Source: Orientallactaga sibirica (taxonomy: Eukaryota; Chordata; Mammalia; Rodentia; Dipodidae). From it: DNA of 64,000 bases. This document shows, one piece after another, positions 1 to 64,000 of this stretch. A model generated the notes under the pieces. It saw only the letters and a list, made by a program, of their open reading frames with translations, did no database searches and was not told where the DNA came from. Position numbers and translations under genes: made by a program. Position 1 is the stretch's first letter. Each line of letters opens with the position of its first letter. The stretch lies in assembly GCA_036365145.1 (NCBI GenBank), contig JAEOAD010001177.1, positions 308,896 through 372,895 of the forward strand, read 5' to 3'.

Positions 1-3000
1 TTCTAAAGTAGTTTGTTTAGAAAACAAACATCTTCATTGCTGAACACTGTACTGTGTTAAATAAGGTAGTTCTGTTCTCGGAATGAGTTGCTTTCCTACG
101 AAGAAGGTTGAGTACAGCAAGTTCAAACTTTCCTTGTTTGTGTAATCTTAAAACATGTACAACTTTGTAGATTCACCTCACTTATAACGTAGTTTGTTTA
201 GAACAGAAATATGTTCATTGCCGAATACCGTACTGGGTGAAGTAAGCGAGTTCTGCTATTGGAATGAGTTGCTTTCCCACGAAGAAGGGTGAGTTCAGCA
301 AGTTCAGACTTTCCTACTTTGTGTCATCTAAAAAGATCTACAACTTAGTAGATTCCCCTCAATTCTAATGTAGTTTGTTTGGAAAACAAACATGTTCATT
401 GCCGAACACTGTATTGTGTGAACTGAGCTAGTTCTGCTCTTGGAATGAGTTGCTTTCCTACGAAGAAGGTTGAGTGCAGCAAGTTCAGACTTTCCTAGTT
501 TTTGTCATCTAACAAGATGTACAACTTCGTAATTCTACTCAATTCTAAAGTAGTTTGTTTAGAAAACAACCATGTTCATGTCCGAACACTGTACTTACAG
601 TGTGAAGTAAGCTAGTTCTGCTCTTGGAATGAGTTTCTATCCTACAAAAAAGGTTGAGTGCAGCAAGTTCAAATTTCCAAGTTTGTGTCATATAACAAGA
701 TGTACAGCTTAGTAGATTCGCTTCATTTCTAAAGTAGTTTGTTTGGACAACAAACATCTTCATTGCCAAACACTGTACTGTGTTAAATAAGCTAGTTCTC
801 TTCTCGGAATGAGTTACTTTCCTACGAAGTGGGTTGAGTGCAGCAAGTTCAAACTTATCTTGTTTGTGTAATCTAACAAGGTGTACAACTTAGTAGATTC
901 ACCTCACTTATAAGGTAGTTTGTTTGGAAAACAAATATGTTCATTTCCGAACACTATACTGTTTGAAATAAGCTAGTTCTGCTATAGGAATGATTTGCTT
1001 TCCCACGAAGAAGGTTGAGTGCAGCAAGTTCACACTCTCCTAGTTTGTGTCATCTGACAAGAACTACAAATTAGTAGATTCATCTCAATTATAATGTAGT
1101 TTGTTTGGAAAAGAAACATGTTCATTGCCGAATACTGTACTGTGTGAAGTAAGCTAGTTCTGCTCTTGGAATGAGTAGCTTTCCCACGAAGAAGGTTGAG
1201 TGCAGCAAGTTCAAACTTTCATAGTTAGTGACATCTAACAAGTTGTACAACTTGGTAGATTCCCTTCATTTCTAAAGTAGTTTGTTTAGGAAACAAATAT
1301 CTTCATTGCCGAACACTGTACTGTGTTAAATAAACTAGTTCTGTTCTCGGAATGAGTTTCTTTCCTACGAAGTGGGTTGACTGCAGCAAGTTCAAACTTT
1401 CCTTGTTTGTGTAATGTCACAAGGTATACAACTTAGTAGATTCACCTCACTTCTAAAGTAGTTTGTTTAGAAAACAGATATGTTCATTGCGAACACTGTA
1501 CTGTGTGAAGTAAGCTAGTTCTGCTATTGGAATGAGTTGCTTTCCCACGAAGAAGGTTGAGTGCAGCATGGTCAAACTTTCCCAGTTTGTGTAATATAAC
1601 AAGACGTACAACCTAGTAGATTCGCTTTATTTCTAAAGTAGTTTGTTTAGAAAAGAAACCCGTTCATTGCCGAACACTTTACTGTGTGAAGTAAGCTACT
1701 TCTGTTCTCGGAAGGAGTTGCTTTCCTTGTTTATGTAAACTAACAAGATGTACAACTTAGTAGATTGGCCTCACTTCTAACTTAATATGTTTAAAAAACA
1801 AACATCTTCATTACTGAACACTGTACTGTGTGATATAAGGTAGTTCTGCTCTCGGAATGACTTGATTTCCTACGACGAGGGTTGACTGCAGCAAGTTCAA
1901 ACTTTCCTAGTTTCTGTAAACTATCTAGATGTACAACTTAGTAGTTTCGCCTCATTTCTAACGTAGTTTGTTTAGAAAACAAACATGTTCACTGCCGAAC
2001 ACTGTACTGTGTGAGGTAAGCTAGTTCTGCTCATGGAATGAGTTGCTTTCCCACGAAGGAGGTTGAGTGCAGCAAGTTCAAGCTTTCCTAGTTAGAGTCA
2101 TCTAACAAGATGTACAACATAGTAGATTTGCTTCATTCCTAATGTAGTTTATTTAGGAAACAAACATCTTCACTGCCGAACACTGTACTGTGTTAAATGT
2201 GCTAGATCTCTTCTTGGAATGAGTTGCTTTCCTACGAAGAGTGTTGAGTGCAGCGAGTTCAAAATTTCCTTGTTTGTTTAATCTAACAAGATGTACAACT
2301 TAGTAGAGTCACCTCATTTCTAACGTAGTTTTTTAGAAAACAAACGTGTTCATTTCTGAAAACTGTATTTACTGTGTGAAGTAAGCTACTTCTTCACTTG
2401 GAATGAGTTGCTTTCCCACCAAGAAGGTTGAGTGCTGCAAGTTCAAATTTCCTAGTTTGTGTAATCTAACAAGATGTACAACTTAGTAGATTCACCTCAC
2501 TTCTAACTTAATTTGTTTAGAAAACAAACATGTTCATTGCCAAGCACTGTACTGTGTGAAGCAAGCTAGTTCTGCTTTTGGAATGACTTGCTTTCCTGCT
2601 AAGAAGGTTGAGTGCAGCAAGTTCAAACTTTCCTTGTTTTTGTCATCTAACAAGAAGTACAACTTAGTAGGTTGGCTTCATTTATAAAGTAGATTGTTTA
2701 GAAAACACATATCTTCATTGCCGAACACTGTACTGTGTTAAATAAGCTAGTTCTGTTCTCAGAATGAGTTGCTTTCCTACGAAGAGGGTTGAGTGAAGCA
2801 AGTTCAAATTTCCTTGTTTGCGTCATCTACAAACATGTACAACTTTGTAGATTTGCCTCATTTCTAACATATTAGGTTTAGAAAACAAACATGTTCATTT
2901 CTGCACACTATACTTACTGTGTGAAGTAAGCTATTTCTGCTCTTGGAATGAGTTGCTTTCCCACGAAAAATGTTTAGTGCAGGAATTTCAAACTTTCCTA

Positions 3001-6000
3001 GTTTTTGTCATCTAACAATATGTACAACTTAATAGTTTCACCTCACTGCTAACTTAATATGCTTAGAAAACAAAAATGTTCATTGACAAACACTGTACTG
3101 TGTGAAGTAAGCTAGTTCTGCTCTCGGAATGAGTTGCTGTCATACGAAGAGGGTTGAGTGCAGCAAGTTGAACCTTTCCTTGTTCATGTAATGTAACAAG
3201 ATGTACAACATAGTAGATTCATCTCATTTCTAAGGTAGTTTGTTTAGAAAACAAACATGTTCATTACCAAACACTGTATTTACTGTTTGAAGTAAGGTAG
3301 TTCTGCTCTTGGAATGAGTTGCCTTCCTACGAATAATGTTGAGTGCAGCAAGTTCAAACTTTCCCAGTTTGTGTCATCTACCAAGATGTACAACTTAGTA
3401 TATTCACTTAATTTCTAAAGTACTTTGTTTAGAAAACAAACATCCTTATTGCTGAACACTGTACTGTGTTAAATAAGCTAGTTCTCTTCTAGGAATGAGT
3501 TGCTTGCCTATGAAGAGTGTTGAGTGCAGCAAGTACAAACTTTCCTAGCTTGTGTCATATAAGATGTACAACTTAGCAGATTCGCTTCATTTCTAAAGTA
3601 GTTTCTTTGCAAAACAAACATATTCATTGCCGAACTCTGTACTATGTTAAATAAGATAGTTCTGTTCTCGGAATGAGTGTCTTTCCTACGAAGTGTGCTG
3701 AATGCAGCAAGTTAAAACTTTCCTTGTTTGTGTAATCTACCAAGATGTACAACTTAGTAGATTCTCCTCACTTCTAACGTAGTATGTTTAGAAAACAAAT
3801 ATGATCCTTCCCGAACACTGTACTGTGTGAAGTAAGCTAGTTCTGCTCTTGGAATGAGTTGCTTTCCTTGTTTGTGTAATCTACCAAGATGTACAACTTA
3901 GTAGATTCGCCTCACTTCTAATGTAGTATGTTTAGAAAACAAATATGTTCCTTCCTGAACACTGTACTGTGTTAAATAAGCTAGTTCTGCTCTCGGAATG
4001 AGTTGCTTTCCCACGAAGAGGGTTGAGTGCAGCAACTTCAAACTTTCCTAGTTTCTGTAATCTACCAAGGTGTACAACTTAGTAGTTTCATCTCATTTCT
4101 AGAGTAGTTTGTTTAGGAAACATACATGTTCATTACTGAATACTGTACTTGTGTGTGAAGTAACCTAGTTCTGCTCTTAGAATGAGTTGCTTTCCTATGA
4201 AGAAGGTTGAGTGCAGCAAGTTCAAACTTTCCTAGTCTGTGTAATCTCACAAGATGTACAACTTAGTAGGTTAGCTTCATTTCTAAAGTAGTTTGTTTAG
4301 AAATCAAACAGGTTCAATGCCAAACACTGTACTGTGTGAAATAAGCTAGTTCTGTTCTTGGAATGAGTTGCTTTCCTACGAAGTGAGTTGAATGCAACAA
4401 GTTCAATTGTTCCTTGTTTATGTAATGTAACAATATGTAAACCTTAGTAGATTCGCCTCACTTGTATCTTAGTTTGTTTAGAGAACAAACATGGTCATTG
4501 CCGAACACTGTACTGTGTGAAGTAAGCTAGTCCTGCTCTTGGAATGAGTTGTTTTCCTATGAAGAAGGTTAAATGCATCAAGTTCAGACTTTCCTAGTAT
4601 GTGTCATCTAACAAGATGTACAACTTAGTAGATTCGCCTGATTTCTTACTCAGTTTCTTTAGAAAACAAACATGTTCATTTCCGAACACTGTACTTACTG
4701 TGTGAAGTAAGCTAGTTCTGCTCTTAGAATGAGTTGCGTTCCCACAAAGAAAGTTGAGTGCAGCAAGTTGAAACTTTCCTAGTCTGTGACATCTAACAAG
4801 ATGTACAACTTAGTAGACTTGCTTCATTTCTAAAGTAGTTTCTTTGTAAAACAAACATCTTCATTGCAGAACACGGTTCTGTGTTAAATAAGCTAGTTCT
4901 GTTCTCGCAATGAGTTGCTTCCCTATGAAGTGGGTTGAGTGAAGCAAGTTCAACATTCCTTGTTTGTGTAATCTAGCAAGATGTACAACTTAGTAGATTC
5001 GTCTCACTTCTATCGTAGTTTGTTTAGAAAACAAGTATGTTCATTGCCGAACACTGTACTGTGTGAAGTAAGCTAGTTTTGCTAATGGATTGAGTCGCTT
5101 TCCCACGAAGAAGGTTGACTGCAGCAAGTTCGAACTTTCCCAGTTTGGGTAATCTAACAAGATGTACAACTTAGTAGATTTGCCCCATTTCTAGCGTAGT
5201 TTGTTTAGAAAAAAAACATGGTCATTGCCGAACACTGTACTGTGTGGAGTAAGCTAGTTCTGCTCTAGGAATGAGTTGCTTTCCTAAGAAGAAGGTTGAG
5301 TACAGCAAGTTCAAACTCTCCTAGTTTGTGTTATCTAACAGGTTGTACAACATAGCAGATTCGCTTCATTTCTAAAGTAGTTTGTTGAGAAAACAAACAT
5401 CTTCATTGCCAAATACTCAACTGTGTTAAATGAGCTAGTTCTGTTCTCGGAATGAGTTGCTTTCCTACGAAGTGGGTTGAGTGTAGCAAGTTCAAACTTT
5501 CCTTGTTTGTGCAATCTACCAAGATGTACAACTTAGTAGATTCACCTCACTTCTAACATAGTTTGTTAGAGAACAAATATGTTCATTCCCGAACACTGTA
5601 CTGTGTGAAGTAAGCTAGTTCTGCTATTGGAATGAGTTGCTTTCCCACGAAGAAGGTTGAGTACAGCAAGTTCAAACTTTCCTAGTTAGTGTCATCTAAC
5701 AAGATGTACAACTTATTAGATCTGCCTAATTTTAAAGTAGTTTGTTTAGAAAACAACCATCTTCATTGCCGAACATTGTACTGTGTGAAGTATGCTAGTT
5801 TCCACTCTTGGAATGAGTTGCTTTCCCACGAAGATGATTGAGTGCAGCAAGTTCAAATATTCCTAGTTTGTGTCATCTAACAAGATGTACAACATAGTAG
5901 TTTTGCCTCAATTCTAAAGCAGTTTGTTTAGAAAACAAACATGTTCATGGCCGAACACTGTACTTTGTGAAATAAGCTAGTTCTGCTCTCGGTATGATTT

Positions 6001-7050
6001 GCTTTCCTATGAAGAGGGTTGAGTGCAGAAAGTTCAAACTTTCCTTGTTTGTGTAATCGATCAAGATGTACAACTTAGAAGTTTCAGCTCATTTCTAACA
6101 TAGTTTGTTTAGAAAACAAACATGTTCATTGCTGAACACTGTACTGTGTGAAGTAAGTTAATTTTGCCCTTGGAATGAGTTGCTTTCCCATGAAGAAGGT
6201 TAAGGGCAGCAAGGTCAAACTTTCCTAGTTTGTGTCATCTAACAAGATGTACAACTAAGTAAATTCACTTCATTTCTAAAGTAATTTGTTCAGAAAACAA
6301 ACAGGTTCATTCACGAACACTGTACTGTGTTAAATAAACTAGTACTGCTCTCGGAATGAGTTGCTTTCCTACGAAGAGGGTTGAGTGCAGCAAGTTCTGA
6401 CTTTCCTTGTTTATGTAATCTAACAAGGTGTACAACTTAGTAGATTCGCCTCACTTATATCTTAGTTTGTTTAGAAAACAAACATGTTTATTGTCAAACA
6501 CTGTACTGTGTCAAGTAAGCTAGTTCTGCTCTTGGAATGAGTTGTTTTCCCACGAAGAAGGTTGAGAGCAGCAAATTCAAACTTTCCAAGTTTGTGTCAT
6601 CTATCATGATATACAACTTAGTAGATTCGCTTGATTTATAAAGCAGTTTCTTTAGAAAACAAACAGGATCACTGCCGAACACTTTACTGTGTTAAATAAG
6701 CTAGTTCTGTTCTCGGAATGAGTTTCTTTCCTACGAAGAGGGTTGAGTGCAGCAAGTTCAAATTTTCCTTGTTTGTGTAATCTAACAAGATGTACAACTT
6801 CATAGATTCGCCTCACTTCTAACGTAGTTTGTTTAGAAAACAAAAATGTTCATTACCAAACACTGTACTGTGTGAAGTAAGTAAGTTCTGCTCTTGGAAT
6901 GAGTTGCTTTCCTACGAAGAAGATTGAGTGCAGCAACTTCAAACTTTCCCAGTTTGTGTCATCTACCAAGATGTACAACTTAGTAGATTCGCTTCATTTC
7001 CAAAGTAGTGTGTTTAGAAAACAAACATCTTCATTGCCAAACACTGTTCT
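1..7050. repeat. ~180-bp satellite tandem array, block 1
   Basis: Head-to-tail monomers, about 39 in this block. The landmark GTAGTTTGTTTAGAAAAC recurs at 8, 189, 370 and 550, giving a period of 180-181 bp. Each unit is AT-rich and contains a 19-bp dyad (GTTTGTTT-AGA-AAACAAAC), a stretch reading gaacactgtactgtgtgaag, and a gttgagtgcagcaagttc stretch. Monomers fall into recognisable variants: one with ttctcgg and gttaaataag, one with ctattgg, one with ctcttgg, and one with an extra tacttac insert. Their order recurs but is irregular. Some units are shortened (around 1690-1740 and 3840-3870). I saw no match to a CENP-B box. No coding potential is credible here. A centromeric or pericentromeric satellite is an inference from structure. 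Confidence 0.95.
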
Positions 7051-8194
7051 GTCTTTTTTTTTAATATATATATATTTTTTTATTTATATTATTTTGATTT
7101 TACATTCATAGTAAAGGATCCATTGTCCTCCTCCCTGTCCTCCCACTTTCAAAGGGACCCTTGTCAATGGGGAATGTGGGTCAAGCATTGTGAGGTTGGT
7201 TAAGAGTTCTGGGGGGTTGGCCCCAGTCTCTGTGCATAATGCCCCAACTATGGCTCTAACAATCTTTCCGCCCCCTCTTCCGCCAGTTTCCCTGAGCCAC
7301 ATTGGGGTCATTTTAGTTCTGCTTCAGTGATGCGGTTTCGGGAGCCTCTGTGTCTCTGGATCTCTGGCTTAGTTGGAGTTGGATGTTCTCTGTGTTTATC
7401 TCCTTCGGCCTTTTGCTGGTGTCATGATTGCCATGAATACTGAACTCTTGCCCTTCCCCTGCGTTGTTCTATGGTTTCAGCTGGGGCCCTGGTGAGGTGT
7501 GGTTAGCTGATCCTCCCTTCAGGTTCGATGTCCACCTGAAAAAAGATAAGCAAATTCTCCATCGGAGAGAAAAGTTAGTACTAGGTAGAAGGGATGACCA
7601 TCTATGTTTTGGAGGGAAATTTATATGTGTTGGCTCTCTTCTAGCCCACATTTGGTGATATCTTGACCTTGGAGACTGAGCTCATTTTTTGTTCCTGGTT
7701 TTGACTTATTTCCCAGTTCCAGCAATGAGTTCCATTCCACTGAGTGTATCTATTAGCCAAATCAAGAGCAGTTGGTTACCCACCATGGCTGTTTGCCACT
7801 ACTGCACTTGTATGAGCATTACGTCAAGTTGTTTCCAGCTGGGTATCTTAGACTGCCAGTTGTTTGGACAGATGTCGGTCATTTTCCCCCAGTTGCTTGT
7901 ATAGCGCCCTCTGGTATTAGACTAGCTAACTGTCTGGGGACTGACCCTCTTCCAGATTCTGAACATATCTCTTCGTGTTTGGTCTCACACACGTAAGCTG
8001 TCTTCAACAGTAGGGTCTTGCCATTAACCTTTGGTGGGTCACCAAGAACTCTGACAGAAGTCTGTCTATTTTGGGAAACCTTGTAGGTGTTTCAGATCAA
8101 CAGCTCATTGTGGAAGTTCTCCCCATGCTGGCACTGGGAGTTATAAGTCTGCACCTAGGAAGATGAGGGAAGAAAAAGATAATATAGAGGAGAA

Positions 8195-8268
8195 AGTGAG
8201 TATAGAGAGGGGAGGGAGAGAGAACGAGAGAGGGAGAGAGAGAGAGAGAAGAGAGAGAGAAGCAGGAC
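8195..8268. repeat. (GA)n simple repeat in L1 3'UTR
   Basis: A purine run rich in GAGA on the plus strand, inside the L1a 3'UTR. Equivalent runs occur in the other copies (13100-13166, 28195-28265) and as CT-rich sequence at 46415-46450, so it belongs to the L1 family and varies in length. Confidence 0.85.
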
Positions 8269-8404
8269 AAGATTAAGGTTGGCCTTCATGATGCTCTCTC
8301 CAGGTTCCTGTGGTTCGCGTGTTCCCTCTGCAGGCCTGCTGAAGGATCAATGTTTTAACCTGTTGTTCAGAATAAAGGGTTTTACAGTGTCTTTTCCTTT
8401 TGGG

Positions 8405-8512
8405 TCCCAATTTGTATCCCCCCCTTGTTCTCCCTCCCACCCTCTTGTTCCCTCCCACCCTTACCCTCCCTCCCTCCCACCCTCCCTCCCTCCCACCCTC
8501 GTCTTCAGAGTG
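8405..8512 (-). other. G-rich tract of L1 3'UTR, potential G-quadruplex
   Basis: On the L1 sense (minus) strand this is a series of GGGAGGG and GTGGGAGGG blocks with many G-runs of three or more separated by one to four bases. The equivalent tract is at 13321-13402 (minus), 29490-29555 (plus) and 46188-46258 (plus). G-quadruplex-forming tracts are a known conserved feature of mammalian L1 3'UTRs. Folding is inferred from sequence only. Confidence 0.6.
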
Positions 8513-8548
8513 TTTATTTGGTTTGGCCCCCTGCCACATGGTTTCAGG

Positions 8549-9942
8549 TTAGGAGTGACAGATAAACGAGACCATGGGACGACTCTCTTTTTGTGCTTGG
8601 GTGAGCTCACTGAGGATGATCTGTTCCATGTTTGACCATTTTTTTTCAAATTTCCTTATTTCATCTTTCCTTAGTGCTACGTAGAATTCCATAGTATAGA
8701 TATACCACATCTTTTGTTATCCATTCATCTAGTGATGGACACCTGGGTTGATTCCAGCTCTTTGCTATTATGAATTGAGCAGCTATAAACATGGTTGAGC
8801 AAATGTCTCTGATCTGAGGCTTGGGGCCTTTAGGGTATATGCCCAATAAGGGAATAACTGGGTCCATTGGTAGGTCTATGGTCATCCTTTTCAGGAGCCT
8901 CCATATAGCTTTCCATAGTGGTTGAACCATTTTACATTCCCACCAGCAGTGAAAGGTTGTTCCTATTTCTCCACATCCTCGCCAGCATTTATTTTCATTA
9001 TTTTTTTTAATGCTAGACATCCTTACTGGGGTAAGGTGGAATCTCATAGTTGTTTTAATTTGCATTTCCCTGATGATAGGGATTTTGAACATTTTCTTAG
9101 ATGCGCATTTGCTATTTGTATTTCTTCCTTCGAGAACTCCCTGTGCAGTTCTCTGCCCCACTTTGTGAGTGGATTGTTTGATGATTTGTTTTTTAGGTTT
9201 TGGAGTTCTTTGTAGATTCTAGAAATCAGGCCTCTGTCAGTTGTATAGCTGGTGAAAATTTTCTCCCATTCTGTAGGTAATCTGCTGGCTTTGGTTATAG
9301 TATTTTTGCCAGTGAAAAAGCTTTTCAGCTTCATGTGATCCCAATGGTTGAGTGATTGTTTGATTTCCTGAGCTGTTGGGGTTTTGTTCAGGAAATCTTT
9401 TCCCACTCCTATATCGTGGAAGGTTCCTCCTATTTTTTTCTTCCAGTAGCAGCATAGTTTCTGGTTTTATATTAAGGTCTTTGATCCATTTGGACTGAAT
9501 TTTTGTGCATGGAGTGATGTGTGGGTCGAGTTTCATTTTCCTACATATGGATGTCCAGTTTGTCCAGCACCATTTGTTGAAGATGCTGTCCTTTTTCCAT
9601 TCTACATTGCTAGGGCCTTTGTCAAATATCAAGCAGCTGTAGTTTCTTGACCCAAAATCTGGGTCTTCAATTCTGTTCCATTGGTCTATATTCCTGTTTT
9701 TGTGCCAGTACCAGATTGTTTTTATTACAATGGCTTTGTAGTATAACTTTAGATCAGGTATGGTGATGCCTCCAGAGGTGCTTCTTTTGCTGAGGATGAG
9801 CTTGGATATCCGAGGCCTTCTGCCTTTCCATATGAATTTTGAGATAGTTTTTTCTATCTCATTGAAAAAGGAAGTTGGGACTTTTATTGGCATTGCATTG
9901 AATCTATAAAGTGCTTTTGGTAAAATTGCCATTTTCACAATG
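8549..9942 (-). pseudogene. LINE-1 ORF2 C-terminal fragment (L1a)
   Basis: Minus-strand frames encode the part of L1 ORF2 downstream of the reverse transcriptase: the stretch starting [18 protein letters not shown], the segment [18 protein letters not shown], and the C-terminal Cys-rich segment with [18 protein letters not shown], ending at a stop codon at 8549-8551. The frame breaks at least twice. One break is an extra T in the run near 9433-9440 (the sister copy has one fewer T and stays open there), and others lie near 9050-9160 and 8840. The endonuclease and RT catalytic domains are absent through 5' truncation, so the fragment cannot encode a functional protein. Confidence 0.9.
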
Positions 9943-9943
9943 T

Positions 9944-9986
<43 letters not shown>
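9943..9986. repeat. (AAT)n microsatellite at the L1 5' truncation point
   Basis: A perfect run of AAT units where the L1a ORF2 sequence ends and satellite (gctagttctgttctcag) begins. The same junction and run are at 14930-14970 in the second L1 copy. Confidence 0.95.
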
Positions 9987-12061
9987 GCTAGTTCTGTTCT
10001 CAGAATGAGATGCTTTCCTGTGAATACAGTTGAGTGCAACAAGTTCAAATGTTCCTTGTTTGTGTCATCTAACAAGATGTACAACTTAGTAGATTCGCCT
10101 CACTTCTAACGTAGTTTGTTTAGAAAACAAATATGTTCATTGCCAAACTCTGTGCTGTGTAAAGTAAGCTAGTTCTGCTATTGGAATGAGTTGCTTTCCC
10201 ACGAAGAAGGTTGAGTGCAGCAAGATCAAACTTTACTTGTTTGTGTAATCTAACAAGATGTAGAACTTATTAGATTCACCTCATTTCTAAGGTAGTTTGT
10301 TTAGAAAACAAACATGTTCATTGACAAACACTGTACTGTGTGAAGTAAGATAGTTCTGCTCTTGGAATGAGTTGCTTTCCTACAAAGAAGGTTGAGTGCA
10401 GCAGGTTGACACTTTCCTAGTTTTTGTCATCTAACAAGCTGTACAACTTAGTAGATTCGCTTCATTTCTAAAGCAGTTTGTTTAGAAAACAAATATCTTC
10501 ATTGCTGACACTGTACTGTTTTAAATAACTAGTTCTGTTCCCAGAATAAGATGCTTTCCTGCGAAGACGGTTGAGTGCAACAAGTCCAAGTGTTTCTTGT
10601 TTGTTTCATCTAACAAGATGTACAACTTAGTAGATTCACCTCATTTCTAAAGTAGTTTGATTAGAAAACAAACAGGTTCATTTCCGAACACTGTACTTAC
10701 TGTGTGAAGTAAGCTAGTTCTGCTCTTGGAATTAGTTGCTTTCCCACCAAGAAGGTTGAGTGTATCAACTTCAAGCTTTCCTAGTTTGTGTAATCTCACA
10801 AGGTGTACAACTTCGTAGATTCACCTCATTTCTAATATAGTTTGTTTAGAAAACAACCATGTTCATTGCCGAACACTGTACTGTGTGAAGTAAAGGAGTT
10901 CTGCTCTTGGAATGAGTTGCTTTCCCACGAAGAAGGTTCAGTGCAGCAAGTTCAAACTTTCCTATTTGTGTAATCTAACAAGATGTACAACTTAGTAGTT
11001 TTGCCTGAATTCTAAAGGAGTTTGTTTAGAAAACAAACATCTTCATTACCGAACACTGTACAGTGTGAAATAAGCTAGTTCTGCTCTCAGAATGAGTTGC
11101 TTTCCTACGAAGAAGATTGAGTGCAGCAACTTCAAACTTTCCTAGTTTGTGTCATCTAACAAGATGTACAACTTAGTAGATTCGCTTCATTTCTAAAGTA
11201 GTGTGTTTAGAAAACACACATCTTCGTTGCCAAACTCTGTACTGTTTTAAATAAGCTAGTTCTGTTCTCAGAATGAGATGCTTTCCTGCGAAGACGGTTG
11301 AGTGCAACAAGTACAAATGTTCCTTGTTTGTGTCATCTAACAAGATGTACAACTTAGTAGATTCGCCTCACTTCTAACGTACTTTGTTTAGAAAACAAAC
11401 ATCTTCAGTGCCGAATGCTGTACTGTGTGAAGTAAGCTAGTTCTGCTATTGGAATGAGTTGCTTTCCCACGAAGAAGGTTGAGTGCAGCAAGATCAAACT
11501 TTACTTCTTTGTGTAATATAACAAGATGTGAAACTTATTAGATTCGCCTAATTTCTAAGGTAGTTTGTTTAGAAAACAAACATGTTAATTGCCAAACACT
11601 GTACTGTGTGAAGTAAGCTAGTTCTGCTCTTGGAATGAGTTGCTTTCCTACGAAGAAGGTTGAGTGCAGCAGGTTCAAACTTTACTACTATGTGTCATCT
11701 AACAAACTGTACAACTTAGCAGATTCGCTTCATTTCTAAAGTAGTTTGTTTAGAAAACAAATGTCTTCATTGCCGAACACTGTTCTGTGTTAAAAAGCGA
11801 GTTCTGTTCTCAGAATGAGATGCTTTCCTGCGAAGACGGTTGAGCGCAACAAGTACAAATGTTCCTTGTTTGTGTCATCTAACAAGATATACAACTTAGT
11901 AGATTCGCCTCAGTTCTAACATAGTTTGTTTAGAAAACAAACATGTTCATTGCTGAACACTGTACTGTGTAAAGTAAGTTAATTTTGCTCTTGGAATGAG
12001 TTGCTTTCCCACGAAGAAGGTTGAGTGTATCAACTTCAAACTTTCCAAGTTTGTGTACTCT
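9987..12061. repeat. ~180-bp satellite tandem array, block 2
   Basis: About 11.5 monomers of the same satellite as block 1. The block is copied almost exactly at 14971-17046: the offset is 4984 at the left end and 4986 at the right end, and the stretches compared by eye showed no substitutions. It ends abruptly inside a monomer at tactctaa, where LINE-1 3'UTR sequence (agggaccc) follows directly. Confidence 0.95.
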
Positions 12062-13130
12062 AAAGGGACCCTTGTCAATGGGGAATGTGGGTCAAGCATT
12101 GTGAGGTTGGTTAAGAGTTCTGGGGTTGGCCCCAGTCTCTGTGCATAATGCCCCAACTATGGCTCTAACAATCTTTCCGCCCCCTCTTCCGCCAGTTTCC
12201 CTGAGCCACATTGGGGTCATTTTAGTTCTGCTTCAGTGATGCGGTTCGGGAGCCTCTGTGTCTCTGGATCTCTGGCTTAGTTGGAGTTGGATGTTCTCTG
12301 TGTTTATCTCCTTTGGCCTTTTGCTGGTGTCATGATTGCCATGAATACTGAACTCTTGCCCTTCCCCTCGTTGTTCTATGGTTTCAGCTGGGGCCCTGGT
12401 GAGGTGTGGTTAGCTGATCCTCCCTTCAGGTTCGATGTCCACCTGAAAAAAGATAAGCAAATTCTCCATCGGAGAGAAAAGTTAGTACTAGGTAGAAGGG
12501 ATGACCATCTATGTTTTGGAGGGAAATTTATATGTGTTGGCTCTCTTCTAGCCCACATTTGGTGATATCTTGACCTTGGAGACTGAGCTCATTTTTGTTC
12601 CTGGTTTTGACTTATTTCCCAGTTCCAGCAATGAGTTCCATTCCACTGAGTGGATCTATTAGCCAAATCAAGAGCAGTTGGTTACCCACCATGGCTGTTT
12701 GCCACTACTGCACTTGTATGAGCATTACGTCAAGTTGTTTCCAGCTGGGTATCTTAGACTGCCAGTTGTTTGGACAGATGTCGGTCATTTTCCCCAGTTG
12801 CTTGTATAGCGCCCTCTGGTATTAGACTAGCTAACTGTCTGGGGACTGACCCTCTTCAGATTCTGAACATATCTCTTCGTGTTTGGTCTCACACACGTAA
12901 GCTGTCTTCAACAGTAGGGTCTTGCCATTAACCTTTGGTGGGTCACCAAGAACTCTGACAGAAGTCTGTCTATTTTTGGGAAACCTTGTAGGTGTTTCAG
13001 ATCAACAGCTCATTGTGGAAGTTCTCCCCATGCTGGCACTGGGAGTTATAAGTCTGCACCTAGGAAGATGAGGGAAGAAAAGATAATATAGAGGAGAAAG
13101 TGAGTATAGAGAGGGGAGGGGAGAGAACGA

Positions 13131-13166
<36 letters not shown>

Positions 13167-13449
13167 CAGGACAAGATTAAGGTTGGCCTTCATGATGCTC
13201 TCTCCAGGTTCCTGTGGTTTGTGTGTTCCCTCTGCAGGCCTGCTGAAGGATCAATGTTTTAACCTGTTGTTCAGAATAAAGGGTTTTACAGTGTCTTTTC
13301 CTTTTGGGTCCCAATTTGTATCCCCCTTGTTCTCCCTCCCACCCTCTTGTTCCCTCCCCACCCTTACCCTCCCTCCTCCCACCCTCCCTCCCTCCCACCC
13401 TGGTCTTCAGAGTGTTTATTTGGTTTGGCCCCTGCCACATGGTTTCAGG

Positions 13450-14915
13450 TTAGGAGTGACAGATAAACGAGACCATGGGACGACTCTCTTTTTGTGCTTG
13501 GGTGAGCTCACTGAGGATGATCTGTTCCATGTTTGACCATTTTTTTTCAAATTTCCTTATTTCATCTTTCCTTAGTGCTACGTAGAATTCCATAGTATAG
13601 ATATACCACATCTTTGTTATCCATTCATCTAGTGATGGACACCTGGGTTGATTCCAGCTCTTTGCTATTATGAATTGAGCAGCTATAAACATGGTTGAGC
13701 AAATGTCTCTGATCTGAGGCTTGGGGCCTTTAGGGTATATGCCCAATAAAGGGAATAACTGGGTCCATTGGTAGGTCTATGGTCATCCTTTTCAGGAGCC
13801 TCCATATAGCTTTCCATAGTGGTTGAACCATTTTACATTCCCACCAGCAGTGAAAGGTTGTTCCTATTTCTCCACATCCTCGCCAGCATTTATTTTCATT
13901 ATTTTTTTTAATGCTAGACATCCTTACTGGGGTAAGGTGGAATCTCATAGTTGTTTTAATTTGCATTTCCCTGATGATAGGGATTTTGAACATTTTCTTA
14001 GATGCGCATTTGCTATTTGTATTTCTTCCTTCGAGAACTCCCTGTGCAGTTCTCTGCCCCACTTTGTGAGTGGATTGTTTGATGATTTGTTTTTTAGGTT
14101 TTGGAGTTCTTTGTAGATTCTAGAAATCAGGCCTCTGTCAGTTGTATAGCTGGTGAAAATTTTCTCCCATTCTGTAGGTAATCTGCTGGCTTTGGTTATA
14201 GTATTTTTGCCAGTGAAAAAGCTTTTCAGCTTCATGTGATCCCAATGGTTGAGTGATTGTTTGATTTCCTGAGCTGTTGGGGTTTTGTTCAGGAAATCTT
14301 TTCCCACTCCTATATCGTGGAAGGTTCCTCCTATTTTTTCTTCCAGTAGCAGCATAGTTTCTGGTTTTATATTAAGGTCTTTGATCCATTTGGACTGAAT
14401 TTTTGTGCATGGAGTGATGTGTGGGTCGAGTTTCATTTTCCTACATATGGATGTCCAGTTTGTCCAGCACCATTTGTTGAAGATGCTGTCCTTTTTCCAT
14501 TCTACATTGCTAGGGCCTTTGTCAAATATCAAGCAGATGTAGTTTCTTGACCCAAAATCTGGGTCTTCAATTCTGTTCCATTGGTCTATATTCCTGTTTT
14601 TGTGCCAGTACCAGATTGTTTTTATTACAATGGCTTTGTAGTATAACTTTAGATCAGGTATGGTGATGCCTCCAGAGGTGCTTCTTTTGCTGAGGATGAG
14701 CTTGGATATCCGAGGCCTTCTGCCTTCATATGAATTTTGAGATAGTTTTTTCTATCTCATTGAAAAGGAAGTTGGGACTTTTATTGGCATTATGAATTTT
14801 GAGATACAATGTTTAATAATAATAATAATAATAATTTTTTCTATCTCATTGAAAAAAGAAGTTGGGACTTTATTGGCATTGCATTGAATCTAAAGTGCTT
14901 TTGGTAAAATTGCCA
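13450..14915 (-). pseudogene. LINE-1 ORF2 C-terminal fragment (L1b)
   Basis: Minus-strand ORF2 remnant equivalent to 8549-9942. Open stretches at 14532-13945, 14062-13730 and 13746-13450 carry the same C-terminal Cys-rich motif ([18 protein letters not shown]) and the normal ORF2 stop at 13450. It is open across the T-run where L1a is shifted, but broken near 13735-13750 by a homopolymer difference and upstream by a scrambled segment at 14792-14869. RT and endonuclease domains are absent. Confidence 0.88.
14792..14869. repeat. Local partial duplication inside L1b
   Basis: Relative to L1a, this region repeats pieces of its own surroundings: tatgaattttgagata, then caatgtttaataat with an AAT run, then a second ctatctcattgaaaa...gttgggact copy. 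It accounts for most of the 75-base excess of the second 4.9-kb unit. It could be a replication-slippage product or an assembly error. Confidence 0.75.
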
Positions 14916-14927
14916 TTTTCACAATGT

Positions 14928-14970
<43 letters not shown>

Positions 14971-17900
14971 GCTAGTTCTGTTCTCAGAATGAGATGCTTT
15001 CCTGTGAATACAGTTGAGTGCAACAAGTTCAAATGTTCCTTGTTTGTGTCATCTAACAAGATGTACAACTTAGTAGATTCGCCTCACTTCTAACGTAGTT
15101 TGTTTAGAAAACAAATATGTTCATTGCCAAACTCTGTGCTGTGTAAAGTAAGCTAGTTCTGCTATTGGAATGAGTTGCTTTCCCACGAAGAAGGTTGAGT
15201 GCAGCAAGATCAAACTTTACTTGTTTGTGTAATCTAACAAGATGTAGAACTTATTAGATTCACCTCATTTCTAAGGTAGTTTGTTTTAGAAAACAAACAT
15301 GTTCATTGACAAACACTGTACTGTGTGAAGTAAGATAGTTCTGCTCTTGGAATGAGTTGCTTTCCTACAAAGAAGGTTGAGTGCAGCAGGTTGACACTTT
15401 CCTAGTTTTTGTCATCTAACAAGCTGTACAACTTAGTAGATTCGCTTCATTTCTAAAGCAGTTTGTTTAGAAAACAAATATCTTCATTGCTGACACTGTA
15501 CTGTTTTAAATAACTAGTTCTGTTCCCAGAATAAGATGCTTTCCTGCGAAGACGGTTGAGTGCAACAAGTCCAAGTGTTTCTTGTTTGTTTCATCTAACA
15601 AGATGTACAACTTAGTAGATTCACCTCATTTCTAAAGTAGTTTGATTAGAAAACAAACAGGTTCATTTCCGAACACTGTACTTACTGTGTGAAGTAAGCT
15701 AGTTCTGCTCTTGGAATTAGTTGCTTTCCCACCAAGAAGGTTGAGTGTATCAACTTCAAGCTTTCCTAGTTTGTGTAATCTCACAAGGTGTACAACTTCG
15801 TAGATTCACCTCATTTCTAATATAGTTTGTTTAGAAAACAACCATGTTCATTGCCGAACACTGTACTGTGTGAAGTAAAGGAGTTCTGCTCTTGGAATGA
15901 GTTGCTTTCCCACGAAGAAGGTTCAGTGCAGCAAGTTCAAACTTTCCTATTTGTGTAATCTAACAAGATGTACAACTTAGTAGTTTTGCCTGAATTCTAA
16001 AGGAGTTTGTTTAGAAAACAAACATCTTCATTACCGAACACTGTACAGTGTGAAATAAGCTAGTTCTGCTCTCAGAATGAGTTGCTTTCCTACGAAGAAG
16101 ATTGAGTGCAGCAACTTCAAACTTTCCTAGTTTGTGTCATCTAACAAGATGTACAACTTAGTAGATTCGCTTCATTTCTAAAGTAGTGTGTTTAGAAAAC
16201 ACACATCTTCGTTGCCAAACTCTGTACTGTTTTAAATAAGCTAGTTCTGTTCTCAGAATGAGATGCTTTCCTGCGAAGACGGTTGAGTGCAACAAGTACA
16301 AATGTTCCTTGTTTGTGTCATCTAACAAGATGTACAACTTAGTAGATTCGCCTCACTTCTAACGTACTTTGTTTAGAAAACAAACATCTTCAGTGCCGAA
16401 TGCTGTACTGTGTGAAGTAAGCTAGTTCTGCTATTGGAATGAGTTGCTTTCCCACGAAGAAGGTTGAGTGCAGCAAGATCAAACTTTACTTCTTTGTGTA
16501 ATATAACAAGATGTGAAACTTATTAGATTCGCCTAATTTCTAAGGTAGTTTGTTTAGAAAACAAACATGTTAATTGCCAAACACTGTACTGTGTGAAGTA
16601 AGCTAGTTCTGCTCTTGGAATGAGTTGCTTTCCTACGAAGAAGGTTGAGTGCAGCAGGTTCAAACTTTACTACTATGTGTCATCTAACAAACTGTACAAC
16701 TTAGCAGATTCGCTTCATTTCTAAAGTAGTTTGTTTAGAAAACAAATGTCTTCATTGCCGAACACTGTTCTGTGTTAAAAAGCGAGTTCTGTTCTCAGAA
16801 TGAGATGCTTTCCTGCGAAGACGGTTGAGCGCAACAAGTACAAATGTTCCTTGTTTGTGTCATCTAACAAGATATACAACTTAGTAGATTCGCCTCAGTT
16901 CTAACATAGTTTGTTTAGAAAACAAACATGTTCATTGCTGAACACTGTACTGTGTAAAGTAAGTTAATTTTGCTCTTGGAATGAGTTGCTTTCCCACGAA
17001 GAAGGTTGAGTGTATCAACTTCAAACTTTCCAAGTTTGTGTACTCTAACAAGATGTACAACTTAGTAAATTCAGTTCATTTCTAAAGTAATTTGTTCAGA
17101 AAACAAACAGGTTCATTCCCGAATACTGTTCTGTGTTAAGTAAGCTAGTTCTCCTCTTGGAATGAGTTGCTTTCGTACGAAGAGGGTTGAGTGCAGCAAG
17201 TTCTAACTTTCGTTGTTTATGTAATCTAACAAGGTTTACAACTTAGTAGAATTGCCTTACTTGTATCTTAGTTTGTTTAGAAAACAAACATGTTTAGTGC
17301 CGAACACTGTACTGTGTGAAGTAAGCTAGTTCTACTCTTGGAATGAGTTGCTTTCTTACGATGAAGCTTGAGTGCAGCAAGTTGAAACTTTCCTTGTTTG
17401 TGTCATGTAACAAGATGTACAACTTAGTAGACTCGCTTCATTTCTAAAGTCTTTTGTTTAGAAAACAAACATCTTCAGTGCCGAATGCTGTACTGTGTTG
17501 AATAAGCTACTTCTGTTCTCAGAATGAGTTGCTTTCCTGCGAAAAGGGTTGAGTGCAGCAAGTTCAAATTTTCCTTGTTTGTGTAATCTAACAACATGTA
17601 CAACTTAGTAGATACGCCTCACTTCTAACCTAGTTTGTTTAGAAAAAAAATATGTCCATTGCCAAACACTGTACTGTGTGAAGTAAGCTAGTTCTGCTAT
17701 TGGAATGAGTTGGTTTCCCACGAAGAAGATTAAGTGCAGCAAGATCAAACTTTACTTGTTTGTGTAATCTAACAAGATGTAAAACTATTAGATTCACCTC
17801 ATTTCTAACATAGTTTGTTTAGAAAACAAACATCTTCAGTGCCGAATGCTGTACTGTGTTAAATAAGCTAGCTCTGTTCTCAGAATGAGTTGCTTTCCTG

Positions 17901-20728
17901 CGAAAAGGGTTGAGTGCAGCAAGTTCAAATTTTCCTTGTTTGTGTAATCTAACAAAATGTACAACTTAGTAGATTGGCCTCACTTCTAACCTAGTTTGTT
18001 TAGAAAAAAAATATGTTCATTGCCAAACACTGTACTGTGTGAAGTAAGCTAGTTTTGCTATTGGAATGAGTTGGTTTCCCACAAAGAAGATTAAGTGCAG
18101 CAAGATCAAACTTTACTTGTTTGTGTAATCTAACAAGATGTACAACTTATTAGATCCACCTCATTTCTAACATAGTTTGTTTAGAAAACAAACATGTTCA
18201 TTGCCAAACACTGTACTGTGTTAAATAAGCTAGTTCTGTTCTCGGAATGAGTTGCTTTCCTGCAAAAAGGGTTGAGTGCAGCAAGTTCAAATTTTCCTTG
18301 TTTGTGTAATCTGACAAGATGTACAAATTAGTAGGTTCACCTCATTTCTAACATAGTTTGTTTAGAAAACAAACATGTTCATTTCCGAACACTGTACTTC
18401 CTGTGTGAAGTAAACTAATTCTGCTCTTGGAATAAGTTGCTCTCCCACGAAGAAGGTTGAGTGCAGGAAGTTCAATCTTTCCTAGTTTGTGTAATCTAAC
18501 ATGATATACAACTTAGTAGATTCGCTTCATTTATAAAGTAGTTTGTTTAGAAAACAAACAGGATCATTGCTGAACACTACTGTGTTTAATAAGCTAGTTC
18601 TGTTTTCGGATTGAGTTGCTTTCCTACAAAGAGTGTTGAGTGCAGCAAGTTCAAACTTTCCTTGTTTATGTAATCTAAAAAGGTGTACAACTTAGTAGAC
18701 TCGCCTCACTTCTATCTTAGTTTGTTTAGAAAACAAACATGTTCATTGCCGAACACTGTACTGTGTGAAGTAAGCTAGTTCTGCTCAGAATGAATTACTT
18801 TCCTACGAAGAAGGATGAGTGCAGCAACTTCAACCTTTCCTAGTTTGTGTCATCTAACAAGCTGTACAACTTAGTATATTTGCTACATTTCTAAAGTAGT
18901 TTGTTTAGAAAACAAACATCTTCATTTCAGAACCCTGTACTGTTTTTAATAAGCTAGTTCTGTTCTCAGAATGAGATGCTTTCCTGCAAAGACAGTTGAG
19001 TGCAACAAGTTCAAATGTTCCTTGTTTGTGTCATCTAACAAGATGTATAACTTAGTAGATTCTCCTCACTTCTAAAGTTGTTTAGAAAACAAATATGTTC
19101 ATTGCCAAACACTGTACTGTGTGAAGAAAGCTATTTCTGCTATTGGAATGAGTTGCTTTCCCACGAAGAAGGTTGAGTGCACCAAGATCAAACGTTACTT
19201 CTTTGTGTAATCTAACAAGATGTACAACTTATTAGATTCGCCTCATTTCTAACATAGTTTGTTTAGAAAACAAACATGTTCATTGCCAAACACTGTACTT
19301 TGTGAAGTAAGCTAGTTCTCCTCTTGGAATGAGTTGCTTTCCTACAAAGTATGTTGAGTGCAGCAAGTTCAAACTTTCCTAGTTTGTGTCATCTAACAAG
19401 ATGTACAACTTAGTAGATTCACTTTATTTCTAAAGTACTTTGTTTAGAAAACAAACATCTTCATTCCCGAACACTGTAATGTCTTAAATAAGCTAGTTCT
19501 GTTCTCATAATGAGTTGCTTTCCTGCAGAAAGGGTTGAGTGCAGCAAGTTCAAATTTTCCTTGTTTGTGCAATCTAACAATATGTACAATTTAGTAGATT
19601 CACCTCATTTCTAACATAGTTTGTTTAGAAAACAAACATGTTCATTTCCGAACACTGTACTTACTGTGTGAAATAAGCTAGTTCTGCTCTTGGAATGAGT
19701 TGCTTTCCCACGAAGAGGTTGAGTGCAGCATGTTCACACTTTCCTAGATTGTGTTATCTAACATGCTATACAACTTTGTAGATTTGCTTCATTTATAAAT
19801 TAGTTTATTTAGAAAACAAAGATGTGCATTGCCGAACACTGCACTGTGTTAAATAAGCTAGTTCTGTTCTCTGAATGAGTTGCTTTCCTACGAAGAGGGT
19901 TGAGTGCAGCAAGTTCAACCTTTCCTTATTTATGTAATCTAAAGAAATGTACAACTTAGTACATTCGCCTCACTTCTATCTTACTTTGTTTATAAAACAA
20001 ACATGTTCATTGCCGAACACTGTGCTGTGTGAAGTAAGCTAGTTCTGCTCTTGGAATGAGTTGCTTTCCTACGAAGAAGGTTGAGTGCAGCAGGTTGACA
20101 CTTTCCTAGTTTTTGTCATCTAACAAGCTGTACAACTTAGTAGATTCGCTTCATTTCTAAAGTAGTTTGTTTAGAAAACAAACATCTTAATTGCCGAACA
20201 CTGTACTGTTTTAAATAAGCTAGTTCTGTTCCCAGAATGAGATGCTTTCCTGCGAAGACGGTTGAGTGCAACAAGTCCAAATGTTTCTTGTTTGTTTCAT
20301 CTAACAAGATGTACAACTTAGTAGATTCACCTCATTTCTAAAGTAGTTTGATTAGAAAACAAACAGGTTCATTTCCAAACACTGTACTTACTGTGTGAAG
20401 TAAGCTAGTTCTGCTCTTGGAATGAGTTGCTTTCCCACGAAGAAGGTTGAGTGTATCAACTTCAAACTTTCCTAGTTTGTGTCATCTAACAAGATGTACA
20501 ACTTACTAGATTCACTTCATTTCTAAAGTGGTTTGTTTAGAAAACAAACATTCTCATTGCCGTATACTGTACTGTGTTAAATCAGCTAGTTCTGTTCTCA
20601 GAATGAGATGTTTTCCAGAGAAGACCGTTGAGAGTAGCAAGTTCAAATTTTTCTTGTTTGTGTAATCTAACAAGATGTACAACTTAGTAGATTCGCCTCA
20701 CTTCTAACGTAGTTTGTTTAGAAAACAG
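14971..20728. repeat. ~180-bp satellite tandem array, block 3
   Basis: About 32 monomers. Bases 14971-17046 duplicate block 2. From 17047 on the array continues with new monomers, including a dimeric pattern where about 360-bp units beginning catcttcagtgccgaatgctg recur at about 17468 and 17831. A roughly 400-bp stretch at about 20070-20470 closely matches 10375-10790, including the unusual gtttgattag variant and the tacttac insert. The array ends inside the dyad motif (agaaaacag) where LINE-1 sequence begins. Confidence 0.95.
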
Positions 20729-23700
20729 CTGGTTCTTTGAAAAGATAAACCAGATAAACACTTAGCAACTCTGACAAAAGAAAGAGAGAAGAGAAAAAAA
20801 TTTATAAAATTAGAGATGAAAAAGGCAACATCACAACAGATAGCCAAAAATTCAGAAAATCATACAGACATACTTTAAGAATATATATGCCTCTAAGTAA
20901 AACCTGAAATTAATGGAGGATTTCCTTGATTCATATGACCTACCAAATTTAAATCAAGATGAGATAAACCATTTAAATAGACCTATAACAACTACAGAGA
21001 TCCAAGAAGTTATAAAAAGTCTCCTAACTAAAAAAAGGCCAGGCCAAGATGGATTCACTGCTGAATTTTCCAGACATTCCTGGAAGAACTAATACCAATG
21101 CTTCTCAAACTTTTTCATAAAATAGAAAAGGAAGGAATTCTACCAAAATCCTTCTATGAAGACAGCATCACCCTGATACACAAACTGAGGAAAGACAGAT
21201 CAAAAAAAGAAAATTACAAACCAATCTCCCTCATGAACATAGATGCAAAAATTCTCAACAAAATACTAGCAAACAGAATACAAGAATATATCAGAAAGAT
21301 TATTCATCCCAACCAAGTAGGCTTTATCCCAGATATACAGGGATGGTTCAACATATGCAAATCCATAAATGTAATACACCATATAAATGGTCTGAAGGAC
21401 AAAAATCACATGGTCATCTCAATAGATGAAGAAAAGGCATTTGACAAAAATCCAACATCTCTTCATGGTGAAAGTATTACAGAATCTGGGAATAGAAGGA
21501 ACATATCTCAACATAATAAAAGCTACTTATGACAAACCTATAGCCAACATAATACTAAATGGGGAAAAACTTGAAGCTTTTCCTCTAAATTCAGGAACAA
21601 GACAAGGGTGTCCACTTTCCCCACTACTACTTAATATAGTACTGGAAGTCTTAGCCATAGCAAACTGTTAGAGCTGATAAACACTTTTAGCAATGTAGCA
21701 GAACACAAAATAAACACACAGAAATCAGTAGCTTTTCTATACACAAACAACAAACATGAAGAGGATGAAATCAGGGCATCATTCCCATACACAATTGCCT
21801 TAAAAAAAAAAAAAAAAAAACCTTGGAATAAACTTAACCAAAGAAGTGAAGGATCTCTACAATGAGAACTTTAAAAAAAATCGAGTGGCAAATTGTAGAA
21901 GACACAAGGAAGTGGAAAGACATCCCATGCTCCTGGATTGGAAGAATCAATATTGTGAAAATGTCAATCTTACCAAAAGCAATCTACACATTTAATACGA
22001 TCCCCATTAAAATCCCAGTAGCATTCTTCACAGAAATAGAAAAAAACAATCCTAAAATTCATCTGGAAACACAAAACATCCTCAAATAGCCAAAACAATT
22101 TTGTGCAACAAAAAATCAGGCTGGTGATATTACCATACCCTATTTTAAGTTATATTACAAAGCCATAGTAACAATAACAGCATGGTACTGGCACAAGGAT
22201 GGACAGGTAGATCAATGGAACAGCATAGAAGACCCAAATATTAATTCAGGCAGCTATAGCCACTGATTTTTGACAAAAGTGCCAAAAATATTCATTGGAG
22301 AAAAGACAGCCTCTTTAACAAGTGGTGCTGGGAAAACTGTATATCTGTATGTAAAAGGATAAAAATAGATCCTTTCCTCTCTCCATACACAAGAGTCAAG
22401 TCCAAATGGATAAGGGACCTTAATATCAGACCAGAACCTCTGAAACTGCTAGAGGAAAAGGTAGGGGAAACCCTTTAACATATTGGCATAGGCAAGGACT
22501 TTCTGAATATAACCCCAATTGCTTAGGGAATAAAACCACTAATCAAGCACTGGGACCTTATGAAATTACAAAGCTTTTGTACAGCAAAGGACACTGTGAA
22601 TAGAGCAAAAAGACAACCTACAGAATTGGAGAAAATCTTTGCCAGCTATACATCTGACAGAAGATTAGTATCCAGAATAAACAAAGAAATCAAAAAACAG
22701 AATAATAAGAAATCAAACAACCCAGTTAAAAAATGGGCTATGGAACTAAATAGAGAGTTCTCCGAAGATGAAATACAGATGGCATATAAACATCTAAAAA
22801 AGTGTTCCACCTCCTTAGCCATCAGGGAAATGCAAATTAAAACCACTTTGAGATTCCATTTCACTCCTGTCAGAATGGCTACCATCAAGAAAACAAATGA
22901 CAATAAGTGTTGGCGTGGATGCGGAAAAAGAGGAACACTTCTACACTGTTGGTGGGAATGTAATCTTGTCCAGCCATTGTGGAAATCAGTGTGGAGGTTC
23001 TTGAGACAGCTAAAAATACATTTACCATATGATCCAGCTATAGCACTCCTAGGCATATATCCAAAGGACTCTTCTCACTACCTTAGAGATACTTGCACAA
23101 CCATGTTTATTGCTGCTGTATCCACAATAGCTAAGAAATGGAACCAGCCTAGATGTCCCTGAACAAATGAACGGATAATGAAGATGTGGTACATTTACAC
23201 AATGGAATTCTATTGAGCAGCAAAGAAAAATGAAATTGTGAAATTTTCAGGGAAATGGATGAATCTGGGAAGGATTATATTAAATGAGGTAAACCAGGCT
23301 CAAAAGGCCAAACATCACATGTTCTCTCTCATATATGTATCCTAGCTACAAATGTATAGACTTATGTGTGAAATGGAACCAAAAATAGGTACTAGAAACC
23401 AGTAATCTGGTAAAAGGCTATAAGGGAGGCAGGAGAGAGAAGGTTTTAAGTGCATGGTATTGCACATAACAGATTACAGGGAGGGTAATGGCCTAAGAGA
23501 GGCTATGAGAAGAGAGTATGTAAAAGAAGGCCAGGGGGAGGGTCAATCAAAATTCAAGATAGTGTGAATAAGACTTATGTAAACCTACTTTTTTGAATAA
23601 TGGCACATCCAGAAGATGTAGACTGTTACTAGAAAATTTTCAGTGCCTGGGATGAGATACCTTCCAGTGAATTGTTGACCAAGGAGGTCCCGGTAGCCTC

Positions 23701-24680
23701 CAAAACATTAAAGGCTTTTGCCAAAGCCTTTGATTGCCCTTGAGAAACAGATGATAAGACCCTATTGCTGAAGACATCTCTTGCCTGAGAGGCAAGGTCA
23801 CTGAGAAAGCAAGCTGGTGCTGAGCAGAAAACCTTCTCCCTGTAGACCAGCCAACTGAAAGCTGGAAAAAAGCTGCAGTGCATGCAGCCATATCGTAGGC
23901 AGAAGTCATAAGCAGTGAAAACAGTGGACACTGAAAATTCAAGTTTGGCCATATAAGCCCAATGAATGAACGGGTGCAATAGTTGGACATCTGCTCTTGG
24001 GGATATCCAACTGCTCCATAATTGGACTGAAGGCCCTCTCTATGGGAGGTAATACATACCTGGTACTGAAAAACCTAAGCAAAAGTCTATGGCAGGGGAG
24101 GTCATGAGCCTTAGTGGTATCAAGCTTGCTCTTGTCTGGCTAAATGTATATATTATTCCCACCAAGCTGCCCTGAAACCACTACGCTTAATATTCATATT
24201 CACATATTAATGCTACTCTCACTTCTGGTTAGAGAAGCTTCTCTTTTCAGATGGCGATGACCACTGGGATGACCCAAAAGGCAATATAGTGCTGAGAAGA
24301 ATGGTTGGAGGAGTGCCTGACACTGAAAAATCTCTGTCACACCCTCCAAGGCTCAGGGCCTATTGTGGAAGAGGAGGTGGATAGAATGGAAGAGCCAAAG
24401 GAAGAGTATGTCTTCTTAAAATGCAACTGTCCAGACAGAAATTGGCCTTGATATCCATGACCTTGCAGTGCCTAGCAATACCTTCACAAGACCCTCATAA
24501 TAGAAGAAAATGATGATGACATCAAATTAAAAGAGAGACTAATGGAGAGAGGGAGGGATATGATGGTGATTGGAGTTCTAAAGGTGTATGGGAGCAGGGG
24601 AGGGAAATATCATGCATTTTTTGCATGTAAGTATAGAAGTTGTCAATAAAAAATAAAAATAAATAACAATAAATTTAAAA
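20729..24680 (+). mobile_element. Older LINE-1, 5'-truncated, sense (L1c)
   Basis: The sequence starts within the RT domain of ORF2 and runs through the ORF2 C-terminus and a long 3'UTR (about 23300-24640) to an A-rich tail with several AATAAA-like words (24645-24680). Its sequence differs clearly from L1a, L1b and the 41545 element, so it belongs to another, older subfamily. It adjoins the satellite directly at 20728/20729. The 3'UTR has no gene; its open frames at 23629-23990 look random. Confidence 0.92.
20732..23290 (+). pseudogene. LINE-1 ORF2 remnant with RT domain (L1c)
   Basis: Frames on the plus strand show RT fingers and palm: the GQDGFTAEF segment near 21040, [20 protein letters not shown], motif A as [13 protein letters not shown] (about 21410-21450), and motif B as [16 protein letters not shown] (about 21595-21640). 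The frame shifts near 21450. The segment that should carry motif C (the F/Y-ADD active site) is missing between about 21665 and 21680, where sequence jumps to ELINTFSNVAEHKINTQKS. A poly-A run at 21803-21820 disrupts it again. The C-terminal part (22560-23162) keeps the Cys motif [18 protein letters not shown]. The first half of ORF2 with the endonuclease is absent. Confidence 0.9.
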
Positions 24681-24821
24681 AGTATCATTGGCCCAAGCAT
24701 GGGACAGCTCATTCCTACAGGAGTACTCTGCTCTCTTCATGGGCACAATCACTTTGCTTTGCAAAAAGTGTGGATTATTTCCAGAGCATTAATGTGATTT
24801 TCTATCATATCAAAAATGTGC

Positions 24822-24900
24822 TTGGCTTGGGACACAGCTGAGTGATAGAACTCTTGCCTGGCATGTGAGGCCCCAGTACCACAGAAAACAGAAAAACAAA
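24822..24900 (+). repeat. ID-like (tRNA-derived) SINE fragment
   Basis: The stretch gggacacagctgagtgatag...cttgcctggcatgtgaggccccagtaccac resembles the body of rodent ID/BC1-type tRNA-Ala-derived SINEs, followed by an A-rich tail. It is diverged and partial. Confidence 0.6.
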
Positions 24901-26176
24901 GGCCATATAATGTGCTTATAGCAATTCTTATCACAATTCAGCCTAATGGCTGAGTATAACTATATGCTGCTCCCCAGTTAAAAACAAAAATGCTGAAATG
25001 TTTCAATTTACCCAGTGAGTGGGTGCAGCCTATTTTTCAGCTATTTTCCAACTGCAAGAGCCACACCCAAAACAATATGTTAGGTACAGTACATTTCCAA
25101 AACTTTATATATACACAACAATGTTGTGTTGATAACCCAGTTGCTGCATTTCCACTGAAGTGATTCTAACTTCTCACTACACTACTCCTGGCATTCCAAT
25201 GAAGGAAGAGTGACAGCCCAGCTAGATGCCCTTCCCCTTCTCCAGGGCAGCATCTGCCACAGGGGAGCATGTCTGATGTGGCCACTCACTGTGAAGGCTT
25301 GTTAGACATGACTGCATGGGCATAGCTGACGTCCCATTTTCAAGCTCATAATCTGTTGCAGAGGCAGAAATACTTATTCTTTTGGGGGGGGGAAATGTGT
25401 TTCTGATCTGGCAAAATTGATCAAGCACTTTTATCAAGTTAGAAGTGTTCATGTCTCTCAATGTTTCCAATTGCACTCACTTCCTTTGTTATCTTGTGCT
25501 GACTTTAAGGAACCTGTAGAATACTGGGGACTTTATTTCTGTGGAACTTCACTTTAAACTCCTCCTCTTTACTCTCTGATAGCTATGGAGAATTTTGGCT
25601 TCTCAATTCAACAACTCAATTCCATGACAGAACTGTGTGCATGATGTGTAACATGTGATCAAGTGAGCACACAAGCAAGCCAAGGATGGCAACACTGAGG
25701 ATACAGTGGGGAGGGAACCAGAAACACAGTACTGAAAAGTTCCTTAAGTTTAGAATAAAGCTGAAGTAAAACTTCAAAGAATGGGCTCGTTTTAATCACT
25801 GTAATAACCAAGTTAAAAATATTATCTTTTAAAATAAAAATCCTTAATGATTGAGGTAGATGATGATGTTATCAGACACTGAATTTGCTTTAAGATATCA
25901 CAGTGGTACAACTGAGGGAATGAGAAAGCACTGATTCAAAATGATCTTCCTTTAAGTTCAGATAAATAATTAGGAATCCATCCTATTCCAAGGCCTAAGC
26001 AGGAAATCTAGGGGCTCACTTCTGTATTTTAGGCTGAACTCACCAGCTGATGAAAAGATTCACACTAAGGGAAGAGCAATGTGAAATAGCTGTCCTGTGA
26101 AGAAGTGGTTGTTGTCTACTTGGTATGTCCATTGGGGTGCATTCCTCTGTTTAAGATGTGGATTGCTGAAGGCTTC
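24901..26176. other. Non-coding stretch without recognised gene
   Basis: No open frame here looks like a gene. A G8 run lies at about 25384. Part of 25740-26176 may be the 3'UTR of the DPH3 processed copy that follows on the minus strand, because the antisense sequence continues without an obvious break. I could not place its 3' end or find a poly-A tract. Confidence 0.4.
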
Positions 26177-26406
26177 CTAGCATTTTACAAATTCTTTGTT
26201 GGCTGAAGGGGCTGAAACTGTTTCTCCACACATAAACTAATCTTTGTCATAAATCACTTTAATAATAAGAGAGCAGCTAGGACATGTTGCCACATCTTCC
26301 CATTCTCCAAATCTTCTTTGGTGATGGAGAAGTTGTCACCACATGTCTCCGAGTCCTCATCATACTGGAAGTCCTTGATCTCCATCTCGTCGTGGAACAA
26401 CCCCAT
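26177..26406 (-). pseudogene. DPH3: DPH3 processed pseudogene
   Basis: Read on the minus strand from ATG at 26406, the translation begins [20 protein letters not shown], continues with [14 protein letters not shown], and ends NKEFVKC then stop (26177). This matches DPH3 (KTI11/ZCSL2), the small CSL-type zinc protein needed for diphthamide synthesis on eEF2 and for Elongator function. It is intronless. A short in-frame deletion removes residues around the first metal-binding CxC, leaving only one Cys there. A frameshift follows LENG, so the second CxxC (still visible as [12 protein letters not shown] in another frame) is displaced, and a stop interrupts after YDKD. It is a dead retrocopy. Length is close to the roughly 82-residue parent. 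Confidence 0.88.
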
Positions 26407-26539
26407 GGTAACGCGTGGTGAGGACAGGGATCTACATGCCTGTGTTAGAAGATCTAACTATGCGGGTGTCTGTTCAGAGCCACCATTGTCACCCAGCACA
26501 TATATTTTCTGATGGTATCCTTATTTGTTTGCACATGTT

Positions 26540-26778
26540 AATTTTTTTTATTTTTATTTATTTATTCAAGAGTGACAGACAAAGAGTTAAAGAGAGAGAC
26601 AGACAGACAGAGAAAGAGAATGAATGCACCAGGGCTTCCAGCCACTGCAAATGAACTCCAGATGCCTGAGCCACCTTGGACATCTGGCTTACATGGGGAC
26701 TGAGGAATCGAGCCTCGAACCACAGTCCTTACACTTCAAAGGTAAGCACTTAATTGCTAAGCCATCTTTCCAGCCCTA
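26540..26778 (-). repeat. tRNA-derived SINE, antisense
   Basis: On the minus strand it starts gggctggaaagatggctta (A-box region), has a B-box-like ggttcgaggct, continues through ccactgcaaatgaactccag, and ends in a GA-rich then A-rich tail (poly-T on the plus strand at 26540-26570). Two further copies are at 30776-30986 and 31900-32065. Confidence 0.8.
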
Positions 26779-26879
26779 ACACATTTTTTAAACATGGTCT
26801 TACTTTGTGACATTATGAAGTACTACACTGTCATTTAACTCATTCTCCTTGTAAATACCACTTTACCATGAGTGGAAAG

Positions 26880-27030
26880 TTTAAGTGACCAAGTTGATAT
26901 AGAGAGAAGGAAGAAAAGGAGAAAGGAAGGAAAAAGGAAATAAGGAAGAGAGGGTAAGAGGGAGTGAGTGAGGGAAGGAGGAAGGAAGGAAGGAAAGAAG
27001 GAACAAGGTAAGGGAGAAGAAATGAAGGAA
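26880..27030. repeat. (GGAA)n-like microsatellite
   Basis: Imperfect purine repeat of GGAA, GAAA and GAGG units. The proline/serine-rich antisense open frames over it are by-products. Confidence 0.85.
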
Positions 27031-27127
27031 TGTTTTTTGGATTATCATTGTTGATGCACATAAAGTTGTGCTTCTGATGGAATAGATAGATCTGGATTTG
27101 ACAAAGGCAACTCTAGACCAGATCAAT

Positions 27128-28437
27128 TTTTTTATTTTTTAAATATATATTTTTTATTTATATTATTCTGATTTTACATTCATAGTTTTGGTTCCATTGT
27201 CCTCCTCCCTGTCCTCCCACTTTCAAAGGGACCCTCATCAATGGGGAATGTGGGTTGTGCATTGTGAGGTTAGTCAAGGGTTCTGAGGGGTAGGCCCCAG
27301 GCTTGTGAGTTTCCCTGAGCCACATTGGGGTCATTTTAGTTCTGTTTCAGTGATGAGGTTTTGGGAGCCTCTGTGTCTCTGGATATCTGGCTTAGTTGGA
27401 GTTGGATGTTCTCTGTGTTTATCTCCTTCAGCCTTTGTCTGGTGTCGTGATTGCCATGAATGCTGTATTCTTGCCCTTCCCCTGCGTTGTTCTATGGTTT
27501 CAGCTGGGGCCCTGGTGAGGTGTGGTTAGCTGATCCTCCCTTCAGGTTCATTGCCCATCTGAAAAAAGACAAGCAAATTCTACAACGGAGAGAGAAGGGA
27601 TGATCATATATGTTTTGGAGGGAATTTTATATGCGTTGGCTCTCTTCTAGCCCACATTTGGTGGTATCTTGATCTTGGAGACTGAACTTATTTTTTGTAC
27701 CTGGTTTTGACTTATTTCCCAGTTTCAGCAATGAGTTCCATTCCACTGAGCAGATCTATTAGCCAAATCAAGAGCAGTTTGTTACCCACCATGGCTGTGT
27801 GCCACTGCTGCACTTGTATGAGCATTATGTCAAATTGTTTCCTGCTGGGTATCTTAGACTACAAGTTGTTTGGACCAATGTCTGACATTTTCCCCCAGTT
27901 GTTCGTGTAGCACCCTCTGGTAGTAGACTAGCTAACTGTCTGGGGACTGATCTTCTTCCAGATTCTGGCCAGGTCTCCCTGTGTTTGGTCTCACACACGT
28001 ATACTGTCTTCGACAATAGGGTCTTAACATTAACCTTTGGTGGGTCACCAAGAACTCTGACAGAAGTCTGTCTTTTTTTGGGAAACCTTTTAGGTGTCTC
28101 AGATCAACAGCTCATTGTGGAAGTTAACCCCGTATTGGCACTGGGAGTTATAAGTCTGCACCTAGGAAGGTGAGGGAGGAAAAAGACAGATAATATAAAA
28201 GAGAAAGTAAGTATAGAGAGGAGAGGGAGATAGAGACAGGAAAAGAAGGAAGAGAAAGAGAAGCAGGACAAGATTAAGGCTGGCCTTCGTGATGCTCGCT
28301 CCAGGTTCCTGTGGTTTGGGTATTCCCTCTGCGGGCCTGCTGAAGGATCAATGTTTTAGCCTGTTGTTCAGAGTAAAGGGTTTTATAGTATCTTTTCCTT
28401 TTGGGTCCCAATTTGTATCCCCCCTTGTCCTCCATGT
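27128..28437 (-). mobile_element. LINE-1 3'UTR part of a 5'-inverted insertion (L1d)
   Basis: The same young L1 3'UTR as L1a in antisense, starting from a poly-T/A-rich tail at 27128-27165. At 28437/28438 the sequence flips to the plus strand of the same family (next entry). A 3' part in one orientation joined to an upstream part in the other is the structure made by twin priming. Confidence 0.9.
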
Positions 28438-29586
28438 GTAGGAAAATGAAACTTGACCCACACATCTCTCCATGCACAAAAATTAAGTCCAAATGGATCA
28501 AAGACCTTAATATAAAACCAGAAACTATGCTACTATTGGAAGAAAAAATAGGAGTAACCTTCTGTGACATAGGAGTGGGAAAAGATTTCCCGAACTAAAC
28601 CCCAACAGCTCATGAAATTAAACAATCATGCAATCATTGGGATCTCATGAAACAGAAAAGCTTTTTCACTGACAAATATACTATAACCAAAGCCAGCAGA
28701 ATGGGAGAAAATTTTCACCAGCTATACAACTGACAGAGGCCTAATTTCTAGAATCTACAAAGAACTCCAAAGCCTAAACAATAAATCATCAAAGAACCTA
28801 CTCACAAAATGGGGCTGCACAGGGAGTTCTCAGAGGAAGAAATACAAATAGCAAACACACATTTAAGAAAATGTTCAACATCCCTAATCATCAGAGAAAT
28901 GCAAATTAAAACAACTATGAGATTCCACCTTACCCCAGTAAGGATGGCTAACATTTAAAAAAAAAGCAACAATGAAAATAAATGCTGGCGAGGCAGTGGA
29001 GAAATAGGAACAAGTTTTCACTGCTGGTGGTAACGTAAAATGGTTCAACCACTATGCACAGCTATATGGAGACTCCTGAAAAGGATGACCATAGGCCTAC
29101 CAATGGATCCAGTTATTCCCTTATTGGGCATTTACCCTAAAGGCTCCAAGCCTCAGATCAGAGACATTTGCTCAACCATGTTTATAGCTGCTCCATTCAT
29201 AATAGCAAAGAGCTGGAATCAACCCAGGTGTCCATCACTAGATGAATGAATAACAAAGATGTGGTATATCTATACTATGGAACTCTAGGTAGCAGTAAGG
29301 AAAGATAAAATAAGGAAATTTGTAAAAAAAAAAAAAAAAGGTCAAACATGGAACAGATCATCCTCAGTGAGCTCACCCAAGCACAAAAAGATAATCATTG
29401 CATGGTCTCGTTTATCTGTCGCTCCTAACCTGAATCCACGTGACATGCGGCCAAACCTAATAAACACTCTGAGGACCAGACAAGAGGAGGGTGGGATGGA
29501 GGGGAAGGTAAGGGTGGGAGGGAATGAGAGGGTGGGAGGGAGGACAAGGGGGATACAAATTGGGACCCAAAAGGAAAAGATACTAT
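28438..29586 (+). mobile_element. Inverted 5' part of L1d (ORF2 C-terminus and start of 3'UTR)
   Basis: Plus-strand L1 sequence from ORF2 ([18 protein letters not shown] at about 28445) through the ORF2 stop at 29426-29428 into the G-rich 3'UTR tract, ending at aaaggaaaagatactata. Its last roughly 50 bases (ggaggacaaggg...aaaagatac) are the same L1 region with which the antisense part begins, so the inversion carries a short duplication at the breakpoint. Confidence 0.88.
28441..29428 (+). pseudogene. LINE-1 ORF2 C-terminal fragment (L1d)
   Basis: Open pieces at 28401-28598 and 29040-29249 plus linking frames encode the ORF2 tail. The Cys-rich motif region (about 28980-29035) is degraded: the usual GGG of CWWEC is changed to a stop-containing ggtaacg. 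Several shifts and an A-run at 29324-29339 break the frame. Not functional. Confidence 0.85.
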
Positions 29587-30775
29587 ATTTTCTGATTTTT
29601 AAAGAACCTTTATATTGTCTTCCATAGTGGATATAAAGTTTGTTCTCTCACCAACAGTGGATGAAGGCTCCTTTTACCCACAACCTCACTGGATTTGTTG
29701 TTATTGAATTTTTTGATGATAGCTATTTGGGCCAGTGAGAGATGGAATCTCAAATTAGTTTTAATTTATATTTTCCTAGTGCCTAAATATGTTAAACATC
29801 ATTTTACATGTTTATTTTCCATTTGTATTCCTTCCCTTGAAAATTCTCTGTCAGTTCCCTGCCCCATTTTTGAGTGGGTTGATTTATTTCATTATTGCTT
29901 AGTTTTTTTTTTTTTTTAATTCTTTGTGTCTATATATTGAACCTGTGCCAGATGTATAGCTGGAAAGGGATTTGCTCCAATTCTGTAAGTTAATCTATTT
30001 ACTCTATTGATGGCTTGTGTGGTGATTTGATTCAAGTGTCCCTCATAAACTTACATGTTTTGAATGTGAGGTCGCCAGCTGTTGGCAAATTTGGAATGGA
30101 ATCCTTCTGGAGGTAATGTATTGTTGGGGGTGGGCTTATTGATATCATATCCAGATTTTCCTTGTCAGTGTTTGGCACATTTTTCTGTTGCTGTTGTGCA
30201 CCTTCTGTTGGCCATGAAGTGATGTCCACCCTCTGCTCATGGCATTGTTTTCCCCTGCCATCATGGAGCTTCCCCTTGAATCTGTAAGCCAAAATAAACC
30301 ATTTCCTCCCACAAGCTGTTCTTGGTTGTATGTTTTCTGCCAGCAACAAGATGGCAACAGTTTGTTTACCTCTACATTAGCTATCTAGTTTCATGAAATC
30401 CCAATGGTCTAATATTTATCCAATTCCCTGGGCTACTGAGATCTTATTTAAAAAGTATTACCTTATGCCTACATCTTGGAGTGTTCTCCCTGTTTTTCAT
30501 GTAGACATTTTAGAGTATCAGGTCTTATATTGAAATCTTTGATTCATTTGGGGTTGATTTTTGCACAGGGTGAGAGAAGGGGTTCTAGAGTCATACTTCT
30601 ACATGTACATATCCAATGTCTGCAGTACCATATGTTGAAAATTCTCTTTTCTCTGGGGTGTTTTTGGGCTTTTTGTTAAGGTTCAGGTAGCTGTAGTTAC
30701 TAGGTCTTTTCCCTGGATCTTCTGCTCTATTCCATTAATCTATGTGTCTGTTTTTATGCCAGTACAATAGTTGTT
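29587..30775 (-). mobile_element. Old LINE-1 ORF2 fragment, antisense (L1e), split by a MaLR LTR
   Basis: Minus-strand ORF2 C-terminal sequence, recognisable from the antisense of the Cys-motif region (29640-29760) and the upstream part (30360-30775, antisense of the YGTGIKTDT-like and PSNVEW-like regions of the other copies). It is more diverged than the young family and carries many stops. The MaLR LTR at 30018-30359 interrupts it. Confidence 0.8.
30018..30359 (+). mobile_element. Solo MaLR LTR (ORR1/MT-like)
   Basis: Begins TGTGGTGATTTGATTC, contains tgtccctcataaact and an AATAAA (aaaataaacc, about 30290), and ends AAGATGGCAACA. It is flanked by GCTTG (30013-30017) and GTTTG (30360-30364), a probable 5-bp target duplication with one mismatch, as expected for the ERVL-MaLR group. 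Confidence 0.82.
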
Positions 30776-30986
30776 TTTTTTTAAATTATTTACTTATTAT
30801 AGAGAGATAAAGAAGCAGAGAGAGATAGAGAAAAAGAGAGAGAATTCCAGGGCCTCTAGCCACTGCAAACAAACTCCAGATGTATGTGCCACTTGTGCAT
30901 CTGACTTACATGGGTACTGGGGAATCAAACCTGGATCCTGAGGTTTCACAGGCAAATGCCTTAACTAAGCCATCTGTCTAGCCCAT
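30776..30986 (-). repeat. tRNA-derived SINE, antisense
   Basis: Same family as 26540-26778: poly-T and GA-rich tail on the left, then ctctagccactgcaaacaaactccag, ending in aagccatctgtctagccc (antisense of the 5' end). Confidence 0.8.
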
Positions 30987-31249
30987 GTATTTCACTTTTT
31001 GAATTCTTTAGATATTCTTGATATTAACCCCTGTAGGATGAAATATAAATACTTTCTGATAGGTAAAGTCCACTACTGATAAGATCCAAAGGAGGCATAC
31101 TCCATACCAAACTCATAGCAGCATTTTTCAATATTGTCTATATGGTACTGGTTTTACATGCATAAATTGTGCATGCTTGAAGGGGTCATGAATTTTTTTG
31201 CCCCAATTCAGAAAGAACTTCTGAATCAAGGCAATGTGAAGCAGGTTGG
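30987..31249. other. Intergenic stretch, nothing recognised
   Basis: AT-rich sequence without a credible open frame. It may include further L1 or MaLR internal remnants. Confidence 0.4.
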
Positions 31250-32232
31250 ATTCCCTTGCAAGGAGAGTCTGAGAGGTTCATCTGTGAAGCAGTATTAGTT
31301 AAGCATAAATTGCAGAAAAACTATAGGCTGAGAGTAGATACCACCTAAGAGAGAAGTTATGTGCTTCAGGATGAAGAGCTGAAGGAATAGAGCTATTCAA
31401 GCATTTTGGAGCTCAGACAATGTCATCTCCATTCCCAGACAGAGGACATGAAGCTATGGAGCTGGAAGATTTTGTGTTTTCCATGCTGGACATTGTCCCT
31501 GCTTTGGCCCAGTCTTTCCTTGCTATGTACCAATTCCTCTCTTTTGAAATGGGAATGTTTATTCTGTGGAATTGTATATTAGAAGTATGTAAGTATATTA
31601 GAAGTATGTTTTTTTTTAATTAGCTTTGAAACAGTGAGGTTTTTGTTGTTGTTGTTTTTAGAAATGGCCACTGGTGATGTGAAGTAGAGTTACTGGAGTC
31701 CTTGGGTGGAGGCCTGAGAAAAGCATTTGGATGAATTGTGGGTTGTGGTAGAGACCCCAGGAGGTTAGAGATGCCAGCACTATGGGATGACTGCCAAGGA
31801 AAGCTGCTGGCTCTGGATGGAGTTTTCCCAGAGGGGTGGGTAACACAGGGGTGGAATTGGTCGACATAGACCTAGAGGATTTGATGTTTCCTGATTGTTC
31901 AATCTTTAAAAAATATTTTTTTCTTATTTTAGAGGGAGTGGGAGGGAGAGTCAGAGAAAGAGAAAGTCTGGGCACATATCAGGGACTCTTGCCACTACAA
32001 ACATGAGCCACTTTATGCATCTGGCTGTATGTGGCTACTAGGGAGTTAAACCTGGGCCAGCATACAAATATATATTGTGTTTTGGTTCTATAGGCTCACA
32101 GTTAAAAGACTTTGGACTATGGGGATGTTTCTACAGTGTTGTGATTAATAAAAAAAATTTAAGGACTTTTAAAGTTGGGATGAATGCATTTTAACTTCTT
32201 GAGATGGTCATGAATATATGCAGGGAGGGGGA
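31250..32232 (+). mobile_element. MaLR internal region remnant
   Basis: Contains sequence typical of MaLR internal regions (MLT1/THE1/ORR1 type): gagctggaagattttgtg, then a stretch ending cttttgaaatgggaatgt, and later aaaagactttggactatgg leading into a purine-rich tract (gcagggaggggg, about 32220) just before an LTR. The region has no functional reading frame. A SINE at 31900-32065 interrupts it. The left boundary is approximate. Confidence 0.65.
31900..32065 (-). repeat. tRNA-derived SINE, antisense, diverged
   Basis: Same family as 26540-26778, with the ccactacaaacatgagcc and gcatctggctgtatgtggc stretches. It lacks the 5' (A-box) end. Confidence 0.7.
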
Positions 32233-32510
32233 ACAATTGAATCAGATGTCCCTCATAAACTTATGTGGTTTCAACGCTTGGTCTCTATCTGGCTGTAATT
32301 TGGGATGGGGAGTCTTGTTGGATGAGGTGTATTTCTGGGGATGAGAGGTTTAGGGTGTTATAGCAGGCTTACTCTCCTTCAAGGAGTGATATTCAGCTTC
32401 TGTTTCTGTCATGCTTTGCTCTGCCATCATGAAGTTTCCCCTCAAGACTGTAAACCAAAATAAAACCTTTCTTCCCATCAGCTGTGTTTGGTTGGTTGTT
32501 TACAACACCC
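32233..32510 (+). mobile_element. MaLR LTR (ORR1/MT-like)
   Basis: Matches the solo LTR at 30018 in layout: gatgtccctcataaact near the start, gctctgccatcatgaagtttcccc, a poly-A signal in ccaaaataaaacc (about 32460), and an end near tttacaacacc. With the preceding internal remnant it forms the 3' part of one MaLR insertion. Confidence 0.75.
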
Positions 32511-33231
32511 ATTGTGGCTCCTTTCTCCATTGAATTTAGTATTTATCCCATCCCAGTTTTTAGTCTGTAAGTTCTCCAGCATGATCACCTAAGTTGATAA
32601 CATTGTTCACCTTTGTTTCTCTTTGGTTTTCCATGTAGTGTCAGCACACTGTTGGGGCACATACTTGATTGGAAGCAATTTATAGAAGGAACAAGCTTAT
32701 TTTGGCTTACAGTTCCTGAGGGGTGAGTCTTTCATGGAAGGAGAAGAGAAAGGACATAACATCTTCACATTAACAGAAATGAAGTGGAGAGGCAGAGAGA
32801 CACAGAGAGAGAGCACAACATGTGTGGCTTGAAAAAAGTGTCAAAAACCATGTAGAAAAAGAAAGACCAAGAGACTAAATCTTAAATTTTTGAACTACCA
32901 AATTAAGGTTAATTTACCAGTATCATATGTTAATGATTGAATCTCTACCACTCAAATAAAACATGATCCATAAGTATTTTGACAATCTCATGTAATATTT
33001 GATATGTTATAACAGGTGAGGGAGTGTATTGTTTCTATAATTCATTACTTTTTGTGAGGGAGTAAATTTTTGATTTTTTATAATATGGCTTAAAAAATTA
33101 CTTTCTGTCTTATGACTAGGCGCCAGGCTCTAGCTTACTTTAAATTACTGACAGGTGGTTATTTTCCTATAATAACCTATGGCTTCTGGGCACAGCATTA
33201 TCCATCCCAGCAGGGTCCTCCTGCCAAAACT
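32511..33231. other. Unrecognised non-coding stretch
   Basis: No gene is visible. The part at about 32670-32830 (tatagaaggaacaagcttattttggcttacagttcc) looks like an interspersed repeat, but I cannot name it. Confidence 0.4.
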
Positions 33232-33360
33232 TTCCTTCCATCTCTTCCTTCCCTTCCTTCCTTCCTTCCTTCCCTTCCTTCCTTCCTTCATATTTCCCCT
33301 TCCTTCCCTCCTTCCTTCCTTCATATTTCCCCTTCCTTCCTTCCTTTCTTCCTTCCTTTG
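33232..33360. repeat. (CCTT)n microsatellite
   Basis: CCTT units with embedded catatttccc interruptions recurring at about 33289 and 33324, suggesting a second-level tandem expansion of about 35 bp. Open frames on both strands over it are by-products. Confidence 0.9.
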
Positions 33361-34853
33361 TCTCTTCCACATTATATAACAAAATGAAATTGTGAAATTT
33401 GAAGGAAAATGAATAGACCTAAACTGATTTTTGTCAAATATTTTGTCCAAGAAAACAAAGTAACTGATAAACGTTCTCAAATTTTATTTCTATAAGACTC
33501 CTATAAACAGTAAACATTAGCATGGAGTTATAAAATCCACTAACACTATGTACAAACTACTAGTGAGTGGAGACATTAGGTACACAAATATCAGTCTCTC
33601 TGTCTCCAATTTAATGGATTTAACATGTACTACTATTGCTATACATCCTTAAAACAAACTTTATAAGAGCGAATGCATCAATAGCTGTTCATGAAGTCCC
33701 TGTGTGCCTTTCCTTAGAGGTAACTGAGAATTCATGAACATTACATGTTGGTGATTTCCTTCCCCAGATGTTTTTAACTGAAGACCTGGTAGCAATCAGA
33801 AGTTCAGACTCTGATATTTTCTACAGGGACCATCTCAGAAGCCACATGCTGAGTCAATGCTCATGTGGTAGAAGCATCAGGAAAGCAGAATCTATACTAT
33901 CTTCAGAAGAATTTAATACAAATGGATTGAATATTAAGGTGGTAGAAAAGTTGGCTGCACACAAGACTTGGAAGGCCACTTGGAGATGAGGAAGTTGCTA
34001 CTGCTTATCAATATAGAGGAATATTAGGGAAAGCAATGCCATCAAAGCTTTGGATTCTAGCTTTGCCCCAGTGGAAGGTAAGTTTCATGGTGAACCTGTC
34101 AGATGAATGGTAAAATCACTAAGGGTAGAGACATCAGTAAAGATGGCACCTGGGGAAGAAATAAAGGAAGCCAATACCCTGACATCTCCTTACTACCTTC
34201 TTCAGTCATTTACATGTACTTCTAGTAGGAAAAACTAACAATTCCAGATTCCCAGGGAATCTGTGGAAAGCCACCTATTAGAAATCTGTTTAGCCATAAA
34301 TAACAAAATAAAACTGGTGAGAAAGAGCTGGCACACAGCATGGTAATTAAATCCACTACCATGCTTTTCTTTGTATATTGTACATATAGTATATGAACAA
34401 ATTTCTTGTATTTCATGGACATTCATACTGAACAATATGTCTGTAATTGGAAATATGATGTTTGTATCTACTGCTTGCAATTACTAAATTAGGACTGATG
34501 TTATTTGCATTTAATGCATTATAATTAACATCATCATCAAATCTCAAGGCCATAGCAGAAATGGTGTTGCCTGTTTAGGCACAACTAGTACCTAATACTG
34601 AAAGATCATAAGGAAGAGAGATAGCAATAAAACATACTGAGCCAAGTAGCTATGAAGTAGAAGAATGAGCTCAGCAGAAAAAGGGGCCTTAAGGACTGAC
34701 TGTTTCTATGATCCACAGACAGTTTCACTAAAAGCAGAAGAACCAAAGCAGGGATAAGAAATGATCCAAACACTATTCATGTTCACTGTAGTGAAAGTTA
34801 ACTAGAAATGCTATTCCATCTCCAGGGAGAATGACCTGGTAACAATATTTTGA
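33361..34853. other. Unrecognised stretch left of ERV-A
   Basis: No credible gene. About 33378-33420 (aatgaaattgtgaaatttgaagg) resembles an L1 ORF2 tail remnant. The 73-residue frame at 33768-33989 has no recognisable feature. Confidence 0.35.
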
Positions 34854-34859
34854 GTAATT
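34854..34859. repeat. ERV-A target-site duplication, left
   Basis: GTAATT immediately before the LTR start TGTTGGGAGCC. The same six bases follow the 3' LTR at 51672-51677. Confidence 0.9.
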
Positions 34860-35206
34860 TGTTGGGAGCCATTTAGTCCTGACTTAACTTCTGTTTGACA
34901 ATGGGCTAAAGATAAGCAGGATGTTTTACCAAGCAGAGATCAGTTACCTACTGAGAATTTGGAATTGAGGAGGAAGTGTCCTCTGATATAAAGGCAAAGA
35001 TTTAACTGTTTTATGATGTAGTTTCTCTGAAATCCTTTATTTCACTTGTTCTGCTGGCATTCTTGTGCTCTGAGACAAAGTATAAAAAGGTTGAACTAAA
35101 TAAAGTCGGGCCCTTCTGAGTTCATCTTTTGTCTCTCTCGTCTTTCTTTTTCTTAATCCTCACTCCCCCCTCAGGTACTGTCAGAATCTGCCAGTGGGCT
35201 CCAGCA
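34860..35206 (+). repeat. ERV-A 5' LTR
   Basis: 347 bp, TG...CA. It has a TATA box (TATAAAAAGG at 35081-35090) and a poly-A signal (AATAAA at 35099-35104), so R begins shortly after the TATA box and the R/U5 part is C/T-rich (tttctttttcttaatcctc). The 3' LTR carries about 25 extra bases (attcggtattggtattgatc region) after AATAAA that are missing here, and this copy has about 10 extra bases near its start. Confidence 0.92.
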
Positions 35207-35208
35207 AG

Positions 35209-35226
35209 TGGCACCTGAACAGTGGA
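35209..35226 (+). promoter_or_regulatory. ERV-A primer-binding site, tRNA-Lys3-like
   Basis: TGGCACCTGAACAGTGGA, two bases after the LTR. It matches the 3' end complement of tRNA-Lys3 with a few differences, as in MMTV-type and many other betaretroviral elements. Confidence 0.75.
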
Positions 35227-35317
35227 TCTGAAGACTGGGGATAAAGTGAAGGACACCACTGGAAGTTTGAGCTCAAAGAAAAGTGAAGAGGAATGGTGAG
35301 TAACTTCTCAGGAAAAA

Positions 35318-37100
35318 ATGGGTCAAGGTAATAGTCAACTGCTTTTTGTACATATGCTTAAGAATATGCTTCGTGCTCAAGGTGCAAAAGTAAGACAGCA
35401 ACAGCTGTGTAATTTCTTAGATTTTGTGGAGAAGGTATGTCCTTGGTTCCCAGAAGATTGGACAGTAGATTTAGAAACTTGACAAAGAGTAGGGACCAAA
35501 CTTCAAGATTATTACAATGCCCATGGACCAAGTAAGGTCCCAGCAGATATTTTTAGTTTATGGACTCTAGTTAGAGATAGTTTAGATCCTAGACATGAAA
35601 GAGATAAAGTTCAATCAGAAAAATCAGCCAATAAAGCAGAACCGTGGCCTTTCAGTGCTAAGGAAGAAAGTGAAATTAAACCTTCTGCTCTGCCTGCAGA
35701 GCGGGAACATGGGCTCAAACAATTGTTTAAAGATGATTTTTCTGAGCCCTTGGATCCAGGAGATGTGGAGGAATTAGAGGAGGAAGCTACAAAATATCAT
35801 CAAAAGGAGGACTTTCCAACTCTTATTGCTTTTACAAAGCCTGAGGGTGAACAAAAAGAGAAATGTTCAGAAAGGTACAACACCTCCAAAGCATGGTCGA
35901 ATCTGTCTTTGCAAGTACAGCAACTTCAGGGAGGCATATTCAGGGAAGTCCAGCACCCACTATCTTAGCAGAGTTAGATCCTCCACCATTAGTGGAGAAG
36001 CCACCTGTAATTGCAGTAGCACAAAGACCTGGGGAAAACCTTATCCTTTCTCCTTGATGCACAACCCTCTTTGTCACCCTTGCAGGCTGCTATCTCTGAA
36101 GCAGCTCAGAGGGGAGAGAATACTCAGGGTTTTCAGTTATTTCCTGTAATTGAACAAGATGATGGTCAAGGGAATAGAGTGAGAGGACACACTCCTATTC
36201 CTTTTAAACAGTTAAAAGAATTGAAAGCAGCTTGTGTGCAGTATGGCCCTACTGCTCCTTTTATGCAAGCTATGTTAGAGTCATTGTCTTTTGAGGCACT
36301 TCCTCCAGGATACTGGAAACAAATGGCAAAAGCATGCTTACAGGAGGAGATTATTTGCTTTGGAATGCAGAATATATAGAGAGCTGTCAGGCCACTGCAG
36401 AAATAAATAGGACACAGGGGATACCTATTACTTTTGACATGCTTACAGGAGAAGGACAGTATCAGGAAATGGGGCAGCAATTAAACTTTGATCTTGCCAT
36501 TTATGTTCAAATTAATGCTGCTGCTAGGAGGGCTTGGTATAAACTACCATCTACCAGAAGAAGGACTGAAGACTTGTCAAAAATTAGACAAGGGCCTGAT
36601 GAATTATATCAGGACTTTGTAGATAGATTATTACAGGCTGCAAGTAGATTGCTGGGAGATTCAGAATCAGGACTTTTACTTGTAAAACAATTGGCTTATG
36701 AGAATGCTAATTCTGTTTGTCAAGCATCTTTGAGACCATTTAGGAAGAAAGGAAATTTGTCTGATTATATTAGACTTTGTTCAGATATAGGACCCTCCTA
36801 TAGTCAGGGTGTGGCCTTAGCAGCAGTGCTGCAAGGAAATCCAGTTAAAGAAGTGCTCTTTCAGCAGCAAAAATTTCCTAAAGGAAGAGTTGTTGGTCCT
36901 CCAGGAAGCTGTTTTAAGTGTGGACAAATGGGACATCATAGGAAGCAGTTTCCTAATAAACAGAAGGATGCTGCTTCTGAGAGAGAGCCAAGGTTGTGTC
37001 CAAGATGCAAGAGAGGTAAACACTGGGCAAATGAATGTAAATCAAAGCAGGATGCCTTGGGAAATCCTCTCCTGCAGGGAAACGGTGGGGAGGGGGCAGC
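35318..37100 (+). pseudogene. gag: ERV-A gag (matrix, capsid, nucleocapsid), broken
   Basis: Starts at ATG 35318 with MGQ, a myristoylation-type N-terminus. An in-frame TGA stops matrix after about 54 codons, and further shifts occur near 35870-35960 and 36060. Capsid is recognisable across 36071-36379 and 36334-36850 (RRAWYKLPSTRR, the major-homology-type stretch RQGPDELYQDFVDRLLQAAS). Nucleocapsid has two zinc knuckles at about 36909-37035. The first, CFKCGQMGHHRKQF, has Phe where the last Cys should be. The second, CPRCKRGKHWANEC, is complete. The GGGAAAC heptamer at 37077-37083 is a typical betaretroviral gag-pro slip site. Confidence 0.88.
37077..37083 (+). promoter_or_regulatory. Gag-pro -1 frameshift heptamer (G GGA AAC)
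   Basis: In the nucleocapsid frame the bases read as G GGA AAC, the X-XXY-YYZ pattern used for -1 frameshifting, and G-rich then C-rich sequence follows (37084-37108) that could pair as a stem. The gag C-terminal frame continues in a different phase to a stop at about 37232. Confidence 0.7.
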
Positions 37101-37722
37101 CCCAGGCCCTGAAACAATGTTATGGGGCACTACAGAGCTTTGTTCACCAACAAGGAAATACACTCAGGACCTCTTCAGAGCAACTCCAGGCAGCACAGGA
37201 TTGGATCTCAATTCCTCCACCTATGCAGTATTGACTCCAGAAATGGGGATGCAAGCCCTCCCTACAGGAGTTTATGGTCCTCTGCCAAGAGAGACTGTGG
37301 GATTATTATTAGGAAAAAGTAGCTCGACCATGAAAGGAATTTTAGTAGCTCCTGGAGTAATCAATGCAGATTTTGAGGGAGAGATCAAAATTATGACTTA
37401 TTCTCCTGGAGGAATATCAGTAATTAATAAAGGATAAAGATTGGCACAATTGATATTACTCCCCCAACTGCAAACTAAGAATGCTATTAAAAAAGCCAAA
37501 AGAGGTGATGCAGATTTTGGCTCTTCAAATGCTTATTGGATACAGGCCATTGGGTCTCAAAGACCAGAATTAACTTTATATATTAATGGAAGGAAGTTTC
37601 AAGGCTTGCTAGATACAGGGGCTGATGTTTCTGTGCTTACTGCTGATCAGTGGCCTCCTAATTGGCCTAAACATTTCTCTGTGACTCAGTTGCAGGGAAT
37701 AGGGCAAACTCAAAGTCCATGA
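37084..37722 (+). pseudogene. pro: ERV-A dUTPase and protease N-terminal part
   Basis: The nucleocapsid frame runs without a shift into a dUTPase domain: RATPGSTGLDL (about 37180-37212), LPTGVYGPLP, GLLLGKSSSTMKG (about 37305-37340), GVINADFEGEIKI. A TAA at 37435-37437 interrupts it, and the next codons resume the domain's last motif in the same frame (RLAQLILLPQ). An aspartic protease follows with its active site LLDTGADVSVLT at about 37605-37640. The coding sequence breaks off near 37722 where a MaLR piece is inserted. dUTPase limits uracil in viral DNA; protease cleaves the polyproteins. The domain order is that of betaretroviruses. Inactive. Confidence 0.88.
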
Positions 37723-37724
37723 AC

Positions 37725-38686
37725 AAAGTAGTGATGAATTAAAGTGGAGAGACTAGGAAGGACATGAAGGAACTAACAATGGAGAGGATGCCTGAGGAAA
37801 GACTGTTAAAAATGCAAATTCTTGGAAAGAGCTGACTGGAGAAGGAACCTGCTTTTCAAGGCTATGGTTTACTTTGTCCCTGGATTAAGAATATGGCTGT
37901 GTCCTGCACACCTGGTATTAGTTTTGGAAATATGAAAAATGCATAGAATGGTCATGAATTGCACACGATTCCAGGAGCTGCTGCTGAGATGAGGCATGAG
38001 GCAGGGCATGAAGTCTCTGAGGAATAGGCTGGAAGAGCCTTTTGGAAGATAGACCGTGGTTTGCATGGAGACCTGAAGATGTTTTGGATATACCAGGACT
38101 GTGCAAAAGGGCTACCATGGAGTGCAGTGTTGGCATGGGATGAAAGTTTTCCCTGGTGACTCTGCCCAGCTGGAGGGGCGGAATTGGAAATCATGGAGAC
38201 TGTTAGTCTCTGGTTATATTGAACTTGAACTGCAGAAGTTTGATGACTGTTGATGGTGGTTGAGTTTGCATTGTTTTAGTTTCTCCTTGCTATGCCTTAT
38301 GCCAATTAAGAAATGTTTTACTCTGTGTCTTTACATGTTGAAAGTATTTAACTTGTTTGATTTTACAGAACTCACTATCTTAAGTTGATCAAGACTGTGA
38401 GAACCTTTGAAATTGGACTGAGTACAATTTACAATGTGTGATAGTTATAAATCTATTGGGGGCCAGGAGCTAAATATATTGGGGGCCAGGGGCAGAATGT
38501 GGTAGTTTGAATATATGTCCCCCAATATATTCAATGTTTTATTAGTTATAGTTTGCATCTGCAATCACCTTGCTAGAGGCAATGTTACTGGGGGCCAGTC
38601 TTAAGCTTCAATAAATAACATCCCTTCCTCCATAACTGTGCCTGGTCTGGAAGTTCATCTGAGCGAACCTGACACTGTCTGCTACA
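37725..38686 (+). mobile_element. MaLR internal piece plus shortened LTR inside ERV-A pro
   Basis: Sequence from about 37770 to 38497 is the same internal region as in the complete MaLR at 49537-51601 (there on the opposite strand), for example gagaggatgcctgaggaaag. It ends in a purine tract (gggggccaggggcagaa) and an LTR, TGTGGTAG...GCTACA, at 38498-38686. This LTR is only 189 bp against 393 in the complete copy because about 200 bp are missing in its middle. The 5' LTR and primer site are absent and no 5-bp duplication is visible, so the left side was lost by deletion. The left border is approximate. Confidence 0.85.
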
Positions 38687-38818
38687 GTATGTAGTTACTA
38701 ATCAGATGTTAAACCAGGGACTTTTACCAAATCAAGGCTTAGACAAAAATGGTCAGGGACAAATAGAACCTATATCCCCAATACCTAAGCTTCCAAGGAC
38801 AGGCTTGGGATATTTTTA
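38687..38818 (+). pseudogene. pro: ERV-A protease C-terminal part
   Basis: After the MaLR, the frame with QMLNQGLLPNQGL and PKLPRTGLGYF ends at a TAG at about 38818. The glycine-rich end resembles the G-patch-like tail of betaretroviral protease. Short and disabled by the insertion upstream. Confidence 0.65.
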
Positions 38819-41398
38819 GAGAAGGTCACTGAACAGCCTGTACTCCATGCAGATCCCATAACTTGTAAAAGTGAGGACCCTGTGTGGGTGGATCAGTGGC
38901 CTATTACTGCTGAAAAAAATTCAGGCTGCAGAGCAGTTAGTACAGGAACAGCTCGAGAGTGGTCATATCAATCCTTCAAATTCTCCTTGGAATTCTCTAA
39001 TTTTTGTCATAAAAAAGAAGTCAGGAAAGTGGAGATTATTGCAAGATCTTAGAAAGGTAAATGATACAATGGAATTGATGGAAGCCTTACAACCAGGATT
39101 GCCTACTCCTTCTGCTATTCCTCACGGTACATATAAAATTTTACTGGATTTAAAAGATTGTTTTTATACTATTCTCCTTGCTCCTCGCAACTGTAAAAGG
39201 TTTGCTTTTAGTGTACCCTCTGTAAATTTTAAGGAATCTACGAAAAGGATCATTGGAAAATTTCGCCTCAAGGTATGGCTAACAGCCCCACCTTGTGTCA
39301 AAAATTTGTAGCTCAGGCTGTAGCAAAAACAAGACAGGCTTATTCTCAAGTGTATATAATTCATTATATGGATGATATCATCTTGGCACATAAACAGGAA
39401 GGATTATTATTAACAGCTTATCCTCATTTACAACAATCTCTAAAAGAACAAGGCTTAGTTGTAGCCCTGGAAAAGGTACAAACTGAGCCTCCTTGTTCTT
39501 ATTTAGGCCATAAATTGTATCCAAAAACTATTCTCCCACAAAAAATACAAATTAGAAAAGATGGGTTACAAACTTTGAATGATTTCCAAAAGCTATTGGG
39601 AGATATTAATTGGCTTAGACCCCATTTGAAGATTGCTACGGGACAGTTAAAACCTTTTTGATACTTTAAAAGGTGATTCAGACCCAAAATCAGAGAGAAA
39701 ATTGACTAAAGAAGCCAGAGAAGCATTATCAATGAATCAATGAATCCAATATATAGATTACTCTCAGGGATGGACTGCATATATTCTGGCTACTAGACAT
39801 ACTCCAACTGCAGTCTTGTGGCAAAAAGGACCTTTATTGTGGCTACTGTGTCTCCTGCTAGAGTATTAACCACTTTTTATGAAGCTGTAGCTTGTTTAAT
39901 TCAAATGGCTCAATTAGCATCTAGAAAATATTTTGGGAAAGAACCAGCTGTAACAGAAGTTCCAGTTACAAAACAGCAAGTTGACTGGCTATTTCAAAAT
40001 CTAGACTCCTAGGCTATAGCTTTTGCACATTATCCTGGTATTATAAATAATCATTATCCTAAATATAAATTATTACAATTTGCAAATTCTCATGCTTTTA
40101 TTTTTCCACTAACTGTAAAGCAAGAACCTATTGAAGGTGTCCCAATAGTATTTACTGATGGATCCTCTAAAGGAAAAGCAGCTTATGTGTTTTGGGAGCA
40201 ATCTGATTCATTTTGGACCCCTCCTGCATCAGCTCAAATAGTAGAACTTAGAGCTGTAGCTACTATATTCCAAGTTTTAGCTTCTATTCCTTTTAATTTG
40301 TATACTGACAGTCATTATATTGCTAGAGCTCTACAAGTGCTTGAAACTGTGCCTTATATTGAAACTGCCAATACTCAAGTACAAAAATTGTTTAGTCAAA
40401 TACAAAGATGCATGCATGCTCGCTCTCATCCTTGTTTTGTAGGTCATACGCGAGCTCATTCAGGACTTCCAGGTCCTTTAGCACTGGGTAATGATATGGC
40501 AGATAAGGCTACTCAGGTCATAGGCATATCTCAATTAGAATTAGCACAAGCATCTCATAATTTGCATCATCAAAATATCCAAAGCTTAAGAAAACAATTT
40601 CAAATTACAGAGAGGCTGCTAGACAAATTGTGCAACAGTGTAGTACCTGTCCTGAATATCACTCAGTCTCACAATATGGAATAAATCCCAGAGGATTAAA
40701 ACCAAATCATTTGTGGCAGATGGATGTAACTCATATTCCTGAATTTGGAAAATTAATACATGTTCATGTGTCCATTGATGCTCAGGATTTTTGATGACTA
40801 TGGCACAGAGTGGAGAAGCTACTAAGCATGTTACAGCACATTGCATTAAATGTTTTGCTATAGCAGGTATACTATCAATTATAAAAACAGATAATGGTAC
40901 AGGTTATACTAGTCAATATTTTCAGCCCTTTTGTGCCCACTTATCAATTGTTCATAAAACAGGTATATCTTATACAACCCACAGGGACAAGGAATTGTTG
41001 AACGTGCCAATGAAGCTTTAAAAAATCAATTACAAAAAAAAATTAAAAAGGGGGAATTATACCCTTGGTCACCACAGAATGTTTTACACCATATACTCTT
41101 TATTTTAATTTTTTAAATGTGGCTGCACCTGGACATTCTGCAGCAGATAGGTTATGGCACCCCAGAACATTAGATACCTATGCACAGGTTCGGTGGAAGG
41201 ACCCCATCGATGGACAATGACATGGCCCCGCCCTGGTGTTAATATGGTGATGAGGGCATGTTTGTGTTTTTTCCTCAGGTTGCTGACAATGCCAGGTGGC
41301 TGCCAGAGAGGTTGGTCCAGTTTGTGGGGACTGAACATAAGAAGAATGATGCTTCTGCTATCGATTATGTGGACTCAACTTCTGATGACCCACAGTGA
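38819..41398 (+). pseudogene. pol: ERV-A pol (RT, RNase H, integrase), broken
   Basis: RT begins near 38830. An extra A in the run at about 38911-38917 shifts the frame, then [35 protein letters not shown] and [15 protein letters not shown] follow. A base loss near 39250 shifts it again to the palm with the intact catalytic YMDD (about 39365-39378). A stop follows at 39661. RNase H (about 40130-40530) keeps its acidic residues in FTDGSS, VELRA, YTDSHY and GNDMADKA. Integrase starts near 40560, with the zinc Cys pair CSTC (about 40640-40655), WQMDVTH and KTDNG of the catalytic core, and a shifted third acidic residue near 40998. The C-terminal domain ends at a TGA at 41396-41398. Several stops make it inactive. 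Confidence 0.9.
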
Positions 41399-41544
41399 GC
41401 CATATTGAGCCTATGTACCTGATCCACCAATCTTACATCCTGTGACTTGGGAAGATAGAGAAATTATTGTAATGGTGAATGATACTCATTAGTTAGGTCT
41501 GCCTTCTGCTAGAGGAGTGCAAGCTCATCAAAAGTAAGGATTTA
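41346..41544 (+). pseudogene. env: ERV-A env N-terminal part (signal peptide and start of SU)
   Basis: A frame overlapping the 3' end of pol starts at ATG 41346 with a hydrophobic, signal-peptide-like stretch (MMLLLSIMW), as expected where env overlaps pol. A TGA at about 41406 follows, then PDPPILHPVTWEDREIIVMV, a further stop, and the coding sequence is cut by the LINE-1 at 41545. The start choice is an inference. Confidence 0.65.
41530..41544. repeat. Target-site duplication of the LINE-1 in env, left
   Basis: aaaagtaaggattta here and aaaagtcagaattta at 47608-47622 differ at two of 15 bases and flank the LINE-1 exactly at its 5' end and poly-A tail. Confidence 0.75.
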
Positions 41545-41549
41545 CACTG

Positions 41550-41866
41550 CCATTAGCTGCTAGCACCCTGCATGACCTGAATCGGGACTGCTGGGGACCC
41601 TGTCAGTCCGAGTGACTGGCGGAAGTCCGCCATTAGACGCTACTTCCCGGGGCCACCTGACCCGGGACCGCCACAGACCCTGCAGGCCCGAGTGACCAGC
41701 CGAAGTCCACCATTAGCTGCTAGCACCTAGCACGGCCGATCTGGGACTTCGGGGTACCCTGGCGGTCCCACTGACAGGTGGAAGCCACCATTAGCCGCTC
41801 AGACCCCTCCCTCAGTGGCCACATCCCCATCACTGGCCAGGTGCCCCCCTAGCCTTCCTGAGCCCT
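41550..41866 (+). promoter_or_regulatory. L1 5'UTR with ~80-bp tandem monomers
   Basis: The word CATTAG recurs at 41551, 41631, 41711 and 41789 (spacing 80, 80, 78). Each unit has related text: cgctag/gctagcac, then gggac, then a ccctg..gtcc block, and ending in ggaagtcc. The region is GC- and CpG-rich. Tandem promoter monomers are known from mouse L1 (about 200 bp each); here they are much shorter. Promoter function is an inference. Confidence 0.75.
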
Positions 41867-42227
41867 ATTAGCAGTCACGTACCATCACTCCCCCCTCCCA
41901 GGGCAGAGCAGGGACCCAGGGAGGTAGGCCAGTGCTCCCGCCCTACCCTGCCTCAGCCCAACTAGGGTGATTGTGGTCCCCCATCCCTCCCACCTACATA
42001 AAGAACACAGGCCAGCAGGCCAGTATCACCTACCCCAGCCTACCAGAACTCCAGGGACCACGGCCCTGACAATTACCATTGCACCCCACCCCACCCCTCC
42101 CCAGGACAGCAGGCTAACATTCCATACACAAGGTACCTGAATCATTGCGATGGGCAAACTACAGCGAAAAAGGAATAGCATGAAAAACTAGACACAAGTA
42201 AATCCACCTAGACTCTCCAGTCCAATA

Positions 42228-43340
42228 ATGGATGTTTCAAATCAAAGCATAGAAGAGACAATAGATTCAGAACCCCAAAATGAAGTGACTAGCTATGCAA
42301 CCCTGGCCAAGAAAATAGCACAACTCACAGAAACTCAACAAAGAGCCAACAATTGTATGAATGTTATCCTTGCTAGATTGGACCTAGTAGAAAAGAACCA
42401 GGAAGGGCTCCAAAGACAGTTAAATGAACTGAAGGAGAATGAAAAAAAAGAGGTCCTCAATAACCAGCTGGCTAAGTTCAATGAAGACATAAAGAAATGC
42501 AGGGATGAAGTCCAAGAAGCATTAAGAAAATCGGAAAATGACACAAAAAGGGAACTAGACAGAGGGATGGAAACTATACATAAAAAAACCGTAGAAAATA
42601 TGAACCAAATTGAACAGGTCCAAAACTCTATAGAAGCCCTTAAGAACAGAGTAAGTCAGGTGGAAGATAGAAACTCAGAACTGGAAGACAGAACAGAAGA
42701 AACAGTTCATGAGTCCAAAAATTTCAACAAATTCAAAAACTTCTGTGAACAGAACATGAGGGAAATATGGGACACCCTTAAGCGCCCAAACATCAGGATC
42801 ATGGGTATACCAGAGGGGGAAGAAACACAGACCCAAGGAATGGAAAGCCGATTCAACAAAATAATTGAGGAAAACTTTCCCGCTCTCTCAAAAGAAAACT
42901 CCATCCAATTCCAAGAAGCAAGTAGAACTCCAAACAGACTGGACCAAAGAAGAAATTCTCCAAGACCCATTATCTTTAAGACTCTAAATATCAAACACAA
43001 AGAGAAAATCCTAAAAGCAGCCAGGGAAAAACAACATATTACATATAAAGGGAACCCCATCAAAATTACCCCAGACTTCTCAATGGAAACCCAAAAAGCC
43101 AAAAGGGCCTGGAATTCAACACTGCAAACTCTAAGAACCCATGATCTCCAGCCCCAACTACTATACCCAGCAAAAGTATCTCTCATAATAGATGGTGAAA
43201 GAAAAACATTCCATGATAAAACTCATCTTTACAAGTATATGAACACAAAGCCAAACCTACAGAAAGTACTTCAGGGAATTCTCCACACAGAAGAAACAAA
43301 TAACCAACTTCAAGAGCCCTCAAGAAATAGTCCACATTAA
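42228..43340 (+). CDS. LINE-1 ORF1 protein (intact, 370 aa)
   Basis: An uninterrupted 370-codon frame starting MDVSNQSIEETIDSE and ending at TAA 43338-43340. It encodes the L1 nucleic-acid-binding chaperone that coats L1 RNA as trimers in the cytoplasm. Residues about 40-150 are a long heptad-rich coiled coil (QEGLQRQLNELKENE, NRVSQVEDRNSELEDR). The RRM follows with RPNIRIMGIPEGEETQ at about 187-202 and the C-terminal domain with AREKQHITYKGNPIKITPDF at about 263-282. The length is near that of rodent ORF1p. ORF2 starts 42 bases downstream of its stop. It is the only full-length intact open frame of known identity in the window, but the companion ORF2 is destroyed, so autonomous retrotransposition is excluded. 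Confidence 0.93.
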   Translation: MDVSNQSIEETIDSEPQNEVTSYATLAKKIAQLTETQQRANNCMNVILARLDLVEKNQEGLQRQLNELKENEKKEVLNNQLAKFNEDIKKCRDEVQEALRKSENDTKRELDRGMETIHKKTVENMNQIEQVQNSIEALKNRVSQVEDRNSELEDRTEETVHESKNFNKFKNFCEQNMREIWDTLKRPNIRIMGIPEGEETQTQGMESRFNKIIEENFPALSKENSIQFQEASRTPNRLDQRRNSPRPIIFKTLNIKHKEKILKAAREKQHITYKGNPIKITPDFSMETQKAKRAWNSTLQTLRTHDLQPQLLYPAKVSLIIDGERKTFHDKTHLYKYMNTKPNLQKVLQGILHTEETNNQLQEPSRNSPH

Positions 43341-43382
43341 CCAAAAAAAAAAAAAAAAACAAAGACCACAACCCACCACAAT

Positions 43383-44332
43383 ATGGCAGGTATTAAATCA
43401 AACCTCAAAATTATATCTCTGAATATTAATGGCCTTAATTCACCCATCAAAAGACATAAGCTAACAGGGTGGATCAGAAAAATGGACCCCTCAATCTGCT
43501 ATGTTCAAGAAACCCACCTCACCACTAAAGACAGACACCTCCTCAGGGTGAAAGGGTGGGAAATGATTTTCCAAGCAAACACAAACAAGAAAAAAGCAGG
43601 TGTAGCTGTACTTATATCTGATAAAATAGATTTCAAACCAAAGGTAACTAAAAACACAAAGAAGGCCACTTCTTACTTATCAAGGGAATAATCCAACAAG
43701 AGGATATCACAGTTATCAATATTTATGCACCAAACACAGGTGCACCACAATTCATAAAGCAAAATCTACTTGGCAACAAAAAAGAAATAAACACCAATAC
43801 CATCATAGAAGGGGACTTTAATACTCCATTATCAACAATGGATAGATCATCCAAACAGAAAATTAATAGGGAAGTAAGAGAGCTCAATAACACCATAGAA
43901 CAACTAGACCTAACAGACATATGCAGAACAGTCCACCCAAAATCTACAGACTACAAATTCTTCTCAGCAGCCCATGGAACCTTCTCTAAAATAGATCATG
44001 TACTGGGCCATAAAGCCTGCCTCCATATTTTCAAGAAAATTGATGTAATTTCCTGTATGATCTCAGACCACAATGCAGTAGTGCTAGAAATCAACAACAA
44101 AAAGTACACCAGGAATTCTTCCTCCTGGAAATTGAACAACACACTTTTAAACAATAAATGGGTTGTGGATGAAATAAAGAATGAATTTGCAAAATTTCTA
44201 GAATTCAATGACAACGAGAACACATCATACCAAAATTTATGGGACACAATGAAGGCAGTCCTTAAGGGAAAAAATCATAGCACTAAATGCCTTCATAACA
44301 AAAACAGAGAAGTCCCAAATCAATAACCTAAC
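43383..44332 (+). pseudogene. LINE-1 ORF2 endonuclease part (L1f)
   Basis: ORF2 starts at ATG 43383 (MAGIKSNLKIISLNINGLNS) with the AP-endonuclease motifs LNINGLN, YVQETHL and, after a frameshift near 43650, NIYAPNTGAP, EGDFNTPLS, SKIDHVLGHK and SDHNAV. These match the order of the L1 endonuclease that nicks target DNA. The frame shift splits it at about residue 90. Downstream the linker region (WKLNNTLLNNKWV) is present up to the B1 at about 44330, after which the RT fingers and palm are absent. Confidence 0.9.
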
Positions 44333-44455
44333 CAGCACTTGGGAGGCAGAGGTAGGAGGATTACTGTGAGTTCGAGGCCACCCTGAGACTACATAGTTAA
44401 TTCCAGGTCAGCCTGGGCCAGAGTGAGACCCTGCCTTGCACAACCAAAAAAAAAA
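44330..44455 (+). repeat. B1-type SINE, 5'-truncated, at the ORF2 deletion
   Basis: ccagcacttgggaggcagagg, then gtgagttcgaggccaccc, then ccaggtcagcctgggccagagtgagaccctgcc, followed by an A-rich tail (44445-44455). This is the 7SL-derived rodent B1 body without its first roughly 25 bases. ORF2 sequence upstream and downstream is non-contiguous, so the RT core was lost at this place. Confidence 0.9.
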
Positions 44456-46131
44456 TCTTAAAGGTGATTAGCACCTTCAGCAAAGTAGCAGACTATAAAA
44501 TCAATGCACAGAAATCAATAGCCTTTCTGTATGCAAAGGACAAAGAAACAGAAAAAGAAATAACTAACATTGTCCCATTTTCAATTGCAACAAATAAAAT
44601 ACCTTGGAATAACATTGACTAAGGAAGTGAAAGACCTATACAATGAAAACATAAAAACTTTAAAAAAAGAAATTGAGGAGGTCCTACAAAAATGGAAAGA
44701 CCTCCCATGCTTCTGGATTGGTAGAATTAATATTGTGAAAATGGCAATCTTACCAAAAGCACTCTATAGATTCAATGCAATGCCGATAAAAATCCCCACT
44801 TCCTTCTTCAATGAGATAGAAAAAACTATCTCAAAATTTATATGTAAAGGCAGAAGGCCTCAGATATCCAAGCTCATCCTCAGCAAAAGAAATACCTCTG
44901 CAGGCATCACCATACCTGATCTAAAGCTATACTACAAAGCCATTGTAATAAAAAAAAAAAACATGGTACTGGCATAAAAACAGGAATATAGACCAATGGA
45001 ACAGAATAGAAGACCCAGATTTTGGGTCAAATAACTACAGCTACTTGATATTTGACAAAGGCCCTTCCAATGCAGAATGGAGAAAAGACAGCATCTTCAA
45101 CAAATGGTGCTGGACAAACTGGACAATCATCTGTAGGAAAACGAAACTCGACCTGCACATCTCTCCATGCACAAAAATTAAGTCCAAATGGATCAAAGAC
45201 CTTAATATAAAACCAGAAACACTGCATCTACTGGAAGAAAAAATAGGAGGAAATTTCCATAACATAGGAGTGGGAAAAGATTTCCTGAACAAAACTGCAG
45301 CAGCTCAGGAAATTAAACAATCACTCAACCATTGGGATCTCATGAAACTGAACAGCTTTTTCACTGACAAACACACTATAACCAAAGCCAGCAGATTACC
45401 CACAGAATGGGAGAATATTTTCACCAGCTATACATGTGACAGAGGCCTGATTTCTAGAATCTACAAAGAACTCCAAATCCTAAACAATAAACTGGCAAAC
45501 AACCCACTCACAAAGTGGGGCAGAGAACTGCACAGGCAGTCGTCAGAGGAAGAAATACAAATAGCAAATGCACATGTAAGAAAATGTTCAACATCCCTAA
45601 TCATCAGGGAAATGCAAATTAAAACAACAATGAGATTCCACCTTACCCCAGTAAGGATGGCTAACATTAAAAAAAAAAACAATGAAAACAAATGCTGGCG
45701 AGGTTGTGGAGAAATAGGAACAAGTTTTCACTGCTGGTGGGAATGTAAAATGGTTCAACCAGTATGGAAAGCTGTATGGAGACTCCTGAAAAGGATGACC
45801 ATAGGCCTACCAATGGATCCAGTTATTCCCTTGTTGGGCATTTACCCTAAAGGCTCCAAACCTCAGACCAGAGACATTTGCTCAACCATGTTTATAGCTG
45901 CTCAATTCATAATAGCACAAAGCTGGAATCAACCCAGATGTCCATCACTAAATGAATGGATAACAAAGATGTGGTATATCTACACTATGGAATTCTATGT
46001 AGCAGTAAGGAAAGATGAAATAAGGAAATTTGAAAAAAAAATGGTCAAACATGGAACGGATCATCTTCAGTGAGCTCACCCAAGAACAAAAAGATAATCG
46101 TCACATGGTCTTGTTTATCTGTCACTCCTAA
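44456..46131 (+). pseudogene. LINE-1 ORF2 C-terminal part (L1f)
   Basis: Resumes past the RT active site with STFSKVADYKINAQKS, then [20 protein letters not shown], and is open over 44570-44977. A poly-A expansion at 44950-44960 causes a shift. The next open stretch (45045-46073) carries WCWTNWTIICRKTKLDLH and the C-terminal Cys motif [18 protein letters not shown]. The A-run at about 46034 causes a last shift before the stop near 46130. The FADD active site is gone. Confidence 0.9.
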
Positions 46132-46187
46132 CCTGAACCTACATGACATGCAGCCAAACCTAACAAATACTCTGAGGACCAGACAAG

Positions 46188-46258
46188 GGGGGGTAGGATG
46201 GGGGGAAGGTAAGGGTGGGAGGGAACGAGAGGGTGGGGGGAAGGACAAGGAGCGGGGA
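46188..46258 (+). other. G-rich tract in L1f 3'UTR, potential G-quadruplex
   Basis: G-runs including GGGGGG, GGGTGGGAGGG and GAGGGTGGGGGG lie on the sense strand just after the ORF2 stop. Same element as 8405-8512 on the other strand. Confidence 0.6.
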
Positions 46259-47622
46259 TACAAGTGGGACCCAAAAGGAAAACATGCCATAAAAACCTTT
46301 ACTCTGAACAACAGGCTAAAATATTGATCCTTCAGCAGGCCCGCAGTGGGAACACCCACATCACAGGAATCTGGAGAGAACATCATGAAGGCTAACCCTA
46401 ATCTTGTCCTGCTTCTCTCTCTCTCCCTCTCACTCTCTCTTCCTACCTCTCCTCTCTATACTCACTTCCTCTATAATATTATCTATCTTTTTCTTCCCTC
46501 ACCTTTCTAGGTGCAGACTTGAAACTCCCAGTGCCAGCACAGGGTTAAACTCCACAATGAGCTCTTGATCCGAGACACCTACAAGGTTACCCCCACCCCC
46601 AAAAAAGACAGAATTCTGTCAGAGTTCTTGGTGACCCACCAAAGGTTAATGGTAAGACCCTACTGTCAAAGATAGCATACGAGTGTGAGACCAAGTACAG
46701 AGAGACTGGGCCAGAATCTGGAAGAAGGTCAGTCCCCAGACAGTTAGCTAGTCTAGTACCAGAGGGTGCTACACGAGCAACTGGGGGAAAATGTCTGACA
46801 ATGGTCCAAAGAACTTGAAGTCTAAGATACCCAGCAGGAAACAATTTGACATAATGCTCATACAAGTGCAGTAGTGGCAAACAGCCATGGTGGGTAACCA
46901 ACTGCTCTTGATTTGGCTAACAGATCCACTCAGTGGAATGCAACTCATTGCTGGAACTGGGAAATAAGTCAAAACCATGTACAAAAAATAAGCTCAGTCT
47001 CCAAGAGCAAGATACCACCAAATGTGGGCTAGAAGAGAGCCAACGCATACAAAATTCCCTCCAAAACATAGATGGTCATCCCTTCTACCTAGTACTAACT
47101 TTTCTCTCCTTTGGAGAATTTGCTTAACTTTTTTCAGGTGGACAACGAATCTGAAGGGAGGATCAGCTAACCACACCTCACCAGGGCCCCAGCTGAAACC
47201 ATAGAACAATGCAGGGGAAGGGCAAGAGTTCAGCATTCATGGCGATCATGACACCAGAAAAAGACTGAAGGAGACAAACACAGAGAACATCCAGCTCCAA
47301 CTAAGCCAGATATCCAGAGACACAGAGGCTCCCAAAAACCTCATCACTGAAACAGAACTAAAATGACCCAAAAGTGGCTCAGGGAAACTCGCAAAAGAGG
47401 GGGCGGAAAGATTGTTAGAGTCACAAATTGGGGCATTATGCACAGAGACTGGGGCCTACACCCCAGAACTCTGGACTAACCTCACAATGCACAACCCACA
47501 TTCCCCATTGATGAGGGTCCCTTTGAAAGTGGGAGGACAGGGAGGAGGACAATGGAACCAATACTATGAATGTAAAATCAGAATAATATAAATAAAAAAA
47601 ATGAAAAAAAAGTCAGAATTTA

Positions 47623-48290
47623 ATTATTCAGTGTATGGGACTGGATTACCTATATGTTTTGCCAAAAATTCAGTTGTTGGATGTTTAGAAATTAAGGCAC
47701 ATAATATAACAGTAAAGCATAAGTGCCGTAAGGTCTCTATTACAAAGGTGACAATCTGGTTACCTCAAGGGACAGAGCATGAGATGTCCCTCCACCTAAT
47801 TCATTTCTCCCCTGTAAGGGGGAAGGTCCATGTTTCAACAAATCATTAATTTGGAAGAAATGTTTTGCATCTTGACCACTCCAATATAACGTTACTTATA
47901 CAAATAGATACCTTATGGAGTGGTCAAGAAATCCCGGCCAAAGCTCTGGTTCGTGGGTGGCAGGACTGTCTGCAGGACTTTGGTGGCTGGACAGTGGATA
48001 TTGACAGACTTACATTTGGATGCTCACTGCTGCAATGGATGAAGTAAAGGCCTCTTCATCTAAAAATGGTAGCTCAAAATCTTTGCCAAAAGGTGCTATA
48101 TCAGCCTGTGTTTCCTCACCTCATGTATTGTTGGTAGTATCTTTCTATATTTCTTGGCAGAATGATATGTTTAATGTAACTTGTCATAATTGTACACTTA
48201 CTAATTGTATTACTAAGGTTCCTAAAGGAACCCAGGTTATGATACTTAAACAACCCTCATTTTTGTAATTCCTGTTAATATCACAAAACT
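47623..48290 (+). pseudogene. env: ERV-A env SU C-terminal part
   Basis: Env coding resumes after the LINE-1: YSVYGTGLPICFAKNSVVGC and VTIWLPQGTEHEM (47601-47849), a stop, then the frames at 47865-48047 and 48020-48268 with NDMFNVTCHNCTLTNC containing CHNC and potential N-glycosylation sites (NVT, NCT). Several stops separate the pieces. SU would bind the host receptor in an intact virus; this one cannot be made. Confidence 0.75.
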
Positions 48291-48354
48291 TTGGTATGCT
48301 GATCGAGGCTTGAAAATACTTACAGAAATGTAACATGCTTTAAGTAGACCAAAA

Positions 48355-49044
48355 AGGATGGTAGGATTAGTTATTGCCGGAATTATAGCTTTTATTACGC
48401 TTCTGGCTACTGCCACTACTGCTACTGTCACTTTAGCATAAGAAGTATAGACTGCACGTTTTGTCAATGAACTATCAAAAAATGTCTCTGTTACTTTGGG
48501 AACTCAAGAAGACATAGTTAGTAAATTAGAACAGAAAGTAGATGCTTTATATAATGTGGTTATACATTTGGGTGCAGAAATACAAGGCTTAAACTTTAGA
48601 GCCCATTCAGAATGCCACGCAGACTATCAATGGATTTGTGTTACATCCAAAAAATATAATAACAGTCAATATCATTGGGAAAAGATAAAAATGCATTTAC
48701 AAGGAATATGGCATAATGCAAATATGTCTCTAGATTTGATTCAATTGCATCAAGAAATTCTAATGATAAAAAACATGGAGGTTAATTTTGATGCAACTAA
48801 GACAGCAAATGATATCTTGGAAAAATTAAGAGCCTCCCTACCTTCATGGCCTTCATGGTCTTCATTTACTTCCTGGATAGGAAGTATCACAGCTTTGGGT
48901 ATCTGTATTGTGATTGGTGCCTGCTTACTCCTATCAATAATTAGACATGTCATAAGCTCGCTTTGGACATTAAAGCTGAGGTGCATAATGTTTGGCTCTG
49001 GACCCTACCATAAAGAGGATGTTCTCCCCTGCAAAGGCTGGTAG
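48355..49044 (+). pseudogene. env: ERV-A env transmembrane subunit
   Basis: A hydrophobic Ala/Thr-rich stretch (MVGLVIAGIIAFITLLATAT) at about 48358-48437 looks like a fusion peptide, ended by an in-frame TAA. The frame then continues open to 49044 (182 codons from ATG 48496): a heptad region (EDIVSKLEQKVDALYNVVIH), a Cys loop (CHADYQWIC), a Trp-rich membrane-proximal part, a transmembrane helix (ALGICIVIGACLLLSII) and a short tail. The loop and layout resemble MMTV-type betaretroviral TM, not the gamma type seen in ERV-B. Confidence 0.82.
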
Positions 49045-49212
49045 TCAAAGATGGGTAAGATTCTCTCAGGTTAGGTCAACCTAAGACAGGGAATGAATGA
49101 TGAATGATGACATTCATGTGCCATTGATGAGTAAGGCCTAAATGTCATAGAGAACAACCAAAGACAGGCACAGTCTTTCTGCACCATTGCTTAGAAGGGC
49201 ATGGTTTTTTAA

Positions 49213-49231
49213 AAAATAAAAAAGGGGGAGC
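49213..49231 (+). promoter_or_regulatory. ERV-A polypurine tract
   Basis: aaaataaaaaagggggagc directly precedes the 3' LTR (TGTCAGGAGCC at 49232), the expected plus-strand primer site. Confidence 0.8.
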
Positions 49232-49536
49232 TGTCAGGAGCCATTAACTTCTGTTTGACTATGGGCCAAAGCTAAGTAGGATGTTTTACCAAGCAGAGAT
49301 CAGTTAGTTACCTGCTGAGAATTTGGAAATTGAGGAGGAAGTGTCCTCTGATCTAAAGGCAAAGATTTAACTGTTTTATGATGCAGTTTCTCTGAGAAAT
49401 CCTGTATTTACCATTTGTTCTGCTTGCATTCTTGTGTTCTGAGACTAAGTATAAAAAGGCTGAACTAAATAAAGTTGGGGATTCGGTATTGGTATTGATC
49501 AACAGCCCTCCTGAGTTCATCTTTTTTCTCTCTCCT

Positions 49537-51601
49537 TGTAGCAGACAGCTTCAGGTTCATTGAGATGAACTTCCAGACCAGGCACAATTATGGAGGAAGG
49601 GATATTATTTATTGAAACTTACAGATCCAGGGGAAGTTCCATAAAGGCAGGAAAAGCAGCTTGCTCTCAACAGGGCCAAGCAGAGAGAGAAAAAGCCAAC
49701 CAGCCACCACAGCATACAGAGCAAAACTAACTACAGCCAAAAGGTCACACAACACACTTCAGGAACTCCTGCTAGGTACATTTGCATATCTTTACAATGG
49801 AATCTCAAACCATCACCACACCTTAAGACCAGGCTCCCAGTGACCTTGCCGCTAGCAAGGTGATTGCAGATGCAAACTATAACTAGTAAAACACTGAATA
49901 TATTGGGGGACATATATCCAAACTACCACATTCCGCCCCTGGCCCCCAATATATTTAGTTCCTGGCCCCCAATAGATTTATAACTATCACACATTGTAAA
50001 TTGTACTCAGTCCAATTTCAAAGGTTCTCACAGTCTTGATCATCTTAAGATAGTGAGTCCTGTAAAATCAAACAAGTTAAATACTTTCAACATGTAAAGG
50101 CACAGAGTAAACATTTTAACTGGTATAAGGCATAGCAAGGAGAGACTAAAACAATGCAAACTCAATCACCATCAGCCATCATCAAACTTCTGCAGTTCAA
50201 GTTCAATATAACCAGAGACTGACAGTCTCCAGGTTTTCCAATTCCGCCGCTCCAGCTGAGCAGAGTCGCCAGGGAAAACTTTCATAACATGCCAACACTG
50301 CACTCCTTGGTAGCCCTTTTGCACAGTCCTGGTATATCCAAAACATCTTCAGGTCTCCATGCAAACCACAGTCCATCTTCCAAAAGGCTCTTCCAGCCTA
50401 TTCCTCAGGAACTTCATGCCCTGCCTCATCCGCATCTCAGCAGCAGCTCCTGGAACCGTGTGCAATTCATGACCATTCTATGCATTTTTCATGCCTCCAA
50501 AACTAATACCAGGTGTGCAGGACACAGCCATATTCTAAATCCAGGGACAAAATAAACCATAGCCTTGAAAAGCAGGTTCCTTCTCCAGTCAACTCTTTCC
50601 AAAGAGTTTGCATTTCTAACAGTCTTTCCTCAGGCATCCTCTCCATTGTTTTAGTGTAAATCAAGTCGGGCCACCTTCCTTCCACCTTCCTTAAGATTGC
50701 TAATGCGTTGACAATAGCAGCCTCAGTAACCTAAAACCAGTCTCAGTGCCTCCGCTTTTAACTTGCTTGAGGTTTTCCAACTTAAAATCTTAAAATCTCA
50801 GTCCAATATCTTTAGCCAAACACATCAGTCCATTACAAATTTAAGTTTGATCAAACTTTCTGGGCCTGGATAGCAGAACGTAGCCATCCCTTATGCCAGT
50901 AGCCCAGTTCCAACAAAGTCCTCTGCAGTCTTTCCCTTATGCCAGTAGCCCAGTTCCAACAAAGTCTTCTGCAGTCTTTCCCTCCCCTTAGAAAGCTCAT
51001 AAGCCAAGCCTCGAAGTTCAATACTGTCTGCACTTAGCATTCTCAAACTCTCATCAGAATAGTCCATAAAACTTGGCTTACCACTCCAGAAGGCATCTTC
51101 AGTTGCAAGCACCAAGTCCATGCCCATTCCTCCAAAACAAAAGTTCCAAAAGATGAATATCCACACGGTCAGGTTCATCTCACCCCACACTCCTCGGTAC
51201 CACTTTACTGTAGCAGACAGCTTCAGGTTCATTGAGATGAACTTCCAGACCAGGCACAATTATGGAGGAAGGGATATTATTTATTGAAACTTACAGATCC
51301 AGGGGAAGTTCCATAAAGGCAGGAAAAGCAGCTTGCTCTCAACAGGGCCAAGCAGAGAGAGAAAAAGCCAACCAGCCACCACAGCATACAGAGCAAAACT
51401 AACTACAGCCAAAAGGTCACACAACACACTTCAGGAACTCCTGCTAGGCACATTTGCATATCTTTACAATGGAATCTCAAACCATCACCACACCTTAAGA
51501 CCGGGCTCCCAGTGACCTTGCCTCTAGCAAGGTGATTGCAGATGCAACTATAACTAGTAAACCACTGAATATATTGGGGGACATATATCCAAACTACCAC
51601 A
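49537..51601 (-). mobile_element. Complete MaLR LTR retrotransposon
   Basis: 2065 bp with LTRs 49537-49930 (394 bp) and 51209-51601 (393 bp), flanked by CTCCT at 49532-49536 and 51602-51606, the 5-bp duplication expected of the ERVL-MaLR group. On the minus strand the LTR starts TGTGGTAGTTTGGATATATG and ends GTCTGCTACA, with AATAAA near the 3' side. The LTRs differ at about four bases plus one indel, so the insertion is fairly recent. The internal region has a primer site (tggtaccgaggagtg) after the 5' LTR, a purine tract (gggggccaggggcggaa) before the 3' LTR, and no retroviral genes, as usual for MaLRs. Confidence 0.93.
50888..50980 (-). repeat. 46-bp tandem duplication in MaLR internal region
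   Basis: cccttatgccagtagcccag begins at 50888 and again at 50934. The two 46-bp units differ at one base. It lies within the longest minus-strand open frame of the MaLR (50891-51259), which has no recognisable domain. Confidence 0.85.
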
Positions 51602-51677
51602 CTCCTCTTTCTTTTTCTTAATCCTCACACCCCCCTCAGGTACTGTCTGAATCTTCTGGCAGGCTCCAGCAGTAATT

Positions 51678-51923
51678 CAAACTTGTAACTGCTCAGCAAT
51701 CCCTATTGAATGGATTAAAGCAATTGAAAAGGAGAGGAATTTAAAAAGTAGTTAGTTGCAATTCTAAGGGCAAGTCCACCTCTTCTGGGACATTTTTGTA
51801 GATCATATTTCACTCAGTAAAAGTGGCTTTTCCATTTCAATCAATTGAATATTTATTTCATCTTCCCCATAAAATATTATTTTTTAAAGCACTAAACTAT
51901 GGCAGAAAAGAGCTTTAAAAGTA
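51678..51923. other. Short unique-looking spacer between ERV-A and ERV-B
   Basis: AT-rich sequence without an open frame or repeat that I recognise. Confidence 0.5.
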
Positions 51924-51929
51924 GATGAT

Positions 51930-52513
51930 TGTTGGACCCTCCGACAGGTAGAGGCCATAGTGAAGAGGAACTGGTCCAGCCGGTCCCTCTCCAGGGCTGA
52001 ATGGGATGATGAGTGTTGACGACTCAGCCCTTCCTCCTAGGCGCCAGAGGAACTAAACACCACACTGAGTCGGGAGGCTGTCCAAGCAGGATCTCGTTTA
52101 TTGTATATCAAGACAGGTATATATAGGAAAATGCCAAAGAATAGAAAGGGACTTTCCAAAGAAACTTTTCCTGGTAGCAACAGGGGAGCCAGTAGGTGTA
52201 AAGGTCAGCAGTGGCATGCTAATCGGGAGAGAATTGTTTGTGAGGGACACTATGGAGACATGGGCTGTTCTAGTCAGGAGAGTATTGTTTAGGAGGAATG
52301 CTATGGAGACATGAGCTGTTCACAAGGAAACTATGTGTGGAACCCTCTAACGAACATTGGGAGGGTGTGGGGATGGTGCAGGGAAGGTAGGACTACATCA
52401 GCCATGCAAGGTGCTGTGTCATGCTCAGCAGGAAGTCAGAGACAGTGCTTGAAACTTTACTTTAGGCTTATCCATTTTCCTCTAGGCCAGAATCTTTTAC
52501 ATAGTGCCCAACA
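51930..52513 (-). repeat. ERV-B 3' LTR (left end)
   Basis: 584 bp with TGTTGG/CCAACA ends. On the minus strand there is a TATA box (cctatatata, 52118-52127) and a poly-A signal AATAAA (TTTATT at 52097-52102 on the plus strand) about 20 bases downstream, followed by R/U5 with gtcgtcaacactcatc. The left flank is GATGAT. Confidence 0.9.
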
Positions 52514-52533
52514 TCTCCCCCTTTTGTTTTTGT
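52514..52533 (-). promoter_or_regulatory. ERV-B polypurine tract
   Basis: On the minus strand acaaaaacaaaagggggaga directly precedes the LTR start TGTTGGGCAC. Confidence 0.85.
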
Positions 52534-52556
52534 AAGAGCGTCAGATCATCATGGCC

Positions 52557-52765
52557 CCTGTCTTAGATTGTCCCCCTCTGGGGACCTTACCCGTCACTGG
52601 GTACCATGTGTTGAGCTCGTTGAGGACCCACTCCATGGCCTGTCTTAGGTTGGTCTATGATCTGTAAGGATCTTACCCGTCTCTGACTGCCAGTGCCCCT
52701 GTTTGTTTGCACTGCGTCTGTCTTAGGTCGTCTCATGACAAAATCATAGCCTTACCCGTCATTGG
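52557..52765 (-). promoter_or_regulatory. Triple CTE-like RNA export element
   Basis: Three related blocks of 44-48 bases lie between the env stop (52804) and the polypurine tract: 52718-52765, 52639-52685 and 52557-52600 in virus order, at 79- and 82-base spacing. On the minus strand each has GACGGGTAAG at one end and CTAAGACAG at the other, identical in all three, with a variable self-complementary middle (for example GTCCCC/GGGGAC in the last block). These two words and the position are those of the Mason-Pfizer monkey virus constitutive transport element, whose internal loops bind NXF1/TAP to export unspliced RNA. The monkey virus element has two such repeats; here there are three. Function is inferred. 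Confidence 0.8.
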
Positions 52766-52803
52766 TCACATGGAGGGCAGGGGAGATTAGGAAGTAGATG
52801 TGA

Positions 52804-53430
52804 TTAGGGCACATTAATATCATCATGGTATGAGCCATAGAGGGAGGCAGGCGCTCGGGTGGCCAGCCTATGGTAATGAACTTCTACTTGATGGAGGCGG
52901 ATTTTATTGATTTGTCTCTGAATGAAACCAGTGAGCGCATTAATAACACAGGGTCCAAAAAGGAGGACCAGTACCAGCATGGTGAGGGGTCCTAGGAGGG
53001 GAAGGAGGTAGGGTAAGAAACCGCCCATTCCACCCCAGAACCCCCTCTTATTGGAGAGAATTTCTTGTTTCCGTTTCTCCAGGTTGTCTTGGAGCATCTT
53101 AATCCGGTCCCTCACCACTCCAGATTGGTTGACGAAAAAGCAGCATTCTTCCTGTAAGAAAACACAAAGACCTCCCTTTTCCGCAGTAAGGAGGTCGAGT
53201 CCCCTCCGATTTTGTAAAACTACTTGTGCTAGAGAGTTAAGCTGTTCTTGAACTGTGAGGATGATTTGTGACACTTCTTGAATGTCCTCGATCAATCTAT
53301 TTTCTAATTTATCATGGAGGGTGACAGCGGTGGTTAATCCAGCAGCCCCTGTGGCCACCCCTGCAGTGATTCCCAGCCCCACCAAGAAGGGGATAAGGGG
53401 GAGTGCGCGAAAAGCGTGCCTTTTCCACCA
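52804..53430 (-). pseudogene. env: ERV-B env transmembrane subunit
   Basis: Open from 53385 to the stop at 52804 (193 codons). It has a fusion-peptide-like start (LVGLGITAGVATGAAGLTTA), a heptad region, an immunosuppressive-domain-type stretch (LQNRRGLDLLTAEKGGLC), the covalent loop CVFLQEECC (CX6CC), and a transmembrane segment (LPLLGPLTMLVLVLLFGPCV) plus a tail with a YGSYHDD end. CX6CC marks gamma/type-D envelopes. A one-base shift near 53410, just before the fusion peptide at the expected SU/TM cleavage region, separates it from SU. The TM frame itself is intact. Confidence 0.88.
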
Positions 53431-54565
53431 CAGGGACAGGTATAGGCTCTGAATCCAAGATGATATCTAGTCGTGGGAAGAGATATACCACAGTACATAT
53501 GCCAGAAAAGTTACCTGAAATAAAGGGTAAGAGTCCCATCCCGCAGAGGTAGGTAGAGTTGAGAGGGGGACAGAAAGTCTTATCAGGCTGAAGTGAGTAG
53601 GTAATCATTTGGGAACATGAAAAGGGGGTTTTACTACCAAAGAGAGGTCTCCTGGATCAGTTGAAGCAGGTAATATTACCTGAGGGTGGAGTGAGGAGCT
53701 CAATGGGAGTAGGGAATTTAGGATAAGGTTTACATGGAGAGAAGGGGTGAGGGAGGTCAGTAGTCATTAAGAGAGGTGAAGCTACCAGTGGGGGAGTATA
53801 TGAGTATTGGACGCAAAGCCAACAACCATGTGAATAGAAAGGCTGAGTGGTGTTTAAAAGGTGGAAAGAGGACTTAAGGAGCGAGAACAAGAGATTCATA
53901 GTCCAGGCTTTTAGGGGTTCTAAATTATCTACCATGGACTGAAATATTTGGGAGGCATTTAAAGCATTGTGAATGACTACTTGTGGTGGCAAGGGGGTGG
54001 TTGGGGGAACCCAGACCTTTTGTACTTTAATTAGTCCATAAGGGTCTCTCCCCTTGCCGTCTATTCTAATGCCCGCCTCTGCCCCAGTTATCCAAATGGG
54101 ATTGTTAGGATCAGGGATGTGATATTTGATAGGGTTACACTGACCCGTTGTACAGGACTTTCCACTGGGCCGGAGCAGTTCGAGATTGCTAGTTAGGGAG
54201 CCTGTGTGACTGTGGGGGCAACTCCAGTATGGGCAGTAGCCCTCTTGAGGGTTAGCGCAGACACCCCTCTGTTTATGTGTTCAGCAGATATATTTGTGGT
54301 CGGTGGCATAAGAAACTTCCCAATTGTGGCAGGCTCCCCTCCCAGTTGTGGGTTTGCAGGCATCAAAGTATATGTCTACAGTTTTATCCTTTGTGCCATC
54401 ATAGGGTGTGTTGTTAAGAAGAATGGGTGGGTCAAATCCCACCCCAGTTACCTGGAATTCCCAATGGCCCAGTTCTGATGGTCTTGTTCCTTTAATGTTG
54501 TAGTAAGTATTGAGAAGGGTGGTCATCAGTAATAAGATCTTCATCATTGAGGGAGTTTTTTGCAC
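53431..54565 (-). pseudogene. env: ERV-B env signal peptide and SU
   Basis: One frame from ATG 54565 (or the second Met, MMKILLLMTTLL, 54547) to about 53431, interrupted by in-frame stops at 54281-54283 and 53657-53659. It begins with a hydrophobic signal-like stretch. It contains a CWLC thiol-isomerase motif near 53820, which pairs with CX6CC of TM in gamma and type-D envelopes, and a Pro-rich stretch before the cleavage region. The env start overlaps the pol end (54492). SU would bind the receptor; the stops abolish it. Confidence 0.85.
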
Positions 54566-56625
54566 CTAAGGGAGAAGAAGAAGGGGAAATACTCTCAGGG
54601 GTGTCTTGTTCCCTGGAGGGAAGGTCATCATTATTTTCTTGTTGGGGTAGATATTTTAAATCTCTAGCCAGTATCCAAATAGGTCTTTTTTCCTCTTGAG
54701 GGAAAACACATCCAAATCCTCTCCCTGCAGTAAGGAGGGGGTCTGGTCCTCTCCAGTTTCCAGTCAATGGATCTCTCCATCTGACCCAGATGGAGCTGTA
54801 AGTAACAGATGAGGACCAATGTTTTTGAAAAGGGGATACATTTTTATCTTCTTTTGAAAAATTTAAAATATTTAGGGTTAATAATGCCTTTTTTAGTTGA
54901 TCATGTGGGGGTAGGGATTCCCCCTTTTGTTTTTGTAATTGAGACTTAAGAGTTTGATTATATCTTTCCACGATGGCCTGGCCCCGTGGGTTATACGGGA
55001 TGCCTGTGGAATGTGAGATTTTCCAGGTTAGGAGGAAATCCATAAAGGCCCTGCTTACGAAGCAGGGGCCATTGTCAGTTTTGACTTGATCTGGCAATCC
55101 AAGGGTGGCAAAGCATTGAAGCATGTGGCTAATAGTATGTTTAGTCTTTTCCCCAGTGTGTGCCGATGCCCAACAAGCATGGGAAAAAGTATCAACTGAG
55201 AGAAAAATATATTTAAGTTTCCAAATGGAGAATAGTGTGTAACGTCAATTTGCCAAAGGTGATTAGGGAGTAGCCCTCGTGGATTGGCTCCTGTAGTTTG
55301 AAGAGGAGGTACCTGAAGGAAAGGCTGACAAGATCTACAGGTTCGGACTATCTTTTTAAGGTCCTTGACTGGCACATAGGGATACTCGTTTTTAAGGCCC
55401 CTCCAGTGTACATGAGTCAGGTGGTAAAAGTGTGTAGCCTCTGAGACAGAATTACACTGAGGCAGAGAGGCCAACTCATCAGCCAAGCTGTTTCCCTTAG
55501 AGAGAAATCCTGGTAAATTTTGATGGCCTCTAAGATGTTGAATAAAAATAGGGTTAATTCTTTGTTTAAGTAGGGAGTGCGCTTGAATCATCAAGGGAGT
55601 TATAGGGTTGGAGTCTAACTTAACTTCAGCCAGGTTGGGTAGTAGGTTAACAACAAAGACTATCAGAAAACAGGTTAAAAGACTCCTGAATCATGTCCAA
55701 TGCCAGAACGACAGCGAACAGCTCTTTGAATTGTGCTGACCCCTCGACCTCATGGGAGATTGACTTTACGGGCATAGGCTCTTGTTCCTGTTTTAAAGGA
55801 GGGTAAACAACTAGGGAAGCTCCCAAGCGCCCTCCATCAGTGAACACGGTGAGAAAGTTAGGGTTGGGCTTGGACAGAAAGAGCCTGGGAGGTCTCCATT
55901 CCAACCTAGAGAAGGAGCTCATCCATTTATGAGGACCATAGTGACAATCTATTGTACCCAGAAAACCATCGAGGGCTATAGCAATCCTGTTGTTATTTCT
56001 TTGAAGCCAACTGAAGTCTGCTGTTTTTAAGGGAGTGATAATAAGGTGAGGTTCAGTTCCAAACAACTGGACGGAAGTGTCCCTGCCCTTGCTAATACAG
56101 TCAGCAAGTTGGTTAGTCAAAGAATAGACTCTGGGGACCCCGCCAATTGAGAGGTGAATCCAGTGGATGGGATCACCTTTCTGGGCCAGCAGTGCAGTGC
56201 ATAGTGTTTCCCCAGTGAAAATATAGAGGGAGATGGGCAGGTTAGGGTCAAACCTTTTTAGAGTCACAGTGTCTATAGCCTGTTGAACCTTGCATAGAAT
56301 TTGTTTATGATGAGGAGGCAAGGTTACCTGAGAGGAGAGAGTTAGGCCCTTTAAGAGGTCAAACATAGGGGATAGCTGTTCAGTAGTTATGGGTATCCAA
56401 GGCCTCATCCAATTAATTTCCCCTAACAACTTTTGGAGCTGAGGCAATGTATAAGATTCCTGAATATGGAGCTGGGGCTTGACTGGAGAGACAGTGTCAA
56501 GGGATAACATGGAGCCCAGTATTTTGAAAGGAGAGACGGTTTGAATCTTTTCTGGAGCCACCTTGAAATCATTGGCATGTAAAATGGCAAGGAGGAGACG
56601 GCAATGAGTTTGTCTACCTGCGAAT
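54492..56625 (-). pseudogene. pol: ERV-B pol remnant (RT thumb to integrase)
   Basis: Frames in order: 56561-55647 with RT thumb/connection (APEKIQTVSPFKILGSML, LLGEINWMRPW) and the start of RNase H (FTDGGRLGASLV). Then 55594-55055 with the RNase H end (GNSLADELASL), the integrase zinc motif (HFYHLTHVH and CRSC) and the first core Asp (LWQIDVTHY). Then 55124-54492 with the second Asp (KTDNGPCF), the Glu (GQAIVERYNQT) and the C-terminal domain (WVRWRDPLTGNW). Integrase acidic residues are all present but in two frames. RT palm with the YMDD region is missing: gag capsid is joined to RT thumb at about 56600-56630. Confidence 0.88.
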
Positions 56626-57636
56626 TTCCATCAGCAATAAAGTCAGGCAGGCCAGTGTGTGAGTGAATGTGCTCAGTAAGTCTGGAGATGGATGGCCCAT
56701 TGTATGTAAAAGTAAGAGTCAATGCCAGATTCCTAGGCTGCCTTGTGGATAAGAGCCAGATCAGTTTTTCCTTACAGCTTTTGCTATGGGCAGCTCGATT
56801 TCTCTCATCTTGAAGGTGGCATTCGTCCTGGAAAAAGGTGCACCACTTTATAAATTGGGGGCCTGAAAGGACAGCTTTTGCAAGATTTTGCCAATCCTGT
56901 GTAGTACATGGGTAGTGAGCTAGTTCTTGGAGGATGTTCTCTGCCCAAGGGGAGTTAGGGCCATCCTCAGAAACTGCCTTTTTTAATTCTTTTAAGTCAC
57001 TTGCTTCCCATGGATACCAGCCAGCTTGACGATTGCCACCAGGGTTGAGATTTACAGGGAAAGCGAAAGTTGTTTCATGTTCGAAAGTCTTGTCAAAGGA
57101 GTTCGAGGGGGGGGGCAAGGCAGGCAGGAAGGGGTTTAGGTTACCTCCTCGGAGGACGTTGCTGGGGGTCCCGAGGGCCAGGGAGCTTTATCAAAAGGGT
57201 CCAGGGAGGGGTATAAAGCTTTATTCTCCTTGGATTTAAGGCCTTTTAGGTCTTTCTTAATTTCAAGTGTCTTAGCTTGTAAGGACAACCCTTTTGTTTG
57301 GTTATCGTCAGGCTGTAGTGCTTCAGGGTTTAAGTTCCCCTTTTGTCTTAATTTGTTGGGCTGAGGGGGGAAGCAGCCCTTCAGTGCAGAAACAGTGGGG
57401 AGGACTCCAAGAGGAGGGACTTCTCCACATTCTATATGTGCTCGGTGGACCAAGGTTTCCACACGGTCCCAGGTGTCCCAGTCAAAGAGACTGGCTTCTG
57501 GTAGCCAGGGGGCCAACTTAAGAAGGAATTGACAGGCCTGTGTAGCCTGGGAGTCAGAAAGGTTTAAGCCCCGACTCTTTAGGAGAGTGAGGAGAGATTC
57601 CAGAGCATAGTCTGGTTTAGCAGAAGATTGTCCCAT
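56626..57636 (-). pseudogene. gag: ERV-B gag (matrix and part of capsid)
   Basis: Starts at ATG 57636 (MGQSSAKPDYALESLLTLLK), with an N-myristoylation-type MGQ and a matrix domain of betaretroviral style, open to 57136. A G-run (57105-57115) shifts the frame into the capsid part (57118 onward): QAGWYPWEASDLKELKKAVS, LAHYPCTTQDWQNLAKAVLS. The frame runs into the deletion at about 56600-56630. Capsid C-terminal domain, nucleocapsid, dUTPase and protease are all missing. Assembly is impossible. Confidence 0.87.
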
Positions 57637-57714
57637 CACAAGGAGATGGGAATACACTCACCCATAGACCGATTACCCAAACAGCGTTCTTCCAACGAGG
57701 GGCTGTGCCTTCGA

Positions 57715-57732
57715 GCCCCATGTTGGGCGCCA
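57715..57732 (-). promoter_or_regulatory. ERV-B primer-binding site, tRNA-Lys1,2
   Basis: On the minus strand TGGCGCCCAACATGGGGC, three bases after the LTR, matches the complement of the tRNA-Lys1,2 3' end with at most one difference, as in type-D retroviruses. Confidence 0.88.
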
Positions 57733-57735
57733 GTC

Positions 57736-58262
57736 TGTCAGACCCTCCGACAGGTAGAGGCCGTAGTGAAGAGGAACTGGTCCAGCCGGTCCCTCTCCGG
57801 GGCTGAATGGGATGATGAGTGTCGACGACTCAGCCCTTCCTCCTAGGCGCCAGAGGAACTAAACACCACACTGAGTCGGGAGGCTGTCCAAGCAGGATCT
57901 CGTTTATTGTATATCAGGACAGGTATATATAGGAAAATGCCAAAGAATAGAAAGGGACTTTCCAAAGAAACTTTTCCTGGTAGAAACAGGGGAGCCAGTA
58001 GGTGTAAAGGTCAGCAGTGGCGTGCTAATTGGGAGAGAATTGTTTGTGAGGGACACTATGGAGACATGGGCTGTTCTAGTCAGGAGAGTATTGTTTAGGA
58101 GGAACGCTATAGAGACATGAGCTGTTCACAAGAAAACCATGTGTGGAACCCTCTAACGAACATTGGGAGGGTGTGGGGATGGTGCAGGGAAGGTAGGACT
58201 ACATCAGCCATGCAAGGTGCTGTGTCATGCTCAGCAGGAAGTCAGAGACAGTGCTTGAAACT
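57736..58262 (-). repeat. ERV-B middle LTR, truncated
   Basis: 527 bp colinear with 51930-52456 at a constant offset of 5806, so it contains substitutions but no net indel. It stops at gcttgaaact and is followed without any bridging by env TM sequence equivalent to 52969 onward. The last roughly 57 bases of the LTR, the polypurine tract, the CTE-like element and the env 3' end are missing at this join. Confidence 0.88.
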
Positions 58263-59829
58263 AGTACCAGCATGGTGAGGGGTCCTAGGAGGAAGGAGGT
58301 AGGGTAAGAAACCCTTGTACCCCAGAACCCCACCATTGGAGAGAATTTCTTGTTTCCGTTTCTCCAGGTTGTCTTGGAGCATCTTAATCCGGTCCCTCAC
58401 ACTCCAGATTAGTTGTGAAAAGCAGCATTCTTCCTGTAAGAAAACACAAAGACCTCCCTTTTTCCGCAGTAAGGAGGAGGTCCAGGTCCCCTCGATTTTG
58501 TAAAACTACTTGTGCCTAGAGAGTTAAGCTGTTCTTGAACTGTGAGGGGATGATTGTGAGCACTTCTTGAATGTCTCGATCAATCTATTTTCTAATTTAT
58601 CATGGAGGTGACAGCGGTGGTTAATCCAGCAGCCCTGTAAGCCACCCTGCAGTGATTCAGCCCCCACCAGAAGGGGGATGAGAGTGCACATGAAAAAGCG
58701 TGCCTTGCTCCTACAGGGACAGGTATAGGCTCTGAATCCAAGATGATCTAGTCGTGGAAGAGAGATGTACACAGTACGCTATGCCAGAAAAGATTACCTG
58801 GAAATAAAGGGTAGAGTCCATCCACTTGAAGTGGGTAGAGTTGAGGAGGGGACAGAAAGTCTTATCAGGTGGCTGAAGTGAGTAGGTAATCATTTGGGAA
58901 CATGAAAGGGGTTTACTACCAAGAGGTCTCCTGGATCAGTTGAAGCAGGTAATATTACCTGAGGGGTGGAGTGAGGAGCTCAATGGGAGTAGAGATTTAG
59001 GATAAGGTTTATGGAGAGAGGGGTGAGGAGGTCAGTAGTCATTAAGAGAGAGGTGAAGCTACCAGTGGGGAGTATATGAGTATTGGGCCTTAAAGCCAAC
59101 AACCATGTGAATAGAAGGCTGAGTGGTGTTTAAGGTGGAAGAGGACTTAAGGAGGAACAAAGAGATTCATAGTCCAGGCTTTTAGGGTTCTAAATTATCT
59201 ACCATGGACTGAAATATTTGGGAGGCATTTAAGCATTGTGAATGACTACTTGTGGTGGCAAGGGGTGGTTGGGGAACCCAGACCTTTTGTACTTACTTTA
59301 ATTAGTCCATAAAGGGTCTCCCTTGCCGTCTATTCTAATGCGCCTCTGCCCCAGTTATCCAAATGGGATTGTTAGGATCAGGGATGTGATGTTTGATAGG
59401 GTTACACTGACCCGTTGTACAGGACTTTCCACTGGGCGGAGCAGTTCGAATTGCTAGTTAGGGCCTGTGTGACTGTGGGGGCAACTCCAGTATGGGCAAT
59501 GAGCCCTCTTAGGAGTTAAGCGCAGACACCCACTCTGTTTATGTGTTCAGCAGATATATTTGTGGTCGGTGGCATAGAAACTTCCCAATTGTGGCAGGCT
59601 CCTCCCAGTTGTACTTAGGGTTTGCAGGCATCAAAGTATATGTCACAGTTTTATCCTTTGTGCCATCATGGAGATGTGTTATTAAGAAGAATGGGTGGGT
59701 CAAATCCACACCCCAGTTACCCTGGAATTCCCAATGGCCCAGTTCTGATGGTCTTGTTTCTTTAATGTTGTAGTAAGTATTGAGAAGGGTGGTCATCAGT
59801 AATAAGATCTTCATCATTGAGGGTTTTTG
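58263..59829 (-). pseudogene. env: Second ERV-B env copy, indel-rich
   Basis: Colinear with about 52969-54547, but with a small insertion or deletion every few dozen bases, so no long frame survives. The signal-peptide Met stretch is still visible at 59832-59539. The TM C-terminus, stop and CTE-like element are absent. Confidence 0.85.
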
Positions 59830-61815
59830 CACCTATAAAGGGAGAAGAAGAAGGGAGGAAATACTCTCAGAGTGTCTTGTTCCTGGAGGAGAGTCATCGT
59901 ATTTTCATTGGGGTAGATATTTTAAATCTCTGGCCAGTATCCAAATAGGTCTTTTCCTCTTGAGAAAGCACATCCAAACTCTCTCCACACAGTAAGGAGG
60001 GGTCACGGTCCTCTCCAGTTTCAGTCGTGAATCCTCATCCCGGCCCAGATGGAGCTGTAAGTAACAGATGAGGACCAATGTTTTTGAAAAGGATACATTT
60101 TATCTTCTTTTGAAAAATTTAAAATATTTAGGAGTTAATAATGCCTTTTTAGTTGATCATGTGGTGAGATTCCCCTTTTGTTTTATGTTGAGACTTAAGA
60201 GTTTGATTATATCTTTCCACGATGGCCTGGCCCAGTGGGTTATCACAGGATGCCTGTGGAATGTGGGGTGCCAGGTTGGAGGAAATCCATAAAGGCCCAC
60301 ACTTCTGAAGCAGGGGCCATTGTCAGTTTTGACTTGATCTGGCAATCCAAGGGTGGCAAACATTGAGCGTAAGCGTTTAATAGTATGTTTAGTCTTTTCC
60401 CCCGAATTATTGTGCACGTTGCACAGCAAGCATGGGAAAGAAGTATCGCTGAGAGAAAAATATTAAGTTTCCAAGATGGAGAATAGTGTGTAACGTCAAT
60501 TTGCCAAAGGTGATTAGGGAGTAGCCACTCGTGGATTGGCTCCTGTAGTTTTGAAGAGAGTACCTGAAGGAAAGGCTTTGACCACAAGATCTACAGTTCA
60601 GACTATCTTTTAAGGTCCTTGACTGGCACATAGGATACTCGTTTTTTTAAGGCCCCTCCAGTGTACATGAGTCAGGTGGTAAAAGTGTGTAGCCTCTGAG
60701 ACAGAATTTTTGAGCCAGAGGCCAACTCATCAGCCAAGCTGTTTCCCATGAGAAATCCTGGTAAATTTTGATGGCCTCTAGATGTTGAATAAAAATAGGG
60801 TTAATTCTTTGTTAGAGTAGAGAGTCTTGAATCATCAAAGGGAGTTATAGGGTTGGAGTCTAACTTAACTTCCAATAGGTTGGGTGATAGGTTAACAACA
60901 AGACTATCAGAGAAACAGGTTAAAAGACTCCTGAATCATGTCCAATGCCAGGCGACCAGCGAACAGCTCTTTGAATTGTGCTGACCCCTCGACCTCATGG
61001 GAGGTGACTTTCTGGGAGCATGGCTCTTGTTCCTGTTTTAAAGGGTAAACAACTAGAGCTCCCAAGCGCCCTCCATCAGTGAACACGGTGAGAAAGTTAG
61101 GGTTGGGCTTGGACAGAAAGAGCCTGGGAGGTCTCCATTCCAGCCTAGAGAAGGAGCTCATCCATTTATAGGGACATAAATGACAATCTGTTGTACCCAG
61201 AAAACCATCGAGGGCTATAGCAATCCTGTTGTTATTTCTTTGAAACCAACTAGAGTCTGCTGTTTTTAAGGGAGTGATAATAAGGTGAGGTTCAGTTTAA
61301 ACAACTGAATGGTGTCTGCCGCTGGCCAAAATTAAGCAAGTTGGTTAGTCGAGAATAGACTCTGGGGACCCCGCCAATTGAGGTGATCAGTGAGGATGGG
61401 ATGCTGGGCCAACAGTGCAGTGCATAGTGTTTCCCCAGTGAAAATATAGAGGAGATGGGCGGGTTAAGGGGTCAAACCTTTTAAGTCACAGTGTCTAGCC
61501 TGTTGAACCTTGCATAATTTGTTTATGATGAGGAGGCAAGGTTACCTGAGGGAGAGAGTTAGGCCTTTAAGAGGTCAAACATAGGGGATAGCTGTTCAGT
61601 AGTTATGAGTATCCAAGGCCTCAATGATGTTTCCCCTAACTTTTGAGCTGAGGCAATGTATAGATTCCTGAATAGGCTGGGAGCGGCTGGAGAGACAGTG
61701 TCAAGAGATAACATGGAGCCAGTATTTTGAAAGGAGAGACAGTTTGAATCTTTTCTGGAGCCACCTTGAAATCATTGGCATGTAAAATGGCAGGAGAGAC
61801 GGCAATGAGTTTGTC
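59830..61815 (-). pseudogene. pol: Second ERV-B pol copy, indel-rich
   Basis: Colinear with about 54548-56625. Pieces of integrase (KTDNGPCF near 60330) and RNase H (FTDGGRLGA near 61085) are recognisable between frameshifts. It shares the capsid-to-RT-thumb deletion with the left copy (junction near 61815). Confidence 0.85.
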
Positions 61816-62792
61816 TACCTCTGCCAATTTCCATCAGCAATAAAAGTCAGGCAGGCCAGTGTGAGTGAATGTGCTCCAGTAGTCTGGAGATCAGATGGCC
61901 CATTGTATGAAGTAAGAGTCAATGCCCAGATTCCTAGGCTGCCTTGTGGATAAGAGCCAGATCAGTTTTCCTTACAGCTTTTGCTATGGGCAGCCTCGGT
62001 TCTCTCATCTTGGGGTGGCGTGCGTCCTGGAAAAGGTGCACCACTTTATAAATTGGGGCCTGAAAGGACAGCTTTGCAAGATTTTATGAAATCCTGTAGT
62101 ACATGGGTAGTGAGCTAGTTCTTGGAGGATGTTCTCTGCACCCAAAGGGAGTTAGGGCCATCCTCAGAAACTATACAATTCTTTAAGTCACTTGCTTCCC
62201 ATGGATACCAGCCAACGAGCGATTGCCATAGGGTTGATTTGCCAGAAGCGAGATTGTTTCATGTTCGAAAGTCTTGTCAGTTCCCGAGGGGGCAAGGCAG
62301 GCAGGAAGGGTTTAGGTTACCTCCTCGGAGGGCGTTGCTGGGAGTCCAGGGGTGGGGGCTTTATCAAAGGGTCCAGGGAGGGGGTATAAGCTTTATTCTC
62401 CTTGGATTTAAGGCCTTTTAGGTCTTTGTGAATTTCAGAGTATCTTAGCTTGGGGACAGCCTTTTGTTTGGTTATCGTCAGCTCTGGTGCTTCAGGGTTA
62501 GTTACCTTTTGTCTTAATTTGTTGGGCTGAGGGGAAGCAGCCCTTCAGTGCAGAAACAGTGGGGAGGACTCAAGAGGAGGACTTCTCCACATTCTATATG
62601 TCTTTCAGTGGACAAGAGTTTCCACACGGTCCCAGGTGTCCCAGTCCGAGACTGGCTTCACAGTAGCCAGGGGCCAACAGAAGAGAGTGTTGGCAGGCCT
62701 GTGTAGCCTAAATTAGAAAGTTTGGCCCAAACTCTTTGAGAAGTGAGGAGAGATTTAGAGCATAGTCTGGATTTAGCAGAAGATTGTCCCAT
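61816..62792 (-). pseudogene. gag: Second ERV-B gag copy, indel-rich
   Basis: Colinear with 56626-57636. The start codon position is 62792-62790 (ttgtcccat on the plus strand). Many one- to three-base indels break matrix and capsid. The primer site that follows (about 62867-62885) is also damaged. Confidence 0.83.
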
Positions 62793-62888
62793 AAAGGAGA
62801 TGAAGAATGCCTCCTATGAACCCGATTACCGAAGCAGTGTTTCTTCCAGCAGGCTATGCCTTGACCCCAGCCATTTGGGCGCCAGTCC

Positions 62889-63465
62889 TGTATCCAGACC
62901 CTCGACAGGTGGAGGCCGTGATGAAGAGGAACTGAAATTCCAGCCGGTCCTCTCCGAGGGCTGAATGGGATGAGTGTCGACGACTCCATGGCCCCTTCCT
63001 CTAAGCCAGAGAACTCAAACACCACACTGAATTCGGGAGGCTGTCCAAGCAGGATCTACGTTTATTACATATCCAGGACGGGTATATGGAAAATGCAAGA
63101 GTGAAGAAGGACTTTCAAGAAAAGAAACTTTTCCTGTTAGAAACTGAGGAGCTTTCAGTAGGTGTAAGTCAGCAGTGGCGTGCTAATTGGGAAAGTGTTT
63201 GTGAGGACACTATGGAGACATGGGCTGTTCTAGTCAGGGAGTATTGTTTAGGAGGCGCTATAGAGACACCAGGCTGTTCACAGGAAACCATGTGTGGAGA
63301 CCTCTAACGAACATTGGGAGGTGTGGGGATGGTGCGGGAAGATTGGGACTACATCAGCCATGCAAGGTGCTGTGTCATGTGCTCAGCAGGAAGTCAGAAC
63401 AGTGTGAGGCTACTTTAGGAAGCATCCATTTTCCTCTAGGCCAGAATCTTTTACATGGTGTAACA
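62889..63465 (-). repeat. ERV-B 5' LTR (right end)
   Basis: About 577 bp, colinear with 51930-52513 but with many short indels (for example ctgaaattccagccgg against ctggtccagccgg, and tattacatatccagg). It ends tggtgtaaca at 63465, followed by GATGAT, the same duplication as on the left of the block. Confidence 0.85.
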
Positions 63466-63545
63466 GATGATTAGGTGTTAGATTTTAGGAAGGTTGGGAA
63501 GTCATTTGAAGTTTCTTCAGAATTATTCATTGAGTTCTTTGAAAT
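63466..63545. other. Right flank of ERV-B
   Basis: Starts with the target duplication GATGAT (63466-63471), then AT-rich sequence with no recognised feature. Confidence 0.6.
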
Positions 63546-63690
63546 ATTATTTCTGACCTGGGCATGATTGGCACACACCTTTAATCCTAGCCCTTGGGAG
63601 GCAGAGGTAGTAGGATCTCCATGAGTTTGCAGGCTACCCTGACACTACATTGTGAATTCAGGTTAACCTGAGCTAGAGGGCCTACTTCAA
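63546..63690 (+). repeat. B1-type SINE
   Basis: ctgggcatgattggcacaca (A-box region), then aatcctagcccttgggaggc, gagtttgcaggctaccctg and gaattcaggttaacctgagc, with a short A/T-rich tail. Diverged B1 with the 5' end present. Confidence 0.85.
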
Positions 63691-63794
63691 AAAATATATA
63701 TTGTTTTGAAGGCCCACAGTTTTACCCATTCTCTCTATCTGTCTCTCTTCTCTTTAATTCTCTACTTGAAAATGAATAAATAAAAATAGAACCT

Positions 63795-64000
63795 GAAGGG
63801 AGGATCAGGTAACCACCTCACCAGGGCCCCAGCTGAAACCATAGAACAACGCGGGAAGGACAAGAGTTCAGGAATTCATAATGATCATGATACCAGACAA
63901 AGGCTGAAGGAGATAAACACAGAAGAACATCCAACTCCAACTAAGCCAGATATCCAGAGACACAGAGGCTCCCAAAACCTCATCACTGAAACAGAACTAA
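63795..64000 (+). mobile_element. LINE-1 3'UTR fragment running off the window
   Basis: Matches L1f 3'UTR at about 47150-47362 (gaagggaggatcag, accagggccccagctgaaacc, aagccagatatccagagac). The upstream end is truncated at about 63795 and the element continues beyond 64000. Confidence 0.88.

Follow-up and report, generated by a model that had tools for sequence, protein, structure and literature searches.

The stretch that separates env from the polypurine tract in ERV-B, a provirus in the genome of the rodent Orientallactaga sibirica, is in our judgement quite likely a two-hairpin CTE of a type-D-like betaretrovirus, with three predicted NXF1:NXT1 loops that would each take up one heterodimer. 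The predicted export element (52777-52536, minus strand, in the 64,000-nucleotide stretch analysed here, hereafter the window) begins 26 bases after the env open reading frame and directly precedes the polypurine tract and LTR. Hairpin I (52628..52777, minus strand; 150 nt) is a long two-loop structure in the MFE prediction, formed by units 1 and 2 on the CTE plan, and hairpin II (52536..52618, minus strand; 83 nt) is a separate single-loop structure formed by unit 3 on the half-CTE plan, predicted by MFE and backed by compensatory pairs in related ERVs. Hairpin I would act as a canonical two-loop CTE, its two AAGACA-bearing internal loops in two-fold symmetry, and hairpin II as a half-CTE with one AAGACA loop. 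Each loop would directly bind one NXF1:NXT1 heterodimer, such that as many as three export receptors would sit on the unspliced RNA and on the env RNA, and nuclear exit would need no Rev-like protein from the virus. We infer that NXF1 binds every loop, that the element drives export and that the third site brings an advantage.

The element lies downstream of the 3′ end of env, which encodes the transmembrane subunit (52804..53385, minus strand; TLV_coat, PF00429), and is followed by a polypurine tract read from the sequence (52514..52531, minus strand) and by the 3′ LTR (51935..52513, minus strand), which starts TGTTGGG. This LTR is 97.9% identical over 522 bases to the 5′ LTR of the same copy (57741..58262, minus strand), which has no counterpart to the initial 57 bases of the 3′ LTR and is followed by a primer-site-like TGGCGCCCAACATGGGGC stretch. 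Eleven of the 522 bases differ between the pair (K2P 0.0215); the LTR pieces of ERV-A, a provirus elsewhere in the window, give a K2P of 0.0645 over 227 sites. Judged by its domains, ERV-B is a type-D-like betaretrovirus, as had been proposed: a betaretroviral Gag with p10 and p24 (PF02337 and PF00607) is combined with a gammaretrovirus-type Env (PF00429), the TM of which resembles syncytin-2 and other gamma-type TM chains. Searching viral_contigs with the ERV-B Env TM found no relative. A second ERV-B-like copy (58260-63460, minus strand) stands in tandem with the first, joined through the middle LTR; compared with the first it is missing ~510 bases that include the end of env, the export element, the polypurine tract and the beginning of U3. 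Elsewhere, the window holds large arrays of a ~181-base satellite (1-7050, 9981-12063 and 14965-20727), broken by L1-like pieces, with two satellite-plus-L1 blocks being ~99% identical; the L1 protein is at most 62% identical to any relative among the 120 matches listed. A B2-like SINE word matched twice, in weak agreement with the rodent host that had been proposed, and no match to the ID or B1 SINE words was found. ERV-A carries an Rfam RF_site8 Gag/Pro frameshift site at 37077-37129 (plus strand; 58.9 bits).

Two words, X (GACGGGTAAG) and Y (CTAAGACAG), define the units. A pattern search for X-N-Y units gave exactly three on the minus strand, all located after env and before the polypurine tract of ERV-B, and none in any of 100 dinucleotide shuffles of the window. 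The units occupy 52718..52760 (unit 1: X1 52760-52751, Y1 52726-52718), 52640..52681 (unit 2: X2 52681-52672, Y2 52648-52640) and 52558..52595 (unit 3: X3 52595-52586, Y3 52566-52558), all on the minus strand, and 121 bases lead from X1 to Y2. All six words are identical, three X and three Y, with divergent middles, in agreement with an earlier note on this DNA that had described three such blocks at this location. The spacing it gave, 79 and 82 bases, mixes two series: from one X start to the next the distances are 79 and 86, and from one Y start to the next 78 and 82; each value given does occur, but not in the same word. Its description of a self-complementary middle in every block likewise holds strongly for unit 3 only, as the middles of units 1 and 2 find their main pairing partner in each other.

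The MFE structure of 271 nt of the region has X1 facing Y2 and Y1 facing X2 in hairpin I, whose loops are thus shared between units 1 and 2, and X3 facing Y3 in hairpin II. Among 1000 sampled structures X1-Y2 was present in 995, X3-Y3 in 997 and Y1-X2, the weakest of the three predicted loops, in 750; the corresponding counts were 499, 500 and 398 of 500 samples in a 501-nt context, and 299, 300 and 226 of 300 in a 1301-nt context. When the words were held fixed and the rest shuffled, all three oppositions appeared together in the MFE structure of 0/300 mononucleotide and 0/300 dinucleotide shuffles, with a maximum of two. In each of the loops, ACCU or AUCU at the beginning of Y, ahead of AAGACA, is paired with GGGU in X. 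The prediction therefore sustains the view of a CTE-like element with its words in opposed internal loops. A scan of Rfam gave no CTE match at the gathering threshold or among 15 matches at E<=10, and Rfam 15 may hold no CTE model.

The three units contribute unequally to this fold. Unit 3 alone (52545-52612) is the best-folded part (z -3.83), whereas unit 1 alone folds no better than its shuffles (z 0.64) and does not form a loop of its own; the folding energy of the whole element is mildly low (z -1.77), with 6 of 200 shuffles equally good. Units 1 and 2 fold jointly at -44.3 kcal/mol, versus -11.4 and -17.7 kcal/mol for the single-unit segments. Given the predicted fold and its contacts, the element combines a two-loop CTE with a half-CTE and does not consist of three equal repeats, and the initial picture of three equivalent tandem repeats is replaced accordingly. 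The suggestion that the third unit adds a docking site fits the predicted X3-Y3 loop in the separate hairpin II. The other role envisaged for it, alternative pairings between units, would make the three words an RNA switch; unit 2 without unit 1 can indeed fold X2 opposite Y2, and the MFE structure of one genomic copy, L146, has X1-Y3 instead of the usual partners. Such a switch is nevertheless highly improbable, as the predicted equilibrium is one-sided (the 995 and 997 of 1000 samples given above) and the joint fold of units 1 and 2 is more stable than their separate segments.

To see the element beyond the window, we searched the genome (2.82 Gb) at the DNA level with the ERV-B element and scored 40 of 902 first-look candidates. 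Of these 40, 20 places align at 89-100% identity, 19 over the whole element and one over all but its last 11 bases; next, after a gap, come 20 matches at 83-87% that cover only the second half of the element. All 20 aligned copies span the three-unit layout, and all six words lie within two mismatches in 17, so the triplication is general in this genome. The exceptions are L146, in which Y3 is broken by an insertion, L147, in which X2 has three mismatches, and L148, which has lost Y1. Relative to the window copy there are 31 word changes in total, of which the CpG of X accounts for 18. All 20 loci give a match to the window-copy Env TM, mostly at 90-100%. A search for three perfect X words spaced as in ERV-B gave 8 places, each of them one of the 20 (reversed control, 2+1). 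The corresponding three-Y pattern gave 44 places versus 94 in the reversed control: 17 are ERV-B copies, all within the 20, 23 are tandem-repeat runs (18 at C1407, 4 at C1722 and 1 at C112), two lie at C1701 (L217, a tandem duplication), and L218 and L219 have Y only. This Y-only search of the genome found no ERV-B copy beyond the 20. Of the 20 copies, 19 form X3-Y3 in their MFE structure, 15 form X1-Y2 and 9 form Y1-X2, with only 8 forming the three together; we read the loss of predicted loops across copies as probable decay after insertion.

Related elements are abundant. The genome contains 2593 exact X..Y units (1274+1319; reversed control, 0+1), which include elements with two loops as well as hairpin pairs that have hairpin II in common. 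Hairpin II is common to ERV-B, L121, L126, L128 and L149-L158. Unlike ERV-B, these relatives have two predicted sites in two hairpins, their hairpin I being short and single-loop (41 bases from X to Y in L126). The two-unit relatives L121, L126 and L128 also have hairpin I flanks in common with ERV-B, and in them too the element is followed by the polypurine tract and then the LTR start; the window-copy Env TM aligns to the two-unit relatives at 36-58% where tblastn matches, with no match at L121 and L128. A third arrangement is found in L159-L161, which fold as a canonical two-loop hairpin with the words in X-Y-X-Y order; no third unit was found in the surrounding 2.5 kb. ERV-A has a two-unit CTE-like element as well (49050..49167, plus strand; X at 49050, Y at 49081, X at 49126, Y at 49159) with partly decayed words, located between a GP41-type env (PF00517) and the polypurine tract. 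Its predicted CTE fold is weak, with X1-Y2 in 385 and Y1-X2 in 156 of 1000 samples of 196 nt, and in 24 and 6 of 500 samples of 401 nt. To our knowledge, a GP41-type Env together with a two-unit CTE-like element is an unusual pairing.

Folding within single units was assessed on 53 distinct middles, obtained from 73 distinct units by a middle-end rule and merging. X opposes Y inside a single unit in 22 of the 53, against 5% of shuffles; the 31 misses include ERV-B unit 1, other units of two-loop elements, which fold jointly, ATTCCATG-type units and one spurious 9-base middle. L123, L125 and many other X..Y places belong to another abundant ERV family with X-ATTCCATGAGATGG-Y type units, which are single or doubled 149 bases apart, precede a different LTR start and rarely show local X/Y opposition. 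Another variant, at 1230-1531 of L217, is a two-loop type element in which a ~151-base tandem duplication has produced four Y words. The 2593 exact units thus represent a rich stock of CTE-like elements in one genome.

Sequence variation supports hairpin II. Across 32 distinct sequences, 786 of 896 cells are paired, compared with 37-55% in slid controls, an advantage that is inflated because one of these sequences supplied the structure. Core pairs 13-65 and 35-46 change from G-C to A-U and from C-G to U-A in L121/L122, core pair 18-61 changes from C-G to U-A in L128 and L168, and pair 9-70 is A-U, G-U or G-C in all 32 sequences. Two-sided changes affect 8 of the 28 hairpin II pairs; we count four of them, the core pairs 13-65, 35-46 and 18-61 together with pair 9-70, and leave aside pairs 3-79, 5-76, 6-75 and 8-71 because the basal stem is mostly unformed in the two-unit relatives.

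These changes bear on two further readings of the element. In one, only hairpin I works as a CTE, and unit 3 is a functionless relic of a past duplication. That would agree with the MPMV-type element, which PMC7551171 describes, in the portion available, as one stem-loop of 150-175 nt with two internal loops, and with the two-loop elements of L159-L161 and ERV-A, which differ from ERV-B in being without hairpin II. We nonetheless consider it unlikely: unit 3 is the best-folded part of the element, X3-Y3 is kept in the MFE structure of all but one of the 20 copies, and the hairpin II stem is kept by compensatory changes in ERVs with a single-loop hairpin I. In the other, the units form a neutral minisatellite-like repeat with no export role. 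Cellular TAP-binding repeats, reportedly the subject of a 2001 J Virol paper, are said to be minisatellites, and the duplication at L217 is a tandem one. However, the ERV-B units are not near-identical tandem copies, since their words persist around middles that differ; ERV-A and ERV-B both carry the element after env and before the polypurine tract, and in L121, L126 and L128 it likewise precedes the polypurine tract and LTR start; and a neutral repeat sits poorly with compensatory changes in hairpin II. We give this reading very little credence.

Whether the loop words themselves are under selection, as the earlier note had suggested, receives a divided answer. Between 11 units of different families, mean identity is 93% in the words, 57% in the middles and 51% in shuffled middles, although the word value is biased upward because the units were found through their words. 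To this extent different ERV families have the words, but not the middles, in common. Among the 20 ERV-B copies, 12 of 51 non-CpG word columns vary, versus 46 of 187 others (p=1), and purifying selection on the words is therefore not visible among them; conservation was judged per column, as a per-cell count would score the private change of L129 once per other copy.

Several features of the element recall the CTE of Mason-Pfizer monkey virus (MPMV) and SRV-1. SRV-1 half-CTE primers printed in the available part of PMC4330393 contain AACCTAAGACAGG and, reverse-complemented, GACGGGTAA, and the ERV-B words agree with them at 9/10 bases of X and 9/9 of Y. The same part of that source has one Tap-p15 accommodated per unit with AAGACA in an internal loop; AAGACA in an internal loop opposite the GACGGGTAA word is predicted three times in ERV-B. 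Hairpin I, at a predicted 150 nt with two loops, corresponds to the long two-fold hairpin of these viruses, the position after env and before the polypurine tract agrees, and the type-D genome with a gamma-type Env is common to both. ERV-B departs from them in the total number of sites, with a third opposed loop in a separate predicted single-loop hairpin where MPMV and SRV-1 have two sites in all. Like hairpin II, the gammaretroviral gamma-CTE is a single stem-loop with AAGACA and linked to NXF1, but, unlike the ERV-B element, it lies inside pol and is weak alone (PMC4174252, in part). The IAP RTE, MusD MTE and SERV-K/MER11 CTE are, like the ERV-B element, cis-acting export elements of ERVs; in MER11 its authors found no MPMV-type NXF1 loops, according to the part available of PMC11379458. 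A shortened-word pattern matched at least 120 stretches in viral_contigs, which we took to be chance matches of a short pattern and set aside.

Each CTE lobe is able to bind independently, and a two-fold NXF1:NXT1 platform has been modelled, as stated in the available text of PMC4330390. Four SRV-1 CTE copies gave a vector titre ~3 logs above that of one copy, with minimal effect of single and dual copies (PMC1904242, in part), and the single-loop gamma-CTE had little effect at one to three copies in the portion of PMC4174252 available. Given these small effects at low copy number, one extra single-loop site may add little. Among open-licence papers we found no natural CTE with three NXF1 loops; artificial multimers are known.

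It is possible, though we hold the idea only tentatively, that the number and layout of NXF1 sites are modular and evolving, such that a two-loop CTE gained hairpin II, as in ERV-B, and a sister lineage afterwards lost the apical half of hairpin I and was left with two single-loop hairpins. Parsimony, applied without a tree, suggests that the two-loop element came first, that hairpin II was then added and that the relatives later lost the apical half; recombination could also be the source of the pattern of layouts. If the modular scheme is true, ERV-B would stand as a living fossil midway from the double-loop to the split-site layout, and its odd third site would show whether CTE function depends on a two-fold NXF1:NXT1 platform or just on enough sites. 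One genome offers elements of three kinds: some have two predicted sites in a single hairpin, some have one in each of two hairpins, and some have three. With these three natural layouts side by side, the role of site number and symmetry in export becomes testable with natural sequences.
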